DNA of 64,000 nt from Pseudomonadota bacterium. GTDB taxonomy: Bacteria > Pseudomonadota > Gammaproteobacteria > Acidiferrobacterales > Acidiferrobacteraceae. The notes beneath the pieces are model-generated. The model saw nothing but the letters and a program-made list of their open reading frames with translations. It did no database searches and was not told where the DNA came from. This document shows, piece after piece, positions 1-64,000 of the stretch. Each line of letters starts with the position of its first letter. Position 1 is the stretch's first letter. The stretch lies in assembly GCA_021819245.1 (NCBI GenBank), contig JAKARI010000003.1, positions 1 to 64,000 of the forward strand, given 5' to 3'. A program made the translations under genes and the position numbers.

Positions 1-458
1 CGCCCGGATTCTGCCGAAAGATGGTAAAACGGCCTGGAAACAGGCAATGTCGGGCCCCATCCCGGGCTCATCAGGGTCGATCCGGTGACGTGACACCAGA
101 AATCGACCATTCAGCAATGGGTTGGGGGAAGGTGAGTATGCTTTTTTTCAACGGCCTGTTAGGCTTCAGGTCTTGGGAATGGGCGCTACGGCCAGGGGCT
201 TGCTTGCCCAAGATTGTGGACAATGCCGTCGCAGAGCACGGTCGCGCATCGCGCGCCGCAGGGCGACGACGACAGCGATCCCGGGAGCGGAGTTCGTAGG
301 CATCTGTGCCACCATCAGGGCCGCGGGCCGATTGCCAGCGCCCGAAGGGGCCTGCCATCGGGCTTATGCCCCGGGGACCGGGGTGGAGGCGCCAGCAAGG
401 CCCCGTTGCGAAACGACGACTGTGTTCCACCAGGGTTTCTGGACCGGCCGCTAGGGCG
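1..458. other. Left-edge stretch with no supported gene
   Basis: This is the region downstream of the RND pump gene, whose stop is at 459. Several short open frames cross it on both strands, but none resembles a known family and their composition is that of chance frames in GC-rich DNA. A run of seven T lies near 141-148 without an obvious stem before it, so I do not call a terminator. Confidence 0.5.
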
Positions 459-3400
459 TCAACGGATCCGCGGGGGCCTTCCACCGCGCTCGGAGAAGGC
501 GGCGTAGGCAAAGTAGCCAAGCGGTATCACAAAGAGCGTGAGCACGGTCGATGCCAGCGTCCCGAAGATGAGCGAGATGGCAAGCCCCCCGAAGACCGGG
601 TCCATGACCATGATCGCGGTGCCGAGCATGATGGCAAGCGCGGTCAGCATGATGGGCCGCAGCCGCACCGTCCCGGCCTCGACCACGGCCTCGGTCAGGG
701 CGTGCCCGGCGCGCCGGTAGTCGAGGATGAAGTCGATCAAAAGCAGCGAGTTGCGCACCACGATTCCGGCGAGCGCGATGACCCCGATCATGGAGGTGGC
801 GGTGAAGTACTGGCCGAGCGCGGCATGGCCCGGGAATACGCCGATGATCGTGAGCGGGATCGCGCCCATGACGATGATGGGGATGGCAAACGAGCGGTAG
901 TAGCCGACCAGGATGACGTAGATGAGAAGGATCGCCACCCCAAAGGCCGATCCCAGGTCCCGGAACACGTTCAGGGTCAACCGCATCTCGCCGCTCCAGC
1001 GCAGCCCATAGTGCAGACTGCTCGGGTCCTTCATGAAGTCCTGCTTCAGATGCACCCCGTCGACCGCGTGATACCTGAGGTACTGCCACATGTGCAGTAC
1101 CGGATACACGGGGCTCCCGCTGCTCATGCCGGCGGTGACATACTCGACGTCGCGGCCGTCTTTCTGATAGATGGGCCGCGGCGCCGGGCGCCGGATGACG
1201 CGCACGACCGCCGATAAGGGGATCTCCCGGCCCTCGGGGTTGGTGACAAAGAGCTTGCCGAGGTCATTGGGGCCGATGTGGTCTGCGATCGGTACCCGAA
1301 ACCGGATCGGGACCGGTTCTTTGGCGTGCGCGATGTGCGCCGTGCCGTCGCTGATGCCCGACAGGAAGCCCTTCAATGTCTGGGCCACCTGCGCGACACT
1401 CACCCCATGGAGGGCGGCCTGTCTTCTGTTGACCTTGATGATGTACTGCATGGAGGCATGCGGCACGGTGCTGTCTACCCCGGCGAGGTGGGGGGTGTGG
1501 GCGAACAGGCCATAGCGCAGGTCCTGGGCGATCGCCTGCACCTTGTGATAGCTCGGCCCGAAGACCTCGGCCATGATCGTGGCCCGCACCGGCGGACCCG
1601 GCGGGTGCTGAACGATCTTGATCATGGCGCCGGTGCGCGTGATCAGCCGATTCACCGCCGGCCGCAGGGACCGGACTATGGCGATCGACGAGATCGGCCG
1701 CTCGCTCTTGCGCACGAGGTGGACCTGGATCTCGCCCACCGTGGGGCCCCGCTTTAAGGTCTCGCCACGCAAGAGCCCGCTGAAGTTAATGGCCCCCATG
1801 GCGCCCGCCGACAGGTCATAGGTCGTGACATAGGGGTTTGCGCGCACGATATTCCCAAGCGCCGTAATGACCTGATCGGTGTCCTCGAGCGTGCTGCCGG
1901 CGCGCGTGCGGACAGTGATGTCGAAGCTGTTATTGTTGTTGCGCGGCAGCATCTTGAAGTTCACGAGGCGCGCCGCCGGCATGGCCAGGACCCCGGCGAA
2001 TAGCAGGATGATGGCGCCTAGAAATCCGCGCCGCACCCACGGGCGCGACAAGAGCGCGCGCATGATCCGCGCATAGCCCCTTTGGAGGACGCCCGGCCGA
2101 TCGTGACTCGGCCCGCCATGACCTTTAAGCCACATGCGCGCCGCCCAGGGCGCCACCGTGTAGGCGATGAAAAGCGATGTGATCATGGCCACGGGGACAT
2201 TCTTCGGAATCGGCGCCATGTAAGGCCCCATCATCCCCGTGACGTAAAGCATGGGCAGAAAAGCGACGATCACCGCAAAGGTCGCGAGGTTCGTGGGGCG
2301 CCCTATCTCATTGACCGCAAGGACGGCCTCACGCACGCGATCGACCCCAGCGCGGGCGTAGTGGCGGAATATGTTTTCTATGACGACAATGGAGTCGTCT
2401 ACGAGCAGCCCGAGCGACAGGATCAAGGCGAACAGGGTAATGCGGTTGATCGTCTGGCCTTCGAGATCGCCCACTGCCAGTGTCACAAACAAGATGAGCG
2501 GGATCGTGATCGTGACGATCGCGGCCGCCCGCCAGCCAAGGAACACCACGAGCAGGAGCACGACCGTCGCCACGGCGATGAACAGGTGCTCGATCAGGGT
2601 GTTGACGGCGCTATTGGCGCGCTCGCCATCGTCGCGGGTCACGTTGACGTGCACGCCATCCGGAATGATGGGCCCCTTGAGCGCGTGCAGTTTGCGCAAC
2701 ACGGCGTGGGCGACCGCCACCGCGTTGGTGCCGGCGCGCTTGGCGATGGCGATCGTGACCTCGGGGACCTCGATGTTGTGCGGACGCGCATGCGAGTAGG
2801 CCGGCCCAAAGCCGATTTCATGCACGGTCTTGATGCGACCGGCACCATCGGTCACGGTCGCGACGTCGCGCAGATAGACTGGGCGGTGATCATAGAGGCT
2901 CACCACCACGCGCCCGACGTCTTTCGCCGAACGCAGCATGGTGCCCGCATGGATGGTGGCGCGCCGGTTATGGTTGGTGAAGTGCCCGGACGGGATCTCG
3001 ACATTGGTCGCCTGCACGACCCTCTGGACGTCGTCTAGGGTCACGTCGTAGTGGCGCATGAGGCGGGGATGCAAGACCACATTGATCTTGCGTTGCTGGC
3101 CGCCTATGAGATAAGCGCGCGAGGTGCCGGGCACGCGCCGCAGGTGGTGCAAGACGCGCGTGGCGATGGCCCGCAGCTGCACGCCGCTCATGTCCGCGCT
3201 GGCAAGAGATATGGTCACGATCGGGACCTGGTTGACATCGAGCGGCTGGATCACGGGCTGCCTGGTCCCGGGCGGCATGCGGCTCATGTTGCTCATGATC
3301 TTGTTGTAGAGCCGCACGAGCGATGCCACGCGATTTTGCCCGACCTTAAATTTTACCGTAACTACGCCCATGGAATCGAGCGCGAGCCCGTAGGTGTGAT

Positions 3401-3674
3401 GGATGCCGCGCATGCCGCGCAGTATGGCCTGCAGGGGGTCGACGATGAGGTTTTTGACCTCGCGGGGGCTCGCGCCGGGCTTGGCGACGATGATGTTGGC
3501 GGCCGGCACCACGATCTGGGGGTTTTCCGTGCGCGGCGTCGTGCGTAAAGCAAGCAGCCCGGCGAGCACCGCCACCACCACGATGAGCGCCGTGATCTTA
3601 TTGTCGATGAAATAGCGGGTGAGCCGGCCCGAGATGTTGAGCGGCCCTTGCGGTTTTTGATCAGCGCCTGCCAT
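459..3674 (-). CDS. RND-family efflux permease (AcrB/MexB-like inner-membrane pump)
   Basis: The 1071-residue product has the length and layout of RND transporters: one N-terminal helix (about 20-45), two large periplasmic loops and two six-helix bundles. The TM4 proton-relay signature is visible as LSLGLLVDDSIVVIENIF, with the paired aspartates. By family knowledge it would use the proton-motive force to extrude substrates across the envelope together with an outer-membrane channel and a periplasmic adaptor. It is the last gene of a minus-strand operon and its start overlaps the end of the adaptor-like gene by 14 bases. Hydrophobe/amphiphile (HAE) versus metal (HME) substrate class cannot be settled by eye. 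The sequence is closer to the HAE-type pumps often found with TolC and short adaptors. Confidence 0.9.
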   Translation of the reverse strand: MAGADQKPQGPLNISGRLTRYFIDNKITALIVVVAVLAGLLALRTTPRTENPQIVVPAANIIVAKPGASPREVKNLIVDPLQAILRGMRGIHHTYGLALDSMGVVTVKFKVGQNRVASLVRLYNKIMSNMSRMPPGTRQPVIQPLDVNQVPIVTISLASADMSGVQLRAIATRVLHHLRRVPGTSRAYLIGGQQRKINVVLHPRLMRHYDVTLDDVQRVVQATNVEIPSGHFTNHNRRATIHAGTMLRSAKDVGRVVVSLYDHRPVYLRDVATVTDGAGRIKTVHEIGFGPAYSHARPHNIEVPEVTIAIAKRAGTNAVAVAHAVLRKLHALKGPIIPDGVHVNVTRDDGERANSAVNTLIEHLFIAVATVVLLLVVFLGWRAAAIVTITIPLILFVTLAVGDLEGQTINRITLFALILSLGLLVDDSIVVIENIFRHYARAGVDRVREAVLAVNEIGRPTNLATFAVIVAFLPMLYVTGMMGPYMAPIPKNVPVAMITSLFIAYTVAPWAARMWLKGHGGPSHDRPGVLQRGYARIMRALLSRPWVRRGFLGAIILLFAGVLAMPAARLVNFKMLPRNNNNSFDITVRTRAGSTLEDTDQVITALGNIVRANPYVTTYDLSAGAMGAINFSGLLRGETLKRGPTVGEIQVHLVRKSERPISSIAIVRSLRPAVNRLITRTGAMIKIVQHPPGPPVRATIMAEVFGPSYHKVQAIAQDLRYGLFAHTPHLAGVDSTVPHASMQYIIKVNRRQAALHGVSVAQVAQTLKGFLSGISDGTAHIAHAKEPVPIRFRVPIADHIGPNDLGKLFVTNPEGREIPLSAVVRVIRRPAPRPIYQKDGRDVEYVTAGMSSGSPVYPVLHMWQYLRYHAVDGVHLKQDFMKDPSSLHYGLRWSGEMRLTLNVFRDLGSAFGVAILLIYVILVGYYRSFAIPIIVMGAIPLTIIGVFPGHAALGQYFTATSMIGVIALAGIVVRNSLLLIDFILDYRRAGHALTEAVVEAGTVRLRPIMLTALAIMLGTAIMVMDPVFGGLAISLIFGTLASTVLTLFVIPLGYFAYAAFSERGGRPPRIR

Positions 3675-4065
3675 GCGGTCCTCGTGTCGCGGTAATCAGG
3701 GGGCGCACGGGGGTTCCATCGTAGATGCCGCCGTGCCTAGGGGGCCGAATCAGGGTCTCGTGCCCGTCGAGCCCGCTGAGTATCTGCGCCGTCTGCGCGG
3801 TGGTCGCGCCGATCTTTATCAGACGAAACCGGGCGCGGCCACGAGGGCTCAGTATAAAGACCCCTGGCAGTCCCCCCAGAGAGACGACGACGTCCCTGGG
3901 GATCACGACATCGCCATGGGCGTCGAGGTCTGCGGGTGTGCGCAGGCGTATGGTGGCGCAGGTCACGGGGGGGCGCACCGCCGGGGGCGTGGGCGGGGGC
4001 GGCCTGCGCGCGCACGCGGCAAGGACGAGCATGGCCCCAAGCGCAAGACGTCCGGCCGCCCTCAT
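3661..4065 (-). CDS. Short lipoprotein resembling only the C-terminal part of an RND periplasmic adaptor
   Basis: I start at the ATG at 4065 because it makes an ATGA overlap with the tolC-like stop and gives a 134-residue protein with a clean lipoprotein signal (LVLAAC, cysteine 18). The mature part contains a stretch matching the final beta-rich domain of HlyD/AcrA-type adaptors, around GVFILSPRGRARFRLIKIG and LSGLDGHE. The coiled-coil hairpin and lipoyl domains, normally about 250 residues, are absent. Its position between the channel and pump genes is where a full adaptor should be. It could be a functional minimal adaptor, a gene remnant that kept its signal peptide, or an accessory subunit. 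No other adaptor gene is visible in the window. Confidence 0.65.
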   Translation of the reverse strand: MRAAGRLALGAMLVLAACARRPPPPTPPAVRPPVTCATIRLRTPADLDAHGDVVIPRDVVVSLGGLPGVFILSPRGRARFRLIKIGATTAQTAQILSGLDGHETLIRPPRHGGIYDGTPVRPLITATRGPHGRR

Positions 4066-5420
4066 GATGCGACCCCGAGGGACGCCAATGTCCGGCGCGA
4101 CAGGCCCCCGCATGCCGCACCCAGGGCCGCGCGATTGGCCGCCAGGGCATAGAGGGCGGCAAGCCGTGCCTCGCGCGCCTGCACGAGGCCCTGTTCGGCG
4201 TTGAGAAGGGATAGGAGGATGGCGCGCCCCTCGCCATAGCGGACCTGTATCACCGCCACCGCCTTGCGGGCGCGCACGACATTGGCATTGGCTATGCGGT
4301 ATTGGGTCTGGGCGGTGCGCATGCGGTCGTAGGCGCGCGTCACGTGATTGCGGATGCGCGCGCGCAGCCCGGCGAGCCTGGCATCAAGCTCGGCGGCTCT
4401 TTGCTCGAGGACATCTGCCCGGTCGCGATTGCGATCCCCGTCATAGAGCGATTTGCTGATGACGGCGCCCACGGTCCAGGCGTTGTGACGCAGGTCCGGG
4501 ATCTCGCTAAACCATTGCGACTGGGCGTCAAGCCGGATCTGAAACGACGAGCGGTCGCGCGCGGCCTGCGCCCTGGCGCGCAGGGCCATGATTTCATCGC
4601 GCAGGGCCTTGATGTCGGGCCGGTTGGCCTGGGCCTCGCGGTAAAGGCCGGCGAGGCCTCTGCGCGGTATCGGGACCACCGGCAGCAAGAGGGGCGGCAC
4701 GGTGATGGTGTGCCCGGCGCCTGCCCCCATCGCCGTCGCCAGGTTGTTCAGGGCGATACGGACATCGCCGCGCGCCTCGGCCAGCATGCCCTTGCTGGCC
4801 CCGAGATTGACCGCGGCGCTCAAGGCGTCGGAGCGTACGATGCGCCCGCGTGCGTAGAGGTAGCGGGCGGTGCGCGCATGCCGCCTGGCCGCGGCCACGG
4901 CCTTTTCGGCGACCGTGACGGCCTCACGCGCGGCCAGTACCCCCTCATAGGCCTCTACCACCTGAGCGATGATGGTTTGGCGGGCGCGCAGCGCCGCGCT
5001 GCGCGCCGCCAAACGCCCGAAGCGACCGGCACGCTCTGCCGCCCCGATCGCGCCGCCCGTGTAGAGCGGCCAGGATAGCGCGAGCGTCGCGGTGCCGAGT
5101 TTCGTGACTCCGGGGTCATTCAGGGCATTGGGAGTAAAGGCCGCGGCACTCACTTGCCGGCGTTCCAGCTCCGCAGACAGGGCCTCCAGCGGATTGTTGC
5201 TGAAAAGGTAGCCGTAGCTTACGCTGATCGCGGGCATGGACTGATCGCGGGCGACATGGAGTTCGGCCCGCGCGGCCGCGCGCCGCGCCGTGGCCAGATG
5301 CGCCAGACTGTTGTGCGAAAGCGCGAAATCCACGGCCTGCCTAAGCGTAAACGAGCGCGCCACGGCATGCCCCATGATCCAGAGGGCGGTCATTCCCAGT
5401 ACCACCGCAAACCGCTTCAT
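4062..5420 (-). CDS. TolC-family outer-membrane efflux protein
   Basis: This 452-residue protein begins with a signal peptide (MKRFAVVLGMTALWIMGHAVA). It shows the repeated long alpha-helical, alanine/arginine-rich segments typical of the OEP family, such as AERAGRFGRLAARSAALRAR near residues 125-145 and a second helical-hairpin half after residue 270. By family knowledge it forms the trimeric outer-membrane channel through which the RND pump discharges. It is the first gene of the three-gene minus-strand operon. A promoter and operator-like palindrome lie 35-65 bases upstream. The gene ends by overlapping the adaptor-like gene (ATGA). Confidence 0.88.
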   Translation of the reverse strand: MKRFAVVLGMTALWIMGHAVARSFTLRQAVDFALSHNSLAHLATARRAAARAELHVARDQSMPAISVSYGYLFSNNPLEALSAELERRQVSAAAFTPNALNDPGVTKLGTATLALSWPLYTGGAIGAAERAGRFGRLAARSAALRARQTIIAQVVEAYEGVLAAREAVTVAEKAVAAARRHARTARYLYARGRIVRSDALSAAVNLGASKGMLAEARGDVRIALNNLATAMGAGAGHTITVPPLLLPVVPIPRRGLAGLYREAQANRPDIKALRDEIMALRARAQAARDRSSFQIRLDAQSQWFSEIPDLRHNAWTVGAVISKSLYDGDRNRDRADVLEQRAAELDARLAGLRARIRNHVTRAYDRMRTAQTQYRIANANVVRARKAVAVIQVRYGEGRAILLSLLNAEQGLVQAREARLAALYALAANRAALGAACGGLSRRTLASLGVAS

Positions 5421-5454
5421 GGTGTCCCTGCTCCTTTGTCCGGCCTGGCCTCTT

Positions 5455-5484
5455 ATTGTATATTAGCAATTAATTATTAACTAA
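5455..5484 (-). promoter_or_regulatory. Promoter and imperfect palindrome upstream of the tolC-RND operon
   Basis: On the minus strand a TACAAT box (5455-5460) lies 18 bases downstream of a weak TTAGTT box (5479-5484). Positions 5463-5484 form an imperfect AT-rich palindrome with TTAG and CTAA ends, 16 of 22 positions symmetric. It overlaps the spacer and the -35 box. AT-rich dyads of this form are typical of MarR-family operators; no such regulator is visible in the window. Its AT-richness stands out against the GC-rich surroundings. Confidence 0.45.
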
Positions 5485-5684
5485 TTAAAGCCCTGATAGG
5501 CCTCTCATCGAGATGTGAGTGTAACCGATTGTCCCGGCCTTGCGCCGGGCCCTCGGGTGTGGGGCCGGGCGCACGCGCCATGCCGAGGGCAGTAGGAGTC
5601 GAGTGGGGTTTGCGTTAATCTCATGCCTGCGGGATGTCGTGGCGGCTCGGGATGCCGATGCCGGCGCGGCGGGGGGTCGGTACG

Positions 5685-7004
5685 ATGGGCAGACAAATCG
5701 ACGTTCAGGACCTGAAGAAAGGGATGTATGTCGTTGAGCTCGATCGCCCGTGGGTCGAGACCTCGTTTATGTTTCAGGGCTTCGAGATTCGAACCGATGC
5801 CCAGCTGCGCGAGCTTCAGCGCCTCTGCCGGCATGTGTATATCGCCCATCACGACGAGGCCGGGGCAGACCCCGGGGCCCGGCGCAAGGCCGGCCCGGCA
5901 TCAGGCGCCGAGGTCGTGCCGGGAGGCGATAGGCGCCAAGCGGAGGTGCTGGCGGCGTCGCTTACCGGCCGGCGCGGCCCCTCGGCTTATGGAGAGCCGA
6001 TCCCGCTCGAGACAGAGTTGCCGGAGGCGCGCAGGCTGCACGCCGAGGCGCGCGAACTTTTCTATCGCATTCAAGATGACGTGCGGCTGGGCCGTAATAT
6101 CGACGGCGAGGGCCTGCGCGTGATCGTCGCCGGCATGGTCGATAGTGTCGTGCGTAATCCGGATGCGCTGGTCTGGCTTACTCAGTTGCGTAACAAGGAT
6201 GAATACACGGTGCTGCACAGTATTCGCGTGGCCATACTGGCCCTGGCCTTCGGTCGCCACCTGGAATTGACGATACCGGAGCTCAATATCCTGGGTGCCG
6301 GCGCGCTGCTGCATGACGTCGGCAAGCTCAAGATTCCCGACGTCATTTTGAACAAGCCCGAGCGCCTCACCGACGAGGAATTCGCCATCGTCAAGAACCA
6401 CGTGCCCGAGGGCGTGAAAATTCTGGAGTCGGCGCGCCGCATCCCCTTGTCCGCCATAGAGGTCGCACAGTGCCATCACGAGCGCTACCAGGGGGGCGGC
6501 TACAATCGGGGCTTGACGGGAGAACGCATCGGCCTGTTTGGGCTCATGGCGGCGATCGTTGATACGTATGACGCAGTCACGAGCGATCGCGCCTATCATG
6601 CCGGTATATCGGCCTATGACGCCCTGGGCAAGCTCTATGGTCAGCGCAACAAGGAGTACCACGGCGGGCTGGTCGACCGCTTCATCCAGTGCCTGGGGAC
6701 GTATCCGATAGGCAGTATCGTGGAATTGACCACAGGCGACATAGGCGTCGTGACCGCCATCAATCGCCAGCGCTACCTGCGTCCGACGGTGGCCCTGGTG
6801 CGGCGCGCCAATGGCATGGCCTTTCCGCCGGGTGCTGCGGTGGACCTGGCCGCGGGCCACGAGTCTTCGGCCTCGGGCGTGGAGATCCGCCGGGTCTTGC
6901 CGGCCGGCGCTCACGACATCATTCCCGCGGACTACATGCCGCGCGGACCGGGCGCGGCCGCCCCGCGCGATCCTGGCCTAGAAGGACGGCCGCACCACGA
7001 CTAG
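5685..7004 (+). CDS. HD-GYP domain protein (putative c-di-GMP phosphodiesterase) with DUF3391 N-terminus
   Basis: I chose the ATG at 5685 (439 residues, MGRQIDVQDLKKGMYVVELD) because a DUF3391-like N-terminus normally starts this way; an upstream in-frame ATG at 5634 would add 17 unlikely residues. The HD core is intact: LLHDVGKLKIPD with His210, followed by HHE. The GYP loop reads GGGYNRGL, so the proline of GYP is asparagine (274). By family knowledge such proteins hydrolyse cyclic-di-GMP to GMP or pGpG. Activity with this substitution is uncertain. The gene is divergent from the efflux operon and its end overlaps hemJ tail to tail by 27 bases. Confidence 0.88.
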   Translation: MGRQIDVQDLKKGMYVVELDRPWVETSFMFQGFEIRTDAQLRELQRLCRHVYIAHHDEAGADPGARRKAGPASGAEVVPGGDRRQAEVLAASLTGRRGPSAYGEPIPLETELPEARRLHAEARELFYRIQDDVRLGRNIDGEGLRVIVAGMVDSVVRNPDALVWLTQLRNKDEYTVLHSIRVAILALAFGRHLELTIPELNILGAGALLHDVGKLKIPDVILNKPERLTDEEFAIVKNHVPEGVKILESARRIPLSAIEVAQCHHERYQGGGYNRGLTGERIGLFGLMAAIVDTYDAVTSDRAYHAGISAYDALGKLYGQRNKEYHGGLVDRFIQCLGTYPIGSIVELTTGDIGVVTAINRQRYLRPTVALVRRANGMAFPPGAAVDLAAGHESSASGVEIRRVLPAGAHDIIPADYMPRGPGAAAPRDPGLEGRPHHD

Positions 7005-7388
7005 TATCACGATGGCGATCAGGATCAGCACCGGGATCTCATTGATGACGCGATAAAAGGTTGGGCTGCGCTTGTGTCCTGCGGCGAGCTCCCGGCCCAA
7101 CACCCCCAAGTAGATGTGATATGCGGCAAGCAGCGCCACCAGCGCCACTTTGATGTCGAGCCATAGGCCGCGAAAGCCAAAGCCCAGCCACAACCATAAA
7201 CCGAAGGTGATGGCAAGCACTGCGCTTGGCGTCGTAAACCGGTAGAGCCGCCGTTCCATGATCACAAAGCGGTCAAGCCCGGCCTTGTCGTTGGTCTGGC
7301 TGTGGTAGACAAAGAGCCGCGGGAGATAGAAAAGCCCCGCGAACCATGTAATGACAAATACGATATGAAAGGCCTTGACCCAAACCAT
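6978..7388 (-). CDS. hemJ: HemJ-like protoporphyrinogen IX oxidase
   Basis: This 136-residue membrane protein has four hydrophobic helices and the HemJ/UPF0093 pattern, with a conserved histidine in the first helix (VKAFHIVFVITWFAGLFYLPRLFVYH is split across helix 1 and its loop) and a conserved lysine in DIKVALVA. By family knowledge HemJ oxidises protoporphyrinogen IX to protoporphyrin IX in haem synthesis in bacteria lacking HemG/HemY. A good AGGAG ribosome-binding site precedes the ATG. It lies just downstream of hemW, another haem-related gene, on the same strand. Confidence 0.82.
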   Translation of the reverse strand: MVWVKAFHIVFVITWFAGLFYLPRLFVYHSQTNDKAGLDRFVIMERRLYRFTTPSAVLAITFGLWLWLGFGFRGLWLDIKVALVALLAAYHIYLGVLGRELAAGHKRSPTFYRVINEIPVLILIAIVILVVVRPSF

Positions 7389-7431
7389 CTCGAGGCTCCT
7401 GGCAAAGTGGGGTTGACGGGGGAGGCGCGCT

Positions 7432-8610
7432 TCATTGCTCTACAGCGGTTGGTGCGCCGGCGGTCTCGAGATCGGCAAGAACTCCTGCGAGCAGCCCATC
7501 CAGGAATCGCCGGCCAAGCGGCGTGGCCCGCATGGTCTCGTCCTCGCGTGCCAGCAGACCGCGGGCGATGGCCCGCGACCAGAGCGGTTCCAGGTCCCCG
7601 AAGTCATGTCCGGTCCGCGCCCGAAGCAGGTCCCGCGGAAAGCCCTCGGTAAGGCGCAGGGCATTCAAGAGAAACTCGAAGATCACGTCCTGTGTAGCCA
7701 GCAGGCGGCGGCTTGCGATGCGGTCGGGCCCTTCCATGTAGCGGACCGGGTCGGCGATGCGCGTGATGCGCGCCACCGCGGCACCGCCCGTGAGCTTGCT
7801 GTGGGCGCCGGCCCCGAGCCCCAAATAGTCGCCGAATTGCCAGTAATTGAGATTGTGCGCGCAGCGGTATCCAGGCCGGGCATAGGCCGACACCTCGTAA
7901 CGTTCGTATCCGGCGGCATCTGCGGCCTGTGTTATCGCATCTTCTATGGCCGTGCGCAGATCTTCCGAGGGCAGGGCCGGCGGGTCGCGGGCAAAGGCGG
8001 TATGCGCCTCTATCGTGAGCTCGTAAAGCGACAGATGCGGCGGGTCCACGGCCAAGGCCGCGCGCACATCGGCCGCGGCCTGCCCTGGGGTCTGATCCGG
8101 AAGGCCGTACATGAGGTCGATATTGAAAGACGAGAAGCCCGCGCCGGCCGCGGCCTCCATGGCGTCACGGGCCTCGCGCGCGTCATGAATGCGTCCGAGT
8201 CGCCGCAAGGAGGGGGTGTGGAGGCTTTGCACCCCAAGCGATAGTCGCGTCACGCCGGCCTCGCGAAAGGCAAGAAAGCGGCTGCTGTCGACCGTGCCCG
8301 GGTTGGCCTCGAGCGTGATCTCGCAATCAGGGGCGAGCGTTGCCCGCCGGCCGACCCCGCTCAGGATGTCGCCGACGGCCGCCCCAGAGAACAGGCTTGG
8401 CGTCCCCCCGCCAAAAAATATCGTCTGAATCTCGCGTCCCCTCAAGGCCCCCAGGCTCTGGTCGAGATCATCGAGCACGGCGCGCACATAGACCCCCTCA
8501 GGCAGCGCCCCGCGCCGGGGCAGCGAGTGAAAATCGCAATAGGGGCATTTGGCCACACACCAGGGGATATGGATGTAAAGGCTCAGGGGCGGGAGAGAAG
8601 GGGCGGTCAT
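7432..8610 (-). CDS. hemW: Radical SAM haem chaperone HemW
   Basis: The 392-residue product starts with YIHIPWCVAKCPYCDFH, carrying the radical-SAM CxxxCxxC triad plus the extra HemW-type cysteine pattern. It continues with FFGGGTPSLF and the HemW-like C-terminal domain (EGFPRDLLRARTG). By family knowledge HemW binds haem and passes it to respiratory enzymes, and older annotations call it a coproporphyrinogen III oxidase-like protein. Its start overlaps rdgB by four bases, and it is the last member of an rph-rdgB-hemW unit, a common gammaproteobacterial arrangement. Confidence 0.92.
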   Translation of the reverse strand: MTAPSLPPLSLYIHIPWCVAKCPYCDFHSLPRRGALPEGVYVRAVLDDLDQSLGALRGREIQTIFFGGGTPSLFSGAAVGDILSGVGRRATLAPDCEITLEANPGTVDSSRFLAFREAGVTRLSLGVQSLHTPSLRRLGRIHDAREARDAMEAAAGAGFSSFNIDLMYGLPDQTPGQAAADVRAALAVDPPHLSLYELTIEAHTAFARDPPALPSEDLRTAIEDAITQAADAAGYERYEVSAYARPGYRCAHNLNYWQFGDYLGLGAGAHSKLTGGAAVARITRIADPVRYMEGPDRIASRRLLATQDVIFEFLLNALRLTEGFPRDLLRARTGHDFGDLEPLWSRAIARGLLAREDETMRATPLGRRFLDGLLAGVLADLETAGAPTAVEQ

Positions 8611-9212
8611 GGGCGATGGGCGCCAAGGAGCCGTGACATGACCCGCAGGGCCTGACCGCGGTGGCTTAACGCGTGCTTTTGGTCGGCGGTCAGTTCCGCA
8701 GCCGAGCAGCCATGGGTCGGAACATAGAACACCGGGTCATAACCAAAGCCGCCGGTGCCGTGTTCGGCGGTCAGAATGCGGCCCTCCCATATACCATCGG
8801 CAATGAGGGGACGGGGGTCATGGGCGTGGCGCACATAGACCAGCACGCAATAAAAGCGTGCGGTGCGTGCGGGTTCCGGGACCCCCGCAAGCGCAGCCAG
8901 AAGGGCCGCGCGGTTTTGTGCGTCGTCTGCATCCGCGCCGGCAAAGCGCGCCGAATAGAGGCCGGGGCGCCCGTCCAGGGCATCTACCTCCAGGCCGGAG
9001 TCGTCGGCGAGTGCCGGAAGCCCGCTCCCGGCGGCGGCGTGACGGGCCTTGATCAGGGCATTTTCCACGAAGCTCAACCCGTTCTCGACGGCAGGCGCGA
9101 TACCAAAGGTATCCTGGGCTGCAAGCGTGATGCCCGATCCGGCCAGCGCCCCCGCGAGCTCGCGGATCTTGCCGGCGTTATGGGTCGCGCAGCAGATCCT
9201 CACGGCTCGCAA
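8607..9212 (-). CDS. rdgB: XTP/dITP pyrophosphatase (RdgB/HAM1)
   Basis: The 201-residue protein shows the HAM1 family signatures: [11 protein letters not shown] at the N-terminus, [28 protein letters not shown], and GFGYDPVF near the C-terminus with SHRGQAL after it. It would hydrolyse non-canonical purine triphosphates (XTP, dITP, ITP) to keep them out of DNA. The start at 9212 overlaps the end of rph by 13 bases and its end overlaps hemW by four, indicating translational coupling. Confidence 0.94.
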
Positions 9213-9922
9213 GCCAGCGCCTGTCGTTGGGCCTCGAGTAGATTCTTGATGCCGTTACGCGCAAGCTCGGTCATGGCCAACATCTCCTCGAAACGGAAGC
9301 TGCCGCGCTCGGCGGTCCCCTGAAGCTCGATGAAGCCCCCGGCATCGTCCATGACCACGTTCATGTCGGTGGCGGCATTCGAGTCCTCCGCATAGTCCAG
9401 ATCGAGGACTGGCGTCTCGTTGTACACCCCGACCGAGACCGAGGCCACCTGGCGACGCAGCGGATCCTCTTTCAGGAGCTTGCGGGATTTGAGGAAGCGA
9501 ATGGCGTCGGCGAGCGCCACATAACCACCGGTAATGGAGGCCGTGCGCGTGCCTCCGTCGGCCTGCAACACGTCGCAGTCGATCATGACCGTGCGTTCGC
9601 CCAAGGCCTTCAGGTCGAGCGCTGCGCGCAACGAGCGGCCGATGAGGCGCTGGATCTCGACTGTGCGCCCATCTTGCTTGCCGCGCGCCGCTTCGCGCTG
9701 CGTGCGCTGGCTGGTGGCGCGCGGGAGCATTCCATATTCGGCGGTCAGCCAGCCCTGGCCGCGGCCTTTGAGAAACGGCGGGACCTTCTCGTCTACGCTT
9801 GCCGTACACAAGACGCGCGTATTGCCAAACTCGATGAGCACCGATCCTTCCGCATAGCGCGTGAATTGACGGGTGATCTTGATGGTGCGTAGCGCATCGG
9901 CGGCGCGTCCGCTTGGTCTCAT
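9200..9922 (-). CDS. rph: Ribonuclease PH
   Basis: The 240-residue protein begins [17 protein letters not shown] and shows the RNase PH signatures: [56 protein letters not shown], and the C-terminal [18 protein letters not shown]. It is a phosphorolytic 3'-5' exoribonuclease that trims tRNA 3' ends. An AAGGA ribosome-binding site lies just upstream of the ATG. It is the first gene of the rph-rdgB-hemW unit. Confidence 0.95.
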
Positions 9923-10011
9923 GAGGATGTCCTTAACGTGGGGTTGTCGATCGCCAGTTTAACAAAAACATCGGATCGGCATCAGCGCATCGCCGCCACC
10001 AGACCCTGCCG

Positions 10012-10890
10012 TTAGCCCCTTGGCGGCACCTTCTTGGGTGCACCCCGTATTTCGTCGAGCTTGCGGCCGACGATGAGGCTGCGCCCCTCTTCCCAGAAGG
10101 CGCGCGCCGTGAGCCGCCGCGCGCAGGCGGCGATGCCCGTCGGGCGGCCGGGCTGATCCTGCCAGCGCAGCGCCGCGGCGCTGATGTTGTCGGCGGCCTT
10201 CCGGCGGCGATTCTCCGCGGCCAGCAGCAGGTCGGCAAGGCCGTTTTCGAGAACCGGATGGGCAAGCGCACGCGGGATCTCTACGTTCGATGCCGCCTCC
10301 CATACACCGTCGCTGCACAGCAAGAGCGTGTCGCCGGCCCGTAGCGCCGTCTCGGCGCTTAAGTGGATGATCGGGTCCTGGCGGCCGCCCAGACAGGCGA
10401 GCAGGCGGCTCTTGTCGGGGTGCGCCAGGGATTCCTTGTCATCGAGAATGCCGCGCTCACGAAAGGTCTCGATGGTGGTGTCGTCTTGCGTGCGGCTTAT
10501 GACGGCCTGATTGCGAAGATGGTAGAGGCGGCTGTCTCCGACGTGCGCCCAGTAGGCGCACCCCTCCTGCACAAGGGCCAGGACACAGGTGGTACGCGGT
10601 TCGATGGGCGGAGCACGGCGCCGGCCAAGGTCCCTCAGGGTCCGGTGGACCTGGAACATGATGAGGGCCAGGAAGTGGGGCGGGTCCTCTATGCGTGGTG
10701 AGCGTACTGCGTGGAAGGCGCGGACCGCGACCTGGCACAAGGTAGCCGAGGCCATGGCGCCGCCCTGGTGCCCCCCCAGGCCGTCCCCCAGAACCATCAA
10801 TACCGCAGAGTCGCGCTCGGCGATCGCGACGCGATCCTCGTTGTAGGCGCGCCCCCCCTGTCGCGAGCCCTGCGCGCAGATATATTTCAT
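10012..10890 (-). CDS. PP2C-type Ser/Thr protein phosphatase
   Basis: I start at the ATG at 10890 because it forms an ATGA overlap with the kinase stop; the protein is then 292 residues. Metal-binding PP2C motifs are visible: GRAYNEDRV near the N-terminus, VLGDGLGGHQGG, then HVGDSRLY, and LLLCSDGVWE later. By family knowledge it is a metal-dependent phosphatase that reverses Hanks-type kinase phosphorylation. It is translationally coupled to the kinase gene immediately upstream, so the two very probably act on the same targets. No substrate (for example an FHA protein or type VI secretion genes) is seen nearby. Confidence 0.88.
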   Translation of the reverse strand: MKYICAQGSRQGGRAYNEDRVAIAERDSAVLMVLGDGLGGHQGGAMASATLCQVAVRAFHAVRSPRIEDPPHFLALIMFQVHRTLRDLGRRRAPPIEPRTTCVLALVQEGCAYWAHVGDSRLYHLRNQAVISRTQDDTTIETFRERGILDDKESLAHPDKSRLLACLGGRQDPIIHLSAETALRAGDTLLLCSDGVWEAASNVEIPRALAHPVLENGLADLLLAAENRRRKAADNISAAALRWQDQPGRPTGIAACARRLTARAFWEEGRSLIVGRKLDEIRGAPKKVPPRG

Positions 10891-11828
10891 GACCGCCCCA
10901 GTCGCGGCCACGACCATTTCTCGAACCACCGGCCGATGTCGCTTTTATTGTTGGATTGGTGACTGGGTGTCTCGTTTAAAAACGCCAACAGCTGCCCGAC
11001 GTTCTGTGGCCGTTGCAGCTGGTCCATCTGCATGCACCAGTCTATGGCCTCCAGGATCTGCACGGAGTAGCGGCGACCGTAGCGGTTGCGCGCCCCCTTG
11101 AAGGTATCCTTGGTGGCGCGCGCCGTGGCCGGCGGCGGCGCGCGCCCGCTCAGGCAGGCCCACATCGATGCACCGATCGCATACAGATCGGTCCAGGGGC
11201 CGATATGGCCCTTCGTGTGCTGCTCCAGGGGCGCAAACCCGGCAGTCAGGGTCCGCAGGCCAGCCGGCCGCTCCTGGGTCTTTTGCGCGGCCCCAAAGTC
11301 CAAAAGCAGCGGGTTGCCGCCCGCGCGCAGCAGGATGTTGGCGGGCTTGATGTCGAGGTGCAGGAGGCCGCGGGTATGGAGCTCATCGAGGCCCATGAGC
11401 AGCGGCGGGAACATGGTGCGCAGGAATTTTTCGCTCAAGCCCCCCGGATGCCGCTTGATGTACCAGCGCAGGTCCCGCCCAACCTCGTAATGCATGACCA
11501 TGTAGGCGGTATTGTGGGCCCGAAAGAAATTGGTGACCTGGACGATGTTGGGGTGATGCAGCTTGGCAAGGGCCGCGGCCTCGTCGAAGAACCGCTTGAG
11601 GCCCGAGGCAAAAAGGGGCGCAGTCTCATCGGAAAGCGGTTCGACCCGGCCGTCGGGACCGCGGCTGGCCTGACTGAGGGGGAGAAACTCCTTGATGACC
11701 ACCGCGGCGCCGCTGGCGATCTCGGTGGCGAGATAGACCGAGCTAAAGCCCCCCCCGCCGAGGGTCTTTTCGATGCGGTAGCCTTTCAGGACATAGCCCT
11801 GGGCCAGGGGGCTTGGTTGTTTGCGCAT
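10887..11828 (-). CDS. Hanks-type Ser/Thr protein kinase
   Basis: I prefer the ATG at 11828 (313 residues, MRKQPSPLAQGY). A second ATG nine codons upstream is possible. Kinase motifs occur in order: glycine loop GGGGFSSVYLA, VVIKEF with the ATP lysine, the catalytic loop HLDIKPANILL (HLD rather than HRD, catalytic Asp kept), and LLDFGAAQ as the DFG motif. There is no transmembrane segment or extracellular sensor domain, so it is probably cytoplasmic. Its stop overlaps the PP2C gene (ATGA). It is divergent from yicC. Confidence 0.88.
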   Translation of the reverse strand: MRKQPSPLAQGYVLKGYRIEKTLGGGGFSSVYLATEIASGAAVVIKEFLPLSQASRGPDGRVEPLSDETAPLFASGLKRFFDEAAALAKLHHPNIVQVTNFFRAHNTAYMVMHYEVGRDLRWYIKRHPGGLSEKFLRTMFPPLLMGLDELHTRGLLHLDIKPANILLRAGGNPLLLDFGAAQKTQERPAGLRTLTAGFAPLEQHTKGHIGPWTDLYAIGASMWACLSGRAPPPATARATKDTFKGARNRYGRRYSVQILEAIDWCMQMDQLQRPQNVGQLLAFLNETPSHQSNNKSDIGRWFEKWSWPRLGRS

Positions 11829-11956
11829 ATACCCTACACAATAACCGAAAACCACTCAAAAAGCTGTCGTGCCGACCCCTTAAGCCCGGATTCCTCGGCG
11901 GTACTTGGCCTGTACGCGGCCCTTCAGTGTACCGGCCCGTGCGGGTTTCGGTTAGT

Positions 11957-12832
11957 ATGACGGGCATGACGGCTTCGGTGAGGAGCATGACCGCCTTCGC
12001 CCGTGCCCAGATTCCGGGCGAGCAGGGCGACGTGGTGTGCGAGCTGCGCTCGGTCAACCATCGCTATCTCGAGATCACGGTGCGATTGCCCGAGGTCCAC
12101 GGCACCCTCGAGGGGAGGGTGCGCGAGCGGCTTGCGGCCTCGCTGGCGCGCGGCAAGGTCGACTGTCAGGTGATGTGGCGCAGGGCCTCGGCCGAGGCCG
12201 GGCTCGTCGTCGACGGGCGGCTTGCAGGCGAGGTGGCGCGCGCCGCCGAGGCCCTGCGCGCGGCCTACCCCGCGCTCGCACCGCTTGCCGTCGCTGATAT
12301 CTTGCGCTGGCCCGGGGTGGTCGCGCAGCGCCCGGCGCCGGCCTTAGATGGCCCGGTGATAGAGGCCTGCGAGCGCGCGCTCGCCGATCTTGTCGAACAG
12401 AGGCGGCGCGAGGGCGCGCGGCTCGCGCAGGGCCTGGGCGAGAAGCTCGATCTGGTGGATGCCGGGGCCGCCGTCTTGCGCGGGCTCGTGGCCGAGGGTC
12501 TGGGCGCGGTGCGCGCCCGGCTGCGCGCACGCGTGGCGGCGCTTGGGCCGGTGCTCGATGATGCGCGACTCGAGCAGGAGGTGGTGCTTTTGGCGCAGCG
12601 CGGGGATGTCGAGGAGGAGGTCGAGCGGCTGGCCGCCCATGTCGCCTTGGCGCGGACATCGCTTAGGGAGGGCGGGCCCGTGGGCCGGCGTCTCGATTTT
12701 CTCATGCAAGAACTCAATCGCGAGGCCAATACCGTGGCCTCCAAGTCGCTGTCGGCCCGTGTTTCGAGCGCGGCGGTCGACCTCAAGGTGGTGATAGAGC
12801 AGATGCGTGAACAGGTACAAAATATTGAGTAG
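11957..12832 (+). CDS. yicC: YicC-family protein (endoribonuclease-related)
   Basis: The protein is 291 residues from the ATG at 11957, or 288 from 11966. The hallmark RSMTAFAR motif appears right after the start, so the much longer upstream open frame is not used. The C-terminal YicC signature ([32 protein letters not shown]) is present. E. coli YicC is a ribonuclease-type protein implicated in small-RNA decay. It is followed by gmk with a 26-base overlap, a conserved gene order. Confidence 0.92.
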
Positions 12833-13433
12833 CGAGCCGCGGCTGGTCATTCTGTCTGCACCCAGCGGGGCCGGCAAGAGCAGCCTCGCCAAGGCGCTGG
12901 CCACAGACCCCCGTTTCGGGATCTCGGTCTCGCATACGACGAGGTCGCCGCGTCCCGGCGAGCAAGACGGCGTACACTACCACTTTGTGGATCATGCCAC
13001 GTTCGCGCACATGGTGGCCGATGGCGCCTTTCTCGAGCACGCGCAGGTGTTCGGAAACCGTTATGGGACGACGCGCGCGGCCGTCGAGTCGCTGCTAAGC
13101 GAGGGCCGCCACGTCATCCTCGACATCGATTGGCAAGGCGCCCGGCGCATCAAGGCCCTGTGGCCCGAGGCATTGGCGATCTTCATCCTGCCGCCCTCAC
13201 TCGAGGCCCTGGAGGCGCGGCTGCGCGGCCGCGGTCAGGATGATGAGTCGGTGATCGTGGGGCGTATGGACAAGGCGCGCGCCGAGATCGCCCATGCCCG
13301 GGAGTTCGACCACATCATCGTGAACGACGAGTTCGATGAGGCGCTTGCCGATCTGAAGACGCTGATCGCCGAAGGCCGCGTGCGCCGCCCCTTGCGCTAC
13401 GACCCCGGCCTTTTCGCTCCTATCGGGGCATAA
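12807..13433 (+). CDS. gmk: Guanylate kinase
   Basis: This 208-residue protein contains the P-loop [11 protein letters not shown], the GMP-binding segment [13 protein letters not shown] with DGVHYHFV, and [12 protein letters not shown]. It phosphorylates GMP/dGMP to the diphosphates. The ATG at 12807 lies inside the end of yicC. A TTG at 12825, overlapping the yicC stop, is an alternative that would give [15 protein letters not shown]. The gene leads into rpoZ and spoT, the usual gammaproteobacterial order linking GMP supply and (p)ppGpp metabolism. Confidence 0.95.
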
Positions 13434-13476
13434 GGCGATTTGCTAGAATTCCCTATGAGATCATGAGGAGTGCGTT

Positions 13477-13758
13477 ATGGCCCGTATTACGGTTGAGGAT
13501 TGCCTGGAACACGTCGATAACCGCTTTCAGCTGGTGCTGGTGGCGGCCCGCCGCGCCCGCCAGCTGGCGTCGGGCGCCGAGCCGTGCGTGCCGCGCGAGA
13601 ACGACAAGCCAACGGTCTTGGCCCTGCGCGAGATCGCCGAAGGTTACGTAACCAGCGCCATTTTGGACGATAATCCGGAGGCGGGCCTGGAGTCCGACGA
13701 TGATGCCGTCTTATCCCTCGGAACAGGTGGCAACACTCCCGCAAGTCCCGCCCTCTGA
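13477..13758 (+). CDS. rpoZ: RNA polymerase omega subunit
   Basis: The 93-residue protein begins [20 protein letters not shown] and continues with [11 protein letters not shown] and [15 protein letters not shown], the canonical omega sequence. It assists RNA polymerase assembly and forms part of a ppGpp-binding site. A strong GAGGAG-type ribosome-binding site precedes the ATG. Its 3' end overlaps the spoT reading frame by 59 bases, which is longer than usual. Confidence 0.95.
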
Positions 13759-15883
13759 GGGTGCGGGTCCGGGTGCCGTTTCGTTTCATATAAGCGACCT
13801 GCTCGCCTTGCTCGAGGGCTACCTCGGGCGCGAGGAGGTGGCTGCGGTGTACCGTGCCTACCTGTTTAGCGCGGAGGCCCATGAGGGCCAGAAGCGCCGC
13901 AGCGGCGAGCCCTACATCTATCATCCCCTGGAGGTTGCCCGGCTGCTGGCCGGATTGCGTCTCGATGCCACCTGTCTGACCGCTGCCATCCTTCATGACG
14001 TCATCGAGGATACAGGCCGGCGCAAAGACGAGATCATCACCCAGTTCGGCCAGGAGGCGGCCGATCTCGTCGACGGCGTGAGCAAGATCGGGCAGATCGA
14101 GTTCGAGAACAAGGAAGAAGAGCAGGCCGAGAACTTCCGCAAGATGTTGCTGGCAATGGCCCGGGATATCCGGGTCGTGCTGATAAAGCTCGCCGATCGC
14201 CTTCACAATATGCGCACGATCCGGGTGCTATCTCCGCCCCGGCAGCGGGCCATTGCCCGCGAGACGCTCGACATCTACGCGCCGATCGCCAATCGGCTGG
14301 GTCTCCATAATTGGTCGGTGGAGCTCGAGGATCTGGCATTCGCCGTTCTTTACCCCATGCGCTACCGGGTCCTGCAAGAGGCCGTGCGCAAGCGTCACGG
14401 TAACCGCAAGGCCCTGGTCGACAAGGTGCGGGTGGCGATCACCGAGCAGTTGCGGCGCGAGGGCCTGCCAGGTGATGTGTCGGGGCGCGAGAAGAATCTC
14501 TACGGCATCTATAGCAAGATGCGTCAAAAGCGCCTGTCGTTCGAGCAGGTCTATGACCTGTTGGCATTTCGTATCGTTGTCGACAAGGCGGATACCTGCT
14601 ATCGGGCGCTGGGGGTGATCCATAACCTGTATAAGCCCATTCCCGGCCGCTTCAAAGACTATATCGCGATCCCCAAGACCAATGGCTATCAGTCCCTTCA
14701 TACCGTGGTATTCGGCCCTTTCGGGGTCCTGATCGAGGTGCAGATCCGTACCGAGGACATGCATCGGGTTGCAGAAAACGGGGTCGCCGCCCATTGGCTC
14801 TACAAGACCGGCGATGTCGGCATGCAAAAGCGCGCCCTGCAATGGCTGCAGGGCCTGATGGAGACCCAGCAGCAGGCCGGCAACCCCCAGGAGTTCCTGG
14901 AGCACCTGAAGATCGACCTGTTTCCCGACGAGGTGTATGTCTTTACCCCCAACGGCGACATCAAGAAGCTGCCGCGCGGCGCGACCGTCATCGATTTTGC
15001 CTATGAGGTCCACACTGATATCGGCAAGCGCTGCGCGGGCGCGCGTATCAACCACCAGCTGGTCCCGATGCGCACGGTTTTGCGCAACGGTGACCATGTC
15101 GAGGTGATCACCTCGGCCTACAGCGCTCCGCACCCGTCATGGCTGAACTCGGTGGTGACGGGCAAGGCCCGCGTGCATATCCGCAATTACTTGAAGAACC
15201 TGCGCCGCGACGAGGCGATAAGCCTAGGCGAGCGATTCCTGGCAAAGGCCCTGCAGTCGCTTGGTTTTACGGGCGAGGTGAGCGGGGAGGCCAAGGACAC
15301 GCTGCTGGCCACCTTGCACATGAAGAGCTGGCAGGATGTGCTGGCCGATATCGGATTGGGGACGCGGATTGCGGCCGTGCTGGCGCGCCAGCTCGTGCCC
15401 GATGTACCGACGCCATCGCTCGCCCCGTCGCGCGCGCCGGGTACGATCGCGATACGCGGGACCGAGGGCGCGGTGGTCAATTACGCCAAGTGCTGCCGCC
15501 CGATCCCCGGTGACCCGGTGCTCGGGTTTCTCACCGCCGGCCGCGGCATTACCGTGCACACCGAGGATTGCCCCAATGTCGCCGAGTACCGCAAGCATCC
15601 GGAGAAGTGGATCGATATCCAGTGGGAGAGTGGGATCGAGGGGTTTTGGCCGGTGGCCATTCGCGTGGAGGTCAAGAACCGCCGAGGGGTGCTGGCAACC
15701 GTCGCCGCCGCCATGTCCGAGCTCGATGCCAATATCGATACGGTATCGATCGATGAACGCGACGGCCAGGACACGGCCATGGATTTTGTGATCGAGGTCC
15801 ACAACCGCGTGCATCTGGCGCGCATCATCCGCCGTATCCGTTCCCAGGAGGCGGTGGTCCGGATCAATCGTAAGCGAGGATAA
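13700..15883 (+). CDS. spoT: Bifunctional (p)ppGpp synthetase/hydrolase SpoT
   Basis: The 727-residue protein has all Rel/Spo domains: an HD hydrolase with intact [11 protein letters not shown] and [12 protein letters not shown], the synthetase with [19 protein letters not shown], a TGS domain ([20 protein letters not shown]), the zinc-finger-like CCRPIPGD segment and a C-terminal ACT domain. Because the HD motif is intact, it should both make and degrade the alarmone, that is SpoT-type rather than RelA-type. The ATG at 13700 lies inside rpoZ. A GTG at 13727 is a possible alternative start that loses nothing conserved. Confidence 0.94.
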
Positions 15884-15885
15884 GC

Positions 15886-16269
15886 ATGGCCTTTCGTGTC
15901 ATAGAAACCCCGGGCGCGCCGCGCGCTATCGGCACCTATTCGCAGGCCCTGAGGTCGGGATCTCTGGTCTTTCTCTCGGGCCAGATACCGCTCGATCCCG
16001 GCACCATGACGATCGTGTCGGATGACCCGCGCGCGCAGATTGTGCAGGTCTTCGAGAATCTGGAGGCGGTGATCTTGGCCTCCGGAGGCGAGCTTCGCCA
16101 CGTCGTCAAGCTCTCGGTGTTTCTTACCGACCTCACCCACTTCCCGCTGGTCAACGAGGTCATGGCCAGCCGTTTCAAGCCGCCTTATCCGGCGCGTTCG
16201 GCGATCGGGGTCGCGGCCTTGCCGCGCGGCGCCCTAGTCGAGATGGATGCCATCCTCGACCTCGGTTAG
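15886..16269 (+). CDS. ridA: RidA-family enamine/imine deaminase
   Basis: The 127-residue protein carries the RidA/YjgF pattern: [28 protein letters not shown] is split over the N-terminal region, then [11 protein letters not shown], and the C-terminal [22 protein letters not shown] with the substrate-binding arginine. It hydrolyses reactive 2-aminoacrylate-type intermediates. It starts two bases after the spoT stop and overlaps recG by 23 bases, so it is part of the same transcription unit. Confidence 0.94.
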
Positions 16270-18310
16270 CGCGCTCGCGCGCCCGCCGTGCGAGCGGCCG
16301 GTCACGGTGCTTCCGGGCATAGGGCCGGCGCTGGCCGGACACCTCACCCGCCTCGAGATCCGCACCGTGGGCGACCTTTTGTTCCATCTGCCGGCGCGCT
16401 ATGAGGACCGCACTCGGTTTGTTCCCATACGGTGCGCCGCGATCGGGCAGTCGGCGTTGATCGAGGGCGAGATCGTGGCCGCGGGGGTCGCCGGTCGCGC
16501 GCGCCCATCGCTGATCCTCGATCTTGCCGATGGCGGCGGGCGCATGCGCGTGCGGTTCTTTCATTTCTCGCCTGCGCAGCGCCGCAAGCTGTGCGTGGGG
16601 ACGCGCATGAGCATCTATGGCGAACTGCGCGCGGGCCCCGAGGGTCCGGAGATGGTGCATCCGGAGTATCGCTGTTTCGGCGAGGGGACCTTGCAGGAGC
16701 CGGTTCTGACGCCGGTGTACCCGGCCACCGAGGGCGTCAGCACGAAGGTCCTGCGCCGTGCCGTGCGCGCGGCCCTTGCCCTTGCCCTGCCGGCCTTGAG
16801 GGAATATCTCCCCAGGGCCGAGGGTCCGCCTGGACCCACGCTTGCCGAGGCCCTGCGGCTTCTGCATGGCCCGCCCGCAGGCTGCGACCTCGCGGCCGCA
16901 CGCGCGGTTCTCGCATTCGAGGAGCTCGTGACCCATCATGCGCATCTCCTGACCCTGCGCCACGCAAAAGGGCAGGCCACGGGCGCCCAATGCCGTGTCC
17001 CAGGGCGACTTTTGGCGCGATTTCTTAAAGGGCTGCCGTTTTCCCCGACCGCCGGCCAGGAGGCCGTCCTCTCCGAGATCCGCCGTGATCTCGAGAGCGG
17101 CCGGCCGATGCGCCGCATCCTGCAGGGCGATGTCGGTTCCGGCAAGACCCTGGTGGCGGCGGGCGCGGCGCTCATCGTTATCGAGGCGGGCTTTCAGGTG
17201 GCGATCATGGCCCCCACGGAATTGCTGGCGCGCCAGCACATGGAGACCTTCGGCACCTGGCTGCGGCCGCTGGGCATCGAGCCGCTTGCGCTCATGCGGC
17301 TCGGCGCGGGGGCCAAGGCCCGCCGCGCCCAGGCGCGCGATCAGGGTACGCAGCTCATTATCGGCACGCAGGCGATGTTTCAGGAGGGGGTGGATTTTGC
17401 GCATCTCGCCCTGGTGATCATTGACGAGCAGCATAGGTTCGGTGTTCATGAGCGCCAGGCCCTGACGGCCAAGGCGCGCGCCGGTACGCACCGCGCGCAC
17501 CTGCTCGCCATGAGCGCAACCCCCATCCCGCGCACGCTCGCGCAAAGCGTGTACGCGGATCTCGATCTCTCCGTTCTCGCCGAGCGGCCGCCGGGACGCG
17601 CCGCGGTCACGACCGTGGCGCTGGCCGCGACCCGCCGCGACGACGTGGTGGCGCGCGTGCGGGCGGCCTGCCAGGGCGGCGCCAAGGCCTACTGGGTATG
17701 CCCCCTCATCGAGGAAGGCGAGATGGATGTGAAGGCCGCGGCCGGCCTTCATGCCGAGCTCATGCGCGCCCTGCCGGGGATCCGTGTGGGACTCATTCAT
17801 GGACGCATGCGGGCCGCCGACAAGGACCGCGCCATGGAGGACTTCGCGCGCGGGCCGGTGCAGGTGCTGGTGGCGACCACCGTGATCGAGGTCGGTGTCG
17901 ACGTCCCCAGCGCAAGCCTGCTCGTCATCGAGAATGCCGAGCGCCTGGGTCTTGCGCAACTCCACCAACTGCGGGGGCGCATCGGGCGCGGCGGCCTGCC
18001 CGGCCACTGCGTGCTGCTCTACAAGCCGCCCCTGGGCGACATGGCGCGCGCGCGCATCGCCTGTCTGCGCGAGACCGATGACGGTTTTGTCATCGCCCGC
18101 CGGGACCTGGATCTGCGCGGCGCAGGCGAGGTCTTCGGCGCCCGTCAGACCGGTCTGCCGGGTTTTCGCGTCGCCGATCTCGTGCGTGACGAGCTCCTGT
18201 TGCCTGCGGTCGCGAAGACGGCGGCGGCCTTGGTCGAGGGCGATCCCGCCCGGCTCCTGGGGCTACGCCAACGCTGGCTGCGCGAACGTCATGAACTGGC
18301 ATCCGAATGA
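16247..18310 (+). CDS. recG: ATP-dependent DNA helicase RecG
   Basis: The 687-residue protein has an N-terminal wedge/OB region ([33 protein letters not shown]), Walker A GDVGSGKT, the [12 protein letters not shown] box and the C-terminal helicase motif [10 protein letters not shown]. It remodels stalled replication forks and Holliday junctions. Its start lies within the end of ridA. The large antisense frame across it is a GC-rich shadow. Confidence 0.95.
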
Positions 18311-18408
18311 ACACCCCCCTTAGGCCCTGGTAGACGGGTGCCTGGAGAGGCCCGCAGGATGCGACAGGGCGTGCGGGCCGGGCCGGTGAACGGGCCCGGC
18401 CGCTGGAG

Positions 18409-18843
18409 TCAGCCCGACCGGGCCGGTATCAGGGCCATGATGCGATGGCCCCGCGCCGAGGGGTGTTTTTGGCAGACGGCGCGGATAAAGGCCTCGTCTG
18501 CCGTTATAAAGGGACAATCCTGCTCTCTGGCGAGCGCGAGATAGAGACAATCGTATGCCGGATGGCCAATCTCGATCGCGAGTCGCGTGGCGGCCTCAAG
18601 GAGGGAGTGCGCTGGCAGAAATTCGATATGGGCCGCCTGCAGCAGCCGGGCGGCAAATTGCGCCTCGTCTGCCGAGAGTTCGCCGCGTCTTACCTTTTTC
18701 CAGAGGATATTCGCGCATTCCGCCGCCAGAAGATCGGGTGCCAGCAGCCTATGATGTGCGCGTATCGCCAGCGCCTCGCGCGTGCCCTCTTCTTCGATGA
18801 CCCATTTGATAGCGATACTCGCGTCGATGACGCAGTCCTTCAC
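18409..18843 (-). CDS. VapC-like PIN-domain toxin
   Basis: The 144-residue protein begins MKDCVIDASIAIKWVIEEE, with the first PIN acidic residues. It continues with APDLLAAECANILWKK, and AYDCLYLALAREQDCPFITADEAF carrying the later acidic residues, so the active site looks complete. By family knowledge PIN toxins are metal-dependent ribonucleases. The gene is coupled to the antitoxin gene upstream by a four-base overlap. The last 25 codons have a degraded copy about 960 bases to the right. Confidence 0.87.
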   Translation of the reverse strand: MKDCVIDASIAIKWVIEEEGTREALAIRAHHRLLAPDLLAAECANILWKKVRRGELSADEAQFAARLLQAAHIEFLPAHSLLEAATRLAIEIGHPAYDCLYLALAREQDCPFITADEAFIRAVCQKHPSARGHRIMALIPARSG

Positions 18844-19079
18844 CGCGCGTCGCGCCCTTCGCGTAGCAGAATCTCGGAGGGCGTGTGGGACCGGTGCCCC
18901 GTGAGCTTGCGCAGCTCACACGCCAGCGTCTCGAAGGATGTCTCGGCTTCGCCGGCAAGGGCCTGGCGCAGTATTTCGCGATGCTCGGCCTCGGCCGATC
19001 GCCCATGGCGGGCCGCCCGCCGTTTCAGGCGCGCGATCAGCTCATCATCGAGATTGCGGACATGAAGGTTACCGGCCAC
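18840..19079 (-). CDS. FitA-like ribbon-helix-helix antitoxin
   Basis: I take the GTG at 19079 as start (79 residues, VAGNLHVRNLDDELI) because FitA-type antitoxins begin this way and a GTGAGG-like ribosome-binding site lies about seven bases upstream. A GTG at 19103 would add eight residues. The ribbon-helix-helix region LHVRNLDDELIARLKRRAA and the segment RSAEAEHREILRQAL are typical. It would bind and neutralise the PIN toxin encoded just downstream and repress the operon. Confidence 0.85.
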   Translation of the reverse strand: MAGNLHVRNLDDELIARLKRRAARHGRSAEAEHREILRQALAGEAETSFETLACELRKLTGHRSHTPSEILLREGRDAR

Positions 19080-19617
19080 GGGACACGCCTCACGAGGAAA
19101 CACGTGACCTCAACGATAGCTTTTTGGGAGCACTTCCGTCAAGACAGAGGAGGGAGGGCGCTGACCACTGGCGCGAGCGGCTTTTAGTGGAATCCCCATT
19201 ACGCGTACCTGCAAGGCGGCAGAAGGCGATCAGCGTAACGATGCCCGGCATACGCCGATGCGATCCCGACACTCCGCGCGGGGCCATCCGCTGCGAGGGT
19301 GTCGGTGCCGAGCGAGGGCGGTGGCCAGCAGTACCGAGGTGCGCCTAGAGATGTCCGGCACCGGCAATCAGCCCGACCCGGCCGGTATCTAAGGTGACGA
19401 TGCGATGGCCCCGCGCCGAGGGGCGTTTTCGGCAGGCAGCGAGCGCGGCCCGGCAGGGGCGCAGCCTTCGTCGTGCCGAGCCTTCTCGAGAAACATGTTG
19501 AGCGCGGGGAGGGGTCCGCAGCGGCGCACCTCTGCGGGCTTGGGGCGTCGTGGCAGGCGCGTACTGCGGTACAATACGGCGTTTCCGGGCCCGATCACGG
19601 GTGCAGGCGTTGAGCGA
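19080..19617. other. Intergenic stretch between the toxin-antitoxin pair and ubiA
   Basis: This 538-base stretch has no supported intact gene. It contains a degraded copy of the vapC tail (19367-19445). A TACAAT box at 19570-19575, 43 bases before the ubiA start, could be a -10 element, though no good -35 box is seen at the right distance. Confidence 0.5.
19367..19445 (-). pseudogene. Fragment duplicating the 3' end of the nearby vapC gene
   Basis: Bases 19367-19435 are nearly identical to 18409-18475, the last codons of the vapC gene. On the minus strand both encode RPSARGHRI or HPSARGHRI followed by a divergent tail. A one-base indel changes the end of the copy, and no start or PIN core is present upstream. 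It looks like a leftover from a tandem duplication or deletion of a second toxin gene. Confidence 0.7.
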
Positions 19618-20520
19618 ATGATGGCGGCAAGGGGCGGGGGGACAGTGCGGGCGAGCGGGTGGGCGCGGTGGGGGGCCTATGTGCGCCTCATGCGGTTGCA
19701 TCGCCCCATCGGCAGCCTCCTCTTGCTGTGGCCGACGCTCTGGGCGTTGTGGCTGGCAGGCCGAGGTCATCCGGACCCGATCCTGGTGGCGGTCTTCGTG
19801 GCCGGGGTGCTGATCATGCGCTCGGCCGGCTGCGTCATCAACGACTATGCGGACCGGGATTTCGATGGGCATGTCTGGCGGACCCGCGAGCGGCCGATCG
19901 CCTCGGGCGAGGTCAGTCCACGCGATGCCCTGATCGTGTTTGCGGGCCTGTGCCTGCTCGCCGCCCTGCTCGCGTTCTGGCTCAACACCTTCACGATCGA
20001 GCTCGCCTTCGTGGCGGTCGCGCTGGCCGCGTCCTATCCGTTCTTCAAGCGTTTCACGCATCTCCCGCAGGTCTATCTGGGACTCGCCTTCGGGTGGGGG
20101 ATCCCCATGGCGTTCGCCGCCGAGACCGGCCGTATCCCGCTTCTGGCCTGGGTGTTATTGGCCGCCAATGTCGCCTGGACGATCGCCTACGATACCGCCT
20201 ACGCCATGGCCGACCGCGACGATGACCTAAAGATCGGCGTCAAGTCGAGCGCCATACTGTTCGGGCATTGGGATCGGGCCATGGTGGCCTTGAGTCATGC
20301 GATCGCCCTGGGATTATTGTATTGGGCTGGCGTGATGGCGCACCTGGGCCCTCTGTACGATGCCGGTCTGGGGTTCGCTGCGGGGTTTGCGCTCTACGAA
20401 CAAGGGTTATTGCGTGACCGCGAGCCTCGGGATTGCTTTCGGGCCTTTCTCAACAACAACTGGTTCGGCGGCAGCGTCTTTGTCGGCCTGGTCGCCGCTT
20501 ATCTCGGGAGGTCATTGTGA
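19618..20520 (+). CDS. ubiA: 4-hydroxybenzoate polyprenyltransferase UbiA
   Basis: The ATG at 19618 (or the next codon) gives 300 residues, the usual UbiA length; the longer upstream frame reads through the vapC remnant and is not credible. The prenyl-diphosphate/Mg motif INDYADRDFDGHVWRT and the second Asp motif AYDTAYAMADRDDDLKIG are present, with about eight to nine hydrophobic helices. The enzyme prenylates 4-hydroxybenzoate in ubiquinone synthesis. Its stop overlaps the start of the next gene (GTGA). Confidence 0.92.
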   Translation: MMAARGGGTVRASGWARWGAYVRLMRLHRPIGSLLLLWPTLWALWLAGRGHPDPILVAVFVAGVLIMRSAGCVINDYADRDFDGHVWRTRERPIASGEVSPRDALIVFAGLCLLAALLAFWLNTFTIELAFVAVALAASYPFFKRFTHLPQVYLGLAFGWGIPMAFAAETGRIPLLAWVLLAANVAWTIAYDTAYAMADRDDDLKIGVKSSAILFGHWDRAMVALSHAIALGLLYWAGVMAHLGPLYDAGLGFAAGFALYEQGLLRDREPRDCFRAFLNNNWFGGSVFVGLVAAYLGRSL

Positions 20521-21146
20521 AGCTCTATGGTCATGCCACGTCGCCTTATGTGCGCAAGGTGCGCATCGCCCTGCGTGAAAAGAATATCCGTTTCGAATGG
20601 ATTCAGGAGAGCCCGCACGATGCCGGCAACCGCATCGCGGCGTTAAATCCCCTCGGCAAGGTGCCGGTCATGGAGACCGACGACGGCCGCGTCCTGTTCG
20701 ACTCGGCATTGCTCATCGAGTATATCGATACCCTCACGCCCGAGCGGTTGATTCCCTCCGCCGAGCCCGAGCGCCTGCGCGCCTTGCTGTGGAATACGCT
20801 GGGCACGGGCATCGTCGATGCCGCGGTCGCCCGTCTTCTGGAAGACAGGCGCCCGGCCTCCGAGAAGTCACAAGACTTTATCGCCCGCCAGGAGGACAAG
20901 ATCGCGCGTGCGCTCGCCTGGGCGGACAAGGCGGATCGGGGTCGTGCCTATCTCGTGGGCGAGCGCTTCAGTATCGCCGATCTGGGATTGGGGGTGGCGC
21001 TGGAATATATCGATTTTCGTTATCCGCATGACTGGCGCAGTCAGCACCCGCGGCTTGCGCGCTGGCTCGCCGGCATCAGTACCCGCGGCTCGTTCGCCGA
21101 GACCCTGCCCCCGGGGATGGAGCGGGCCCTCGACGCGCCCCATTGA
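20517..21146 (+). CDS. Glutathione S-transferase family protein (SspA-like fold)
   Basis: Translation from GTG at 20517 gives 209 residues, with a GGGAGG ribosome-binding site just upstream and overlap of the ubiA stop. The thioredoxin-like N-terminal half is clear: KLYGHATSPYVRKVRIALREK, NPLGKVPVMETDDG and LFDSALLIEYID. An alpha-helical C-terminal GST domain with YLVGERFSIADLGLG follows. It probably binds glutathione through the SPYVRKV turn. Its substrate and role cannot be named from sequence. Confidence 0.88.
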   Translation: MKLYGHATSPYVRKVRIALREKNIRFEWIQESPHDAGNRIAALNPLGKVPVMETDDGRVLFDSALLIEYIDTLTPERLIPSAEPERLRALLWNTLGTGIVDAAVARLLEDRRPASEKSQDFIARQEDKIARALAWADKADRGRAYLVGERFSIADLGLGVALEYIDFRYPHDWRSQHPRLARWLAGISTRGSFAETLPPGMERALDAPH

Positions 21147-21159
21147 CCCGCAGGGGCGC

Positions 21160-22025
21160 ATGACCACCGTCCTTTTCCTGTTAGCAGCCCTGCCCGCGAT
21201 CTTGGCGGGCGCCGGGTATTCACAAACGCGATCGAGCATGTGGGTGCGGCGTTCGGGGTATCGGAAGGCGTGACCGGATCGCTTTTGGCGGCGGTCGGCA
21301 CCGTCTTGCCAGAGACCGCCGTTGTGCGGGTCGCGTCGCTGCACCCGGGCGCGGGGGCCTGCGGCGGGATCTCGACTGGTTTCTCGCCTTCTTCGCCGTG
21401 GCCTTGGCGGGGCTCTATGCGCCTGAGGGCCTGTCCCGGCGGATGCGGGCCGGCGTCCTACTCATCCTCGGTTATGCCGGCTCCGGGTATGCCACCGCGC
21501 GCCTCAAAGGCGTTGGTGGCCGCAGGTCATGAGACGTACGCGGCAACGGCCTGCATCTGGCGCGTTTTGCATGGAAGGGTGTCCCCGGGCTGCGGTATGT
21601 TCAGCCCATCATGGGCCTTGCCCTCATCGGCGGCGGCGCCGCGTGGTTCACGGCGGGTATCGAGGGGCTTGCGGCGCCAAGTCGGCGCCCCGGTGCCCGT
21701 GCTGGCCCGCATCGCCGCCCCGATTGCGACCGAGTTACCGGAGGCGATCCCTAGCGTGCTCGGGATCCGGCGTGGGCACGACACCCTGGCGTTTGGCAAT
21801 ATCACGGGCGCGCTCGCGTTTCAGGGGGGCCTCCTGCCGGCCCTCGGCATGACCCTGACGCCTTGGCGCCCGACCCCGCTTGTGCTGGCCGCCCTGCTGA
21901 TTGCGATCGCGGGGGCCGTGATGCGGCGTGTGTGCATCATGCGCGCCATCGTCCTGCGTCCCACCCCCATGCGGGCCGGCGGTCTTCTCTACGCCGGCTT
22001 TCTCGGCTATCGTCTCGCGGCATGA
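21160..22025 (+). pseudogene. Frameshifted Na+/Ca2+ exchanger family (CaCA) pseudogene
   Basis: Fragments of one membrane antiporter are spread over three frames. An intact start (MTTVLFLLAALPAILAGAGY) shifts near 21220 into NAIEHVGAAFGVSEGVTG and LLAAVGTVLPETAV, the first exchanger motif. Near 21365 another frame gives DWFLAFFAVALAGLYAPEG, and near 21545 GLRYVQPIMGLALIGGGAAW. The last frame carries IATELPEAIPSVLGIRRG (the second alpha-repeat) and GNITGALAFQGG, reaching a stop at 22025. At least three frameshifts are needed to join the parts, so it should be inactive. The final ATGA overlaps aroE, showing it was once part of the operon. Confidence 0.8.
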
Positions 22026-22852
22026 GCCTCTACGCCGTCCTCGGCCATCCCATAGATCACAGCCTGTCACCGCGCATTCACGAGGCCTTTGGTGTCCTGA
22101 CCGGCCGTGTCGTGCGCTATGAGCGCCGCGAGGTGCACCCCGGGGGCCTGGCGCACGCCCTGCGGACCTTCGCGTCCGAGGGCGGGCGGGGGGCGAATAT
22201 CACCGTGCCCTTAAAAGGCGAGGCCTTTGCCTTGGCCGCGCGCACCACGGCGCGGGCGCAACGGGCGCGGGCCGTCAATACGCTGTCATGGGAGGGCGAG
22301 GCGTGGGCCGGGGACAACACCGACGGGGCCGGCCTCGTTTGCGACCTCACCGTAAATTATGGCTGGCCCCTCGAGGGCCGGCGGATCGTGCTGTTGGGGG
22401 CGGGGGGCGCAGCCCAGGGGATCATCGGGCCCCTGCTGGACCAAGGCATCGCCCATCTTGCTATCTTTAACCGTACCCTCGAGCGTGCCCGCAATGTGGC
22501 TGAGTCGTGCGCGGATGCGCGTGTGGGCGTCATAGGCTCTGGGACCGGGTCAGACACGCCACCTTTCGATATCGTTATCAACGCCACGGCCGCCGGTCTG
22601 GCGGGCAGCCTGCCCATGATCCCCGGTATCCCCGATGCGTTTTTTCATGACGTGATCGCCTACGATCTGATGTATGGCCCCAAGGCCCGTGATTTTCTGG
22701 GGTACGCGCGCGCCCATGGGGCGCGGGCGGTCGCAGACGGCCTGGGTATGCTCGTCGAGCAGGCCGCCGAGTCGTTTCAGGTGTGGCACGGTGTACGGCC
22801 GCCCACAGCACCGGTGCTTACGCGCTTGCGTTCCGAGATCGGTGGCGGCTAG
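22022..22852 (+). CDS. aroE: Shikimate dehydrogenase AroE
   Basis: Starting at the ATG at 22022 gives 276 residues (MSLYAVLGHPIDHSLSPRIHEAF). The frame remains open further upstream, but that part is antiporter remnant. Signatures include ANITVPLKGEAF, DNTDGAGLV, the NADP-binding LLGAGGAAQGI and GLGMLVEQAAESFQVW. It reduces 3-dehydroshikimate in aromatic amino-acid synthesis. It overlaps the stop of the antiporter pseudogene. Confidence 0.93.
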   Translation: MSLYAVLGHPIDHSLSPRIHEAFGVLTGRVVRYERREVHPGGLAHALRTFASEGGRGANITVPLKGEAFALAARTTARAQRARAVNTLSWEGEAWAGDNTDGAGLVCDLTVNYGWPLEGRRIVLLGAGGAAQGIIGPLLDQGIAHLAIFNRTLERARNVAESCADARVGVIGSGTGSDTPPFDIVINATAAGLAGSLPMIPGIPDAFFHDVIAYDLMYGPKARDFLGYARAHGARAVADGLGMLVEQAAESFQVWHGVRPPTAPVLTRLRSEIGGG

Positions 22853-22917
22853 CTCGCGCCGGGGGTCCCGGCGGCGCGCACCATGGTACAGTGTGGCGAT
22901 TGACTGATGGGGTATTG

Positions 22918-24960
22918 ATGGCACACGACAATCCGCTGCTCGTTCTTGAAGGCCTTCCGCGGTTTCTGCATATCGAGCCGGCGGCTGTGGTGCCGGCACT
23001 TGATGTCATGATCGCCTCCACGCGCGCGATCGTCGAGGGACATCTCGCCCGTGCCCCGGGGCCTGATTGGGATGATACCGTAGGGCCACTCGAGGCGGCG
23101 GAGACGCGGCTCAAACGCTTCTGGTCGCCGATCGCGCACTTGAATGCCGTGGCCGACAGCCCGCCGCTGCGCGAGGCCTACAATGCCGGGCTTTCGCGCC
23201 TCACGAGCTATCAGACGGGGTATGCGCAGGACGATCGTGTCTACCGGGCCTATCAGGCGGTCGCCGAGGGACCGGCCTTCGGTGGCCTGAGCGAGGCCCG
23301 CCGCAAGGTCGTGACCAATGCCTTGCGCGACATGCGGCTGTCGGGTGTGGCCCTGCCAGCGGCCCCCAAGGCCCGCTTCAAGGCCGTTCAGGAGCGGCTC
23401 TCGGAGCTTACCAGCCGTTTCGAACAGAACGTGCTGGATGCCACGGACGCCTTTAGCCTGGTTATCGAAGACGAGACGCGACTCCACGGTATCCCGGCCT
23501 CGGTGCTCGCGCCGGCGCGCGCCGAGGCGCAGAGGCGCTCGCGCAAGGGCTTTTTGCTGACCTTGCAGGCCCCCTGCTATGTACCGGTCATGACCTATGC
23601 CCAGGACCGGGCCTTGCGCCGCGAAATCTACGAGGCCTATGTGACACGCGCCTCGGAGAGGGGGGACGGGCGTTACGACAACACCGCCCTGGGCCGCGAG
23701 ATCCTCACGCTGCGCGCCGAGGCGGCCGCGCTCCTCGGCTATTCCCACTATGCCGCCTATTCCCTGGCGACCAAGATGGCGCGGGATACCGCCGAGGTCG
23801 AGGCGTTTCTTACCGATCTGGCGCGCCGCGCGCGCCCGGCGGCCTTGAAGGAACTCGCAGATCTCGAGGCCATGGCGCAGGCCGACGGGGTCGTTCTCGA
23901 GGCCTGGGATATGGCGTATTACAGTGAACGGCTAAAAGAACGGCGCTACCAATTCTCGGAGGAGGATCTGAGGCCCTACTTTCCATTGCCGCGTGTCCTT
24001 GAGGGGCTTTTTACCCTGACCGAGCGCCTCTACGGCGTGCGTGTCGAAAGGCGCGAGGGCGTCGAGGTCTGGCATCCGGATGTGCTCTTCTATGAGATTG
24101 TGGATGCCGATGGCGCGCCGCGCGCGCAGTTCTATCTGGATCTCTACGCGCGCGAGCGCAAGCGCGGAGGGGCATGGATGGACGAGTGCTGTGTGCGTCA
24201 GCGTTACCCGACGCCGAGCCTGCCGGTGGCTTATCTGACATGCAACTTCTCGGCGCCGGCGGACGACCACCCCTCCTTGCTGCGCCATGACGAGGTCGAG
24301 ACCTTGTTTCACGAGTTCGGCCATGGATTGCACCACATGCTGACCCGGGTTGACGAGCCGGCCGTGTCAGGGATCAATGGCGTGCCCTGGGACGCGGTCG
24401 AGCTCCCCAGCCAATTCATGGAAAACTTCTGCTGGGAGCGCGATGTCATCGACCTCATCGGGGGCCATTATCGTACGGGCGCGCCGGTCCCCGCCGACCT
24501 CTTTGCGCGGCTGCGTGCCACGCGCACCTTTCAGGCCGCCTTGCAGATACTGCGCCAGGTCGAATTCGCCCTCTTCGATATCCGTCTGCACGCCGGTTTC
24601 GACCCCGCCGCCGGGTCCGTGCACGCGCTCCTCGATGCGGTGCGCGACGAGGTGGCGGTCGTAAAGCCGCCGGCCTTCAATCGCTTTGAGAACAGCTTTA
24701 CGCATATCTTTGCCGGGGGCTACGCGGCGGGCTACTATAGCTACAAGTGGGCTGAGGTGTTGTCGGCCGACGCCTTCGGCCTCTTCGAGGAGCGTGGGGT
24801 GTTTGACCGCGCCACCGGTTTGGCGTTTCTTCATAATATCCTCGAGCGCGGCGGAGAGGCCGATCCGCGGGACTTGTTCGAGCGATTTCGGGGCCGTGCG
24901 CCGCGTATAGACGCGCTGCTCAAGCAAAGCGGGCTCTACGAAACGGAGGGGAACGGATGA
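22918..24960 (+). CDS. prlC: Oligopeptidase A (M3 family)
   Basis: The ATG at 22918 gives 680 residues beginning MAHDNPLLVLEGLPRF, the usual length and N-terminus. The M3 zinc motif HEFGHGLHH is at about residue 465, preceded by LLRHDEVETLF. The substrate region FAGGYAAGYYSYKWAEVLSAD is near the C-terminus. It is a cytoplasmic zinc endopeptidase that degrades oligopeptides such as cleaved signal peptides. It overlaps the next gene by four bases. Confidence 0.94.
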   Translation: MAHDNPLLVLEGLPRFLHIEPAAVVPALDVMIASTRAIVEGHLARAPGPDWDDTVGPLEAAETRLKRFWSPIAHLNAVADSPPLREAYNAGLSRLTSYQTGYAQDDRVYRAYQAVAEGPAFGGLSEARRKVVTNALRDMRLSGVALPAAPKARFKAVQERLSELTSRFEQNVLDATDAFSLVIEDETRLHGIPASVLAPARAEAQRRSRKGFLLTLQAPCYVPVMTYAQDRALRREIYEAYVTRASERGDGRYDNTALGREILTLRAEAAALLGYSHYAAYSLATKMARDTAEVEAFLTDLARRARPAALKELADLEAMAQADGVVLEAWDMAYYSERLKERRYQFSEEDLRPYFPLPRVLEGLFTLTERLYGVRVERREGVEVWHPDVLFYEIVDADGAPRAQFYLDLYARERKRGGAWMDECCVRQRYPTPSLPVAYLTCNFSAPADDHPSLLRHDEVETLFHEFGHGLHHMLTRVDEPAVSGINGVPWDAVELPSQFMENFCWERDVIDLIGGHYRTGAPVPADLFARLRATRTFQAALQILRQVEFALFDIRLHAGFDPAAGSVHALLDAVRDEVAVVKPPAFNRFENSFTHIFAGGYAAGYYSYKWAEVLSADAFGLFEERGVFDRATGLAFLHNILERGGEADPRDLFERFRGRAPRIDALLKQSGLYETEGNG

Positions 24961-25418
24961 CGCGTGGAATGATGAGTGTGGGCGTCCTGATGCTCATGGG
25001 GACCGTTGCGCATGCCGCCACGTTGTACCGGTGGGTGGATCCCAACGGGGTGGTTACCTACCAAAATACCCCGCCTCCCGCGTCCGCCGGCCATGTGCGC
25101 GTCGTGCATGTGGGCAGACCCCCGTCCCGCTCGGCGGTGCGTCAGGCGGTGAGCGCCCTGCATCCCGTCGTTTTATACAGGGCCCCACATTGCGCACCCT
25201 GCCGACAGGTGAGCGCCTACCTGCATCGCCGCAAGATCCCGTTTCGCGCCATCGATGTGTCACGTGGGCGCTCGATTGTGCGCGCCATGAAGAGGAAGAC
25301 CGGCTCGACGACCGTCCCTACGATCACGGTCGGTAAGCAGGTCCTAATCGGCTACATCCCTTCGGCCCTGAAAAACGAGCTCACGGCGGCCGGCTATCCC
25401 AAGGCCCCCGGGGGGTAG
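24957..25418 (+). CDS. Exported DUF4124-glutaredoxin fusion protein
   Basis: The 153-residue protein has a signal peptide (MTRGMMSVGVLMLMGTVAHA), then a DUF4124-like segment LYRWVDPNGVVTYQNTPPP. From about residue 70 it has a glutaredoxin-like domain with the CAPC active site (Cys79, Cys82) and STTVPTITVGKQVLIGY, which resembles the cis-proline region. It should be periplasmic or envelope-associated and take part in thiol redox chemistry. The substrate is unknown. It starts inside the end of prlC (ATGA). Confidence 0.82.
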   Translation: MTRGMMSVGVLMLMGTVAHAATLYRWVDPNGVVTYQNTPPPASAGHVRVVHVGRPPSRSAVRQAVSALHPVVLYRAPHCAPCRQVSAYLHRRKIPFRAIDVSRGRSIVRAMKRKTGSTTVPTITVGKQVLIGYIPSALKNELTAAGYPKAPGG

Positions 25419-25472
25419 TGGCCGTCTCGGCCCGGCCGGCCGCATGCCGCACCGGCGGTATTGTGGACATCC

Positions 25473-26249
25473 ATGAAGATTGCGACCTGGAATGTGAATT
25501 CCCTGCGTGTCCGTCTCGCGCAGCTCGAGGCATGGCTAGACCATATCGCCCCGGATGTCGTGTGTCTTCAGGAGACCAAGGTGCAGGATGCGGACTTCCC
25601 GGTTCAGGCGTTCACCGCGCGCGGTTATCAGGTGGCCTTCCACGGGCAGCGTGCCTATAACGGTGTCGCCCTTGCCGCCCGCGGGCCCCTGACCGACATG
25701 ACCCGCGGCCTGGCAGGCTTTCCGGACGAGCAGTGCCGCGCCCTGGCGGCCACATTTCAGGGGGTACGGGTGGCGAGTCTCTACGTCCCCAACGGTACCG
25801 CCCTCGATTCCCCGCGCTACCCGTACAAGCTTGGCTGGCTTGCGGCCCTCAGGGATCAGGCCCAGGCCTGGCTTGCGCAAGACCCGGCCCTGCTCTTAGC
25901 CGGCGACTTCAATATCGCCCCCGAGGATCGCGATGTCTACGACCCGGCCGCCTGGGAGGGTTCAGTGCTGGTGAGCGAACCCGAGCGCGCGGCCTTTCGG
26001 GCATTGATCGACACCGGGCTTACGGATGCGCTGGGCACACTGGCGGGCGACGGGCGGGGCTATAGCTGGTGGGACTACCGGGCGGGGGCATTTCGGCGCG
26101 ATCAGGGCCTGCGTATCGATCACATCCTGCTGAGCCCTTTACTGGCCGCGGGCTTCGTGCGCGGCTTTGTGGATCGCGAGGCGCGCGCCCATGCGCGGCC
26201 TTCGGATCATGCCCCGGTAGTGGTCGAGATCACTTGGCCACGGAACTAA
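25473..26249 (+). CDS. xthA: Exodeoxyribonuclease III
   Basis: The ATG at 25473 gives 258 residues beginning MKIATWNVNSLRVRLAQLEAWL. Active-site motifs of the AP-endonuclease family are present: CLQETKVQDADFP, GDFNIAPEDRDVYDP, LRIDHILLSPLL and RPSDHAPVVVEI. It repairs abasic sites and degrades 3' ends of duplex DNA. It is the last gene before the matrix island. Confidence 0.93.
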   Translation: MKIATWNVNSLRVRLAQLEAWLDHIAPDVVCLQETKVQDADFPVQAFTARGYQVAFHGQRAYNGVALAARGPLTDMTRGLAGFPDEQCRALAATFQGVRVASLYVPNGTALDSPRYPYKLGWLAALRDQAQAWLAQDPALLLAGDFNIAPEDRDVYDPAAWEGSVLVSEPERAAFRALIDTGLTDALGTLAGDGRGYSWWDYRAGAFRRDQGLRIDHILLSPLLAAGFVRGFVDREARAHARPSDHAPVVVEITWPRN

Positions 26250-26349
26250 ATGCGCGCATGTATCATAAACCGTACATATCGCACTTACCTTAAAGCCCTG
26301 TGTAGCGCGAAATCCTTGACGATGTATCGGGCGACCCCTTGACCCGATT

Positions 26350-26369
26350 CTGTTTCAGAAATGAAACAG
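26350..26369. promoter_or_regulatory. Palindromic site upstream of the island (candidate activator box)
   Basis: The arms CTGTTTCA and TGAAACAG are perfect inverted copies separated by GAAA. The centre lies about 160 bases upstream of the candidate -24 element, the usual distance for a sigma-54 enhancer-binding protein. The VpsR-type activator at the other end of the island is the obvious candidate ligand, but this is inference. Confidence 0.5.
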
Positions 26370-26516
26370 TTGCGGCGGGTCCCATCATACCCCCGGGGTT
26401 TTCCCGGTCTCAGGCTTACAGTCACATGCTCCTATCCCGGCGCGGGCCTGTGATGCGATCCCGATTCCATTCAAAAAATATCATGAAATCCGTTTGTTAG
26501 CTGCTGACCTCGGCCG

Positions 26517-26533
26517 TTGGCATAGTTCTTGTT
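26517..26533 (+). promoter_or_regulatory. Candidate sigma-54 (-24/-12) promoter
   Basis: The sequence TTGGCATAGTTCTTGTT fits the sigma-54 consensus TGGCAC-N5-TTGCW with the GG (26519) and the GT (26531) at the correct spacing. The one notable deviation is T instead of C in the -12 GC. It lies about 90 bases upstream of the first island gene. A sigma-54 activator is encoded in the same island. Confidence 0.5.
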
Positions 26534-26610
26534 AAAGGTCATGCCAGGGCGCCCGGCAGTTGCCATGTTCGGGCGTCGCCGTTCTGGCGTCATCACCGGG
26601 GTGGGGGATC

Positions 26611-27228
26611 ATGAGGCGTATTACCCTTGTTTTCATGGTGTCTGCGATGCCGCTTTTTGCGGCGGCCGAGGCGTGGGCGGGGTCCCTGCCGCCAAAGGCC
26701 CCGCCGACGGTCGTCAACGCCGCGTCGCTCGCGGGCTCCACGCTCTCTGACGGCAAGGGTGTGGCCGCGGTCAATGAAGCGGCAGGCCATGACAATGTTC
26801 AGGCCAATAGCGACGCCATCGCCAACGGCGGGCAGGCGACCGCGACGATCCATCAACAGCTGTCGGCGACGGTCACCGGGGTGGCTGCCAATACGGCGCG
26901 CATCGGGGGCGAGGCGTTTGCGCGCTTCTCGGGGATACTGAATGTGAATCAGGCCGCGGGCAGCGCCAATCTCGAGGCCAATAGCGTTACGGTGGCGCGG
27001 TCCCTTACGCCCCTTAGCCTCAGTCAGTTGATGGCCATCGCGCCACCCGTCAAACAGATCAATGACGTGCAGCTGCCGGCCACCGCGGCCGGCCATCGCG
27101 CGGTCACGGTCGCCGATAACGCCTTGAGCGGCGTGACGGGGATCGCCCAGGTGAGCCAGACAGCGGGCTCCGGGAACAGCTTAAGCAATAGCGTTGCGCT
27201 CAACATATCCGCGGGCATGCGTCCGTAG
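26611..27228 (+). CDS. Exported Fap-like small repeat protein
   Basis: The ATG at 26611, preceded by GGGGGA, gives 205 residues with a signal peptide ending near AAAEAWA. The mature protein carries three degenerate units of the pattern G-x-VN-x-AAG-x-x-N-x-x-AN: GVAAVNEAAGHDNVQANS, GILNVNQAAGSANLEANS and GIAQVSQTAGSGNSLSNS. This resembles the G(V/I)NxAAGxxNxQxN repeat of Pseudomonas FapB/FapC amyloids. By position it corresponds to FapA or FapB (chaperone or nucleator), but I cannot choose between them. It is the first gene after the candidate sigma-54 promoter. Confidence 0.65.
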   Translation: MRRITLVFMVSAMPLFAAAEAWAGSLPPKAPPTVVNAASLAGSTLSDGKGVAAVNEAAGHDNVQANSDAIANGGQATATIHQQLSATVTGVAANTARIGGEAFARFSGILNVNQAAGSANLEANSVTVARSLTPLSLSQLMAIAPPVKQINDVQLPATAAGHRAVTVADNALSGVTGIAQVSQTAGSGNSLSNSVALNISAGMRP

Positions 27229-27285
27229 GGGTGCTGGACCGGCTTGCTCACGCGGCCGTTTTGTTAACTCGAAAAGGAGAGGTGT

Positions 27286-29496
27286 ATGGCAACTCAGTGG
27301 AAACTTCGCACCATAGTGGCGGCCGTGGGCATGGCCCTGGTCGCGCCCATGGTCATGGCCCGGACGACCGGCGTGGCCCAGGCGACGGCAAGCAGCAGCC
27401 AGGTGGCCGCCGGTTCGATCGACTATACGTTCGGCTCGAACAATACGGCCACGGCCAGCAACCATGTCCTGCAAAATGCCAAGGGCAACATCGGCGCCAA
27501 TATCGCCGCCGGCAATGGCAACATGCAGGTCAATAACACCGACATAGCGCTTGCCAACGGCGCGCTCACGAAAAAGACCAGCACCTCGTCGCTGGTCGAC
27601 AACGCGCAGTGGAGCAACCTGTTCTCGGTGAGCGAGTCCGCGGACGTCACCAACACCGCCTCGGTCTCCCAGCACGCGCTGCAGAATGCTGCCGGCAACA
27701 TTGGCCTCAACGTCGCCTCCGGCGCCGACAACATGCAGGCCAACAACACCGCCATAAGCCACGCCCTGGGCGTGCTCCCGAGCGGTCAGGCCTCGGCCAT
27801 GATCGAAAGCGGCCAGCTGTCCGGCCCCGTCGGCATTGACTTCGCCTCTGGCGACAACAATACGGCGAGCCTTTCGAACCATGTCCTGCAGAACGCCTCG
27901 GGCAACATCGGCGTCAACGTCGCGGCCGGTGACGGCAACATGCAGGCAAACGCCCTGGCCGTGTCCTATAACCGTGGCGGCCTCGATGCCTATGCCGGTG
28001 CCGAGAGTGCCCAGGGGGCGCTCTTCGTGGGCGCCATGACCTTCGGCGCTGACAACGACGCCACGCTCTCGAACCATGTCCTGCAGAACGCCTCGGGCAA
28101 CATCGGCGTCAACGTCGCGGCGGGCCTGCAGAACATGCAGGAAAACGGCCTGTCGGTCGCGACCGCCGAGACGGTCTACCCGTATTCGCCGACGGCAGTT
28201 CGGGGTTCGAGTGTCGCCCAGGTCGCCAACGACCAGATCGGCGGTATCGTGCAGGGCAGCTACAACGTCGGGTCTGACAACGATGCGTCGCTTTCAAACC
28301 ACGTCCTGCAGAACGCCTCGGGCAATATCGGCGTCAACGCCGCCGCCGGCACGCAGAACATGCAGGCCAACAACACGTCCGTGGCGCTGAACTGGTCGAC
28401 GCGCTCGGGCGGCGTGGCGAGCGCCGGCGTCGCCAACAATCAGAATGCCGGGCCCTTGGCTGGTTCCATCAGCGAATTCGGCGATGACGATGCGGCCATC
28501 ACCAACCACGTCCTGCAGAACGCGAGCGGCAATGTGAACGTGAACGTCGCCTCGGGCGCCGAGAACATGCAGGCCAATGGCCTGGCGTCGGCCTACAACA
28601 ATGCCGGCAAGTTCGCCTCGGCGGCGATCGACAATGACCAGGGGACGGAAAGCTTCCTGGGCAACAGCGGGCGCTATTCTTACAGCTTGTTCGGCGCCGA
28701 CAATGCCTATCTGAACGACAAGGTCCTGCAGAACGCCTCGGGCAATGTCGGTGTCAACGTCGCGGCCGGCGACTGGAACCAGCAGGCGAACGATCTCTCG
28801 ATCGCCTACGCCGCGGGCCCGGTCGGCAGCACCACGACCGCCACCGCCGCCATTTCCGACAATCAGGCGAGCAACATGGCGTTCTACTTCCCGTCGATGG
28901 CATTCGACACCTTGGGGTCCATGACGGCAACGCTTTCGAACCACGTCCTGCAGAATGCGACCGGCAATATCGGGGTGAACGTCGCCTCGGGCCTGCAGAA
29001 TGCGCAGGCCAACAATACCGCGCTGGCGCAGGGCTGGGGCACGGGTAATGGCGACATGGATGCCGACAACACCGGCGGGCCGGCCACGGCCCTCATCACC
29101 GGGACTCAGAGCTCCGGCTGGTACTCGATCGCGGCCGACACGGGCGCTGCCAACACGGCGAGCGTAAGCGGGCATGTCCTGCAGAACGCCTCGGGCAACA
29201 TCGGCGCCAACGTCACAGCGGGCGTGCAGAACATGCAGAGCAACGACCTGGCCTATGCCTTCAATCAGGCCGGCAGCAACGCCTCGGCGGTAAGCCAGGT
29301 GTCGCAAGTGTCGTTGGGCGCCATCGCGACCGACACACCGGTGAGCTTCTGCTCGTACAACTATCTGCCGGTGGTCAACAGCGCGAGCGTGTCCAACCAT
29401 GTCCTGCAGAACGCCTCGGGCAATATCGGCCTGAACGTGGCGGCGGGCGCGGCCAACATGCAGCGCAACACCTTGACCATAGCGGACGCCGACTAA
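27286..29496 (+). CDS. FapC-like functional-amyloid fibril protein with ten repeats
   Basis: The 736-residue protein has a strong AAAAGGAGAGG ribosome-binding site and a signal peptide ending at VAPMVMA. The mature chain has ten units of the form HVLQNASGNIGVNVAAGxxNMQAN, starting near residues 60, 130, 199, 264, 339, 406, 479, 553, 629 and 705. They are separated by 40-50 residue linkers rich in Ala, Asn, Ser and Asp. The conserved Asn, Gln and Gly positions match the published Fap amyloid motif. Pseudomonas FapC has three repeats and a C-terminal CxxC. This one has ten and ends directly after the last repeat, with a single cysteine near residue 690. It should be secreted and form surface fibrils. 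A strong terminator follows immediately. Confidence 0.78.
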   Translation: MATQWKLRTIVAAVGMALVAPMVMARTTGVAQATASSSQVAAGSIDYTFGSNNTATASNHVLQNAKGNIGANIAAGNGNMQVNNTDIALANGALTKKTSTSSLVDNAQWSNLFSVSESADVTNTASVSQHALQNAAGNIGLNVASGADNMQANNTAISHALGVLPSGQASAMIESGQLSGPVGIDFASGDNNTASLSNHVLQNASGNIGVNVAAGDGNMQANALAVSYNRGGLDAYAGAESAQGALFVGAMTFGADNDATLSNHVLQNASGNIGVNVAAGLQNMQENGLSVATAETVYPYSPTAVRGSSVAQVANDQIGGIVQGSYNVGSDNDASLSNHVLQNASGNIGVNAAAGTQNMQANNTSVALNWSTRSGGVASAGVANNQNAGPLAGSISEFGDDDAAITNHVLQNASGNVNVNVASGAENMQANGLASAYNNAGKFASAAIDNDQGTESFLGNSGRYSYSLFGADNAYLNDKVLQNASGNVGVNVAAGDWNQQANDLSIAYAAGPVGSTTTATAAISDNQASNMAFYFPSMAFDTLGSMTATLSNHVLQNATGNIGVNVASGLQNAQANNTALAQGWGTGNGDMDADNTGGPATALITGTQSSGWYSIAADTGAANTASVSGHVLQNASGNIGANVTAGVQNMQSNDLAYAFNQAGSNASAVSQVSQVSLGAIATDTPVSFCSYNYLPVVNSASVSNHVLQNASGNIGLNVAAGAANMQRNTLTIADAD
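27460..29475 (+). repeat. Ten imperfect coding repeats in the amyloid gene
   Basis: The core CTGCAGAACGCCTCGGGCAA recurs about every 195-230 bases, near 27469, 27680, 27886, 28081, 28306, 28512, 28727, 28947, 29177 and 29403. Copies 1, 2, 6 and 8 vary at one or more bases. The strong nucleotide conservation of the cores, against variable linkers, suggests recent duplication or gene conversion. Confidence 0.85.
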
Positions 29497-29508
29497 GGCC
29501 CGCAGGAA

Positions 29509-29537
29509 GGGCGGGGGCCTGGCCCCCGCCCGTTTTT
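29509..29537 (+). terminator. Rho-independent terminator after the amyloid gene
   Basis: An 11-base perfect stem (GGGCGGGGGCC paired with GGCCCCCGCCC) with a minimal loop is followed by GTTTTTC. It lies 13 bases after the fibril-gene stop and 18 bases before the protease gene. It could reduce expression of downstream genes relative to the fibril subunit. Confidence 0.8.
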
Positions 29538-29554
29538 CTCCAAGGAATGAAACG

Positions 29555-30241
29555 ATGGCACACCGTCTGCGGTTTTGGATGCTCGGGCTTGCGATGCTGC
29601 CGATCCTGGCGCGGGCGGGGACGGTGGTTATCAACGGATTCGGGGGCGTGCCGCTCATTACGCACGTCACCAGCATGCAGGGCCTCAAGTTTCGGTCGGT
29701 GGTTCAGCAGCACACCGACTATAGCTGCGGGGCGGCGGCGATTGCGACCTTGGCGGACTACGCCTACGGGCGGCATCTGACCGAGGATCAGGTGATCATC
29801 GGGATGCTCAAGGTGAGCAACCGCAAGGTGGTCCAGCAAAAGGGATTCTCGATGCTGGATATGGCGCGCTATCTCACGCGCCTGGGGCTCCATGGGGCCG
29901 GGTACAAGGTACCGCCGGCCTTGCTGACGAAGCTCAGGGTACCGGTCATCGTACTGTTGAACATTCAGGGCTATGAGCATTTCGTGGTGTTGAAGGGGGT
30001 GGTGAATGGTCGCGCCTTTCTCGCCGATCCGGCGCTCGGGAATAGAAGTCTTGCCATGCGCCGTTTTGTCAAGGATTGGGATGGCGTGGTGTTTATCGTC
30101 ATGGGGCCGCATTACGACAAGGAAACGCCCCTACGCCAAGGCCTGCGGGCCGTGCGTGTCCATGGGCTCATGACAGCAGTGGAACGTGACGAGATTCGGA
30201 ACCTGCGGGAGTTCGGTTTCATTCCCGCGACGGATTTTTAA
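29555..30241 (+). CDS. FapD-like C39 family cysteine protease
   Basis: The 228-residue protein has a signal peptide (MAHRLRFWMLGLAMLPILARA) and a C39 peptidase domain. The catalytic Cys58 is in HTDYSCGAAAIATLADY, His142 in GYEHFVVLKG and Asp158 in FLADPALGN, a complete triad. In Pseudomonas the fap operon encodes a C39 protease (FapD) needed for fibril export. Its place directly after the fibril gene is the same here. An AAGGA ribosome-binding site lies after the terminator. Confidence 0.85.
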   Translation: MAHRLRFWMLGLAMLPILARAGTVVINGFGGVPLITHVTSMQGLKFRSVVQQHTDYSCGAAAIATLADYAYGRHLTEDQVIIGMLKVSNRKVVQQKGFSMLDMARYLTRLGLHGAGYKVPPALLTKLRVPVIVLLNIQGYEHFVVLKGVVNGRAFLADPALGNRSLAMRRFVKDWDGVVFIVMGPHYDKETPLRQGLRAVRVHGLMTAVERDEIRNLREFGFIPATDF

Positions 30242-30279
30242 CCTAAATGACTATGACGACCAGGATACAAGGGAGCAGT

Positions 30280-31068
30280 ATGAACGCGGGCAACCAGGGA
30301 ATGCGTGTACTTCGGGGCGCGGTGCGGATCATGGCAGCCGGCGCCACCTTAAGCGTACTGACCGTGGCCGCGCATGCCGAGACACTGCGCGGGCGCGATG
30401 TCAGCGTGATCATGGCCCGCACGCCGCTATCGGCGCGCGCGCTGTCAAACCTGCGCGGGCGCTACGTGGCGTCGGGCGGCGTGGTGTACTTCGGCCTCGA
30501 AATCGTGAGCCGCTGGACGCAGGCCGACGGCGCGGGGCTTTCCGTAGGCACGAACGTCAATCTTGGCATAGACGGCGAAGGCCACCCCCATCTTTCCGTG
30601 AACAGCTTTTCACATGAGATGGGCAGTAATGGCGGGGCGAGTTCCTCGGGTCACGGGACCATAACGGGCAATCCGATTGCCGGGGTCTCGGGCATAGGGC
30701 AGGGCATACAGACCACGGGTGACGGCAACGTGATTCAGAATGCCGCCGTGATCAATGTGACCAGCGGCGCGGCGGGTGGTTCGGGACCGTCCGGGCCCTC
30801 CGGCACGCGCAACCTTTCGGTGGTGGGTGGTGGCGGACAGGGCAGCGTGGAATTCAATGCCAATTCCGTGATCGTGGCCGTCAACGTGCCCGGGCAGGGT
30901 GTCATTCAGCAGACGCTAGGCGCGCAGGGGATCGGGCAGAGTGCCCAGGTCCTGTCGAGCGCCAACAATATCCTCAATCAAATGAGCTTAAACGTCGGTT
31001 TTGCGAAGAGCGGCGGTTTCTCCGCGGCCCAGATCAGCACGATTCTTGGGGCCATGCGAGGTCTTTGA
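30280..31068 (+). CDS. FapE-like exported protein
   Basis: I start at the ATG at 30280 (262 residues) because GGGAG lies just upstream and a signal peptide ends at TVAAHA; an ATG at 30247 would add 11 residues. After the signal, LSNLRGRYVASGGVVYFGLE is a recognisable conserved block seen in proteins next to FapD-type proteases. The C-terminal half has degenerate Gly/Asn/Gln-rich units such as GIGQGIQTTGDGNVIQNA and QGIGQSAQVLSSANNILNQ, echoing the amyloid repeat. FapE is a minor fibril component in Pseudomonas. The assignment rests on position and composition. Confidence 0.6.
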   Translation: MNAGNQGMRVLRGAVRIMAAGATLSVLTVAAHAETLRGRDVSVIMARTPLSARALSNLRGRYVASGGVVYFGLEIVSRWTQADGAGLSVGTNVNLGIDGEGHPHLSVNSFSHEMGSNGGASSSGHGTITGNPIAGVSGIGQGIQTTGDGNVIQNAAVINVTSGAAGGSGPSGPSGTRNLSVVGGGGQGSVEFNANSVIVAVNVPGQGVIQQTLGAQGIGQSAQVLSSANNILNQMSLNVGFAKSGGFSAAQISTILGAMRGL

Positions 31069-31082
31069 CGGATCATCACGGG

Positions 31083-31113
31083 AGACTGGGGACCGCGATG
31101 GGGAACCCAGTCT
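31083..31113. other. Hairpin between the amyloid and polysaccharide genes
   Basis: AGACTGGG (31083-31090) and CCCAGTCT (31106-31113) are perfect 8-base inverted copies with a 15-base loop. There is no T run, so it is not a standard terminator. It may be an RNA stem or operator separating two sub-operons. Confidence 0.4.
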
Positions 31114-31225
31114 TGGCATAAAAGCTCATTTGGAATAGCACATGTCTCGTCAGCTAGCGGGGTGGGAGGGTGCGCGCAAGCGCGCTCGAGGACGGCCGCG
31201 GTCCGCGACCAGCAATCACAAGACG

Positions 31226-32407
31226 ATGCGGGCCCTGGTGCTTACCGGGACGCGCCCGGACATCATAAAGAGCGCAAGCGTCGTTCATGCCCTCGAGGCC
31301 GCCGGCTGCCAGACATTTCTCGTTCATAGCGGGCAACACGAGGCCGCGGTCACGGAGCTCTACCAGTTTCTTGAGATGCGCCCCTTCGCCACCGTGCGCC
31401 TGGGGCCGCGCGGTCCCAGGCTTGCCGAATTGAATGCGCGGCTGCTCGATACGCTCGACCCGATTGTCACCCGTGTGAGGCCCGACGTGATCGTGGTCCA
31501 GGGCGACACGACCACCGCGCTTGTCGGCGCGCTTCTCGGATTCTATCACCGCGTGCCGGTGGCGCATGTGGAGGCGGGGCTGCGCTCCGGAGACTGCCAG
31601 GAGCCGTTTCCCGAGGAACTGAACCGCCGGCTCATTACCCGCATCGCGACGTGGCATTTCGCGCCGACACCGCTTGCCGTCGCGAGCCTTGAGGGCGAAG
31701 GCATTTCGCGCAAGGCCATCACCATGACCGGCAACACGGTAGTCGACGCCGCGTTGTTTGGTTACCGCCGCCTCGACGTGCAGAGCGAGTCCTGCGCGCA
31801 GACCTATGGCGCGCCGCGCCTCATCGTCGTTACTGCGCATCGCCGCGAGAACTGGGGGGCGGGTATCGAAGAGATCGGGTGGGGCGTGCGCCGTGTCGCC
31901 GAGCGCTTTACCGATGTCGCCGTGCTCTGGCCGCTGCATGCCAACCCCGAGGTTGCGATGAGCGTCAAGGCGGTATGGGATGGGCTCGCCCCGGATGTCC
32001 GCCGTCGCGTGCGGCTTGCCGATCCGCTTGCCTATCCCGACATGCTCCGGGTATTGCGTGATGCGTGGCTGCTCGTGACCGATTCCGGTGGATTGCAGGA
32101 AGAGGCGGTGACCGCGCGCATCCCGGTCCTGGTCACCCGCCGCCAGACCGAGCGCCCCGAGGTTGTGGCCTGCGGGGCCGGGCGGCTGGTAGGGGCGAAC
32201 GCCGGGCGCCTGGAGACAGAGATCACGCGGCTTTACCGCTCGAAGGCGAAATGGCAGGCCATGCGGCCTGCGCGCTCACCGTTTGGAGATGGCAGGGCTG
32301 GGCAGCGCATCGCGGCGGTATTGACGCGGTCCTGGACGGGTGGCCTGCGTCGTGCGCCACGGGCCGATGCCGCATGCGGCCTAGCGCGCGCCGGGATGGC
32401 CCCGTGA
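31226..32407 (+). CDS. UDP-N-acetylglucosamine 2-epimerase (WecB-like, non-hydrolysing)
   Basis: I start at the ATG at 31226 (393 residues), where the family-typical MRALVLTGTRPDIIKSA begins; the longer frame from 31142 adds an unconserved Arg-rich stretch. Motifs are complete: HSGQH, VVQGDTTTALVGAL, HVEAGLRSGD, PFPEELNRRLI, TGNTVVDA, TAHRRENWG and LVTDSGGLQEEA. By family knowledge it makes UDP-ManNAc from UDP-GlcNAc. The last 30 or so residues are Ala/Arg-rich and unconserved. It overlaps the next gene by four bases (GTGA) and would feed the GT2 synthase encoded downstream. Confidence 0.9.
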   Translation: MRALVLTGTRPDIIKSASVVHALEAAGCQTFLVHSGQHEAAVTELYQFLEMRPFATVRLGPRGPRLAELNARLLDTLDPIVTRVRPDVIVVQGDTTTALVGALLGFYHRVPVAHVEAGLRSGDCQEPFPEELNRRLITRIATWHFAPTPLAVASLEGEGISRKAITMTGNTVVDAALFGYRRLDVQSESCAQTYGAPRLIVVTAHRRENWGAGIEEIGWGVRRVAERFTDVAVLWPLHANPEVAMSVKAVWDGLAPDVRRRVRLADPLAYPDMLRVLRDAWLLVTDSGGLQEEAVTARIPVLVTRRQTERPEVVACGAGRLVGANAGRLETEITRLYRSKAKWQAMRPARSPFGDGRAGQRIAAVLTRSWTGGLRRAPRADAACGLARAGMAP

Positions 32408-33186
32408 GCGTTCCGCGAAAGGGCGATTGGCGGCGGTTCGCGGCCGTGCTCGCGGTCCTGCTTCCGGGCATCGCCTGTGCCCATGGCTGGGTCGGCGTCG
32501 GCGGTTCTTATTATCGCTTGACCCAGGGGTACGGCCATTTCGAGGGCCTGTACGCCAAGGGGGTCTTTGGGGAAGGGTCGGGCACCCTATGGAACTGGGA
32601 AGCCGATCATGGACGCCTGTTCGGGTACGAGGAGAATTATGGGGTTTTGGGTGTCACGCATACCTTCGCCCCGCGATGGTATGGCTACCTGAGCCTTGCG
32701 GGGAGCACCAATTCGGATGTGGTTCCGCAAGGCCGTGTCGATGCCAGCCTGTCCTACAAGGCGCTCCCGGACAAGCGCCTTGTCGTGACCGGCGGCTATA
32801 CCGGGATGCGTTTTCGCGATGGCCACGTAGACCGCAGCGCATGGACGAATCTGACCGCCTATTTCCCGGGGTACTGGGTGGCGATGGCCGGCCACAATTG
32901 GGCCACGAGCAATCCCGGTTCGGTGGAGGCGCAAAGAAGCTTTGCCGCCCTCGGTTACGACCACAGCGGGCAGACCGAAATCACCTTGCGCTATGGCTGG
33001 GGGGCCGAGGCCTACCTGCCGATCGGCGCCAATGTCGCGCTCGTCGATTTTCGTAGCCAGACCGCGTCCCTCACCTGGCGGCAGTGGCTTGGGACCGACT
33101 GGGGCACGGACATCTTCGCCGAGCGGTTCGCAAGCCCCTATTATCGCCAGATCGGAGGGTCCATCGGTGTCTTCTACCACTTTTGA
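32404..33186 (+). CDS. YaiO-like outer-membrane beta-barrel protein
   Basis: Translation from GTG at 32404 gives 260 residues with a signal peptide (VLAVLLPGIACA). The rest alternates aromatic and hydrophobic strands and ends in GVFYHF, a C-terminal aromatic typical of outer-membrane barrels. Blocks such as YYRLTQGYGHFEG and YLSLAGSTNSDVVPQGRVD resemble the YaiO family, often found in exopolysaccharide loci. It may be the outer-membrane component of polysaccharide export. It overlaps the epimerase stop. Confidence 0.7.
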   Translation: MSVPRKGDWRRFAAVLAVLLPGIACAHGWVGVGGSYYRLTQGYGHFEGLYAKGVFGEGSGTLWNWEADHGRLFGYEENYGVLGVTHTFAPRWYGYLSLAGSTNSDVVPQGRVDASLSYKALPDKRLVVTGGYTGMRFRDGHVDRSAWTNLTAYFPGYWVAMAGHNWATSNPGSVEAQRSFAALGYDHSGQTEITLRYGWGAEAYLPIGANVALVDFRSQTASLTWRQWLGTDWGTDIFAERFASPYYRQIGGSIGVFYHF

Positions 33187-33268
33187 CGAGGGCCGGGGCG
33201 CGCAGCGCGACGCACGTGCCGCAGGCTGGCGGGGTGGCATCATTCCCGCCCACAGGGGGCTGCGCATC

Positions 33269-33976
33269 ATGCCGCAGGAGCGGGGGCGCCGGGCACTGCC
33301 CTTGCTCCTGGGCCCGGTCTTCGCGCTGGCCGTATTCTTTGCGATCAATCCGGTCATCCTCCCGTTGTGGGCGGCGATCGAGGGTTTCTGGTGTGCCCGG
33401 GCGGTGCCCACGGTGACCGTCATCCGCATGGGTTACGTCCTGCCATGGGGGGTGAGTCTGCCGGTCCCGGTTCCTCACCTCGGCGCCTCCGGTCCCTCGC
33501 ATCTCGCGTGGGCGGTCAGTGTGCTGCTCACGGGTGTCGCGCTGGTCGTAGCCCTGGTCCTGCGCCGCCGTCACCTCCCGCTTTCGCTCGCGCTTTTTAC
33601 CCTGGTGGTGGTCTTTGCTATCGGTGCCGCCGGGTTTACCCCGGTGCTCGCGCCTTTCCCCTATACCATTCCGGGCTATATCGAGTCGATGCTGCTCATG
33701 GGGCTTGTCCTCATGTTCGTGACCCCGCTTTTATTCATGGCGATTTATTACCCGCTCGACTTCGGGCTTGGCAAGAAGATCGGTCTGACGCTCTATGTGC
33801 TGGTATGGCTTGCCGTCATGCTGCCTTGTCAATTCTGTCTGCAGGCGTTTGCCATCAACGAGCTCGGCCTGATCGCCTTGCCGACCCTGTTTCTGCTGTC
33901 AGGCCTTCTGCTCGATGTGATGGGGCTTGTCGCGTTCTATGCCTGGGGCATGAGCTGGAGATTGCGTCATGAATGA
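33269..33976 (+). CDS. Six-helix membrane protein of the polysaccharide operon
   Basis: I start at the ATG at 33269 (235 residues, MPQERGRRALPLLLG), though the frame is open further upstream and the start is uncertain. About six hydrophobic segments are visible, for example ALPLLLGPVFALAVFFAINP near the start and LGLIALPTLFLLSGLLLDVM near the end. I do not recognise the family. Its eight-base overlap with the GT2 synthase gene suggests it works with that enzyme, perhaps in the inner-membrane synthesis or translocation complex. Confidence 0.65.
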   Translation: MPQERGRRALPLLLGPVFALAVFFAINPVILPLWAAIEGFWCARAVPTVTVIRMGYVLPWGVSLPVPVPHLGASGPSHLAWAVSVLLTGVALVVALVLRRRHLPLSLALFTLVVVFAIGAAGFTPVLAPFPYTIPGYIESMLLMGLVLMFVTPLLFMAIYYPLDFGLGKKIGLTLYVLVWLAVMLPCQFCLQAFAINELGLIALPTLFLLSGLLLDVMGLVAFYAWGMSWRLRHE

Positions 33977-35318
33977 CACCTATCCCGTATCACTCGCCGG
34001 CCACGGCTTCGCGCCGCATGCCGAACTGATAGCCGTCCTTCAGCCCATAGCCTATGGGGTGGTATTGCTCGTGGTCCTCTACACCCTGCGCCACCTCTTT
34101 TTTACCTTAAACCGCCTCTTTGGCCACCAGCGCCACCCCTATCTCGATATCACCGAGGCGTCATGGCCGCCGGTGACGGTCGTCATACCCGCTCATAACG
34201 AACAACAGGTCATAGCCCATATCCTCGCGCGCATAATCTCCGTCGACTATCCCAAGGACCGATTGAGGATCCTGGCCATCGATGATCGCTCCACCGATGA
34301 GACGCCGGTGCTCCTGGACGCCTTCGCAAGCCTTCATCCCGGCCAAGTCCAGGTCCTGCACCGGCCGGCCGGTGCGCTGCCCGGCAAGGCCGCGGCCCTG
34401 GTCGATGCGACCCAGTATCTGATGGGCGACATAGCGCTTGTGTTCGATGCCGACTATCTCCCGGGCCCGGGACTCGTCAAGCAGCTCGTAGCGCCATTTT
34501 TCGATCCCGAGGTCGGCGGCGTCATGGGGCGCGTCGTCCCCTACAACAGCGGCACGAATCTCCTTACGCATCTCCTCGAGCTCGAGCGTTCCGGCGGTTA
34601 TCAGGTCGACCAGCAGGCGCGCGCGAATCTGCGCCTGATCCCCCAGTTTGGCGGCACCGTAGGCGGCGTCCGGGTCAGCGCGCTGCGTGCCATCGGCGGA
34701 TGGAATCCGCGCGCGCTGGCCGAGGACACTGACATCACCTATCGGCTGGCCATCGCTGGCTGGAAGATCGCCTATCAGAATCGCTCGGAGTGCTACGAAG
34801 AGGTCGTGGAGACATGGCCGGCCCGCTACCGCCAGCTGCGACGCTGGTCCCGGGGGCACAATCAGGTCCTGTTCCGTCACCTGCTGCCCCTTCTGCGCTC
34901 ATCGAAGATGACGCGCCGGCAACGCATCGACGGCGCCTTTCTGCTTGGCATCTATGCCATGGCGCCGGTACTTCTGACGGGGTGGGTCGTGCTCTACATC
35001 CTCTGGCTGTGTGGCGACAACGCCGGCGGGCTTTTGCTCATGCTGGCGGTCGTAAGCTACGGGACCTTCGGGAATGCCGCCGCATTCTACGAGATCGCCT
35101 CGGCCCTGCGGCTCGATGGAGAGCGCGACAAGGTCAAGGGTGTGCCGCTCATCCTGATCGGGTTCTTCGTGTCTACTTATGCCGCAACCGCGGGATTCCT
35201 GGCCGCGATCGGCGACATCTTGCGACCCACCCACATACACTGGCATAAGACGCCCCGCTATCGTGACCGGACCGCGGCCGCTCCCGATCCCGATCCGGCG
35301 GCGCCGACGGGTCCCTGA
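33969..35318 (+). CDS. Processive GT2 family glycosyltransferase (polysaccharide synthase)
   Basis: The 449-residue protein has an N-terminal membrane helix (about 25-45), a GT2 catalytic domain and two to three C-terminal helices (from about 320). Catalytic motifs are all present: IDDRSTDET (Asp105), DADY (Asp160, Asp162), the EDTD motif (252-255) and Q289LRRW293 (QxxRW). This is the pattern of processive synthases such as PgaC, BcsA and hyaluronan synthase. It should polymerise a sugar nucleotide at the inner membrane and extrude the chain. UDP-ManNAc or UDP-GlcNAc is suggested by the adjacent epimerase gene. No PilZ domain is seen. Confidence 0.88.
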   Translation: MNDTYPVSLAGHGFAPHAELIAVLQPIAYGVVLLVVLYTLRHLFFTLNRLFGHQRHPYLDITEASWPPVTVVIPAHNEQQVIAHILARIISVDYPKDRLRILAIDDRSTDETPVLLDAFASLHPGQVQVLHRPAGALPGKAAALVDATQYLMGDIALVFDADYLPGPGLVKQLVAPFFDPEVGGVMGRVVPYNSGTNLLTHLLELERSGGYQVDQQARANLRLIPQFGGTVGGVRVSALRAIGGWNPRALAEDTDITYRLAIAGWKIAYQNRSECYEEVVETWPARYRQLRRWSRGHNQVLFRHLLPLLRSSKMTRRQRIDGAFLLGIYAMAPVLLTGWVVLYILWLCGDNAGGLLLMLAVVSYGTFGNAAAFYEIASALRLDGERDKVKGVPLILIGFFVSTYAATAGFLAAIGDILRPTHIHWHKTPRYRDRTAAAPDPDPAAPTGP

Positions 35319-35327
35319 GGAGGCACC

Positions 35328-36359
35328 ATGTTCATTCTGTTGATCGCGGCGACCACCGCCCTGCTCATCCTCCCGTTCGCGCCGACCGCCGGCCTGTTCC
35401 TGCGCAATCGCGAGGCCCTTGGACCGTCTCCGCTCTCCGAGGGGGCCTACGCGCCCAATCATTTTGCGCGTGCCCTAATTACCAAACTGCGCGCCCGTGC
35501 GGACTCTGTCGTACAGCCCGTAACCGTCATGCTCGAGTGTCGGCTCGACGGTGAGCCCTTGCTTGTCCTTCCGCCGTCCATGCGCCGCGCGCCGTCGGAC
35601 TGCACGGCAAAAATGAGCTATGCCCTGGCCGACCTGGTTTTGCCGCCGGCCATGGCGTGCGGCAAGGAGATAGCCACGGAGGGGTCCTTGGAGACAGGCG
35701 AGGGTGCCCAGTGTCGTGCCTTATATGCCGCCGACTCGCTGCATATCAACCGGAATTCGAGGATCGTTCGCTGGTGCCATGCGGATTCCGACTTGAAAGT
35801 GGATGCGGGTTGCTGGATACTGGGCCGGGCATCAGCCAATAAAATGATAAAGATCGACGCGCCTTGTACGTTTGTCTCGATGACGGCGCCGGTGATCTTG
35901 CTGGGGTATGCAAAACCACCGACAGGACATCCTGCGACAGAAGGCGGGGGGGCCGCTGAGGGCGCAGATCGGGTGGTGCGCGGGCCGGTGTCGTTGGCGG
36001 CGGGGACGGTGCTGCGCGGATCGGTCAAGGCCTACGGGCGGCTGTGCGTGGGCGCCCATAGCGTCATAGAAGGCGCGCTCGTGTGTGATGGCGATATCCT
36101 CATAGGGCCGGGTTGCCGGATCGGGGGTCCGATCGTGGCCGAGGGCGATGTCTATATTGCGGGGGGCTGCGAGGTGGGGTGGCCGGGCCATCCGGCGTCG
36201 GTTGTCGGCGAAGAGGTCGAGATCAGTGTGCCGGCCGCGGTCTGCGGGGCCATCCATGCGCGCCGTCGCGGGGTTATTGCAGAAACGCAGAATAATATTA
36301 TTGAATGCTCGGACAGCGGGAACGACCGGCCGCTGCCGACTCCATCCACGAGACATTAA
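35328..36359 (+). CDS. Membrane-anchored bactofilin-like (polymer-forming, beta-helix) protein
   Basis: The 343-residue protein starts with one hydrophobic segment (MFILLIAATTALLILPFAP). The central and C-terminal part carries short repeating turns such as LAAGTVLRGSVKAYGRLCVG, SVIEGALVCDGDILIGPGC and IGGPIVAEGDVYIAGG. These match the left-handed or bactofilin-type beta-helix in which each turn contributes a Gly/hydrophobic rung. Bactofilins polymerise into scaffolds. This one could organise the polysaccharide machinery. It starts nine bases after the synthase gene. The N-terminal third (35-200) is unrecognised. Confidence 0.65.
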   Translation: MFILLIAATTALLILPFAPTAGLFLRNREALGPSPLSEGAYAPNHFARALITKLRARADSVVQPVTVMLECRLDGEPLLVLPPSMRRAPSDCTAKMSYALADLVLPPAMACGKEIATEGSLETGEGAQCRALYAADSLHINRNSRIVRWCHADSDLKVDAGCWILGRASANKMIKIDAPCTFVSMTAPVILLGYAKPPTGHPATEGGGAAEGADRVVRGPVSLAAGTVLRGSVKAYGRLCVGAHSVIEGALVCDGDILIGPGCRIGGPIVAEGDVYIAGGCEVGWPGHPASVVGEEVEISVPAAVCGAIHARRRGVIAETQNNIIECSDSGNDRPLPTPSTRH

Positions 36360-36371
36360 AGGAGCATCACT

Positions 36372-37445
36372 GTGCGCGCCCGGGCCTATCGTTCGCTTGT
36401 CGTGGCACTGGCCATGAGCGCTGTCGCGACCTCCATGGCCTGGGCGGGGACGACGTCATCGCCGGGTCCGCTCGATATCCAGCACAAGCCCAAGGTCCAG
36501 GAGAGCGTGCAGGCGGTTTATCGCCAGCAAAACGCCCTGTTCAAGGCCGGACAGGTGATCCTGCAGCCCGGCATCAGCTATGCCTATTCCGACAGCAATG
36601 CCCTGACCCTGAATGGGTTTTTGGCCCTGGGGGCGATATTCCTCGGGCAGATCAATGTGAGTCAGGTGCAAAGCAATATCGAGACCCTGTCGCTTCAGAC
36701 GAGCTACGCCCCCACCGATAATCTCGAGCTGTCGCTGACCATCCCGTACCTCGCCCGGCAGAGCACCTATGTATCAGTCGGCGCCAATAGCTCAAGCCTG
36801 CAGGCAAGTCAGCAGAATGTCACCAACAAGGGTGAAATCGGGGATGTCAGTGCGGCCCTGTATTACCAGCTTCCGGGGAGCAGCGGGGGCGATGCCACCA
36901 TCTGGAATCTGACGGCCAAGGCGCCCACCGGGCGGGGGCCCTATGGCATCCCAGTCGTCACGCAGGCGGCGAACAACAACCTGAGCTATCCCCAGTCGCT
37001 GCCGACGGGCAATGGGGTGTGGTCGGTATCGACGGGCCTGTCATTCATAAAGCCCGCAAGTCCGGCCATTCTGTTCGGAAGCCTCAGTTATACTTACAAT
37101 ATTCCTCGGAGCTTCGGCAATATCTCGAGTACGACGACGCCGCAGCCGGGAGAGGTTGCAGGCGGAAATTCCGTGAGCTTCGGAGGGGGGACTGCCTTCG
37201 CGCTCAATCGCCGGGTGAGTCTTACGCTATCCATGGACGAGACATTCATTGCCGAGACGAGCATAAAGCCCGCGGGGGGCTCGTGGCAGGCGGTCGTCGG
37301 CAGCAGCGGCAATGCGGCGGTGTTGAATTTGGGCATGTCCTATGCCGAAAGCCGTCGGGTGACGGTCGTCACCAATGTCGCCGTGGGGTTGACGAAAGAC
37401 GCCCCGAATATCGATCTGAGCGTGACGGTGCCAACGATCTTCTAG
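36372..37445 (+). CDS. FapF-like outer-membrane secretion porin
   Basis: Translation from GTG at 36372 (357 residues) is supported by an AAAGGAG ribosome-binding site 8-14 bases upstream. A signal peptide ends near MAWA. Next comes a possible helical segment (KPKVQESVQAVYRQQNALFK), then a beta-barrel beginning LQPGISYAYSDSNALTLNG and GAIFLGQINVSQVQSNIETL, and ending in TVPTIF. In Pseudomonas FapF forms a trimeric barrel with a helical plug that exports amyloid subunits, and this layout matches. Here it lies after the polysaccharide genes instead of directly after FapE. Confidence 0.72.
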   Translation: MRARAYRSLVVALAMSAVATSMAWAGTTSSPGPLDIQHKPKVQESVQAVYRQQNALFKAGQVILQPGISYAYSDSNALTLNGFLALGAIFLGQINVSQVQSNIETLSLQTSYAPTDNLELSLTIPYLARQSTYVSVGANSSSLQASQQNVTNKGEIGDVSAALYYQLPGSSGGDATIWNLTAKAPTGRGPYGIPVVTQAANNNLSYPQSLPTGNGVWSVSTGLSFIKPASPAILFGSLSYTYNIPRSFGNISSTTTPQPGEVAGGNSVSFGGGTAFALNRRVSLTLSMDETFIAETSIKPAGGSWQAVVGSSGNAAVLNLGMSYAESRRVTVVTNVAVGLTKDAPNIDLSVTVPTIF

Positions 37446-37534
37446 TGTCATAGTCTGGGAGTAGGGTAGGGGTTATGGCAGCCGTTTTCGAGAGGCCGGT
37501 TGCCTTCACTGTATCGAGGGCCCCGCACCGCGAA

Positions 37535-37566
37535 GGGACGTTGTAAAAGTCCCGTCGGGGCCCCGA
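37535..37566 (+). other. Two adjacent stem structures upstream of the activator gene
   Basis: GGGAC (37535-37539) pairs with GTCCC (37549-37553) across a nine-base loop. A perfect 12-base palindrome TCGGGGCCCCGA follows at 37555-37566. These lie in the 205-base gap before the VpsR-type gene. They may act as a terminator-like stem for the upstream genes or as an operator; there is no T run. Confidence 0.4.
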
Positions 37567-37650
37567 TAAAGGGGTTGTTCGCCTGGCAAGTGGCGCTGTG
37601 TGGGCCGAACGGACTCCTGCCGCAGCTCGAATTGATGGAAAGGAGAGACG

Positions 37651-39099
37651 GTGTTGCAGGCCGGGGAAGGTCATAATAACGAGCATTTCGGATTTCTCGG
37701 CGGATCGGGGAGCGAACCCCGCTCGCTGCTGGTCTATTGTGCCGCCAAGTCGCTTCCGTTTCACGAGGCCGACATCACGAGTCACGGCTGGAGCCTGACC
37801 CGTGTCGGGACGTGGGCCGCGGCGCGCTCCTACATGGACCGCATGGGGGCGGGCGTCGGCCTCGCATGCCTGCAGGATACCACCGAGAAGGCGGTGTCGG
37901 ACGCCGAGGCCTTGCTGGGGTATGGCCATAGCCGTTTCCGGTGGGTTGCGATTCTCGATCTGGCATTTCTCAAGAGCGCTGTCGCCAATCACCTCATCAG
38001 TGAATGTTGTCTCGATTTTCATGTTGCGCCCGTGGACGTGCCGCGGCTCTTGCATGGCCTCGGCCATGCCCTGGGGATGGCGCACCTCAGCTGCAACCGG
38101 GCCGAGGCCCGCTCCGAAACCCGCGTCGAGAAGAATATCATTGGCGTAAGCCGGGCCATAAAGGCCACCGTCCAACGAATCGAAAAGATCAGCCAGTCCG
38201 ACGCGCCGGTCCTGATTCAGGGCGAGACGGGGACCGGCAAGGAGCTGTGCGCGCTGGCCGTTCACGCCCATTCGTCGCGTGGCTCGCGCCCGTTTGTGGC
38301 GGTCAACTGCGGGGCGCTGCCCGACAAACTGATTCAGTCGGAACTCTTTGGCCACGAGAAGGGCGCCTTTACCGGCGCCTATCAGCGCAAGATCGGACGC
38401 ATCGAGGCGGCCGAGGGCGGCACGTTGTTTTTGGATGAGATCGGTGACCTCTCGCTCGATCTTCAGGTCAACCTTCTGCGGATCCTGCAGGGCGGCACTT
38501 ATGAGCGCGTGGGGGGCACCGAGACCATGCGTGCCGATATCCGCGTTATCGCCGCCACGCATGTCGACCTGGAACGGGCGGTGGGGGAAAAGCGGTTCCG
38601 CGAGGACCTGTACTATCGCCTGAACGTGCTGAATCTGGATGTGCCGCCATTACGCAGCCGCGATGGCGATGTGGCGTTGCTGGCGCGCCACTGGTTCGAG
38701 GTGTTTGCCGCCGAGAAGAATCCGCGTGTACGCGGCTTTAGCCGCGATGCCTTCGCGGCATTGAACGGGCACCGCTGGCCGGGGAACGTGCGGGAGCTTA
38801 TAAACCGCGTCCGCCGCGCCATGGTGATGTGTGAGCGGCAGCTCATTGGCCCTGAGGACCTCGGTCTTGATTATGTCGAATACGCCCACGATGCCGGGGC
38901 CGAGGAGACGCTCGCGCAGGCCCGTGAGCGCGCGGAGCGCGAGGCGATCTGCGAGGCCATTGACAGGCATGCGGGCAATCTGTCGCGCGCGGCGCGGGCG
39001 CTCGGGGTATCGCGTGTCACGCTCTATCGTCTGCTCGAAAAATACCAGCTATCCCCCCGCTCGCCACAAAGCGAGGCGCCACCGGCACGCGCCTCTTAA
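37651..39099 (+). CDS. VpsR-type sigma-54-dependent transcriptional activator
   Basis: Translation from GTG at 37651 (482 residues) is supported by AAAGGAGAGACG just upstream. Residues 20-145 look like an atypical receiver resembling the VpsR N-terminal domain (LLVYCAAKSLPFHEADIT). The AAA+ domain has Walker A GETGTGKE (191-198), the sigma-54-contact motif GAFTGA (238-243), GGTLFLDEIGDL and RFREDLYYRLNVL. The C-terminal Fis-type helix-turn-helix is NLSRAARALGVSRVTLYRLL. In Vibrio, VpsR activates exopolysaccharide genes in a c-di-GMP-responsive way. Its position at the island end suggests it controls the island. Confidence 0.88.
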   Translation: MLQAGEGHNNEHFGFLGGSGSEPRSLLVYCAAKSLPFHEADITSHGWSLTRVGTWAAARSYMDRMGAGVGLACLQDTTEKAVSDAEALLGYGHSRFRWVAILDLAFLKSAVANHLISECCLDFHVAPVDVPRLLHGLGHALGMAHLSCNRAEARSETRVEKNIIGVSRAIKATVQRIEKISQSDAPVLIQGETGTGKELCALAVHAHSSRGSRPFVAVNCGALPDKLIQSELFGHEKGAFTGAYQRKIGRIEAAEGGTLFLDEIGDLSLDLQVNLLRILQGGTYERVGGTETMRADIRVIAATHVDLERAVGEKRFREDLYYRLNVLNLDVPPLRSRDGDVALLARHWFEVFAAEKNPRVRGFSRDAFAALNGHRWPGNVRELINRVRRAMVMCERQLIGPEDLGLDYVEYAHDAGAEETLAQARERAEREAICEAIDRHAGNLSRAARALGVSRVTLYRLLEKYQLSPRSPQSEAPPARAS

Positions 39100-39271
39100 G
39101 GGGCGATCCCCGGGGTGCGCCCGCCGACAGGGGCCGTGATCGGCCTGCGCCCGGCCAGCGCGCGTGATCACAAGGCCCGTTTACGAGTCCCGGAACCCGC
39201 GAAGACCCCGTGTGCCGCTCCTGTCCGCCGATGTGCGGCCTCCATGGCGGTCATTCGCGGCGTGCCCCGCA

Positions 39272-40084
39272 CTAAAAGCCGTACATAACATCCAACATCT
39301 TGCGATATGGCAAGTATGCGGCGTCGTGTACCCGCACGAGCATCTGGTCGCCGAACATCATGCGCAGCGGGCTTGTGGCGCGCTGCCCCGCGGGGCTTAA
39401 GAGCGCGGCTATGATCTTATGACGCAGGGTGAGCGGCATGCGGGCATTGAAGGAGAAGGCCTGATTCGGGATTCCGGGAATCTTTAAGGGCGCACGGAGC
39501 CTCCCGGGGAAAAGCTGACTCTGGTGCCTGTAGACCGATAGCGGCTCGAGGGCCGCCATGCAGTTTCCGCTGATGATGTTGTGCGCCGCCTGTGCGAGGC
39601 TATGGATGACCACGATGAAGGGCTGGCGCGCGGGATTGGTAAAGCGGCTATCGAGGGTCAATGTCGCAAGATTGGGCGGGGAAAAGGCGCACACGCTGCG
39701 CCCCACCAGGTCCCGGACCCGGGTCAATGGCCGCCCATCGGCCTTTTGTACCAAGACGAATTTGAGGTGGCCGCTTAGGGCGACGGCCACCTGATCGTGC
39801 CAATGGGCGATCCGCCACCCAATGAGGGCCGGGCCGTCGAAATAGATGTCGCCGGCGTTGCCATGGACCGCGGCCATATAGGTCAGCCAGTTGCTGATGT
39901 AGTGAAACCGAATCGGCGCGCCCGTGGCGCGCGTCAGAAATTGCGCGATCCCCCCGTAGACCGCCCGCTCCTGTGCCGGATTCTGGCGCGGCGGCGCGAG
40001 CAGGGTATAGCCGGCGGCGAACGCCCGCGCCCCGAAAAGAGAGCTGGCGAGAAGGAGTATGGTGAGGGCGCTATGGCGACGCAT
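39272..40084 (-). CDS. PhnD-like periplasmic substrate-binding protein
   Basis: The ATG at 40084, after AAAGGAG, gives 270 residues with a signal peptide (LASSLFGARAFA). The body resembles the PhnD/TauT-type ABC binding family: DIYFDGPALIGWR, LVQKADGRPLTRVRDLVGRSVCAFSPPN and ISGNCMAALEPLS. The family binds phosphonates, phosphite or other anions. No ABC permease or ATPase gene is adjacent, so the ligand and partner are unknown. It is convergent with the VpsR-type gene and divergent from the glycine-cleavage operon. Confidence 0.75.
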   Translation of the reverse strand: MRRHSALTILLLASSLFGARAFAAGYTLLAPPRQNPAQERAVYGGIAQFLTRATGAPIRFHYISNWLTYMAAVHGNAGDIYFDGPALIGWRIAHWHDQVAVALSGHLKFVLVQKADGRPLTRVRDLVGRSVCAFSPPNLATLTLDSRFTNPARQPFIVVIHSLAQAAHNIISGNCMAALEPLSVYRHQSQLFPGRLRAPLKIPGIPNQAFSFNARMPLTLRHKIIAALLSPAGQRATSPLRMMFGDQMLVRVHDAAYLPYRKMLDVMYGF

Positions 40085-40219
40085 GGAGTCTCCTTTAAAG
40101 AATTGTCGGGCGAGGTCGCCTGGGGCCACCGGTGCCCCCGGCCATTGCACGGCGCATGGGCAACTATTATCGTCAAGTAGCGCTTTAAAGCCTAGCGCCT
40201 GGGTTCAGACTTGCAAGGG

Positions 40220-40267
40220 GCGTCCGCGCCGACAGGCTTGGCGCGGACGCGGCCGGGCTGCTATAGT
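40220..40267 (+). promoter_or_regulatory. Promoter of the glycine-cleavage operon, with overlapping inverted repeat
   Basis: TTGGCG (40238-40243) and TATAGT (40262-40267) form a sigma-70-like promoter with 18-base spacing. The -35 box overlaps the right arm of a perfect 11-base inverted repeat: GCGTCCGCGCC (40220-40230) and GGCGCGGACGC (40240-40250), loop of nine bases. The repeat may be an operator or the terminator stem of something upstream. The promoter sits just before the riboswitch. Confidence 0.55.
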
Positions 40268-40275
40268 CGACGCGC

Positions 40276-40447
40276 GACAGACAGCTTGCGGGAGAGGCCC
40301 CGCCCCCATGGGGCCGGGCGCCGACGGCGCAACCACCCGGAAACGTACCGGCAAAAGGACCGCAAGGCTACTACCGTCGACTCTGGAGAGAGACTGCGCG
40401 ACAGTCCACCGAAGGGGCACAAGCTCTCAGGTCGTGGGACAGAGGGG
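40276..40447 (+). promoter_or_regulatory. Tandem glycine riboswitch (gcvT motif)
   Basis: Two glycine aptamers are visible. The first covers about 40284-40370, beginning CTTGCGGGAGAGGC, with GCGCCGACGGCG and CCGGCAAAAGGACCGCAAG. The second covers about 40381-40447, with CTCTGGAGAGAGAC, CACCGAAGGGGCA, GCTCTCAGG and closing CAGAGGGG. These match the conserved GGAGAG, CCGAAGGGGCAA-type and CTCAGGCAAAAGGACNG core elements. By established knowledge, such riboswitches switch on glycine-cleavage genes when glycine is high. It lies directly before gcvT. Confidence 0.88.
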
Positions 40448-40512
40448 TGATTGTCGATACGCTTGCTGCCGTAGGGCGCGAGCCCCTGTGCGTCGAACGC
40501 GAGATCTCTCTC

Positions 40513-41619
40513 ATGGGTCACCGTACCCCGCTGTATGAAGAACATGTCAAGGCCGGCGCCCGTATGGTGGACTTCGGGGGTTTTGACATGCCCCTCCACT
40601 ACGGGTCACAGATCGCCGAGCACCATGCCGTGCGCCGGCACGCTGGAATCTTCGATGTCTCGCACATGCGCGCCGTCGAGGTCCAAGGGGCGGATGCCCG
40701 GCCCTACCTCCGCTATCTGCTGGCCAATGACGTCGACAAGCTGGGCGTCCCCGGCAAGGCGCTCTACGGCTGCCTGCTCAATGAGGACGGCGGCGTCTTG
40801 GATGACCTCATCGTGTATTACCTGGCGCCCGACTGGTTTCGCCTGGTGGTCAACGCCGGGCCCGCGGAAGGCGATATCGCCTGGCTGCGCGCACACACCG
40901 GGCGCTTTGCGGTCGCCATCACGCCGCGCCCCGATCTTGCCATGGTGGCCGTGCAGGGACCACACGCCGAACAGGCCGCCGCTCAGGCCCTGGCGGGCGG
41001 CGAGTATGAGGCGCTCATGCGCCTTGCGCCCTTTCAGGGTGCGTTCGCCGGCGATACCTTCGTGGCGCGCACCGGCTACACCGGGGAGGCCGGATTCGAG
41101 GTGCTGATCGATGCCCGCGAGGTGGCCGCCCTGTGGCGAAGGTTTGTGGCCCAGGGGGTGGTGCCGGCCGGCCTCGGGGCGCGCGATACGCTGCGCCTCG
41201 AGGCCGGTATGAATCTTTATGGGCATGACATGGACGCCACCGTGTCGCCCCTGGAGTCGGGCCTCGCGTGGACGGTAAGCCTCGGGGACCGCGAGTTTAT
41301 CGGGCGCGCCGCGCTTGTGCGAGAGCGCGAGCGGGGTGTTGCGCGGAGGCTGACTGGGGTTGTGCTCCGCGGCCCCGGGGTCGTGCGCAGCGGCCAGGGC
41401 CTGCGCGGCGCGTGGGGCCCGGGCGTGGTGACAAGCGGCAGTTTTTCACCGACCCTGTCGCGTGGTATCGGGCTTGTCCGGGTGCCGGGTGCGGCCGCCG
41501 ACGGGGATGTCTGCGAGCTCGCTGGCCGGCCCGGCCAGGTGCTGGAGGCGCGCCTTGTGGCGCCGCCATTCGTGCGCCAGGGGCGCGCGCTGATCGATCT
41601 TGAGGGGGAGGGGAGATGA
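40513..41619 (+). CDS. gcvT: Glycine cleavage system aminomethyltransferase (T protein)
   Basis: The ATG at 40513 gives 368 residues beginning MGHRTPLYEEHVKAGARMV. The longer frame upstream reads into the riboswitch. Family motifs include VDFGGFDMPLHYGSQIAEH, FDVSHMRAVEVQG, ARTGYTGEAGFEVLI and LGARDTLRLEAGMNLYGHDM. It transfers the methylene group from the H protein aminomethyl-lipoate to tetrahydrofolate, releasing ammonia. It overlaps gcvH by four bases and is controlled by the glycine riboswitch. Confidence 0.94.
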   Translation: MGHRTPLYEEHVKAGARMVDFGGFDMPLHYGSQIAEHHAVRRHAGIFDVSHMRAVEVQGADARPYLRYLLANDVDKLGVPGKALYGCLLNEDGGVLDDLIVYYLAPDWFRLVVNAGPAEGDIAWLRAHTGRFAVAITPRPDLAMVAVQGPHAEQAAAQALAGGEYEALMRLAPFQGAFAGDTFVARTGYTGEAGFEVLIDAREVAALWRRFVAQGVVPAGLGARDTLRLEAGMNLYGHDMDATVSPLESGLAWTVSLGDREFIGRAALVRERERGVARRLTGVVLRGPGVVRSGQGLRGAWGPGVVTSGSFSPTLSRGIGLVRVPGAAADGDVCELAGRPGQVLEARLVAPPFVRQGRALIDLEGEGR

Positions 41620-42005
41620 GCAAGGTGCCAGGCGATTTGCGTTATACGAAGAGCCACGAGTGGGTGCGCGTGGAGGGCCAAGCGCTGGTAGTCGGTATTA
41701 CCGACCACGCGCAGGATCTCATGGGCGATATGGTGTTCATCGAGCTGCCCAGGCCCGGGACCCGGCTTGCCGCCGGTAAGGAGTGCGCCGTGGTCGAATC
41801 CGTCAAGGCCGCCTCCGACGTCTATGCGCCGGTGGCAGGCGAGGTGACAATGATCAACGAGGCGCTTGCCAATGCCCCCGAGACGCTCAACACGGACCCC
41901 TACGGGAATGGGTGGCTGTTCACGATGAAACCCGCTGATCCGGCGAGCCTCCAGGGGCTGCTCGATGCCCCCGCCTACGAGGCCCTGCTCGCCTCCGAAG
42001 CCTAA
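41616..42005 (+). CDS. gcvH: Glycine cleavage system H protein (lipoyl carrier)
   Basis: The 129-residue protein begins MSKVPGDLRYTKSHEWV and carries the lipoylation motif CAVVESVKAASDVYAP with Lys64. The C-terminal NTDPYGNGWLF segment is also typical. It shuttles the aminomethyl group between P, T and L proteins. It overlaps gcvT (ATGA) and precedes gcvPA by three bases. Confidence 0.95.
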   Translation: MSKVPGDLRYTKSHEWVRVEGQALVVGITDHAQDLMGDMVFIELPRPGTRLAAGKECAVVESVKAASDVYAPVAGEVTMINEALANAPETLNTDPYGNGWLFTMKPADPASLQGLLDAPAYEALLASEA

Positions 42006-42008
42006 ATC

Positions 42009-43409
42009 ATGCCCTTTATCCCCCATACCGCGGCCGAGACCGCCGCCATGCTTAAGGCCCTGGGCGCGCAATCCCTCGAGGATCTGTTCGATGAGATCCC
42101 GGGCCACCTGCGCTCGGGGCCCTTGACGGAAGTGCCCGAGGCCTTAAGCGAGCACGAGATCACCCGACTCATGCGCGCGCGCGCGGCGGCCGACGGCGAG
42201 TTTCTCACCTTCCTGGGCGCCGGGGCCTACGAGCACCACATCCCCGCGGCGGTCTGGGAGATCGCGGGCCGTGGCGAATTCTACACCGCCTACACGCCTT
42301 ATCAGGCCGAGGCCAGTCAGGGCACGCTGCAGCTGCTCTATGAGTTTCAGACCATGATAGCGGGGCTCACCGGTCTCGACGTGGCCAATGCCAGCCTATA
42401 CGACGGGGCCTCGGCCCTGGCCGAGGCCGTGCTCATGGCCGTGCGGCTGCACGGCCGGTCGCGGCGCGTGCTGATCCCGGAGACCGTGCACCCCCTGTAT
42501 CGCAAGGTCGTGGAGACCGTGGTCTCGCCCCAGTCGATCGTGCTCGATCTCGTGCCCATGGGCCCCGACGGGACCGTTCAAGCCGCGGACCTTGCATCGC
42601 GTCTCGAGGGCGCGGCTGCGCTCGTCATCCCCCAGCCGAATTTCCTCGGCTGTCTGGAGGATGGGCATGCCCTGGCCGCATCGGCGCGCGCCGCCGGGGC
42701 CCTGGCCATCGGGCTTGTCAATCCGGTGGCCTGCGCGCTCATCGTGCCGCCCGGTGAATGGGGGGCGGGCTGCGACATCGCAGTCGGCGAGGGTCAGCCG
42801 CTGGGCGCGCCCCTGTCTTCGGGCGGTCCCTATTTCGGATTCATGGCATGCCGACGCGAACATGTGCGTCAGATGCCGGGGCGCATCGTCGGGCGCACGG
42901 TCGATGCCGCCGGCCGCGAGGCCTATACGCTCACCCTGCAGGCGCGCGAACAGCACATACGCCGCTCCCGCGCGACCTCCAATATCTGCACCAATCAAGG
43001 CCTGCTGGTTACGGCCGCCACCATCCATATGGCGCTCCTCGGGCCCGAGGGCCTCAGGCGGGTCGCCGTGGCCGCGCACGCCAATACCGCTACGCTACGC
43101 GCGCGCCTCGAGGCCATACCCGGCGTGCGCGCGCTGTTCCCCCACACCCCGTTTTTCCATGAAGTGGCCGTGCGGTTGCCGATACCGGTCCCCGAGGCCC
43201 TGCGCGCGCTCGAGGCCCAGGGTATCCTGGGCGGTCTGGCGCTCGCGGAGTTTTACCCGGCACTGGCCGATGGCCTGCTTGTGTGTGCCACGGAAACCAA
43301 GACCGAGGCCGACATGGAGCGGTATGCCGAGCACCTTCGGCGTATCGTCACCAGGCGAAGGCTCGATCCCCCCTGTGCTTACAAGGATGACAACACGAGG
43401 AGTCCCTAG
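42009..43409 (+). CDS. gcvPA: Glycine dehydrogenase (decarboxylating) subunit 1
   Basis: The 466-residue protein starts [19 protein letters not shown] and has the GcvPA signatures [47 protein letters not shown] and [16 protein letters not shown]. It forms the P protein with GcvPB, decarboxylating glycine. In split P proteins the lysine that binds PLP is on subunit 2. The gene is separated from gcvPB by a thiol peroxidase gene, a departure from the usual direct adjacency. Confidence 0.94.
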
Positions 43410-43411
43410 AC

Positions 43412-43909
43412 ATGGCCAACATCACTCTCAAAGGCGTGCCCTGCACGACCTCCGGCAATCTCCCCAAGGTCGGCGCCAAGGCCCCGGATTTCAAGCTCGT
43501 CAATGGTGCGCTCGCCGATGTCGGGCTCAAGGACTTCAAGGGTAAGAAGAAGATCATTAACATCGTTCCGAGCCTCGATACCCCGGTGTGCGCGATCAGC
43601 ACGCGGCGCTTTGATGAATACGCCGCAACCGACCGCAATACCGTCGTCTTGGTGGTGTCGTCCGACCTTCCCTTTGCCCAGGGACGCTTCTGCCAGGCGG
43701 AGGCCAAGCACGTGGTCCCCTTGTCCATGATGCGTGATCGCCATTTCGCCCGTGACTATGGGGTCCTGATACAGGACGGACCGCTTGCCGGCATCACTGC
43801 GCGCGCGGTGGTGGTGCTCGATGCCCAGGATAAGGTCGTTTATACGCAACTCGTCTCCGAGATCGGTCACGAGCCCGACTATGCGGCGGCGATCGCCGCC
43901 GCGCACTAG
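43412..43909 (+). CDS. tpx: Thiol peroxidase Tpx
   Basis: The 165-residue protein has the peroxidatic cysteine Cys60 in [11 protein letters not shown] and the resolving Cys94 in [10 protein letters not shown], the spacing of Tpx peroxiredoxins. It reduces lipid and organic peroxides with thioredoxin. It begins two bases after the gcvPA stop and ends seven bases before gcvPB, so it is transcribed inside the glycine-cleavage operon and should be under the glycine riboswitch too. Confidence 0.93.
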
Positions 43910-43916
43910 GCCTCCT

Positions 43917-45377
43917 GTGCTGATCTTCGAGTGCGGTGCCCCGGGGAGGGCGAACACGACCCACATGCCGCCGCCGGCGCCGGCGCCGGATGACATCCCG
44001 CAGGCGCTGTTGCGGCGTACCCCGCCGTCTCTGCCGGAGGTCTCGGAGCTTCAGGTCGTGCGCCACTATACGCGCTTGAGCCAGCGCAACTTCGCCATCG
44101 ATACGCACTTCTATCCGCTCGGCTCATGCACCATGAAGTACAACCCGCGGGCCGCGCATGTCGCGGCCCTGCTTCCGGGTTTCGCCAACCGCCATCCGCT
44201 GGCACCGGAATCGACCGGACAGGGCCTGCTTGCCTGTCTTTTCGAGCTGCAGGAGATCTTAAAGGCCGTGACCGGCATGCGTGCGGTCTCGCTTACGCCG
44301 ATGGCCGGGGCCCAGGGGGAGTTTGCGGGGGTCGCGATGATTCGCGCCTATCATGCCGCGCGCCACGATCTCGAACGCGATGAGATCCTGATCCCCAAGG
44401 CCGCCCATGGCACGAATCCGGCGACCGCGGCGATGTGCGGCTACCGTGTCCGCGAGATCGACGTGTGTGCCGACGGCGATATCGACCTTGCCGCGCTCGA
44501 TGCCGCGCTCGGACCCAAGACCGCAGGCCTCATGCTCACCAACCCCTCGACCCTGGGTGTCTTCGACCGGCACATCGAGGGTATCGCGCAACGCGTGCAC
44601 GCCGCGGGCGGCCTGCTGTACTACGACGGGGCCAATCTGAACGCCATTTTAGGCCAGGTCAAACCCGGAGACATGGGCTTTGATGTCGTCCACCTGAATC
44701 TCCATAAGACCTTTGCGACCCCCCATGGCGGAGGGGGTCCCGGCGCGGGCCCGGTCGGGGTGGGCGAGCGCCTGTTGCCATTTTTGCCGGTGCCGATGGT
44801 GGGCGAAAGCGGCGGCCGCTATTACTGGATCACGGAAAAGACGAGGCCGCAGTCGATCGGGCGCCTGTCGACCTTTACCGGCAATGTCGGGGTGCTGCTG
44901 CGGGCCTATGTCTATGCCCGCCTCGTCGGCCGGACGGGTATGGCGCGGATCGCGCAGTACGCAACGCTGAACGCCAACTACCTTTTGGACCGTTTAAGCC
45001 GCTTGGGCTATGAGCCGGCCTACCGTGGCCGGCGTGCGGCCCATGAGTTCCTTTTGACATTGAAGGGCTTGAAGGAGCGCACCGGCGTCACTGCGCTCGA
45101 CGTCGCCAAACGGCTGCTCGACAAGGGCTACCATGCGCCGACCATATATTTCCCCTTGATGGTCCCCGAGTGCCTCCTGATCGAGCCGACCGAGACGGAA
45201 GGCCGCGCGGAGATCGATGGGTTCGTGGCGGCCATGGCCGAGATCCTTACCGAGGCCGAGACGCGTCCCGAAGTCCTGAAAACCGCGCCCCACACGCTGC
45301 CCGTGCGTCGGGTAGACGAGGTGCGTGCAGCGCGCGAGCTCGATCTGACATGGGGGTCCCGGGCCGCCGAAGGGTGA
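43917..45377 (+). CDS. gcvPB: Glycine dehydrogenase (decarboxylating) subunit 2
   Basis: I take the GTG at 43917 (486 residues, [11 protein letters not shown]) because gcvPB products normally begin with this kind of motif. The PLP-binding lysine is Lys264 in [17 protein letters not shown], and [14 protein letters not shown] and LIEPTETE are characteristic. With GcvPA it forms the P protein. The C-terminus ends GSRAAEG. The start lies just after tpx. Confidence 0.93.
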
Positions 45378-45521
45378 GGCCGCCGGGACCTGGGCTCTCT
45401 ACAAGGTATTTCCACTGGGGTCGACATCGGTCTTTGCGTCATGCCGGCGGTCGTAGTCTTGTGCGCCGCCGGGTTACAAGGCACAGATCGGGACGGCCCG
45501 GATATGAGGATATTTTATAAC

Positions 45522-46457
45522 ATGACGGCACTTATCTGCGGATCTTTTGCATTCGACACGATCATGGTCTTTCCCGACAAGTTCGTGCGACACATACTTC
45601 CGGACAAATTGCACATTCTCAACGTGTCGTTTATGGTGCCGAGCATGCGCCGCGAGTTCGGCGGTTGCGCCGGCAACATTGCCTACAACCTGAATGCGCT
45701 TGGCGGCCAGGCGCTTCCCATGGGGACCGTAGGCGAGGATTTCCTGCCCTACGCCCAATGGATGGACCGCCATGGCATTGCCCGCACCTACGTCACGGAG
45801 GTCTCCGGGACGTACACCGCGCAGGCCTTTATCACCACCGATCTCGACGATAATCAGATCACGGCGTTTCATCCCGGCGCCATGGCAGAGGCGCATCGCA
45901 ACCGGGTGGCCGACGCCGCGGGTGTCACGCTTGGTATCGTGTCGCCCGACGGACGCCAGGGCATGATCGACCATGCCCGGCAGTTTGCCGAGGCCGGGAT
46001 CCCCTTTATTTTTGATCCGGGCCAGGGTCTGCCGATGTTTGATGGCCCCGAGCTCCTGTCCTTCGTCGATCAGGCGGACTATGTGTGCGTGAACGACTAC
46101 GAGGCGGGATTGCTGGCCGATCGCACCGGTCTCGATGTGGCAGCGCTTGCCGACCGCACGCGCGCGTTTATCGTCACCAAGGGCGCGGAGGGTTCGGAGA
46201 TTCGGGCAAACGGCCGCGTCCATTGCATTCCGGCGGTACGCGCCGAGAAGGTCTGCGATCCCACCGGCTGTGGAGACGCGTATCGCGCCGGGATCCTGTT
46301 CGGTTTGGGGAGAGGTCTCGATTGGGAGACGACGGGGCGCGTGGCCGCGCTCCTGGGTTCCATGAAGATCGAATATGCCGGGACTCAGAATCACAAGATC
46401 GACCCAGAAGCCTTTAAAGAGCGATTTGCGAAGGTCTTCGGCTATCGCATGACCTGA
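45522..46457 (+). CDS. PfkB-family carbohydrate kinase
   Basis: I start at the ATG at 45522 (311 residues, MTALICGSFAFDTIMVF); an ATG at 45504 would add six residues. The PfkB signatures FGGCAGNIAYNLNALGG and the ATP/catalytic CDPTGCGDAYRAGILFGLG are clear. The N-terminus is the version widely annotated as a carbohydrate or adenosine kinase in sulphur-oxidising proteobacteria. The substrate is unknown. It lies 144 bases after gcvPB, so may or may not be co-transcribed. Confidence 0.85.
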   Translation: MTALICGSFAFDTIMVFPDKFVRHILPDKLHILNVSFMVPSMRREFGGCAGNIAYNLNALGGQALPMGTVGEDFLPYAQWMDRHGIARTYVTEVSGTYTAQAFITTDLDDNQITAFHPGAMAEAHRNRVADAAGVTLGIVSPDGRQGMIDHARQFAEAGIPFIFDPGQGLPMFDGPELLSFVDQADYVCVNDYEAGLLADRTGLDVAALADRTRAFIVTKGAEGSEIRANGRVHCIPAVRAEKVCDPTGCGDAYRAGILFGLGRGLDWETTGRVAALLGSMKIEYAGTQNHKIDPEAFKERFAKVFGYRMT

Positions 46458-46501
46458 GGGATCCCTGACCCCCGCATCACCGCATAGGGTGGCATCGGGT
46501 C

Positions 46502-46894
46502 CTAGCCGCCGGTTGCGAGCGGCAGGCCTTCGGCTTCCCACAGGATGCAGCCCCCGGCGAGATTGCGCACGCGCGCAAAGCCCATCTCCTGCAAGGTATC
46601 GGCGGCCAGTGCGCTGCGCGCCCCGGATTCGCAGCACACCACCACCATCCGTTCCTGGGCGCAGCACAGCGGTTCGACGCGATGCGGGTTTGTGGGGTCG
46701 GCGGCAGCCTCGAGCGTCCCGCGCGGGATCAAGATCGCCCCGGGGATGTGGCCGGTCGCAAACTCCTCGGGTTCGCGTACGTCGATTATGAGTACGGGCT
46801 CGTTGTCCTCGAGGAGATTGTCGAGCTCTTCCGCCGGTATTTCCTGAATTCGGCTACGGGCGCGGGCGATATAGTCGCCTATGGTCATGGGCAT
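46502..46894 (-). CDS. Single-domain rhodanese
   Basis: The ATG at 46894 gives 130 residues, beginning MPMTIGDYIARARSRI. The rhodanese domain has LIIDVREPEEFATGHIPGA and the active-site loop VCCESGARSALAA, with catalytic Cys in CCESGAR. Rhodaneses move sulfane sulphur to acceptors. It is 31 bases downstream of the DUF255 gene on the same strand, so may be the second gene of that unit. Confidence 0.88.
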   Translation of the reverse strand: MPMTIGDYIARARSRIQEIPAEELDNLLEDNEPVLIIDVREPEEFATGHIPGAILIPRGTLEAAADPTNPHRVEPLCCAQERMVVVCCESGARSALAADTLQEMGFARVRNLAGGCILWEAEGLPLATGG

Positions 46895-46925
46895 GACGGG
46901 TCCATCCTTTATGAGGTCATTGTCG

Positions 46926-48992
46926 TTAGGGCATGGTCTGCGCAAGAAGCGCGTCAAACACCGCCTCGTCGGTGACCGGCGCCTCGCACTGGAGTCCCCG
47001 GCAGGCATAGGCGACCACGGGGCCCGCGGCGGCGCGCGCTGCAAGCCCCGGCGGCAGATTCGGGGCGCCGTCGGGGATGGCGTAGACGGCGCGGCGCGGC
47101 GCAAATCCCGCCTGCGCGCGCTCGTGCCAGCGGTAAAGCGGGTCTGTGGCCCCGCGCAGAATGATGAGGGCCGGCGGGTCGGTCGCATCCTCCCAGGCCT
47201 CGATCAGCGCGGCGTGCATGGAGGCATGGCGCGCGAGGGCCGCCCGCCCCGCCCACACGGCCTTGTGCGCCTGGGTCTCGAGCGTGGGATCGGCGAGCAG
47301 GTGGGCGAGATGCATGAGCGCCGAGGCCGCGACCGCATTCCCCGACGGAATGGCGTCGTCGGCGGTGGTCTTGGGCCGGTAGAGGGGCGTGGTCTGATCA
47401 GAGGCGGTGAAGTAAAAGCCTCCATTGTCATGATCCGCGAAATCCGCGAGCAATCTCTCGGCCAGGACCTGGGCAAACGCCAAGTCTTCCCCCTGCCAGC
47501 GGGTCGCGAGGAGCTCAAGGATCCCATCGAGCAGGAAGGCGTAGTCGTCCAGAAAGCCGTAGGGGCTCGTGCGGCCGTCTTTGGTGACGGCCGCCAGATG
47601 CATGCCATTCCAGAGATCCCGGCGCATGCGATCACAGGCCCGGCGTGCCGAATCGATAAAGCGCGGCACCGAAAGCAACCGCCCTGCGCGCGCCAGGGCC
47701 TTGATCATAAGCCCGTTCCAGGCGGTCAGGATCTTGTCGTCGCGGCTAGGCCGGGTACGTCTACCGCGCACCATGAGGAGCTTGTCATGCGCGCGCGCCA
47801 GACGCCCTGCCGCCTCTTGCAGGGGCAGGCGCAGGCGGCCCGCGACCTCCTCCAGGGGCCGTGCCATCATGAGGTGATAAGCCCGCCCCTCGAAGTTCGG
47901 GGCCTGATCCAGGCCATAGGAGAGGATCGCCACCGCCGCCTCGTCGGGATCGAGATGTTGCTCGAACTCGGATCGCTGCCACAGATAAAAGCCCCCCTCC
48001 TCGCCGTCGCTATCGGCATCGAGGGTGGCGTAGTAGCCGCCTTCCGGGGCCTCCATGTCGCGCAGCACCCAGTCGCCGGCTGCGATCGCGGCCTCGCGGA
48101 ATCGCCCGTCGCCGGTGGCGGCGAACGCCTCGGCGTAAAGCGCTATGAGCTGGGCGTTGTCGTAGAGCATCTTCTCGAAGTGGGGGATGTGCCACTTTTC
48201 ATCGACGCTATACCGGAAGAATCCGCCCTCGAGGTGGTCGTAGAGCCCGCGGTCGGCCATGGCATGCAGGCTTGTGCCGGCCATGGCCAGCGCCTCGCGA
48301 TCGGCATGGCGCGCGCCCGCGAGCAAAAGCCGGCGCACGCCGCCCGGATGGGGAAACTTCGGGGCGCCCCCAAAGCCCCCGAAGATCGGGTCGAATTGCC
48401 GCTTGAGCTCGGTCAGGGCGCGATCTGCCGGGGATCGGCCGTCCTCGCCGTCGGGGCCCGCCACGGCCTGACCGTCGGCCGCGAGGATCTTGCAGAGCCG
48501 TGGCCCCTGCGCGGCCAGTTCCGTGCGGTGTTCGCGAAAATAGCGCTCCACGGAGACGAGGAGATCAGGGAACGCCGGGAGCCCGAATCGCGCCTCCTTG
48601 GGGAAGTAGGTCCCTCCAAAAAATGGCGTCAGGTCATCGGGGGCGAGAAACATGGTCAGTGGCCATCCCCCGGCGCGGCGCGTCAGCAGATTGTGTGCCG
48701 CCTGATAGACCCGGTCGAGGTCGGGGCGTTCCTCGCGATCGACTTTGATACAGAGGAACAGACGGTTCATGATCGTTGCCACCGCAGGGTCTGCGAATGA
48801 CTCATGGGCCATGACGTGGCACCAGTGGCATGCCGAATAGCCCACCGACAGCAGGATCGGCCTGTCGGCTGTGCGCGCGGCCTGGAGGGCGGCCTCGTCC
48901 CAGGGCTGCCATGCCACCGGGTTGCCGGCGTGCTGTTTCAGGTAGGGGCTGGGTTCGTTTGCGAGCCGGTTTGTCAGGCCGTCTAGGTTCAT
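46926..48992 (-). CDS. DUF255 thioredoxin-domain protein (YyaL/Spata20-like)
   Basis: The 688-residue protein starts MNLDGLTNRLANEPSPYLKQH, the family-typical beginning. A thioredoxin-like domain carries SVGYSACHWCHVMAHESF (CHWC active site), then VDREERPDLDRVY and GGWPLTMFLAPDDLTPFFGG. The rest is an alpha/alpha toroid of the glycosidase-like type. Its biochemical function is not established. A rhodanese gene follows it, and rlmI is divergent. Confidence 0.88.
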   Translation of the reverse strand: MNLDGLTNRLANEPSPYLKQHAGNPVAWQPWDEAALQAARTADRPILLSVGYSACHWCHVMAHESFADPAVATIMNRLFLCIKVDREERPDLDRVYQAAHNLLTRRAGGWPLTMFLAPDDLTPFFGGTYFPKEARFGLPAFPDLLVSVERYFREHRTELAAQGPRLCKILAADGQAVAGPDGEDGRSPADRALTELKRQFDPIFGGFGGAPKFPHPGGVRRLLLAGARHADREALAMAGTSLHAMADRGLYDHLEGGFFRYSVDEKWHIPHFEKMLYDNAQLIALYAEAFAATGDGRFREAAIAAGDWVLRDMEAPEGGYYATLDADSDGEEGGFYLWQRSEFEQHLDPDEAAVAILSYGLDQAPNFEGRAYHLMMARPLEEVAGRLRLPLQEAAGRLARAHDKLLMVRGRRTRPSRDDKILTAWNGLMIKALARAGRLLSVPRFIDSARRACDRMRRDLWNGMHLAAVTKDGRTSPYGFLDDYAFLLDGILELLATRWQGEDLAFAQVLAERLLADFADHDNGGFYFTASDQTTPLYRPKTTADDAIPSGNAVAASALMHLAHLLADPTLETQAHKAVWAGRAALARHASMHAALIEAWEDATDPPALIILRGATDPLYRWHERAQAGFAPRRAVYAIPDGAPNLPPGLAARAAAGPVVAYACRGLQCEAPVTDEAVFDALLAQTMP

Positions 48993-49049
48993 GGTCTGTC
49001 CTCAAACCGCCATTGTACGCTGCCGCCTCGGTGCGCGCGCCATTCTTGG

Positions 49050-49062
49050 TATAATGCCGGCA
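49050..49062 (+). promoter_or_regulatory. Consensus -10 box positioned for a leaderless rlmI transcript
   Basis: A perfect TATAAT lies at 49050-49055, only six bases before the rlmI ATG at 49062. With usual spacing, transcription would begin on or next to the A of the start codon. No ribosome-binding site is present between them. The -35 region (about 49027-49032) is weak. Confidence 0.45.
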
Positions 49063-50258
49063 TGTCTCTGCCTGTCATTCAGTTGCGGCCCCGCGAGGAC
49101 CGGCGCCTGCGCGCCGGCCATCTGTGGGTTTTTAGTAACGAGATCGATTGTCAGGCCACGCCCCTTACGGCCTTTGAGCCTGGCGATCCCGTGCGCGTTC
49201 AGAGCGCGCACGGCCGATGCCTGGGGGTGGGCTACGTCAATCCGCAGTCGCTCATCAGTGTGCGCCTCATGAGCGGGGACCCGCATGCCGTGATCGGCCG
49301 TGAGCTGCTCGCCGATCGGCTACGAAGGGCGCTTGCTTGGCGTGAGCGCATCTACGGCTTGCCCTTTTACCGGCTGGTGTTTGCGGAGGCCGACGGATTG
49401 CCGGGCCTCGTGTGCGATCGTTATGGCGATGTGCTAGTCGCCCAGTTCACGACCGCCGGTATGGAGCGTCTCAAGGACGACGTGATCTCGGCGCTCGAGC
49501 AGGTGGTCCGCCCCAAGAGCATCCTCGTGCGCAACGACGCCCCAAGTCGCGCGCTCGAGGGCCTGTCGTCCTATGTCGAGGCGGCGCTTGGCGAGCCGCC
49601 GGATGAGGTCACGGTCGTCGAGGGCAGCTGCCGGTTTCGTGTGGCCCTGGGGGCGGGCCAGAAGACCGGCTGGTTCTATGACCAGCGGCCGAACCGGGCG
49701 CGACTTCTGCCGTACGTGGCGCGGGCCCGCGTCCTCGACCTCTTTAGCTATGTCGGTGGTTTCGGGATTCAGGCCGCGGCCCATGGTGCCCATCACACGA
49801 CGCTCGTGGACGCCTCGGAGCGGGCGCTCTCCTATGCGCGCGCCAATGCCGCCGACAATGGGGTCGCGGCGCATATCGCCACGATTCATGGCGATGCCTT
49901 CGACGTCTTGCGCGACCTGCGCGCGGCCGGCCTGCGCTTTGATGTCGTGATCTCGGACCCGCCTGCCCTCATCAAGCGCCGCAAGGATTACGACGCCGGG
50001 CTTGCCGCCTATCAGAGGCTCAACGAGGCCGCGCTTGCGGTTTTGAATGAAGAGGGCGTGTTGCTGTCGGCTTCCTGCTCGCATCACCTCGAGCGCGAGA
50101 CCCTATCGCGGGTGGTGGCGCAGGCCGCTATCCGCCTGCGGCGCGGGCTGCAATTCGTAGACGAAGGGGGGCAAGGCCCGGATCACCCGGTCCATCCGGC
50201 CATCCCCGAAACCGCCTATCTCAAGACCGTTGTCGCGCGGTCCCTGCCGGCGCCCTAG
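49062..50258 (+). CDS. rlmI: 23S rRNA methyltransferase (RlmI-like)
   Basis: The 398-residue protein has an N-terminal PUA-like domain (RLRAGHLWVFSNEID), an insertion and a class I SAM-binding domain: KTGWFYDQRPNR, VLDLFSYVGGFGIQAA, DVVISDPPALIKRR (the DPPA catalytic motif) and LLSASCSHHLERETL. This pattern matches RlmI/YccW, which makes m5C1962 in E. coli 23S rRNA. It is divergent from the DUF255 gene. Confidence 0.9.
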   Translation: MSLPVIQLRPREDRRLRAGHLWVFSNEIDCQATPLTAFEPGDPVRVQSAHGRCLGVGYVNPQSLISVRLMSGDPHAVIGRELLADRLRRALAWRERIYGLPFYRLVFAEADGLPGLVCDRYGDVLVAQFTTAGMERLKDDVISALEQVVRPKSILVRNDAPSRALEGLSSYVEAALGEPPDEVTVVEGSCRFRVALGAGQKTGWFYDQRPNRARLLPYVARARVLDLFSYVGGFGIQAAAHGAHHTTLVDASERALSYARANAADNGVAAHIATIHGDAFDVLRDLRAAGLRFDVVISDPPALIKRRKDYDAGLAAYQRLNEAALAVLNEEGVLLSASCSHHLERETLSRVVAQAAIRLRRGLQFVDEGGQGPDHPVHPAIPETAYLKTVVARSLPAP

Positions 50259-50352
50259 TACGCCCTGTGGGGGCTGCGCACGGCCGCGTGCGGGGCCAGC
50301 ACGCCCAAGGCCCTGCGCCGACGGGGGTATCCCCGGGGGAAGCGGGATGGGC

Positions 50353-51720
50353 TTAGGAAGCGACCCACAGGGTCTTTATGTTCATGAATTCGCGCGCGCC
50401 ATAGAGCCCCAATTCCCGTCCATAGCCCGAGGCCTTCACCCCTCCAAACGGCACCCTGGGGTCGCTCTTGACCATGGCGTTTACGAAGCTCGACCCGCAC
50501 TCGAGCCGCCGTGCCAGGGCCGCGCCTTGCACCGTATCGCCCGTCCACAGGCTCGCCCCCAGGCCATAGCGGTTGTCATTGGCGAGCGCGAGGGCATGTG
50601 CGCGGTCGCGCGCGCGCAGAATGATGGCGACTGGACCGAACACCTCCTCGCGGGTGACGCGCATATCCGCGCTGACATGGTCTAGGATCGATGGCGGGTA
50701 GTAGCTGCCGGGCCCTTGCGGGATCTGGCAGCCCAGGCGCGCCGTGGCCCCGCGGCTTAGGGCGTCCGTCACCTGTTCATGGAGCACCTCACGCAGGTCG
50801 CGCCGCGCGAGCGGGCCCATGGCGACCGTTGGGTCGCGCGGGTCACCCACTTTAAGCGCCCGGGCGCGCTCAGTGAAGCGCTCGAGAAAGGGCTCGGCTA
50901 TGGACTCCTCGAGGATCAGGCGTTTGGCGGCTATGCAGCTTTGTCCGGCATTCTGATAGCGCGACAGGACGGCCGCCTGCGCGGCGCGGTCGAGGTCGGC
51001 GTCGGCCAGAACGATAAAGGCGTCCGATCCGCCCAGTTCGAGTACGGTCTTCTTCAGGGCGCCCCCTGCGGCCGCGGCTACCGCGCGGCCCGCGGCTTCG
51101 CTCCCCGTCAAGGTGACGGCATGCACGCGCGGGTCGTCGATCAAGTCCGCGACCGCTGGCGCGCGGATCAGGAGCGATTGAAAGAGCCCGTCGGGGGCCC
51201 CGGCCTCGCGGAAGATCCCGGCGATGGCGAGCGCACATTGCGGGACATTGGCGGCGTGCTTTAAGAGCGCGGCATTGCCGGCGGTCAGCGCCGCGGCGGC
51301 GAACCGGAAGACCTGCCAGAACGGAAAGTTCCACGGCATGATGGCGAGGATCACGCCAAGCGGCTGGAAGACCACGCGGGCATGGGCCTCCGTGATATCG
51401 GCCGGCTCATCGTCTTGTACCCGCTGCGCGTTCTGCGCATAGTAGTCACAGGCGAAGGCGCATTTCTCGATCTCGGCGCGGGATTCGGTTACAGGTTTGC
51501 CGACCTCGAGCGTGATGAGGTCGGCGTAGCGGTCGCGTCCTGAGCGCAGGACGGCCGCGACCTTTTGCAGAAGGGCCCGACGTTCCTGGGCGCCGCGTTC
51601 GCGCCACGCGCGGGCGGCATGCGTCGCCGCCGCAAGGGCCGCCTGCTGTTCGCGGGGACTGGTTTCAGGCAGGCTTGCGACCCTCTCATCGGTCGCGGGA
51701 TTGATGCTATCGAATGTCAT
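50353..51720 (-). CDS. NAD(P)-dependent aldehyde dehydrogenase (succinate-semialdehyde type)
   Basis: The 455-residue protein has the ALDH catalytic elements: MPWNFPFWQVFRFAAAALTAGNA, VTLTGSEAAGRAVA, LELGGSDAFIVLADADLD with catalytic Glu, and NAGQSCIAAKRLIL with catalytic Cys. The length and PRVPFGGVKASGYGRELG near the end match succinate-semialdehyde dehydrogenases. The exact aldehyde cannot be fixed from sequence. It is divergent from the transglycosylase gene. Confidence 0.9.
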   Translation of the reverse strand: MTFDSINPATDERVASLPETSPREQQAALAAATHAARAWRERGAQERRALLQKVAAVLRSGRDRYADLITLEVGKPVTESRAEIEKCAFACDYYAQNAQRVQDDEPADITEAHARVVFQPLGVILAIMPWNFPFWQVFRFAAAALTAGNAALLKHAANVPQCALAIAGIFREAGAPDGLFQSLLIRAPAVADLIDDPRVHAVTLTGSEAAGRAVAAAAGGALKKTVLELGGSDAFIVLADADLDRAAQAAVLSRYQNAGQSCIAAKRLILEESIAEPFLERFTERARALKVGDPRDPTVAMGPLARRDLREVLHEQVTDALSRGATARLGCQIPQGPGSYYPPSILDHVSADMRVTREEVFGPVAIILRARDRAHALALANDNRYGLGASLWTGDTVQGAALARRLECGSSFVNAMVKSDPRVPFGGVKASGYGRELGLYGAREFMNIKTLWVAS

Positions 51721-51788
51721 GGCGCGATCCCTTGCACTGTGTATTGGCTCAAGTATAGTTATTTCATCTCAGGATCGCAGTCAGGCCT

Positions 51789-53729
51789 ATGCGTGTTGCC
51801 CAAACCTTCGTTCTCGCCCTGGCGTTTTCGAGCGTGGCTTACGCAAAGCCCCCGCTTTCGCTTGACAGGGTGCGCTACCAGCAGGCGCTTACCGCCCTGC
51901 GCGCGGCCGATTACGGCAAGTTTCGTATCCTCTACCGTGATCTTCGCGGTTATATCGCCCGCCCCTATCTGCGCTACCACTACCTGATGGATCGGTTGCG
52001 TCACGACCGGCCGCGGGCGGTGGATGCGTTTCTCGCGCGCTATCCCAACCTCCCGGTCACCACCAAACTGCGCCGCGCGTGGCTCACGTTTTTGGCCCGC
52101 CGGCATGATGACAAGGAGTTTCTGGCGGCCTACACCCCGGCCTTTGACTCCGATGTCAGCCTGCATTGCGATGATCTGGCGGCGCGCGCACGCGCCGGGC
52201 AGGACGTGGCGGCGTCGGTGCAGGCGGTATGGCTGACCGGGCGGTCGTTGCCGCGCAGCTGCCGGGCCCTGACCGCGCGCTGGCGGCATGGCCCCGGGGC
52301 GCATGAGTCGCTGGTCTGGGCGCGCGTGAAGCGTGCCATGCGCGATGGCAATGCCGCGCTGATCTCGCGCCTGCGTCCGGCGCTCACCCCCGCGCACGCC
52401 CTGTGGGTGCACCGCTGGCTTGCACTGGCCGCGCATCCCGCGCAGGAGCTGGCGCACCTCCATTATCCGCTGACCAGCAGGCGCGCACGGCACATGGTGC
52501 GCGCGGCGGTGGTGTCTCTGGGCTGGCGCAGCCCGACGCTTGCCATGTCGCTCTGGCAGCGGCTGCGCGCCACCCACCCGGTGCCCGGCGAGGACAATAA
52601 CTACGTCTTGCGCGGTCTTGGGCTCATCGCGGCCGCGGACCACTTGCCGGAGGCCCTGCCATGGCTGTCTTCGGCGGTGCCCCATACGCCGGATGGCCCG
52701 CTGGTACGCTGGCGGGTGCGCGCGGCGCTGCGTGAGCGCGCGTGGGGCGATGTGCTGATGTTTATTGGCGCCATGCCGCCTGCCATGCGGCACAAGCAGG
52801 AGTGGCAGTATTGGCGGGCGCGGGCGCTCGCCGCCGGCGGCCAGATTCAGGCCGCGCGCACGATCTTTGCGAAGCTTGCCGGGCGCTTTAGTTATTATGG
52901 GTTCCTCGCGGCCGGCCGGCTCGGCCAACCCTACCACATTCCCAATCACCCCCTGACCGCGCCCGCGCAGATGCTCCAGGCGGTCGAGCGCCTTCCGGGC
53001 GTTCGCCTGGCCCATGAACTCTTCCGGCTCCACCAGCACCGCGAGGCGCGCGCACTGTGGTTTCAGGCGTTGCGCGGCCGGCCCGACAATCAGGTCGAGG
53101 CCGCGGCCCTGCTCGCCTCACGGTGGGGGTGGCACGACTGCGCCATTCTGACGGTCGCCGGCACCCCCGCCCGGCATGCGCTCGCGGTCCGCTTCCCGCT
53201 GCTCTACCGGTCCCTCATAGAGGCGGACGCCGGGCACAATAGGATCAATGTGGCATGGGTCTACGGCATCATCCGTCAGGAGAGCGCGTTTATCGTCGAT
53301 GCGCGCTCCGATGTGGGGGCGCTCGGCCTCATGCAGCTCATGCCGCAGACCGGATTCATGACCGCTCGCGAGATCCATCTGCCGATCGCCGGGGATCGCG
53401 ACCTGATGGGCGCGGCCGATAACGTCGATGTCGGGACGCATTATCTGGCGGATGTCCTGCAGGGCGCGCGCGGTGAGGAGCCGGTGGCGACGGCCGCCTA
53501 TAATGCCGGACCGACGGCGGCCGCCTCCTGGCTGCCGGTAAGGAGGCCCCTCCCCGCCGATATCTGGGTAGACACCATCCCGTATCGCCAGACGCGGGGT
53601 TACGTGAAAAACGTCCTGGCGTTTACCGCCATCTACGACTATCTGCTCACAGGCCGCCAGGACACCCTTCTGGCCTGCATGAAGCCCATCCCCCCGGCCG
53701 TCGAGTTGGCCGCCGCGAATGGGGGTTAG
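51789..53729 (+). CDS. Soluble lytic murein transglycosylase (Slt70-like)
   Basis: The 646-residue protein has a signal peptide (MRVAQTFVLALAFSSVAYA), a long alpha-helical superhelix (about 30-470) and a C-terminal goose-lysozyme-like catalytic domain. The motif GIIRQESAFIVDARSDVGALG carries the catalytic Glu498, followed by GLMQLMPQT and ATAAYNAGPTAA. It cleaves peptidoglycan glycan strands to anhydromuropeptides in the periplasm. The next gene overlaps its end by 11 bases. Confidence 0.92.
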   Translation: MRVAQTFVLALAFSSVAYAKPPLSLDRVRYQQALTALRAADYGKFRILYRDLRGYIARPYLRYHYLMDRLRHDRPRAVDAFLARYPNLPVTTKLRRAWLTFLARRHDDKEFLAAYTPAFDSDVSLHCDDLAARARAGQDVAASVQAVWLTGRSLPRSCRALTARWRHGPGAHESLVWARVKRAMRDGNAALISRLRPALTPAHALWVHRWLALAAHPAQELAHLHYPLTSRRARHMVRAAVVSLGWRSPTLAMSLWQRLRATHPVPGEDNNYVLRGLGLIAAADHLPEALPWLSSAVPHTPDGPLVRWRVRAALRERAWGDVLMFIGAMPPAMRHKQEWQYWRARALAAGGQIQAARTIFAKLAGRFSYYGFLAAGRLGQPYHIPNHPLTAPAQMLQAVERLPGVRLAHELFRLHQHREARALWFQALRGRPDNQVEAAALLASRWGWHDCAILTVAGTPARHALAVRFPLLYRSLIEADAGHNRINVAWVYGIIRQESAFIVDARSDVGALGLMQLMPQTGFMTAREIHLPIAGDRDLMGAADNVDVGTHYLADVLQGARGEEPVATAAYNAGPTAAASWLPVRRPLPADIWVDTIPYRQTRGYVKNVLAFTAIYDYLLTGRQDTLLACMKPIPPAVELAAANGG

Positions 53730-54681
53730 GCCGGGCGCGCTCGTGGTTGTGCTCGGGGGCTGCGGTTTCCTGGGGCGGGCGCTGGCCCGTGACCTGCATC
53801 GCCGCGGCTACCAGCTGCGGCTCGTGACGCGTCACCCCGACCGTCATCGCGACCTTCTGGTCCTGCCGCGCCTCACCGTGTGGGGGGGCGATGTCCAAGA
53901 CGAGGGGTTTCTGCGCTCTACCATGTCCGGGGCGGCGGCGGCAGTCAATCTGGTCGGCATCCTTCATGAGCGCGCACCCGGGGATTTCGTGCGCGTGCAT
54001 GAGGAACTGCCCGAGCGCATGGCCCGCGCCGGTTGCGGGTTGCGGCTCCTTCAGGTGAGCGCCGCCGGCGCCCATGCCGCCTCCGAGAGCCGCTACCTGC
54101 GCAGCAAGGGGCGCGGCGAGCAGCGGCTGCGGGCCGTGGCGCCGGATGCCGTCATCGTGCGCCCGAGCCTCATCTATGGCCCGAACGATCATTTTGTGTC
54201 CCGCTTTCAGAGGCTTTTGCGCTGGGCCCCGCTGGGCCTGCCGGTCCCGCTCGCGCAGGGCCTGATCGCCCCCGTGCACGTCGATGATGTCGCCGCCGGG
54301 ATCACCGCGGCGCTGGCGCGCACCGTCGCCGCGGGCCGTGATTACGGTTTTTGTGGCCCTGCGGTCATGTCCTTGGGCGAGGTCGTGGCGGCCATTGCCC
54401 GGTTATCCGGCCGCCCTCGGCCGCATGGCCTGTCGGCACAGACGAGCCTCTGGCTCGCCCGTCTCCTCGATCACTGGCCCACGGCCCCGTTTTCCGTCGA
54501 TCAATGGCGCACGTTAAGGGCGGGGTCGGTGTGCCCGGCGGATACACCCGGTCTACCCGATCTGGGTGTGACCCCCCGGGCCTTCGACACGGCCCTTGCC
54601 GACCTCATTTCCGGGCCGCCGCTGACACGCGGTCGCGACTGTGAGACGGAAGGGCGATCCGGCCATGTTGCCGCCCCCTAG
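53719..54681 (+). CDS. NDUFA9-like NAD(P)-binding protein (atypical SDR)
   Basis: The 320-residue protein starts with an Rossmann motif (VVLGGCGFLGRALARDLHRRG) and has VRPSLIYGPNDHFVSRFQR, typical of the complex-I NDUFA9 subunit-like atypical SDR family. The catalytic YxxxK is replaced by YLRSKGRGEQ, which is seen in this subgroup. The molecular role in bacteria is unclear. It overlaps the transglycosylase gene. Confidence 0.82.
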   Translation: MGVRPGALVVVLGGCGFLGRALARDLHRRGYQLRLVTRHPDRHRDLLVLPRLTVWGGDVQDEGFLRSTMSGAAAAVNLVGILHERAPGDFVRVHEELPERMARAGCGLRLLQVSAAGAHAASESRYLRSKGRGEQRLRAVAPDAVIVRPSLIYGPNDHFVSRFQRLLRWAPLGLPVPLAQGLIAPVHVDDVAAGITAALARTVAAGRDYGFCGPAVMSLGEVVAAIARLSGRPRPHGLSAQTSLWLARLLDHWPTAPFSVDQWRTLRAGSVCPADTPGLPDLGVTPRAFDTALADLISGPPLTRGRDCETEGRSGHVAAP

Positions 54682-54744
54682 GGTCTGCTAAGGTTTCTTA
54701 AGGCACACGGACAGTATGGTCTTAAGAGGGGGCGGTCGCTGCTC

Positions 54745-55218
54745 ATGAATCTTTATATCGGGAACCTGTCTCGGACCGTCACCGAGGCCGATCTCGCGGT
54801 CCTCTTTGAGGGGTGCGGGGAGATCGTGTTTATGGGCCTTGCCGGGGACCGCGAGGCCCGCGGATATGCCTTTGTCACGGTGGCCGACGACGGCCAGGCC
54901 AGGCATTTGTTTCGCACCATGAATGGGAAATACCTCAAGGGCTTACGCTTGATTATCCGGCCGGTTGTCGACGCCGCGCGGCAGGCCCGGGCGCTGCGTG
55001 CCCATAAGACCTCCGGCAGGCCCCTGCCGAAGGCGGCCCTGGCGTTCACGGGCTCAGGGGTGGCGCCGCGGCTGACTAGGCCCGCGCGGCTCCTGAGCTC
55101 CCGGTCCCGGAACGGTGCGGGGAGCCTGCCATACCAGCGTACCACGGCAAAAAACGCCGGCAGATCCCCATCCTCCAGGGCCAGCAGCCGCCGGAACGCC
55201 GGCACCAGATTCTCATAG
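54745..55218 (+). CDS. RNA-recognition-motif protein with a long tail antisense to a neighbour
   Basis: The 157-residue frame has an RRM in its first 75 residues: RNP2-like LYIGNL at the start and RNP1-like RGYAFVTV near residue 40. Single-RRM bacterial RNA-binding proteins are usually 80-100 residues. Here the frame continues for 60-70 residues rich in Arg and Ser, all within DNA that encodes the aminopeptidase on the other strand. The tail may be a read-through of a lost stop. It converges with the aminopeptidase gene. Confidence 0.75.
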   Translation: MNLYIGNLSRTVTEADLAVLFEGCGEIVFMGLAGDREARGYAFVTVADDGQARHLFRTMNGKYLKGLRLIIRPVVDAARQARALRAHKTSGRPLPKAALAFTGSGVAPRLTRPARLLSSRSRNGAGSLPYQRTTAKNAGRSPSSRASSRRNAGTRFS

Positions 55219-56150
55219 CTCATGTAGGCCCCCAGCCGCGCGTTGTTGAAGCGCGCCCGAAAGAACGCCCCGTAACCGTGGCTGCCATGCCAGCGGTGCA
55301 CGAGCGCCCGAAAGCCGGCATCGAGCGCGCGGTAGGCGGCCCGCCGGCCCGCACGTTTCTGCCTCGGGTCGAGGGCCCGGTTCGCATACACCCCTGCCAG
55401 CCGCCGGCGGCAGGCGGTCATGAGCGCGATCACCGCCTTATGGCGGGCGCGGCGGCGCAGGTAGCGTGCGCGTTCGGCCGGGGTCCCTTCGACCTCGAGG
55501 TAGCGGTGGACACCGACGGCGGCCACGGTATCGGCAAACGACTCATCGAAGGTCGTGGCATTCGGCACATAGATGAGGTCGTGCGCAAGCTCGTGGAAGA
55601 TGATGTGCGCGATGGTGGTCCGTGAGTAACCGATAAAGGTATTCAAGACCGGATCGTCGAGATAGCCGAGCGTCGCGAACGCCGGCACGCCGCCTACGAA
55701 GACGTCGTAGCCCTTGTGCGCCAGTGTGCGCGCGTAGTGCTCCGCCGCGGTCTTTGAGAAATAGCCGCGATAGGCCACACAGCCGGCAAACGGGAAGCAC
55801 CAGCGTTTGAGCGTGAGGCTTAAGCGGGGTGCGGCAAAGACGTTCCACACCACATAGGGGCGATGGAGATCGGCGTAGTCGCGGTAGTTGCCATGCAGGG
55901 CAAGCCCCAGGTGCGTGCGCGCAAAACGCCGGACCTTCAGGACATAGCGCAGGCGGTGCGCGACGGCCGGCGGGGTGGCCGGATCGGCGAGTACGCGCGC
56001 GATCGGGCGCTCGGCACGCATGATCCCGATCTCGCCGCCCACGGCCTGCGTGTAATAGGGGAGGGCGCACCCGGACAGCGCCGCCGCGGCAAGCGCGACA
56101 AGCGTGAAGCCGATACAATGGCGCCTCTGGCCGAAATGCTCGCGGGGCAT
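54753..56150 (-). CDS. Exported aminopeptidase (PF10023-like) with extended C-terminus
   Basis: The ATG at 56150 gives 465 residues with a lipoprotein signal (AAAALSGC, Cys28). Characteristic segments are GYFSKTAAEHYARTLAHKGYD, VGGVPAFATLGYLDDPVLN, and the zinc motif IIFHELAHDLIYV with DESFADTVAAVG. Family members are usually about 350 residues, reached near VRWYGRLPAPFRDRELRS (about 55090). The remaining 110 residues are antisense to the RRM gene and look like read-through. The true stop may have been lost by frameshift or mutation. Its start codon abuts that of cca. Confidence 0.78.
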   Translation of the reverse strand: MPREHFGQRRHCIGFTLVALAAAALSGCALPYYTQAVGGEIGIMRAERPIARVLADPATPPAVAHRLRYVLKVRRFARTHLGLALHGNYRDYADLHRPYVVWNVFAAPRLSLTLKRWCFPFAGCVAYRGYFSKTAAEHYARTLAHKGYDVFVGGVPAFATLGYLDDPVLNTFIGYSRTTIAHIIFHELAHDLIYVPNATTFDESFADTVAAVGVHRYLEVEGTPAERARYLRRRARHKAVIALMTACRRRLAGVYANRALDPRQKRAGRRAAYRALDAGFRALVHRWHGSHGYGAFFRARFNNARLGAYMSYENLVPAFRRLLALEDGDLPAFFAVVRWYGRLPAPFRDRELRSRAGLVSRGATPEPVNARAAFGRGLPEVLWARSARACRAASTTGRIIKRKPLRYFPFMVRNKCLAWPSSATVTKAYPRASRSPARPINTISPHPSKRTARSASVTVRDRFPI

Positions 56151-57362
56151 ATGAAAACCTATCTGGTAGGCGGCGCGGTCCGCGATGATCTCCTGGGAAG
56201 GCCGGTCATCGACCGCGATTATGTCGTGGTCGGCAGCACCCCGCAAGAGATGGAGGCGCTGGGCTTTAAGCGCGTGGGGGCGGACTTTCCCGTGTTCCTC
56301 CACCCCGAGACCCGGTGCGAGTACGCCCTGGCGCGCACCGAGCGCAAGACCGCCCCCGGCTATCACGGCTTCGTCGTCCATGCCGACCCCGACGTGACCC
56401 TGGAAGAGGACCTCAAACGGCGCGATCTCACGATCAATGCCATGGCGCGCGCCCCAGACGGGGCCCTGATCGACCCTTATGGGGGGGCGGCCGACCTGCG
56501 CGAGGGGGTCTTGCGCCACGTGAGTCCGGCGTTTGCCGAGGACCCGGTCCGCATCCTGCGGGTGGCGCGTTTTGCCGCCCGATTGGGTTTCACGGTGGCC
56601 CCCGAGACCCTGGCGCTCATGCGCTCCATGGTCGCCTCCGGCGAGACGCTGAGCCTGGTGGCCGAGCGTGTCTTCGCTGAGCTCGATCGGGCACTGGGTG
56701 AGCCGCACCCGTGGCTTTTTGTCGAGGTATTGCGGGCATGCGGCGCGCTTGCGGTGCAGTTCCCGGAGATCGACCGCCTGTTTGGCATCCCGCAGACCCT
56801 GAGCTATCACCCGGAGGGGGATACCGGGACGCACATCCTGCTCGCCCTGCGTCAGGCCGCGCGCCTTCAGCTTTCGCCGCGCGCGCGGTTTGCGGTGCTC
56901 CTTCATGATCTCGGCAAGGGGCTTACCCCCCGCGACCAGTGGCCGGCCCACAAAGGCCATGAGACCCGCGGTGTCGCCCTCGTCGAGGATGTGTGCGCGC
57001 GCCTGAAGGCCCCGGCGGAGTATCGGGCGCTGGCGCTGTGCGTTACCCGCTATCACCTTCAGGTCCATACCGTCATGCGCCTGCGGCCGGCGACGGTCCT
57101 GCGGCTGATCGAGGCGGCCGACGGGTTTCGCAGGCCGGAGCGCTTTGCGGAGTTTCTCGGGGCGTGCGAGGCCGACGCCCGCGGCCGCTCGGGTCTTGAG
57201 GACCGGCCCTACCCGCAGGCCGCGTGGCTCGCCGCGGCGCGCGATGCCGCGGCCACGGTATCGGGTCGCGACTGGGCCGATCAGGGGCTGGTCGGGGGCG
57301 AGATCGGCGCGCGCGTGCGCGCGGCGCGTCAGGTCCTCATCGGTCGCATGAGGACCATGTAG
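56151..57362 (+). CDS. cca: CCA tRNA nucleotidyltransferase (bacterial, HD-containing)
   Basis: The ATG at 56151 gives 403 residues beginning MKTYLVGGAVRDDLLG, the usual start. The nucleotidyltransferase motif RDYVVVG, the EDLKRRDLTINAMA block and an HD domain (AVLLHDLGKGLTP, KGHETRGVALVE) are present. It adds or repairs the CCA end of tRNAs, and the HD part has phosphohydrolase activity in E. coli. Its start codon is directly next to the opposite-strand aminopeptidase start (CATATG), so each promoter must lie within the other gene. Confidence 0.94.
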   Translation: MKTYLVGGAVRDDLLGRPVIDRDYVVVGSTPQEMEALGFKRVGADFPVFLHPETRCEYALARTERKTAPGYHGFVVHADPDVTLEEDLKRRDLTINAMARAPDGALIDPYGGAADLREGVLRHVSPAFAEDPVRILRVARFAARLGFTVAPETLALMRSMVASGETLSLVAERVFAELDRALGEPHPWLFVEVLRACGALAVQFPEIDRLFGIPQTLSYHPEGDTGTHILLALRQAARLQLSPRARFAVLLHDLGKGLTPRDQWPAHKGHETRGVALVEDVCARLKAPAEYRALALCVTRYHLQVHTVMRLRPATVLRLIEAADGFRRPERFAEFLGACEADARGRSGLEDRPYPQAAWLAAARDAAATVSGRDWADQGLVGGEIGARVRAARQVLIGRMRTM

Positions 57363-57445
57363 CGCCCTGGGGATATCCGACCTCGCCGCTTAGGTGTTCG
57401 CCCCCGGGGGATGTATCATGGCCCCCTTATAGATGAGGGACGCAC

Positions 57446-58294
57446 ATGCGCGGTTTGATCGATCGATTGCGGGGCGTGGAGCGCGATATCGTGCAGGCCC
57501 CGGATGCGGCACAGGGCCCCTACTACGAGCCCCAGGGCAGTGAGATGGCGATATTCGAGGCGGCCTGGCGGCGGCGCCTGCCGGTCATGCTGAAAGGCCC
57601 GACCGGGTGCGGCAAGACGCGCTTTCTGGAGCATATGGCCCACCGGCTTGGCCGGCCGCTGGTCTCGGTGTCCTGCCACGAGGACCTGACGAGCGCCGAT
57701 CTCGTCGGCCGCTTTCTGCTCGACGGCGAATCGACCGTATGGCAAGACGGGCCGCTGACGCGCGCCGTCAAGGCCGGGGCCATCTGTTACCTCGATGAGA
57801 TCGTCGAGGCGCGTACCGACTCCACGGTGATCATTCATCCCCTGACCGACCACAGGCGGCGCCTGCCGCTCGAAAAGCGCGGGCTGGAGATCGAGGCGCA
57901 CGAGGACTTCCTGCTCGTCATCTCCTACAATCCGGGGTATCAGACGGTGTTGAAGGACCTCAAGCCCTCGACCAAGCAACGCTTCGTCGCGATCGATTTC
58001 CATTATCCGAGCGCCGAGATCGAGGCGCGCATCCTGCAAAACGAGGTGGAAGGGCTCGATGCCGATCTCGCGGCGCGGCTCGTCGCGGTCGCGCACAAGG
58101 CCCGGGCGCTCAAGGATCACGGCCTAGACGAGGCCAGCTCCACGCGGTCTCTGGTCTACGCCGCGTCCCTGATCGTCGCGGGCCTCGATCTCATGGAGGC
58201 CGGCGAGGCCGCGCTCATAAGCCCCCTGACGGATGATGTCGATCTCGCCATGGCGCTGCGCGAGATCGTCAAGGCGCACCTTATCGCGGCATGA
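57446..58294 (+). CDS. cbbQ: CbbQ/NorQ-family MoxR AAA+ ATPase
   Basis: The 282-residue protein has Walker [11 protein letters not shown] (from Gly51), the CbbQ-typical block [18 protein letters not shown], and Walker [13 protein letters not shown], followed by [22 protein letters not shown]. By established knowledge CbbQ works with CbbO as a RuBisCO activase; the close relative NorQ works with NorD on nitric oxide reductase. No RuBisCO or nor gene is in the window, so the cbb reading is the more likely but not proven. It overlaps cbbO by four bases. Confidence 0.85.
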
Positions 58295-60789
58295 CCGAGA
58301 CACCCGAGGTCCGCCTCGCGCTGGTCCTAGACGAGCTCAAGGAATTGAGTTTCGTCGCCCATCGCGACCTGACGGCGGCATTGCCCGCGATAGAGCCCTA
58401 TGGGGCACAGGCGGTGGCGCGTTGGGCGCAGACCGGGCGCGACCTCTTCTTGCATGACCGCGATGGCGGCAAGGCCTTTCTGCGCGCAAGCCCGAGACTT
58501 GCGCAAGAGGTCGGCGCCATCGAGGTCTGGGTCGAGCAGGCGCGGGGCTTTCTCACGTTTCGAGGGTCCTGGAAGGCCCTGACGGCCTATCTCGCGGGCC
58601 TGCCGGAGGCGGTCCGGGTGTTGGGCGCGGAAGATGCGCGCCGCTGGGCCGACGTGGGTATCGCGTGGGCGCGCCGTTACCCTGAGGGGGGTGCGGTGTT
58701 CTTCGAGACGAAGGTGGCCGATCTCGCCGATGGCCGTGGTTTTGCCGGTGTGCAGGAGGTCTTGGATCCTCTCGCCGCGCTCGCCGATGAACGCGCCCTG
58801 CCGCCGACCCTGGCGCTTGCGGGGGCGATCAAGGTCCGCGCGCTCCTGGGCGCCCCCGCCCTGGGCGCGTGGCTTACGCGCGGGGCCGATATCCTCAAGG
58901 CCGGCCGCCTGCGGGGTGAGACATACTTCCGCCTGGAGGGACCGGATAGCGACGAGGCGCTCATGGCCGCTCTGCCCGGATTCCGGACCGCCGAGCATGA
59001 GCGCTTTCTCATGCTCGTCACGCACGCGGCGCTGAGTCTATCCCCGATGCTGGCGCCCGCGGGCCTCGCGCCCGGCACGAATCCATTTATCGAGACCGAC
59101 GGCCGCACGCTGTTTGTGCCGCCGGCCTTTCCGACGCGCGAACAGGCCCTGGCGGCGCTCTTGCACCATGCCGGCCACCTGCGCTTCGGGACCTATGATG
59201 AAGGGGCCATCACGCGGCTCTTTGCCGCGGCGGGAATGGCGCATCCGCCGCTCGACGCCGATCAGCGCGTCACTTGGCGGCCCTTGTTCGCCCTCTTTGG
59301 CGCAGACCTCCTGCGTTTTCAGGTCCTGTTCGATCTCTGCGAGGACTTCCGAATCGACGCGCGCATTCAGGCCCTGATGCCCAACCACGCCGCGCGGCTC
59401 CTTGCCCTTGCCACGACCCGCCCCGAGGGGCCGGCGGCCCCCTACTTCGACCTTGCGTGCGCGGGCCTTCACATGCTCGCCGGGCGCGCCCCCGCCACCG
59501 CACTGTGGGCCGCCCTGGCCGCGCCCGACGCCGATCTCGTGACGTCCTGGACCAAGGCCCGCGCGCTGTACGACCCCCTCACGCTGCCGGCTTTAACGCT
59601 CGCCGATCGCGATGCCGCCTATCTCCCTGGGCGGTCACCCAATCACGCGCGCCCCGTGTATCCGCGCGCGCCGTCTCGTAGTCAGGCACCGGAGTCCGAT
59701 GTCGGCGCCGATGGCGGGGGCCGTGCCGAGGCGAAGGCTACGCAACCGGCGCCGGTGAGCGCGGGCCACGACCCGGACATGGAGCTTGCGCCCGAGGACA
59801 CGAGCGGATCCGGTGGCCGGGTGGGCGTCGGCCGGCCGCAGCCTGCGGTCACGACCGCGCGCCGGCGCAGGCTGCGGCCACCGGGAGAGGGGCTCCCCTA
59901 CCCGGAATGGGACTATCGCGAAAAGACCTACCGGCGCGACTGGGCGCGCGTGCTGGAGCGCGACCTCACCGAGCGCGATCTGGCCTGTGCGCGGACGCTG
60001 CTTGCCAATCATGCCCCGGTCCTCGGAAGGCTCAAGCGCGCCATTCAGGCCGAAAAGCCCCGCAGGCTTGCGCCGCAACGGCGCCGCACCGAGGGCGAGG
60101 AGCTCGATCTCGATGCGACCGTGGACTATGTCGTCGACCGCCGCACCGGCGCGCGCCCGGCGCCGCGCATCTATCGGGAGCGCCGGGCCCTGCGGCGCGA
60201 TACCGGGGTGTTGCTGCTTGCGGATCTCTCGACCTCGATCATGCAGCAGGCCGCCGATGGCGAGGGCCGCGTGGTCGACCGGATGAAGGCCGCGCTGCTC
60301 TTGTTCGCGCACGCCCTCGAGGAGGTCGGAGACAGCTATGCCATCGCCGGGTTTGCCTCCAAGTATCGCGATGCCGTGAGCTTTTATCCGATCAAGGACT
60401 TCAATCGGCCGCTCACGACGGAGACCGAGGCCATCCTCGGGGGGCTGTCCGGGCGTCTGGCCACCCGCATGGGGGCCGCCATTCGCCACGCGTGCGTGCG
60501 GTTTGGCGAGTCCCCGGCCGCGCGCCGCCTGCTGCTCATCCTCTCCGATGGCCGCCCCGCCGATTACGATGATGGCGGTGACGAGCGCTACCTCCATGAG
60601 GACACGCGCATGGCCGTAAAGGAGGCCGCGGATCAGGGCATCCATGTCTTTTGCATCACGCTCGATGCCGCAGGCGCCGCCTATCTGGAACGGATCTTCG
60701 GGCGCGGCCATTATCTGGTGATCGACAGGCTCGATGATCTGCCGCGGCGCCTGCCGCAGGCCTATCTCAGGCTGCGCAAGGGCGCGTAA
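58291..60789 (+). CDS. cbbO: CbbO/NorD-family VWA-domain protein
   Basis: The 832-residue protein has a long helical N-terminal part, a Pro/Arg-rich linker around residues 450-560, and a C-terminal von Willebrand A domain. The MIDAS is DLSTS (from Asp645), with [12 protein letters not shown] later. By family knowledge CbbO couples CbbQ to RuBisCO through this MIDAS. The start overlaps cbbQ. The length is within the family range. Confidence 0.85.
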
Positions 60790-61091
60790 GGGCTGTCCGC
60801 GGCCTCGCAGGTCTTCATGCCTCGCCCGAAAGGCCACCCATCACGGACATTCCCAATGCCTTCGGCAATACGATGATGGTCAGAATTTTATCGCATGCGG
60901 GGATGCTTAGGCGACGGCGCATCACGAAATGGCGATCCGGGAGATTGCCGCAGCGACCCCGCTCGCTCCATGTAAAGAACGATACTCGCCGGCACCCAAC
61001 AGGGGGGATGGCGGTAGTGTCTTTAAACTACTGCCAATTCGTAAAGATTGCGGTATCCCTCAGTACCCTAAATCAGTAAAGGGGCTACGCC
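60790..61091. other. Intergenic stretch before the AbrB-type antitoxin
   Basis: This 302-base stretch has no supported gene. Near its end GGCGGTAGT (61010-61018) and ACTACTGCC (61027-61035) form an inverted repeat with one G-T mismatch and an eight-base centre. It lies 57 bases before the antitoxin ATG and may be its operator. Confidence 0.45.
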
Positions 61092-61349
61092 ATGCCACTT
61101 TTGAGTCCGAAACGCCAGATTACGATACCGAAAGACGTATGCGATCGGCTTCATGTCGAGCCCGGCGATGAGCTCGATATCTTCGAGCATGAAGGACACG
61201 TGACGCTGGTCAAAAAGCGCAAGGGTGCTAGCCGTGGGGCGCTCAAGCATCTCACGGCGGATCACCGATATTCCGATGAGGAATCCTTGATAGACGCCAT
61301 TCTATCGGGCGGGCCCCCTGGTTCCAAGAATGAGCGGGAACATAGGTGA
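61092..61349 (+). CDS. SpoVT/AbrB-domain antitoxin
   Basis: The 85-residue protein has the AbrB swapped-hairpin pattern: LLSPKRQITIPKDVCDRLHVE then PGDELDIFEHEGHVTLVKK. A ribosome-binding site AAAGGGG lies upstream. Such proteins bind DNA and pair with PIN toxins. Its stop overlaps the start of a PIN-toxin frame (GTGA), which is broken by frameshifts. Confidence 0.82.
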   Translation: MPLLSPKRQITIPKDVCDRLHVEPGDELDIFEHEGHVTLVKKRKGASRGALKHLTADHRYSDEESLIDAILSGGPPGSKNEREHR

Positions 61350-61789
61350 TCGCGATCGACACAAACGTATTGTTGCGGCGGATTCTGGACGATGACAAGG
61401 GGCAGGGTGCGGGCGCGAGTCGGCTCTTTGAGGGCGCCGAGACTATTTTGATCACAGACGCCGTGCTCGCCGAGACGGTGTGGACCCTAAAGGGCAGGCG
61501 CTACAAGGCCACGAGGGGGGGATATTCGCATTCTTGTCATGAGCCTTCTCATGGAGCCCAACGTCGTGTTCGAAGATAAAGGGGTGATCTGGTGTCGGCC
61601 CTTTATGATTTCGTCGCCGCCAGATCCGTGAAAACCGCAAATGGTCCGAAGAGGGCTGATTTCGCGGATGCGCTGATCGTGAATAAGGCACAAGCGATCG
61701 CCCATGGCAGGCGCGTGCCGTACCGGGGCACTTATACGTTCGATCGCGCGGCGCTGGAGATCAGCGGGACAAAGACCCCCTCATGTGAG
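61346..61789 (+). pseudogene. Frameshifted VapC-like PIN toxin
   Basis: The first part (GTG 61346) reads MIAIDTNVLLRRILDDD and ITDAVLAETVWTLKGRRYKATR. A run of seven G near 61515 shifts the frame; the natural continuation is DIRILVMSLLMEPNVVFEDKG in another frame. A second shift near 61590 returns to SALYDFVAARSVKTANG, FADALIVNKAQAIAHG and TYTFDRAALEISGTKTP. The active-site acidic residues survive in separate frames. The toxin should be inactive unless frameshifting occurs. Confidence 0.8.
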
Positions 61790-61811
61790 GCCTTTGGGGC
61801 ACGACCGGGTC

Positions 61812-62966
61812 CTAGATGGCCAGTGCGCGGCTGCGGTCGAGGAGGCGAAAGCCCTGGAGCGGGGCCTTGAGGTTGCGGCCGAAGGCAATGACCTTGAAGA
61901 GCTCCCCCATCTCATGGGGGAGCGTAAGCCGCTTGATCGCCTGGCGCGCGAGCAGGGCCTCGCGTTCATCGGCGGGCATGTCGTCGCCGATGCCGAGGGC
62001 AAGGAGGAAGGCGCCCTGGCTCGTATAGCCGGCCAGATCGAGCCCAAGGGCCATGCCCGACCGCGCGACGGCCGTAAAGTCGACGTGTACGGTGATGTCC
62101 TGAAGGCCCGGCAGGACCAGGGGGTCCGGATGGGCATGCTGGCGGAAGTGGCACATGAGTGTCCCGTGCCGGCGCTGCGGGTGGTAGAACTCGGCGCGCG
62201 GAAAGCCATAATCGATAAGCAGGATCACGCCGTGCGCGAGATGGCCTGCGGCCTGCGCGAGGACGTGGTCAATACCCGGCAGGATCTCGGATTCATAATC
62301 GTCGGGAAGCGCCAGGTCGGCGAGTGCGGCGGTCATGTGAGGATCCGCTGGGCCTTCTCGGGTCCTTAAGGCCCCGGTATCGTCGCGCATCACGAAAAGC
62401 GGATGGGCGCGTCCGTCGCGCATGCGAAACCGCTGTGCCGGGAGCGCATCGAGGAGTTCGTTGGCGACGATGATCGTGGCCTTGTCATCGGGCCAGTCGG
62501 CGACCACCGATACCCGCTCGGCCCAGTGCGGGATCTCGGCGGCCACGCGCGATTGCGCCTCCTCGCGCCTCTTTGCGCTGCGTTCTATCATCCAGTAGCG
62601 GTCCGGAAGCGCGCCTGCGCGCCCCAGGGCCTTGAGCGTATCCACCGCGAGCTGGCCGTTTCCGGCGCCCGCTTCCATGATCGAGCCCCCGTGATCGGCA
62701 AGCACTGGCGCCCACTGGCGGGCGAGGGCGTTCGCCAAGTGCGTAGACAGAAGCGGCGCGGTAATGTAGTCCCCATGCGCCCCAAAGACCTCGCGTCCGG
62801 CATAATAGCCGCACTCGCGATCGTAGAGCGCCCACCCCATATAGTCGGCGAACGGGAGCGGGCCGTGCGCAAGGAGGGCATCGAGGGCCTGCTCGTGGCG
62901 CGCGAGGGTTGCGTGCTCCCGGGGCGTAAGTGTCGCCCAAGGGGGGAGCGGTGGGTCGGGCATCAT
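61812..62966 (-). CDS. MidA/NDUFAF7-type class I SAM-dependent methyltransferase
   Basis: The ATG at 62966 (384 residues, MMPDPPLPPWATLTP) gives the expected length; the longer upstream frame is antisense to the SDR gene. Motifs GPLPFADYMGWALYDRECGYY, FGAHGDYITAPLLSTHLANAL, IMEAGAGNGQLAVD and VANELLDALPAQRF are those of the DUF185 family, whose eukaryotic member methylates a complex I subunit. The bacterial target is unknown. It is divergent from the SDR gene. Confidence 0.87.
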   Translation of the reverse strand: MMPDPPLPPWATLTPREHATLARHEQALDALLAHGPLPFADYMGWALYDRECGYYAGREVFGAHGDYITAPLLSTHLANALARQWAPVLADHGGSIMEAGAGNGQLAVDTLKALGRAGALPDRYWMIERSAKRREEAQSRVAAEIPHWAERVSVVADWPDDKATIIVANELLDALPAQRFRMRDGRAHPLFVMRDDTGALRTREGPADPHMTAALADLALPDDYESEILPGIDHVLAQAAGHLAHGVILLIDYGFPRAEFYHPQRRHGTLMCHFRQHAHPDPLVLPGLQDITVHVDFTAVARSGMALGLDLAGYTSQGAFLLALGIGDDMPADEREALLARQAIKRLTLPHEMGELFKVIAFGRNLKAPLQGFRLLDRSRALAI

Positions 62967-63020
62967 GGCCGGGGTCTTTAAGGGATGATGGGACGATATT
63001 CTGGCACAAGAGGAGGGGGG

Positions 63021-63764
63021 ATGCAGGTGTCGCATGAGCCCGTGGCCTTGGTGACCGGTGGCGGGCGCCGCCTGGGCGCGGCCATCGCCCGCCAATTGCA
63101 CGCCCGGGGGCTGTCGGTGGTCGTTCACTACCGGTCGTCTGCGGATGAGGCGCGGCTCCTCAAGGCCGAGCTTGAGTCCATACGGCCCGGCACGGTGGCC
63201 GTGGTGTCTGCCGACATCCTGGCGGCGGATGCCCCGGATAGGCTCATCGATACCGCGCTTACGCACTTCGGGCGGCTCGACGTGCTCGTGAACAATGCCT
63301 CGACGTTCTATGAGACACCGCTTGATACCGCAAGCGTCGCGCAATGGGACGATCTCATCGGCACCAATCTGCGTGCGCCATTTTTCCTGTGCCAGCGCGC
63401 CGCGCCCCATCTGGCCGCGCGCGCGGGTGCCATCGTCAACATGATCGACATCCATGCCCACCGGCCGCTCAAGGATTTCCCGATCTATAGTGTCGCCAAG
63501 GCGGGTCTCGCCATGCTCACACAGTCCCTGGCGCGGGAATTGGCGCCGCGTGTGCGGGTCAACGGTGTGGCCCCAGGCGCCATCCTGTGGCCCGAGAGCG
63601 GCGCCGAGGAGGCCTACCGCGCGCGGGTACTGGCGGACATCCCGCTGCACCGTACCGGCTCGCCCGAAGACATCGCGCGCGCCGTGACATTCTTTTTGCT
63701 CGATGCCCCTTACATCACGGGCCAGATCCTGGCGGTCGACGGGGGTCGTTCGACCATGCTCTGA
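63021..63764 (+). CDS. Pteridine-reductase-like short-chain dehydrogenase
   Basis: The ATG at 63021, preceded by GAGGAGGGGGG, gives 247 residues. The NADPH motif ALVTGGGRRLGAAIARQL with the double Arg, NNASTFYETPLDTAS, and the catalytic YSVAKAGL are those of pteridine reductases or FolM. The family reduces dihydropterins or dihydromonapterin. The exact substrate is not known. It is divergent from the methyltransferase gene. Confidence 0.85.
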   Translation: MQVSHEPVALVTGGGRRLGAAIARQLHARGLSVVVHYRSSADEARLLKAELESIRPGTVAVVSADILAADAPDRLIDTALTHFGRLDVLVNNASTFYETPLDTASVAQWDDLIGTNLRAPFFLCQRAAPHLAARAGAIVNMIDIHAHRPLKDFPIYSVAKAGLAMLTQSLARELAPRVRVNGVAPGAILWPESGAEEAYRARVLADIPLHRTGSPEDIARAVTFFLLDAPYITGQILAVDGGRSTML

Positions 63765-63925
63765 CGGCCCCTTGAGACCACAGACGGTCTTTGGCGCACT
63801 CGTCCCGCGGGCTCGATTGGTCCCGGAGGTGTGGTCAATCGTGCAAGGCGCATGCGGCGCGTGGCCTTTGACAGGGACACGCGGGGGCTTGGCCGGAGAA
63901 GCGGCGCCGATCAGGGATGGGTTCG

Positions 63926-64000
63926 ATGTCTTTCTATCACAAGCCCGACCTGGCCCGCGCCGCGGATCGCCCCACGTTTGTCGAGTCGCAGCCGCAACCA
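63926..64000 (+). CDS. Start of a gene cut by the window edge
   Basis: An open frame from ATG at 63926 (MSFYHKPDLARAADRPTF) continues to the window end, 25 codons. An ATG three codons upstream (63917) is also possible. Only the N-terminus is visible, so I do not assign a function. Confidence 0.5.
   Translation, partial: MSFYHKPDLARAADRPTFVESQPQP

What the first reader, a model, noticed from the sequence alone, without database searches (positions are those of the whole stretch)
26611..39099. Amyloid and exopolysaccharide genes interleaved in one island
Between the FapE-like and FapF-like genes lie a UDP-GlcNAc 2-epimerase, a YaiO-like barrel, a six-helix membrane protein, a processive GT2 synthase and a bactofilin-like protein, all on the same strand with overlaps or gaps under about 160 bases. 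The FapF-like porin is transcribed with the polysaccharide genes. This suggests one programme making a composite matrix of amyloid and a ManNAc- or GlcNAc-based polymer, resembling in logic the E. coli WecB-NfrAB pathway. I know of no described locus of this composition.
Basis: inference. Interest (0 to 1): 0.85.

Follow-up and report, generated by a model that had tools for sequence, protein, structure and literature searches.

The report
Amyloid operon with embedded polysaccharide synthase
In Acidiferrobacter-type bacteria, the genes for a biofilm amyloid fibre and for a sugar polymer are interleaved in what looks like one operon, so a single switch could make a mixed protein-and-sugar matrix.

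Summary
A Fap amyloid operon (fapB-C-D-E ... fapF, then a VpsR-domain sigma-54-type activator) is split by five polysaccharide genes: wecB, a YaiO barrel, a polytopic membrane protein (TM6), a GT2 synthase and a bactofilin-like protein. The composite occurs in 10 of 14 genus genomes searched and in one genome of another family (G317). wecB, yaiO, tm6 and gt2 overlap by 4, 20 and 8 nt in 10 of 10 genus loci. A conserved sigma-54-like site lies before fapB; no equal was found inside the island; rpoN is present. The five genes are the core of a module that stands alone elsewhere, mostly with a deacetylase-like protein and a probably secreted protein of unknown family; neither was found in the 11 composite genomes. 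FapF and GT2 trees fit one origin of the composite, with transfer and losses: a sister genus has fap without the module, and one contig keeps a wecB remnant and a decayed bactofilin gene. So the halves are separable but stably joined. Composite-clade FapFs lack the coiled coil that Pseudomonas FapF needed for secretion. Co-expression is inferred; polymer chemistry and physical mixing are not shown. The NfrAB analogy is only partial.

The parts
26259..26276 (+). imperfect inverted repeat (TGTATC-type half site), candidate upstream activator site 1
   Evidence: 2 mismatches; such sites are no commoner in the window than chance: 11 found, 10.9 expected; half sites recur at this place in the genus alignment
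26351..26368 (+). perfect inverted repeat TGTTTC-N6-GAAACA, candidate upstream activator site 2
   Evidence: only 0-mismatch site in the window; a looser palindrome TGTNNC-N4-8-GNNACA at this place in 6 of 6 genus loci with 420 bases upstream, but none in G014 or G317
26518..26534 (+). sigma-54-like promoter (TGGCA-type -24, TTGT-type -12, GG-N10-GT)
   Evidence: conserved in 9 of 9 aligned genus loci, 8 composite and the deleted contig C140; only match in the window at <=3 mismatches, 0.16 expected; only 0-mismatch site in each of 6 genomes; score 0.89 against a shuffled 95% level of 0.84 and maximum of 0.94, with weights of my own that allow T at -12, set after the site was seen
26611..27228 (+). 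fapB-like minor amyloid subunit
   Evidence: NCBIfam FapB E 1.3e-28, below equivalog cut-off
27286..29496 (+). fapC major amyloid subunit, 10 Fap repeats
   Evidence: NCBIfam FapC 229 bits, above cut-off; repeats
29509..29537 (+). GC-rich hairpin with T-run after fapC, candidate attenuator
   Evidence: 10 G-C pairs then GTTTTT; similar hairpin seen by eye in the 11 loci printed (genus alignment)
29555..30241 (+). fapD C39 peptidase
   Evidence: Pfam Peptidase_C39 E 9e-21; NCBIfam FapD E 7e-59, below equivalog cut-off
30247..31068 (+). fapE fibril subunit
   Evidence: NCBIfam FapE E 1.6e-26, below equivalog cut-off
31142..32407 (+). wecB non-hydrolysing UDP-GlcNAc 2-epimerase (true start may be 31223)
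   Evidence: TIGR00236 343 bits, above cut-off; the only Epimerase_2 match in the 91% complete genome
32404..33186 (+). YaiO-family outer-membrane barrel
   Evidence: TIGR04390 139.8 bits, above cut-off; Pfam YaiO
33167..33976 (+). TM6 polytopic membrane protein; GTG start overlaps yaiO by 20 nt
   Evidence: in-frame GTG at the same place in 10 of 10 genus loci and G317; homologues in stand-alone clusters; no Pfam family above cut-off
33969..35318 (+). GT2 synthase, PgaC-like, with processive-type D, DxD, ED and QxxRW motifs
   Evidence: motif residues invariant in alignment A1 of 9 sequences; motif meaning recalled
35328..36359 (+). membrane-anchored bactofilin-like beta-helix protein
   Evidence: anchor read by eye from the N-terminus
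36372..37445 (+). fapF amyloid exporter without the N-terminal coiled coil
   Evidence: solved FapF E 2e-76; N-terminus
37651..39099 (+). VpsR-domain / AAA+ (GAFTGA) / Fis-HTH activator
   Evidence: Pfam VpsR E 8e-23, Sigma54_activat E 5e-70; GAFTGA read

Best explanation
The island is one sigma-54-driven matrix operon made by inserting a five-gene synthase-type exopolysaccharide module (wecB-yaiO-tm6-gt2-bactofilin) between fapE and fapF of a Fap operon. Inferred working: the VpsR-domain activator binds upstream sites and starts transcription at 26518-26534. A hairpin after fapC lowers read-through, so FapB/FapC subunits exceed the machinery. WecB supplies UDP-ManNAc (or balances it with UDP-GlcNAc). 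GT2 with TM6 polymerises and translocates the sugar, the bactofilin-like protein holds the synthase patch, and YaiO passes the polymer outwards. FapF exports FapB/C/E after FapD processing. Both products would be made together as a mixed matrix. Shown: gene content, order, overlaps, conservation, purifying selection, a conserved promoter-like site, trees that fit a single origin, and loss of one half in relatives. Inferred: transcription as one unit, enzyme activities, polymer identity, mixing outside the cell.
For: Order fapBCDE-wecB-yaiO-tm6-gt2-bact-fapF-reg in 10 of 14 genus genomes (9 seen from fapB, 1 from fapD on because its locus starts there) and in G317. wecB/yaiO overlap 4 nt, yaiO/tm6 20 nt and tm6/gt2 8 nt in 10 of 10 genus loci. 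Promoter-like site before fapB in 9 of 9 aligned genus loci, similar sites in G014 and G317; no second site in the window at <=3 mismatches; rpoN in 8 of 8 genomes searched. Hairpin after fapC. dN/dS 0.04-0.35 in 64 of 66 gene-by-pair comparisons, the other 2 (regulator) not computed. Composite FapFs with G014 and G013 C117 form one clade, 100/100; composite GT2s split from stand-alone ones, 94/91. Stand-alone module in other genera.
Against: No transcript data. Internal promoters cannot be excluded: 5 weak sigma-70-like matches against 2.9 expected, two on the + strand at 35793 and 36694. Terminator-like sites exceed expectation (20 against 8.3), one on the + strand at the fapD-fapE border, 30204-30229. 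The -12 element is GT, not GC; a strict consensus search missed the site. The palindromes are not enriched in the window and were not found in G014 or G317. The module can be lost while fap stays: G014, and G013 contig C140; G003 gt2 has an in-frame TGA. Polymer chemistry unknown; the GT2 is far below the PNAG synthase cut-off (106.9 against 422).
Confidence: 0.6

Rival explanations
1. Operon hitch-hiking: the polysaccharide genes share the fap promoter for timing only; the two products work separately and do not form a composite.
For: The module exists alone elsewhere; fap persists without it in G014 and on G013 contig C140.
Against: The link has lasted across species with dS up to about 1.4 with fixed junctions, and the module's usual deacetylase-like and secreted partners were not found in the composite genomes, which points to adaptation.
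Confidence: 0.25
2. Two adjacent operons: fapBCDE ends at or after fapE, and wecB to fapF is driven by its own undetected promoter.
For: Gaps of 70-84 nt lie between fapE and wecB in the genus (73 in the window, 38 in G317); bactofilin-fapF gaps are 12-91 nt. Dueholm 2013 reports fapF detached from the main operon in 4 of 16 genera and perhaps in other operons (PMC3792158, section 14). Terminator-like sites are over-represented in the island.
Against: No sigma-54-like site above the shuffled 95% level within 205 nt upstream of wecB, bactofilin or fapF, and no sigma-70-like match at the fapE-wecB gap.
Confidence: 0.17
3. The polymer genes make a surface glycan or capsule-like coat (acid or phage protection) rather than biofilm matrix; the amyloid is the only matrix component.
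For: The WecB-dependent E. coli glycan NGR is a surface glycan used by phage N4 (PMC8669472, passages); E. coli and E. fergusonii carry a related cluster near fimbrial-type genes or regulators.
Against: Insertion inside an amyloid operon next to a VpsR-domain regulator, a family named for Vibrio polysaccharide control (recalled).
Confidence: 0.1

Closest known systems
Fap functional amyloid operon of Pseudomonas (fapABCDEF)
   Same: FapB, C, D, E, F homologues in the same relative order; FapF matches the solved structures 5o65/5o67/5o68
   Different: No fapA seen (absent in 6 of 16 genera, PMC3792158 section 14); FapC has 10 repeats instead of 3 (expansions are known in Acidithiobacillus and Vibrio, section 16); FapF lacks the coiled coil; five polysaccharide genes between fapE and fapF; its own VpsR-domain activator
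   Same: GT2 46-55% identical; the other core genes are homologous, but in the enterobacterial clusters YaiO, TM6 and bactofilin match only weakly (E 1e-3 to 1e-8)
   Different: Most also carry a CE4-like protein (an acyltransferase in the enterobacterial ones) and a probably secreted protein; no fap genes were seen beside them
E. coli K-12 yaiP-yaiX-yaiO
   Same: GT2 (26% identity, E 1e-8); YaiO family by annotation and by TIGR04390 in the E. coli control
   Different: No WecB, TM6 or bactofilin annotated beside it; acyltransferase yaiX, broken by IS2; no pairwise YaiO match at E<=0.01
E. coli NfrA-NfrB-WecB (NGR glycan)
   Same: WecB plus a GT2 synthase plus an outer-membrane barrel as a scheme
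   Different: No BLASTP match of GT2 to NfrB or of YaiO to NfrA at E<=0.01; no c-di-GMP domain found on the GT2
PNAG system PgaABCD
   Same: Best NCBIfam model of the GT2 is PgaC/IcaA (E 1e-30); 25% identity to K-12 PgaC
   Different: Far below the PgaC cut-off; no PgaB-like or PgaA-like gene in the island

Membership tests
Fap functional amyloid system | FapC with Fap repeats | tested here: met
   above cut-off; 10 repeats
Fap functional amyloid system | FapD C39 peptidase and FapF porin family | tested here: met
   both below the NCBI equivalog cut-offs
Fap functional amyloid system | FapB and FapE subunits | tested here: met
   E 1e-28 and 2e-26, below equivalog cut-offs
Fap functional amyloid system | FapF N-terminal periplasmic coiled coil (truncated FapF failed to secrete FapC in the E. 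coli assay of PMC5557850, section 7) | tested here: not met
   plug motif at residue 37-49 in 12 of 12 full-length composite-clade FapFs (11 composite, 1 G014), at 75-111 in the 6 others where it was recognised; not recognised in 25 rows. Late-starting model matches also occur outside the clade
Fap functional amyloid system | Extracellular amyloid fibres | not testable with these tools
   needs expression
NfrAB/WecB NGR system | WecB epimerase | tested here: met
NfrAB/WecB NGR system | NfrB-type GT2 with c-di-GMP-binding MshEN domain | tested here: not met
   (no BLASTP match at E<=0.01; NfrB 745 aa, this GT2 449 aa); no such domain among the matches
NfrAB/WecB NGR system | NfrA TPR plus 16-strand barrel | tested here: not met
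   (no match; NfrA 990 aa, this YaiO 260 aa)
PNAG (PgaABCD) | PgaC above family cut-off, with PgaB and PgaA | tested here: not met
   106.9 bits against 422.3; no deacetylase or TPR porin family in the island
Synthase-dependent exopolysaccharide systems (general) | Membrane GT2 synthase and outer-membrane barrel encoded together | tested here: met
   processivity inferred from motifs
Bactofilins | PF04519 domain above cut-off | tested here: inconclusive
   24.6 against 27.9 bits; 12 of 12 relatives match at E<=0.1; the E. fergusonii homologue passes, 31.0; in the PDB search GlmU (E 6e-4) scores better than bactofilin 6ria (E 0.025); structure jobs failed
sigma-54 enhancer-binding proteins | AAA+ with GAFTGA loop, HTH, and rpoN in the genome | tested here: met

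The most novel reading that the evidence does not exclude
The two export lines are one co-evolved machine: the polymer synthase patch and the short, coiled-coil-less FapF are coupled, so that amyloid subunits are released into and templated on the nascent sugar polymer, giving a true glycan-amyloid composite fibre made by a dedicated hybrid operon.
Probability: 0.12. Interest if true: 0.85.

Novelty: new variant of a known kind. Interest (0 to 1): 0.62.

Why it matters
Amyloid and polysaccharide are main structural parts of many biofilms, but in the model systems they are made from separate operons joined by regulators (curli and cellulose; recalled). Here they appear to share one operon, which makes a composite matrix testable with single gene removals. 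The case also brings out a rare polysaccharide module (WecB, YaiO, TM6, GT2, bactofilin-like), found on a conjugative plasmid too, for which no described system was found in the searches run, and a FapF clade that lacks the domain Pseudomonas FapF needed for secretion.

Tried and rejected
Strict sigma-54 consensus in the window: 8 matches, no more than chance; the conserved site was found only by aligning upstream regions. The palindromes alone are not enriched in the window. A test for a relic of the module between fapE and fapF of G014 gave only an insignificant bactofilin-like scrap with a stop (E 0.03). My first TM6 query was in the wrong frame (33270); its rows are void and were redone from 33269. 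Idea that bactofilin belongs to the fap half: rejected, because gt2 and bactofilin are neighbours in 8 of 8 stand-alone clusters L112, L113, L114, L118, L163, L164, L165 and L186; in the two enterobacterial ones it lies on the far side of wecB. Idea that contigs C140 and C117 of G013 are one locus: rejected, their fapF overlap is 92.7% identical over 248 bases. In the FapF tree two hits (L142, L148) were dropped because their loci are cut short, and FapF hits without a fetched locus, the C140 FapF and several weaker fetched hits (L021-L026, L029) were not put in; the tree's label 'no island' for C117 is a guess, since that contig ends inside fapF. In the GT2 tree one outgroup row fell out as too short, the G003 gt2 and the plasmid GT2s were not put in, and the outgroup branches are very long.
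Full report
What is there. The window comes from an Acidiferrobacter-like genome: of six related loci found in the named genome collection, two (one isolate) are titled Acidiferrobacter sp. and four Proteobacteria bacterium. Ten genes of the finding plus a regulator lie on the + strand from 26611 to 39099. Family searches identify FapB, FapC, FapD, FapE, WecB, YaiO, a membrane protein without family (TM6), a GT2 synthase nearest to PgaC/IcaA, a bactofilin-like protein, FapF and a VpsR-domain AAA+ activator with a Fis-type HTH. FapC, WecB and YaiO are above their NCBIfam cut-offs; FapB, D, E and F are homologues below the equivalog cut-offs. FapF matches the solved FapF at E 2e-76. No FapA was seen: the stretch before fapB holds only frames of at most 87 aa, which were not searched against families, and the only FapA match among the genes scanned is at chance level inside FapB (E 0.03).

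Not chance. Of 14 genomes of the genus (window included), 10 carry FapF and the GT2 and 4 carry neither (those four are 85-94% complete, so some absences may be gaps). In the 10, both lie in one island with the same order; one locus starts inside fapD and one regulator is cut by a contig end. The junctions are fixed: wecB/yaiO overlap 4 nt, yaiO/tm6 20 nt and tm6/gt2 8 nt in 10 of 10 genus loci; in G317 the last two are 20 and 11 nt. Two of the ten (G005, G013) are nearly identical and not independent. In six species pairs dN/dS is 0.04-0.35 in 64 of 66 comparisons; the regulator could not be compared in two pairs, and broken copies were taken only up to their first stop.

Wider distribution. 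G317, of another family of the class, has the same island, with wecB, yaiO and gt2 at 51, 51 and 62% identity. It also has a second fap locus with a longer FapF. Four other genomes of its family, two of them congeners, lack the GT2 at E<=1e-70. In an even sample of the class the GT2 clade is in 5 of 369 genomes: three composite (G000, G004, G317) and two stand-alone (G267, G391; G391 has a distant FapF-like gene about 95 kb away). FapF-like proteins at E<=1e-10 are in 39 of 369. In a phylum sample the GT2 clade is in 4 of 398, one being the window genome. Both the GT2 clade and the composite are rare.

A module of its own. Outside fap islands the GT2 sits with the same partners. In L112, L114, L163, L164, L165 and the Cupriavidus plasmid pMTS1 (L186) matches to wecB, gt2, bactofilin, YaiO, TM6, a CE4-like protein and a 336-aa-type, probably secreted protein lie together; L113 is cut by its contig end and shows four of them; L118 shows yaiO, tm6, gt2 and bactofilin only. 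The CE4-like name rests on weak hits (E 4e-3 to 1e-4). An E. fergusonii conjugative plasmid and an E. coli chromosome carry bactofilin-wecB-yaiO-hypothetical-acyltransferase-hypothetical-GT2; there the GT2 is 46% identical, the first hypothetical is a weak TM6 match (E 1e-3 to 1e-4), the second matches the secreted protein (E 1e-39 and better), and YaiO and bactofilin match weakly. The CE4-like and secreted proteins were found in none of the 11 composite genomes nor in G014; the only positive was G042, the query's own genome, so the control is an easy one. The fap island thus holds only the core five genes.

History. The FapF tree puts the genus FapFs, G317's island copy, G014 and G013 contig C117 in one clade with 100/100 support; G317's second FapF is far away. 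The GT2 tree separates composite from stand-alone synthases, 94/91, with long outgroups. G014, of a sister genus, has fapBCDEF-regulator without the polymer genes, and no GT2 of this clade in its genome. Contig C140 of G013 has fapBCDE, then two collinear pieces of wecB, then a bactofilin gene with stops, then fapF up to the contig end: a deletion scar. G013 is a MAG with 4% contamination, so this contig may be another strain. The simplest reading is one origin of the composite, one transfer between families and two losses (G014 and the C140 lineage); a separate capture in G317 is not formally excluded.

Control. Alignment of the region before fapB shows TGGCAYRGTTYTTGTTA in 9 of 9 genus loci, 77-95 bases before the called fapB start. 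It has the -24/-12 spacing of sigma-54 promoters with GT in place of GC. It is the only match in the window at up to 3 mismatches and the only exact match in each of 6 genomes; matches with 2 mismatches there are at control level. G014 and G317 have TGGCACG-N4-TTGAT-type sites before their fap genes. rpoN is in 8 of 8 genomes searched, and the island's own activator has the GAFTGA loop. Loose palindromes lie 157-169 bases upstream of the promoter in 6 of 6 genus loci with enough sequence, but not in G014 or G317. VpsR-domain activators also stand beside other fap loci: 7 of the 9 neighbouring activators scanned have the domain; these 9 come from 13 non-genus fap loci looked at, in the other 4 of which no activator hit was seen. 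A hairpin with a T-run follows fapC in the 11 loci printed, as expected of an attenuator; terminator-like sites are over-represented in the island generally (20 against 8.3 expected), another one lying at the fapD-fapE border. That the polymer genes are expressed at the lower level of fapD, fapE and fapF is inference.

FapF. Pseudomonas FapF has an N-terminal periplasmic coiled coil; a truncated FapF without it did not support FapC secretion in E. coli (PMC5557850, section 7 read). In 12 of 12 composite-clade FapFs with a full N-terminus the plug motif begins at residue 37-49, leaving room for little more than a signal peptide; in the six other FapFs where the motif was recognised it is at 75-111, a lower bound because those rows are clipped; in 25 rows it was not recognised. 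Some FapF-like proteins outside the clade also match the model only from position 78 on or later, so a short N-terminus is not unique. G014 shares the short form without the polymer genes, so these are probably not a simple substitute for the coiled coil. How the plug is opened is unexplained.

Compared with the literature. Dueholm 2013 (PMC3792158; abstract, passages and sections 14 and 16 read) describes a conserved fap operon whose usual changes are loss of fapA (6 of 16 genera) and detached fapF (4 of 16), and says detached fapF may sit in other operons; the words polysaccharide and glycosyl do not occur at a word start in its text. Rouse 2018 (PMC6173800, passages) says the fap operon encodes no regulatory protein. 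The NGR paper (PMC8669472, passages) gives the WecB-NfrAB scheme; its synthase and porin do not match here. Paper searches listed no paper that describes a fap-polysaccharide operon or a bactofilin-YaiO-WecB synthase system; only listings were seen for all but four papers, and the library is open-access only, so this is weak evidence of novelty.

Verdict. A real, conserved composite operon joining two known kinds of matrix system. New variant of a known kind; not a new mechanism unless the two export lines prove to be coupled.

Noticed in passing
L168:1343-2514 (genome G009; regulator pieces at L042:5040-5777 and 7024-7740): The VpsR-domain regulator of this nearly complete genome is split by an insertion with two transposase-like frames (106 and 332 aa, IS3-type by eye), while the rest of the island is kept.
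   Followed up: partly
L043 (genome G003), gt2; L033 (genome G004), fapC: G003 gt2 has an in-frame TGA and the G004 fapC frame ends early; sequencing error or decay, not decided.
   Followed up: no
L185:3581-10206 (E. fergusonii plasmid pRHB18-C04_2) and L187:7669-14580 (E. coli AH19B041 chromosome): A related bactofilin-wecB-yaiO-hypothetical-acyltransferase-hypothetical-GT2 cluster; megablast with the plasmid cluster matched 2 of 5426 E. coli genomes, over 15% of the query.
   Followed up: partly
L112:11771-12778 and L112:12774-14627: Two partners of the stand-alone module: a 336-aa protein without Pfam family and a 618-aa CE4-like protein, found together in seven clusters (L112, L113, L114, L163, L164, L165, L186).
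   Followed up: partly
window 36372-37445: FapF clade without the coiled coil; how its plug is opened is unexplained.
   Followed up: partly
L045, L046, L048, L050, L166, L037, L116: VpsR-domain sigma-54-type activators are neighbours of non-Pseudomonas fap loci (7 of 9 neighbours scanned).
   Followed up: partly
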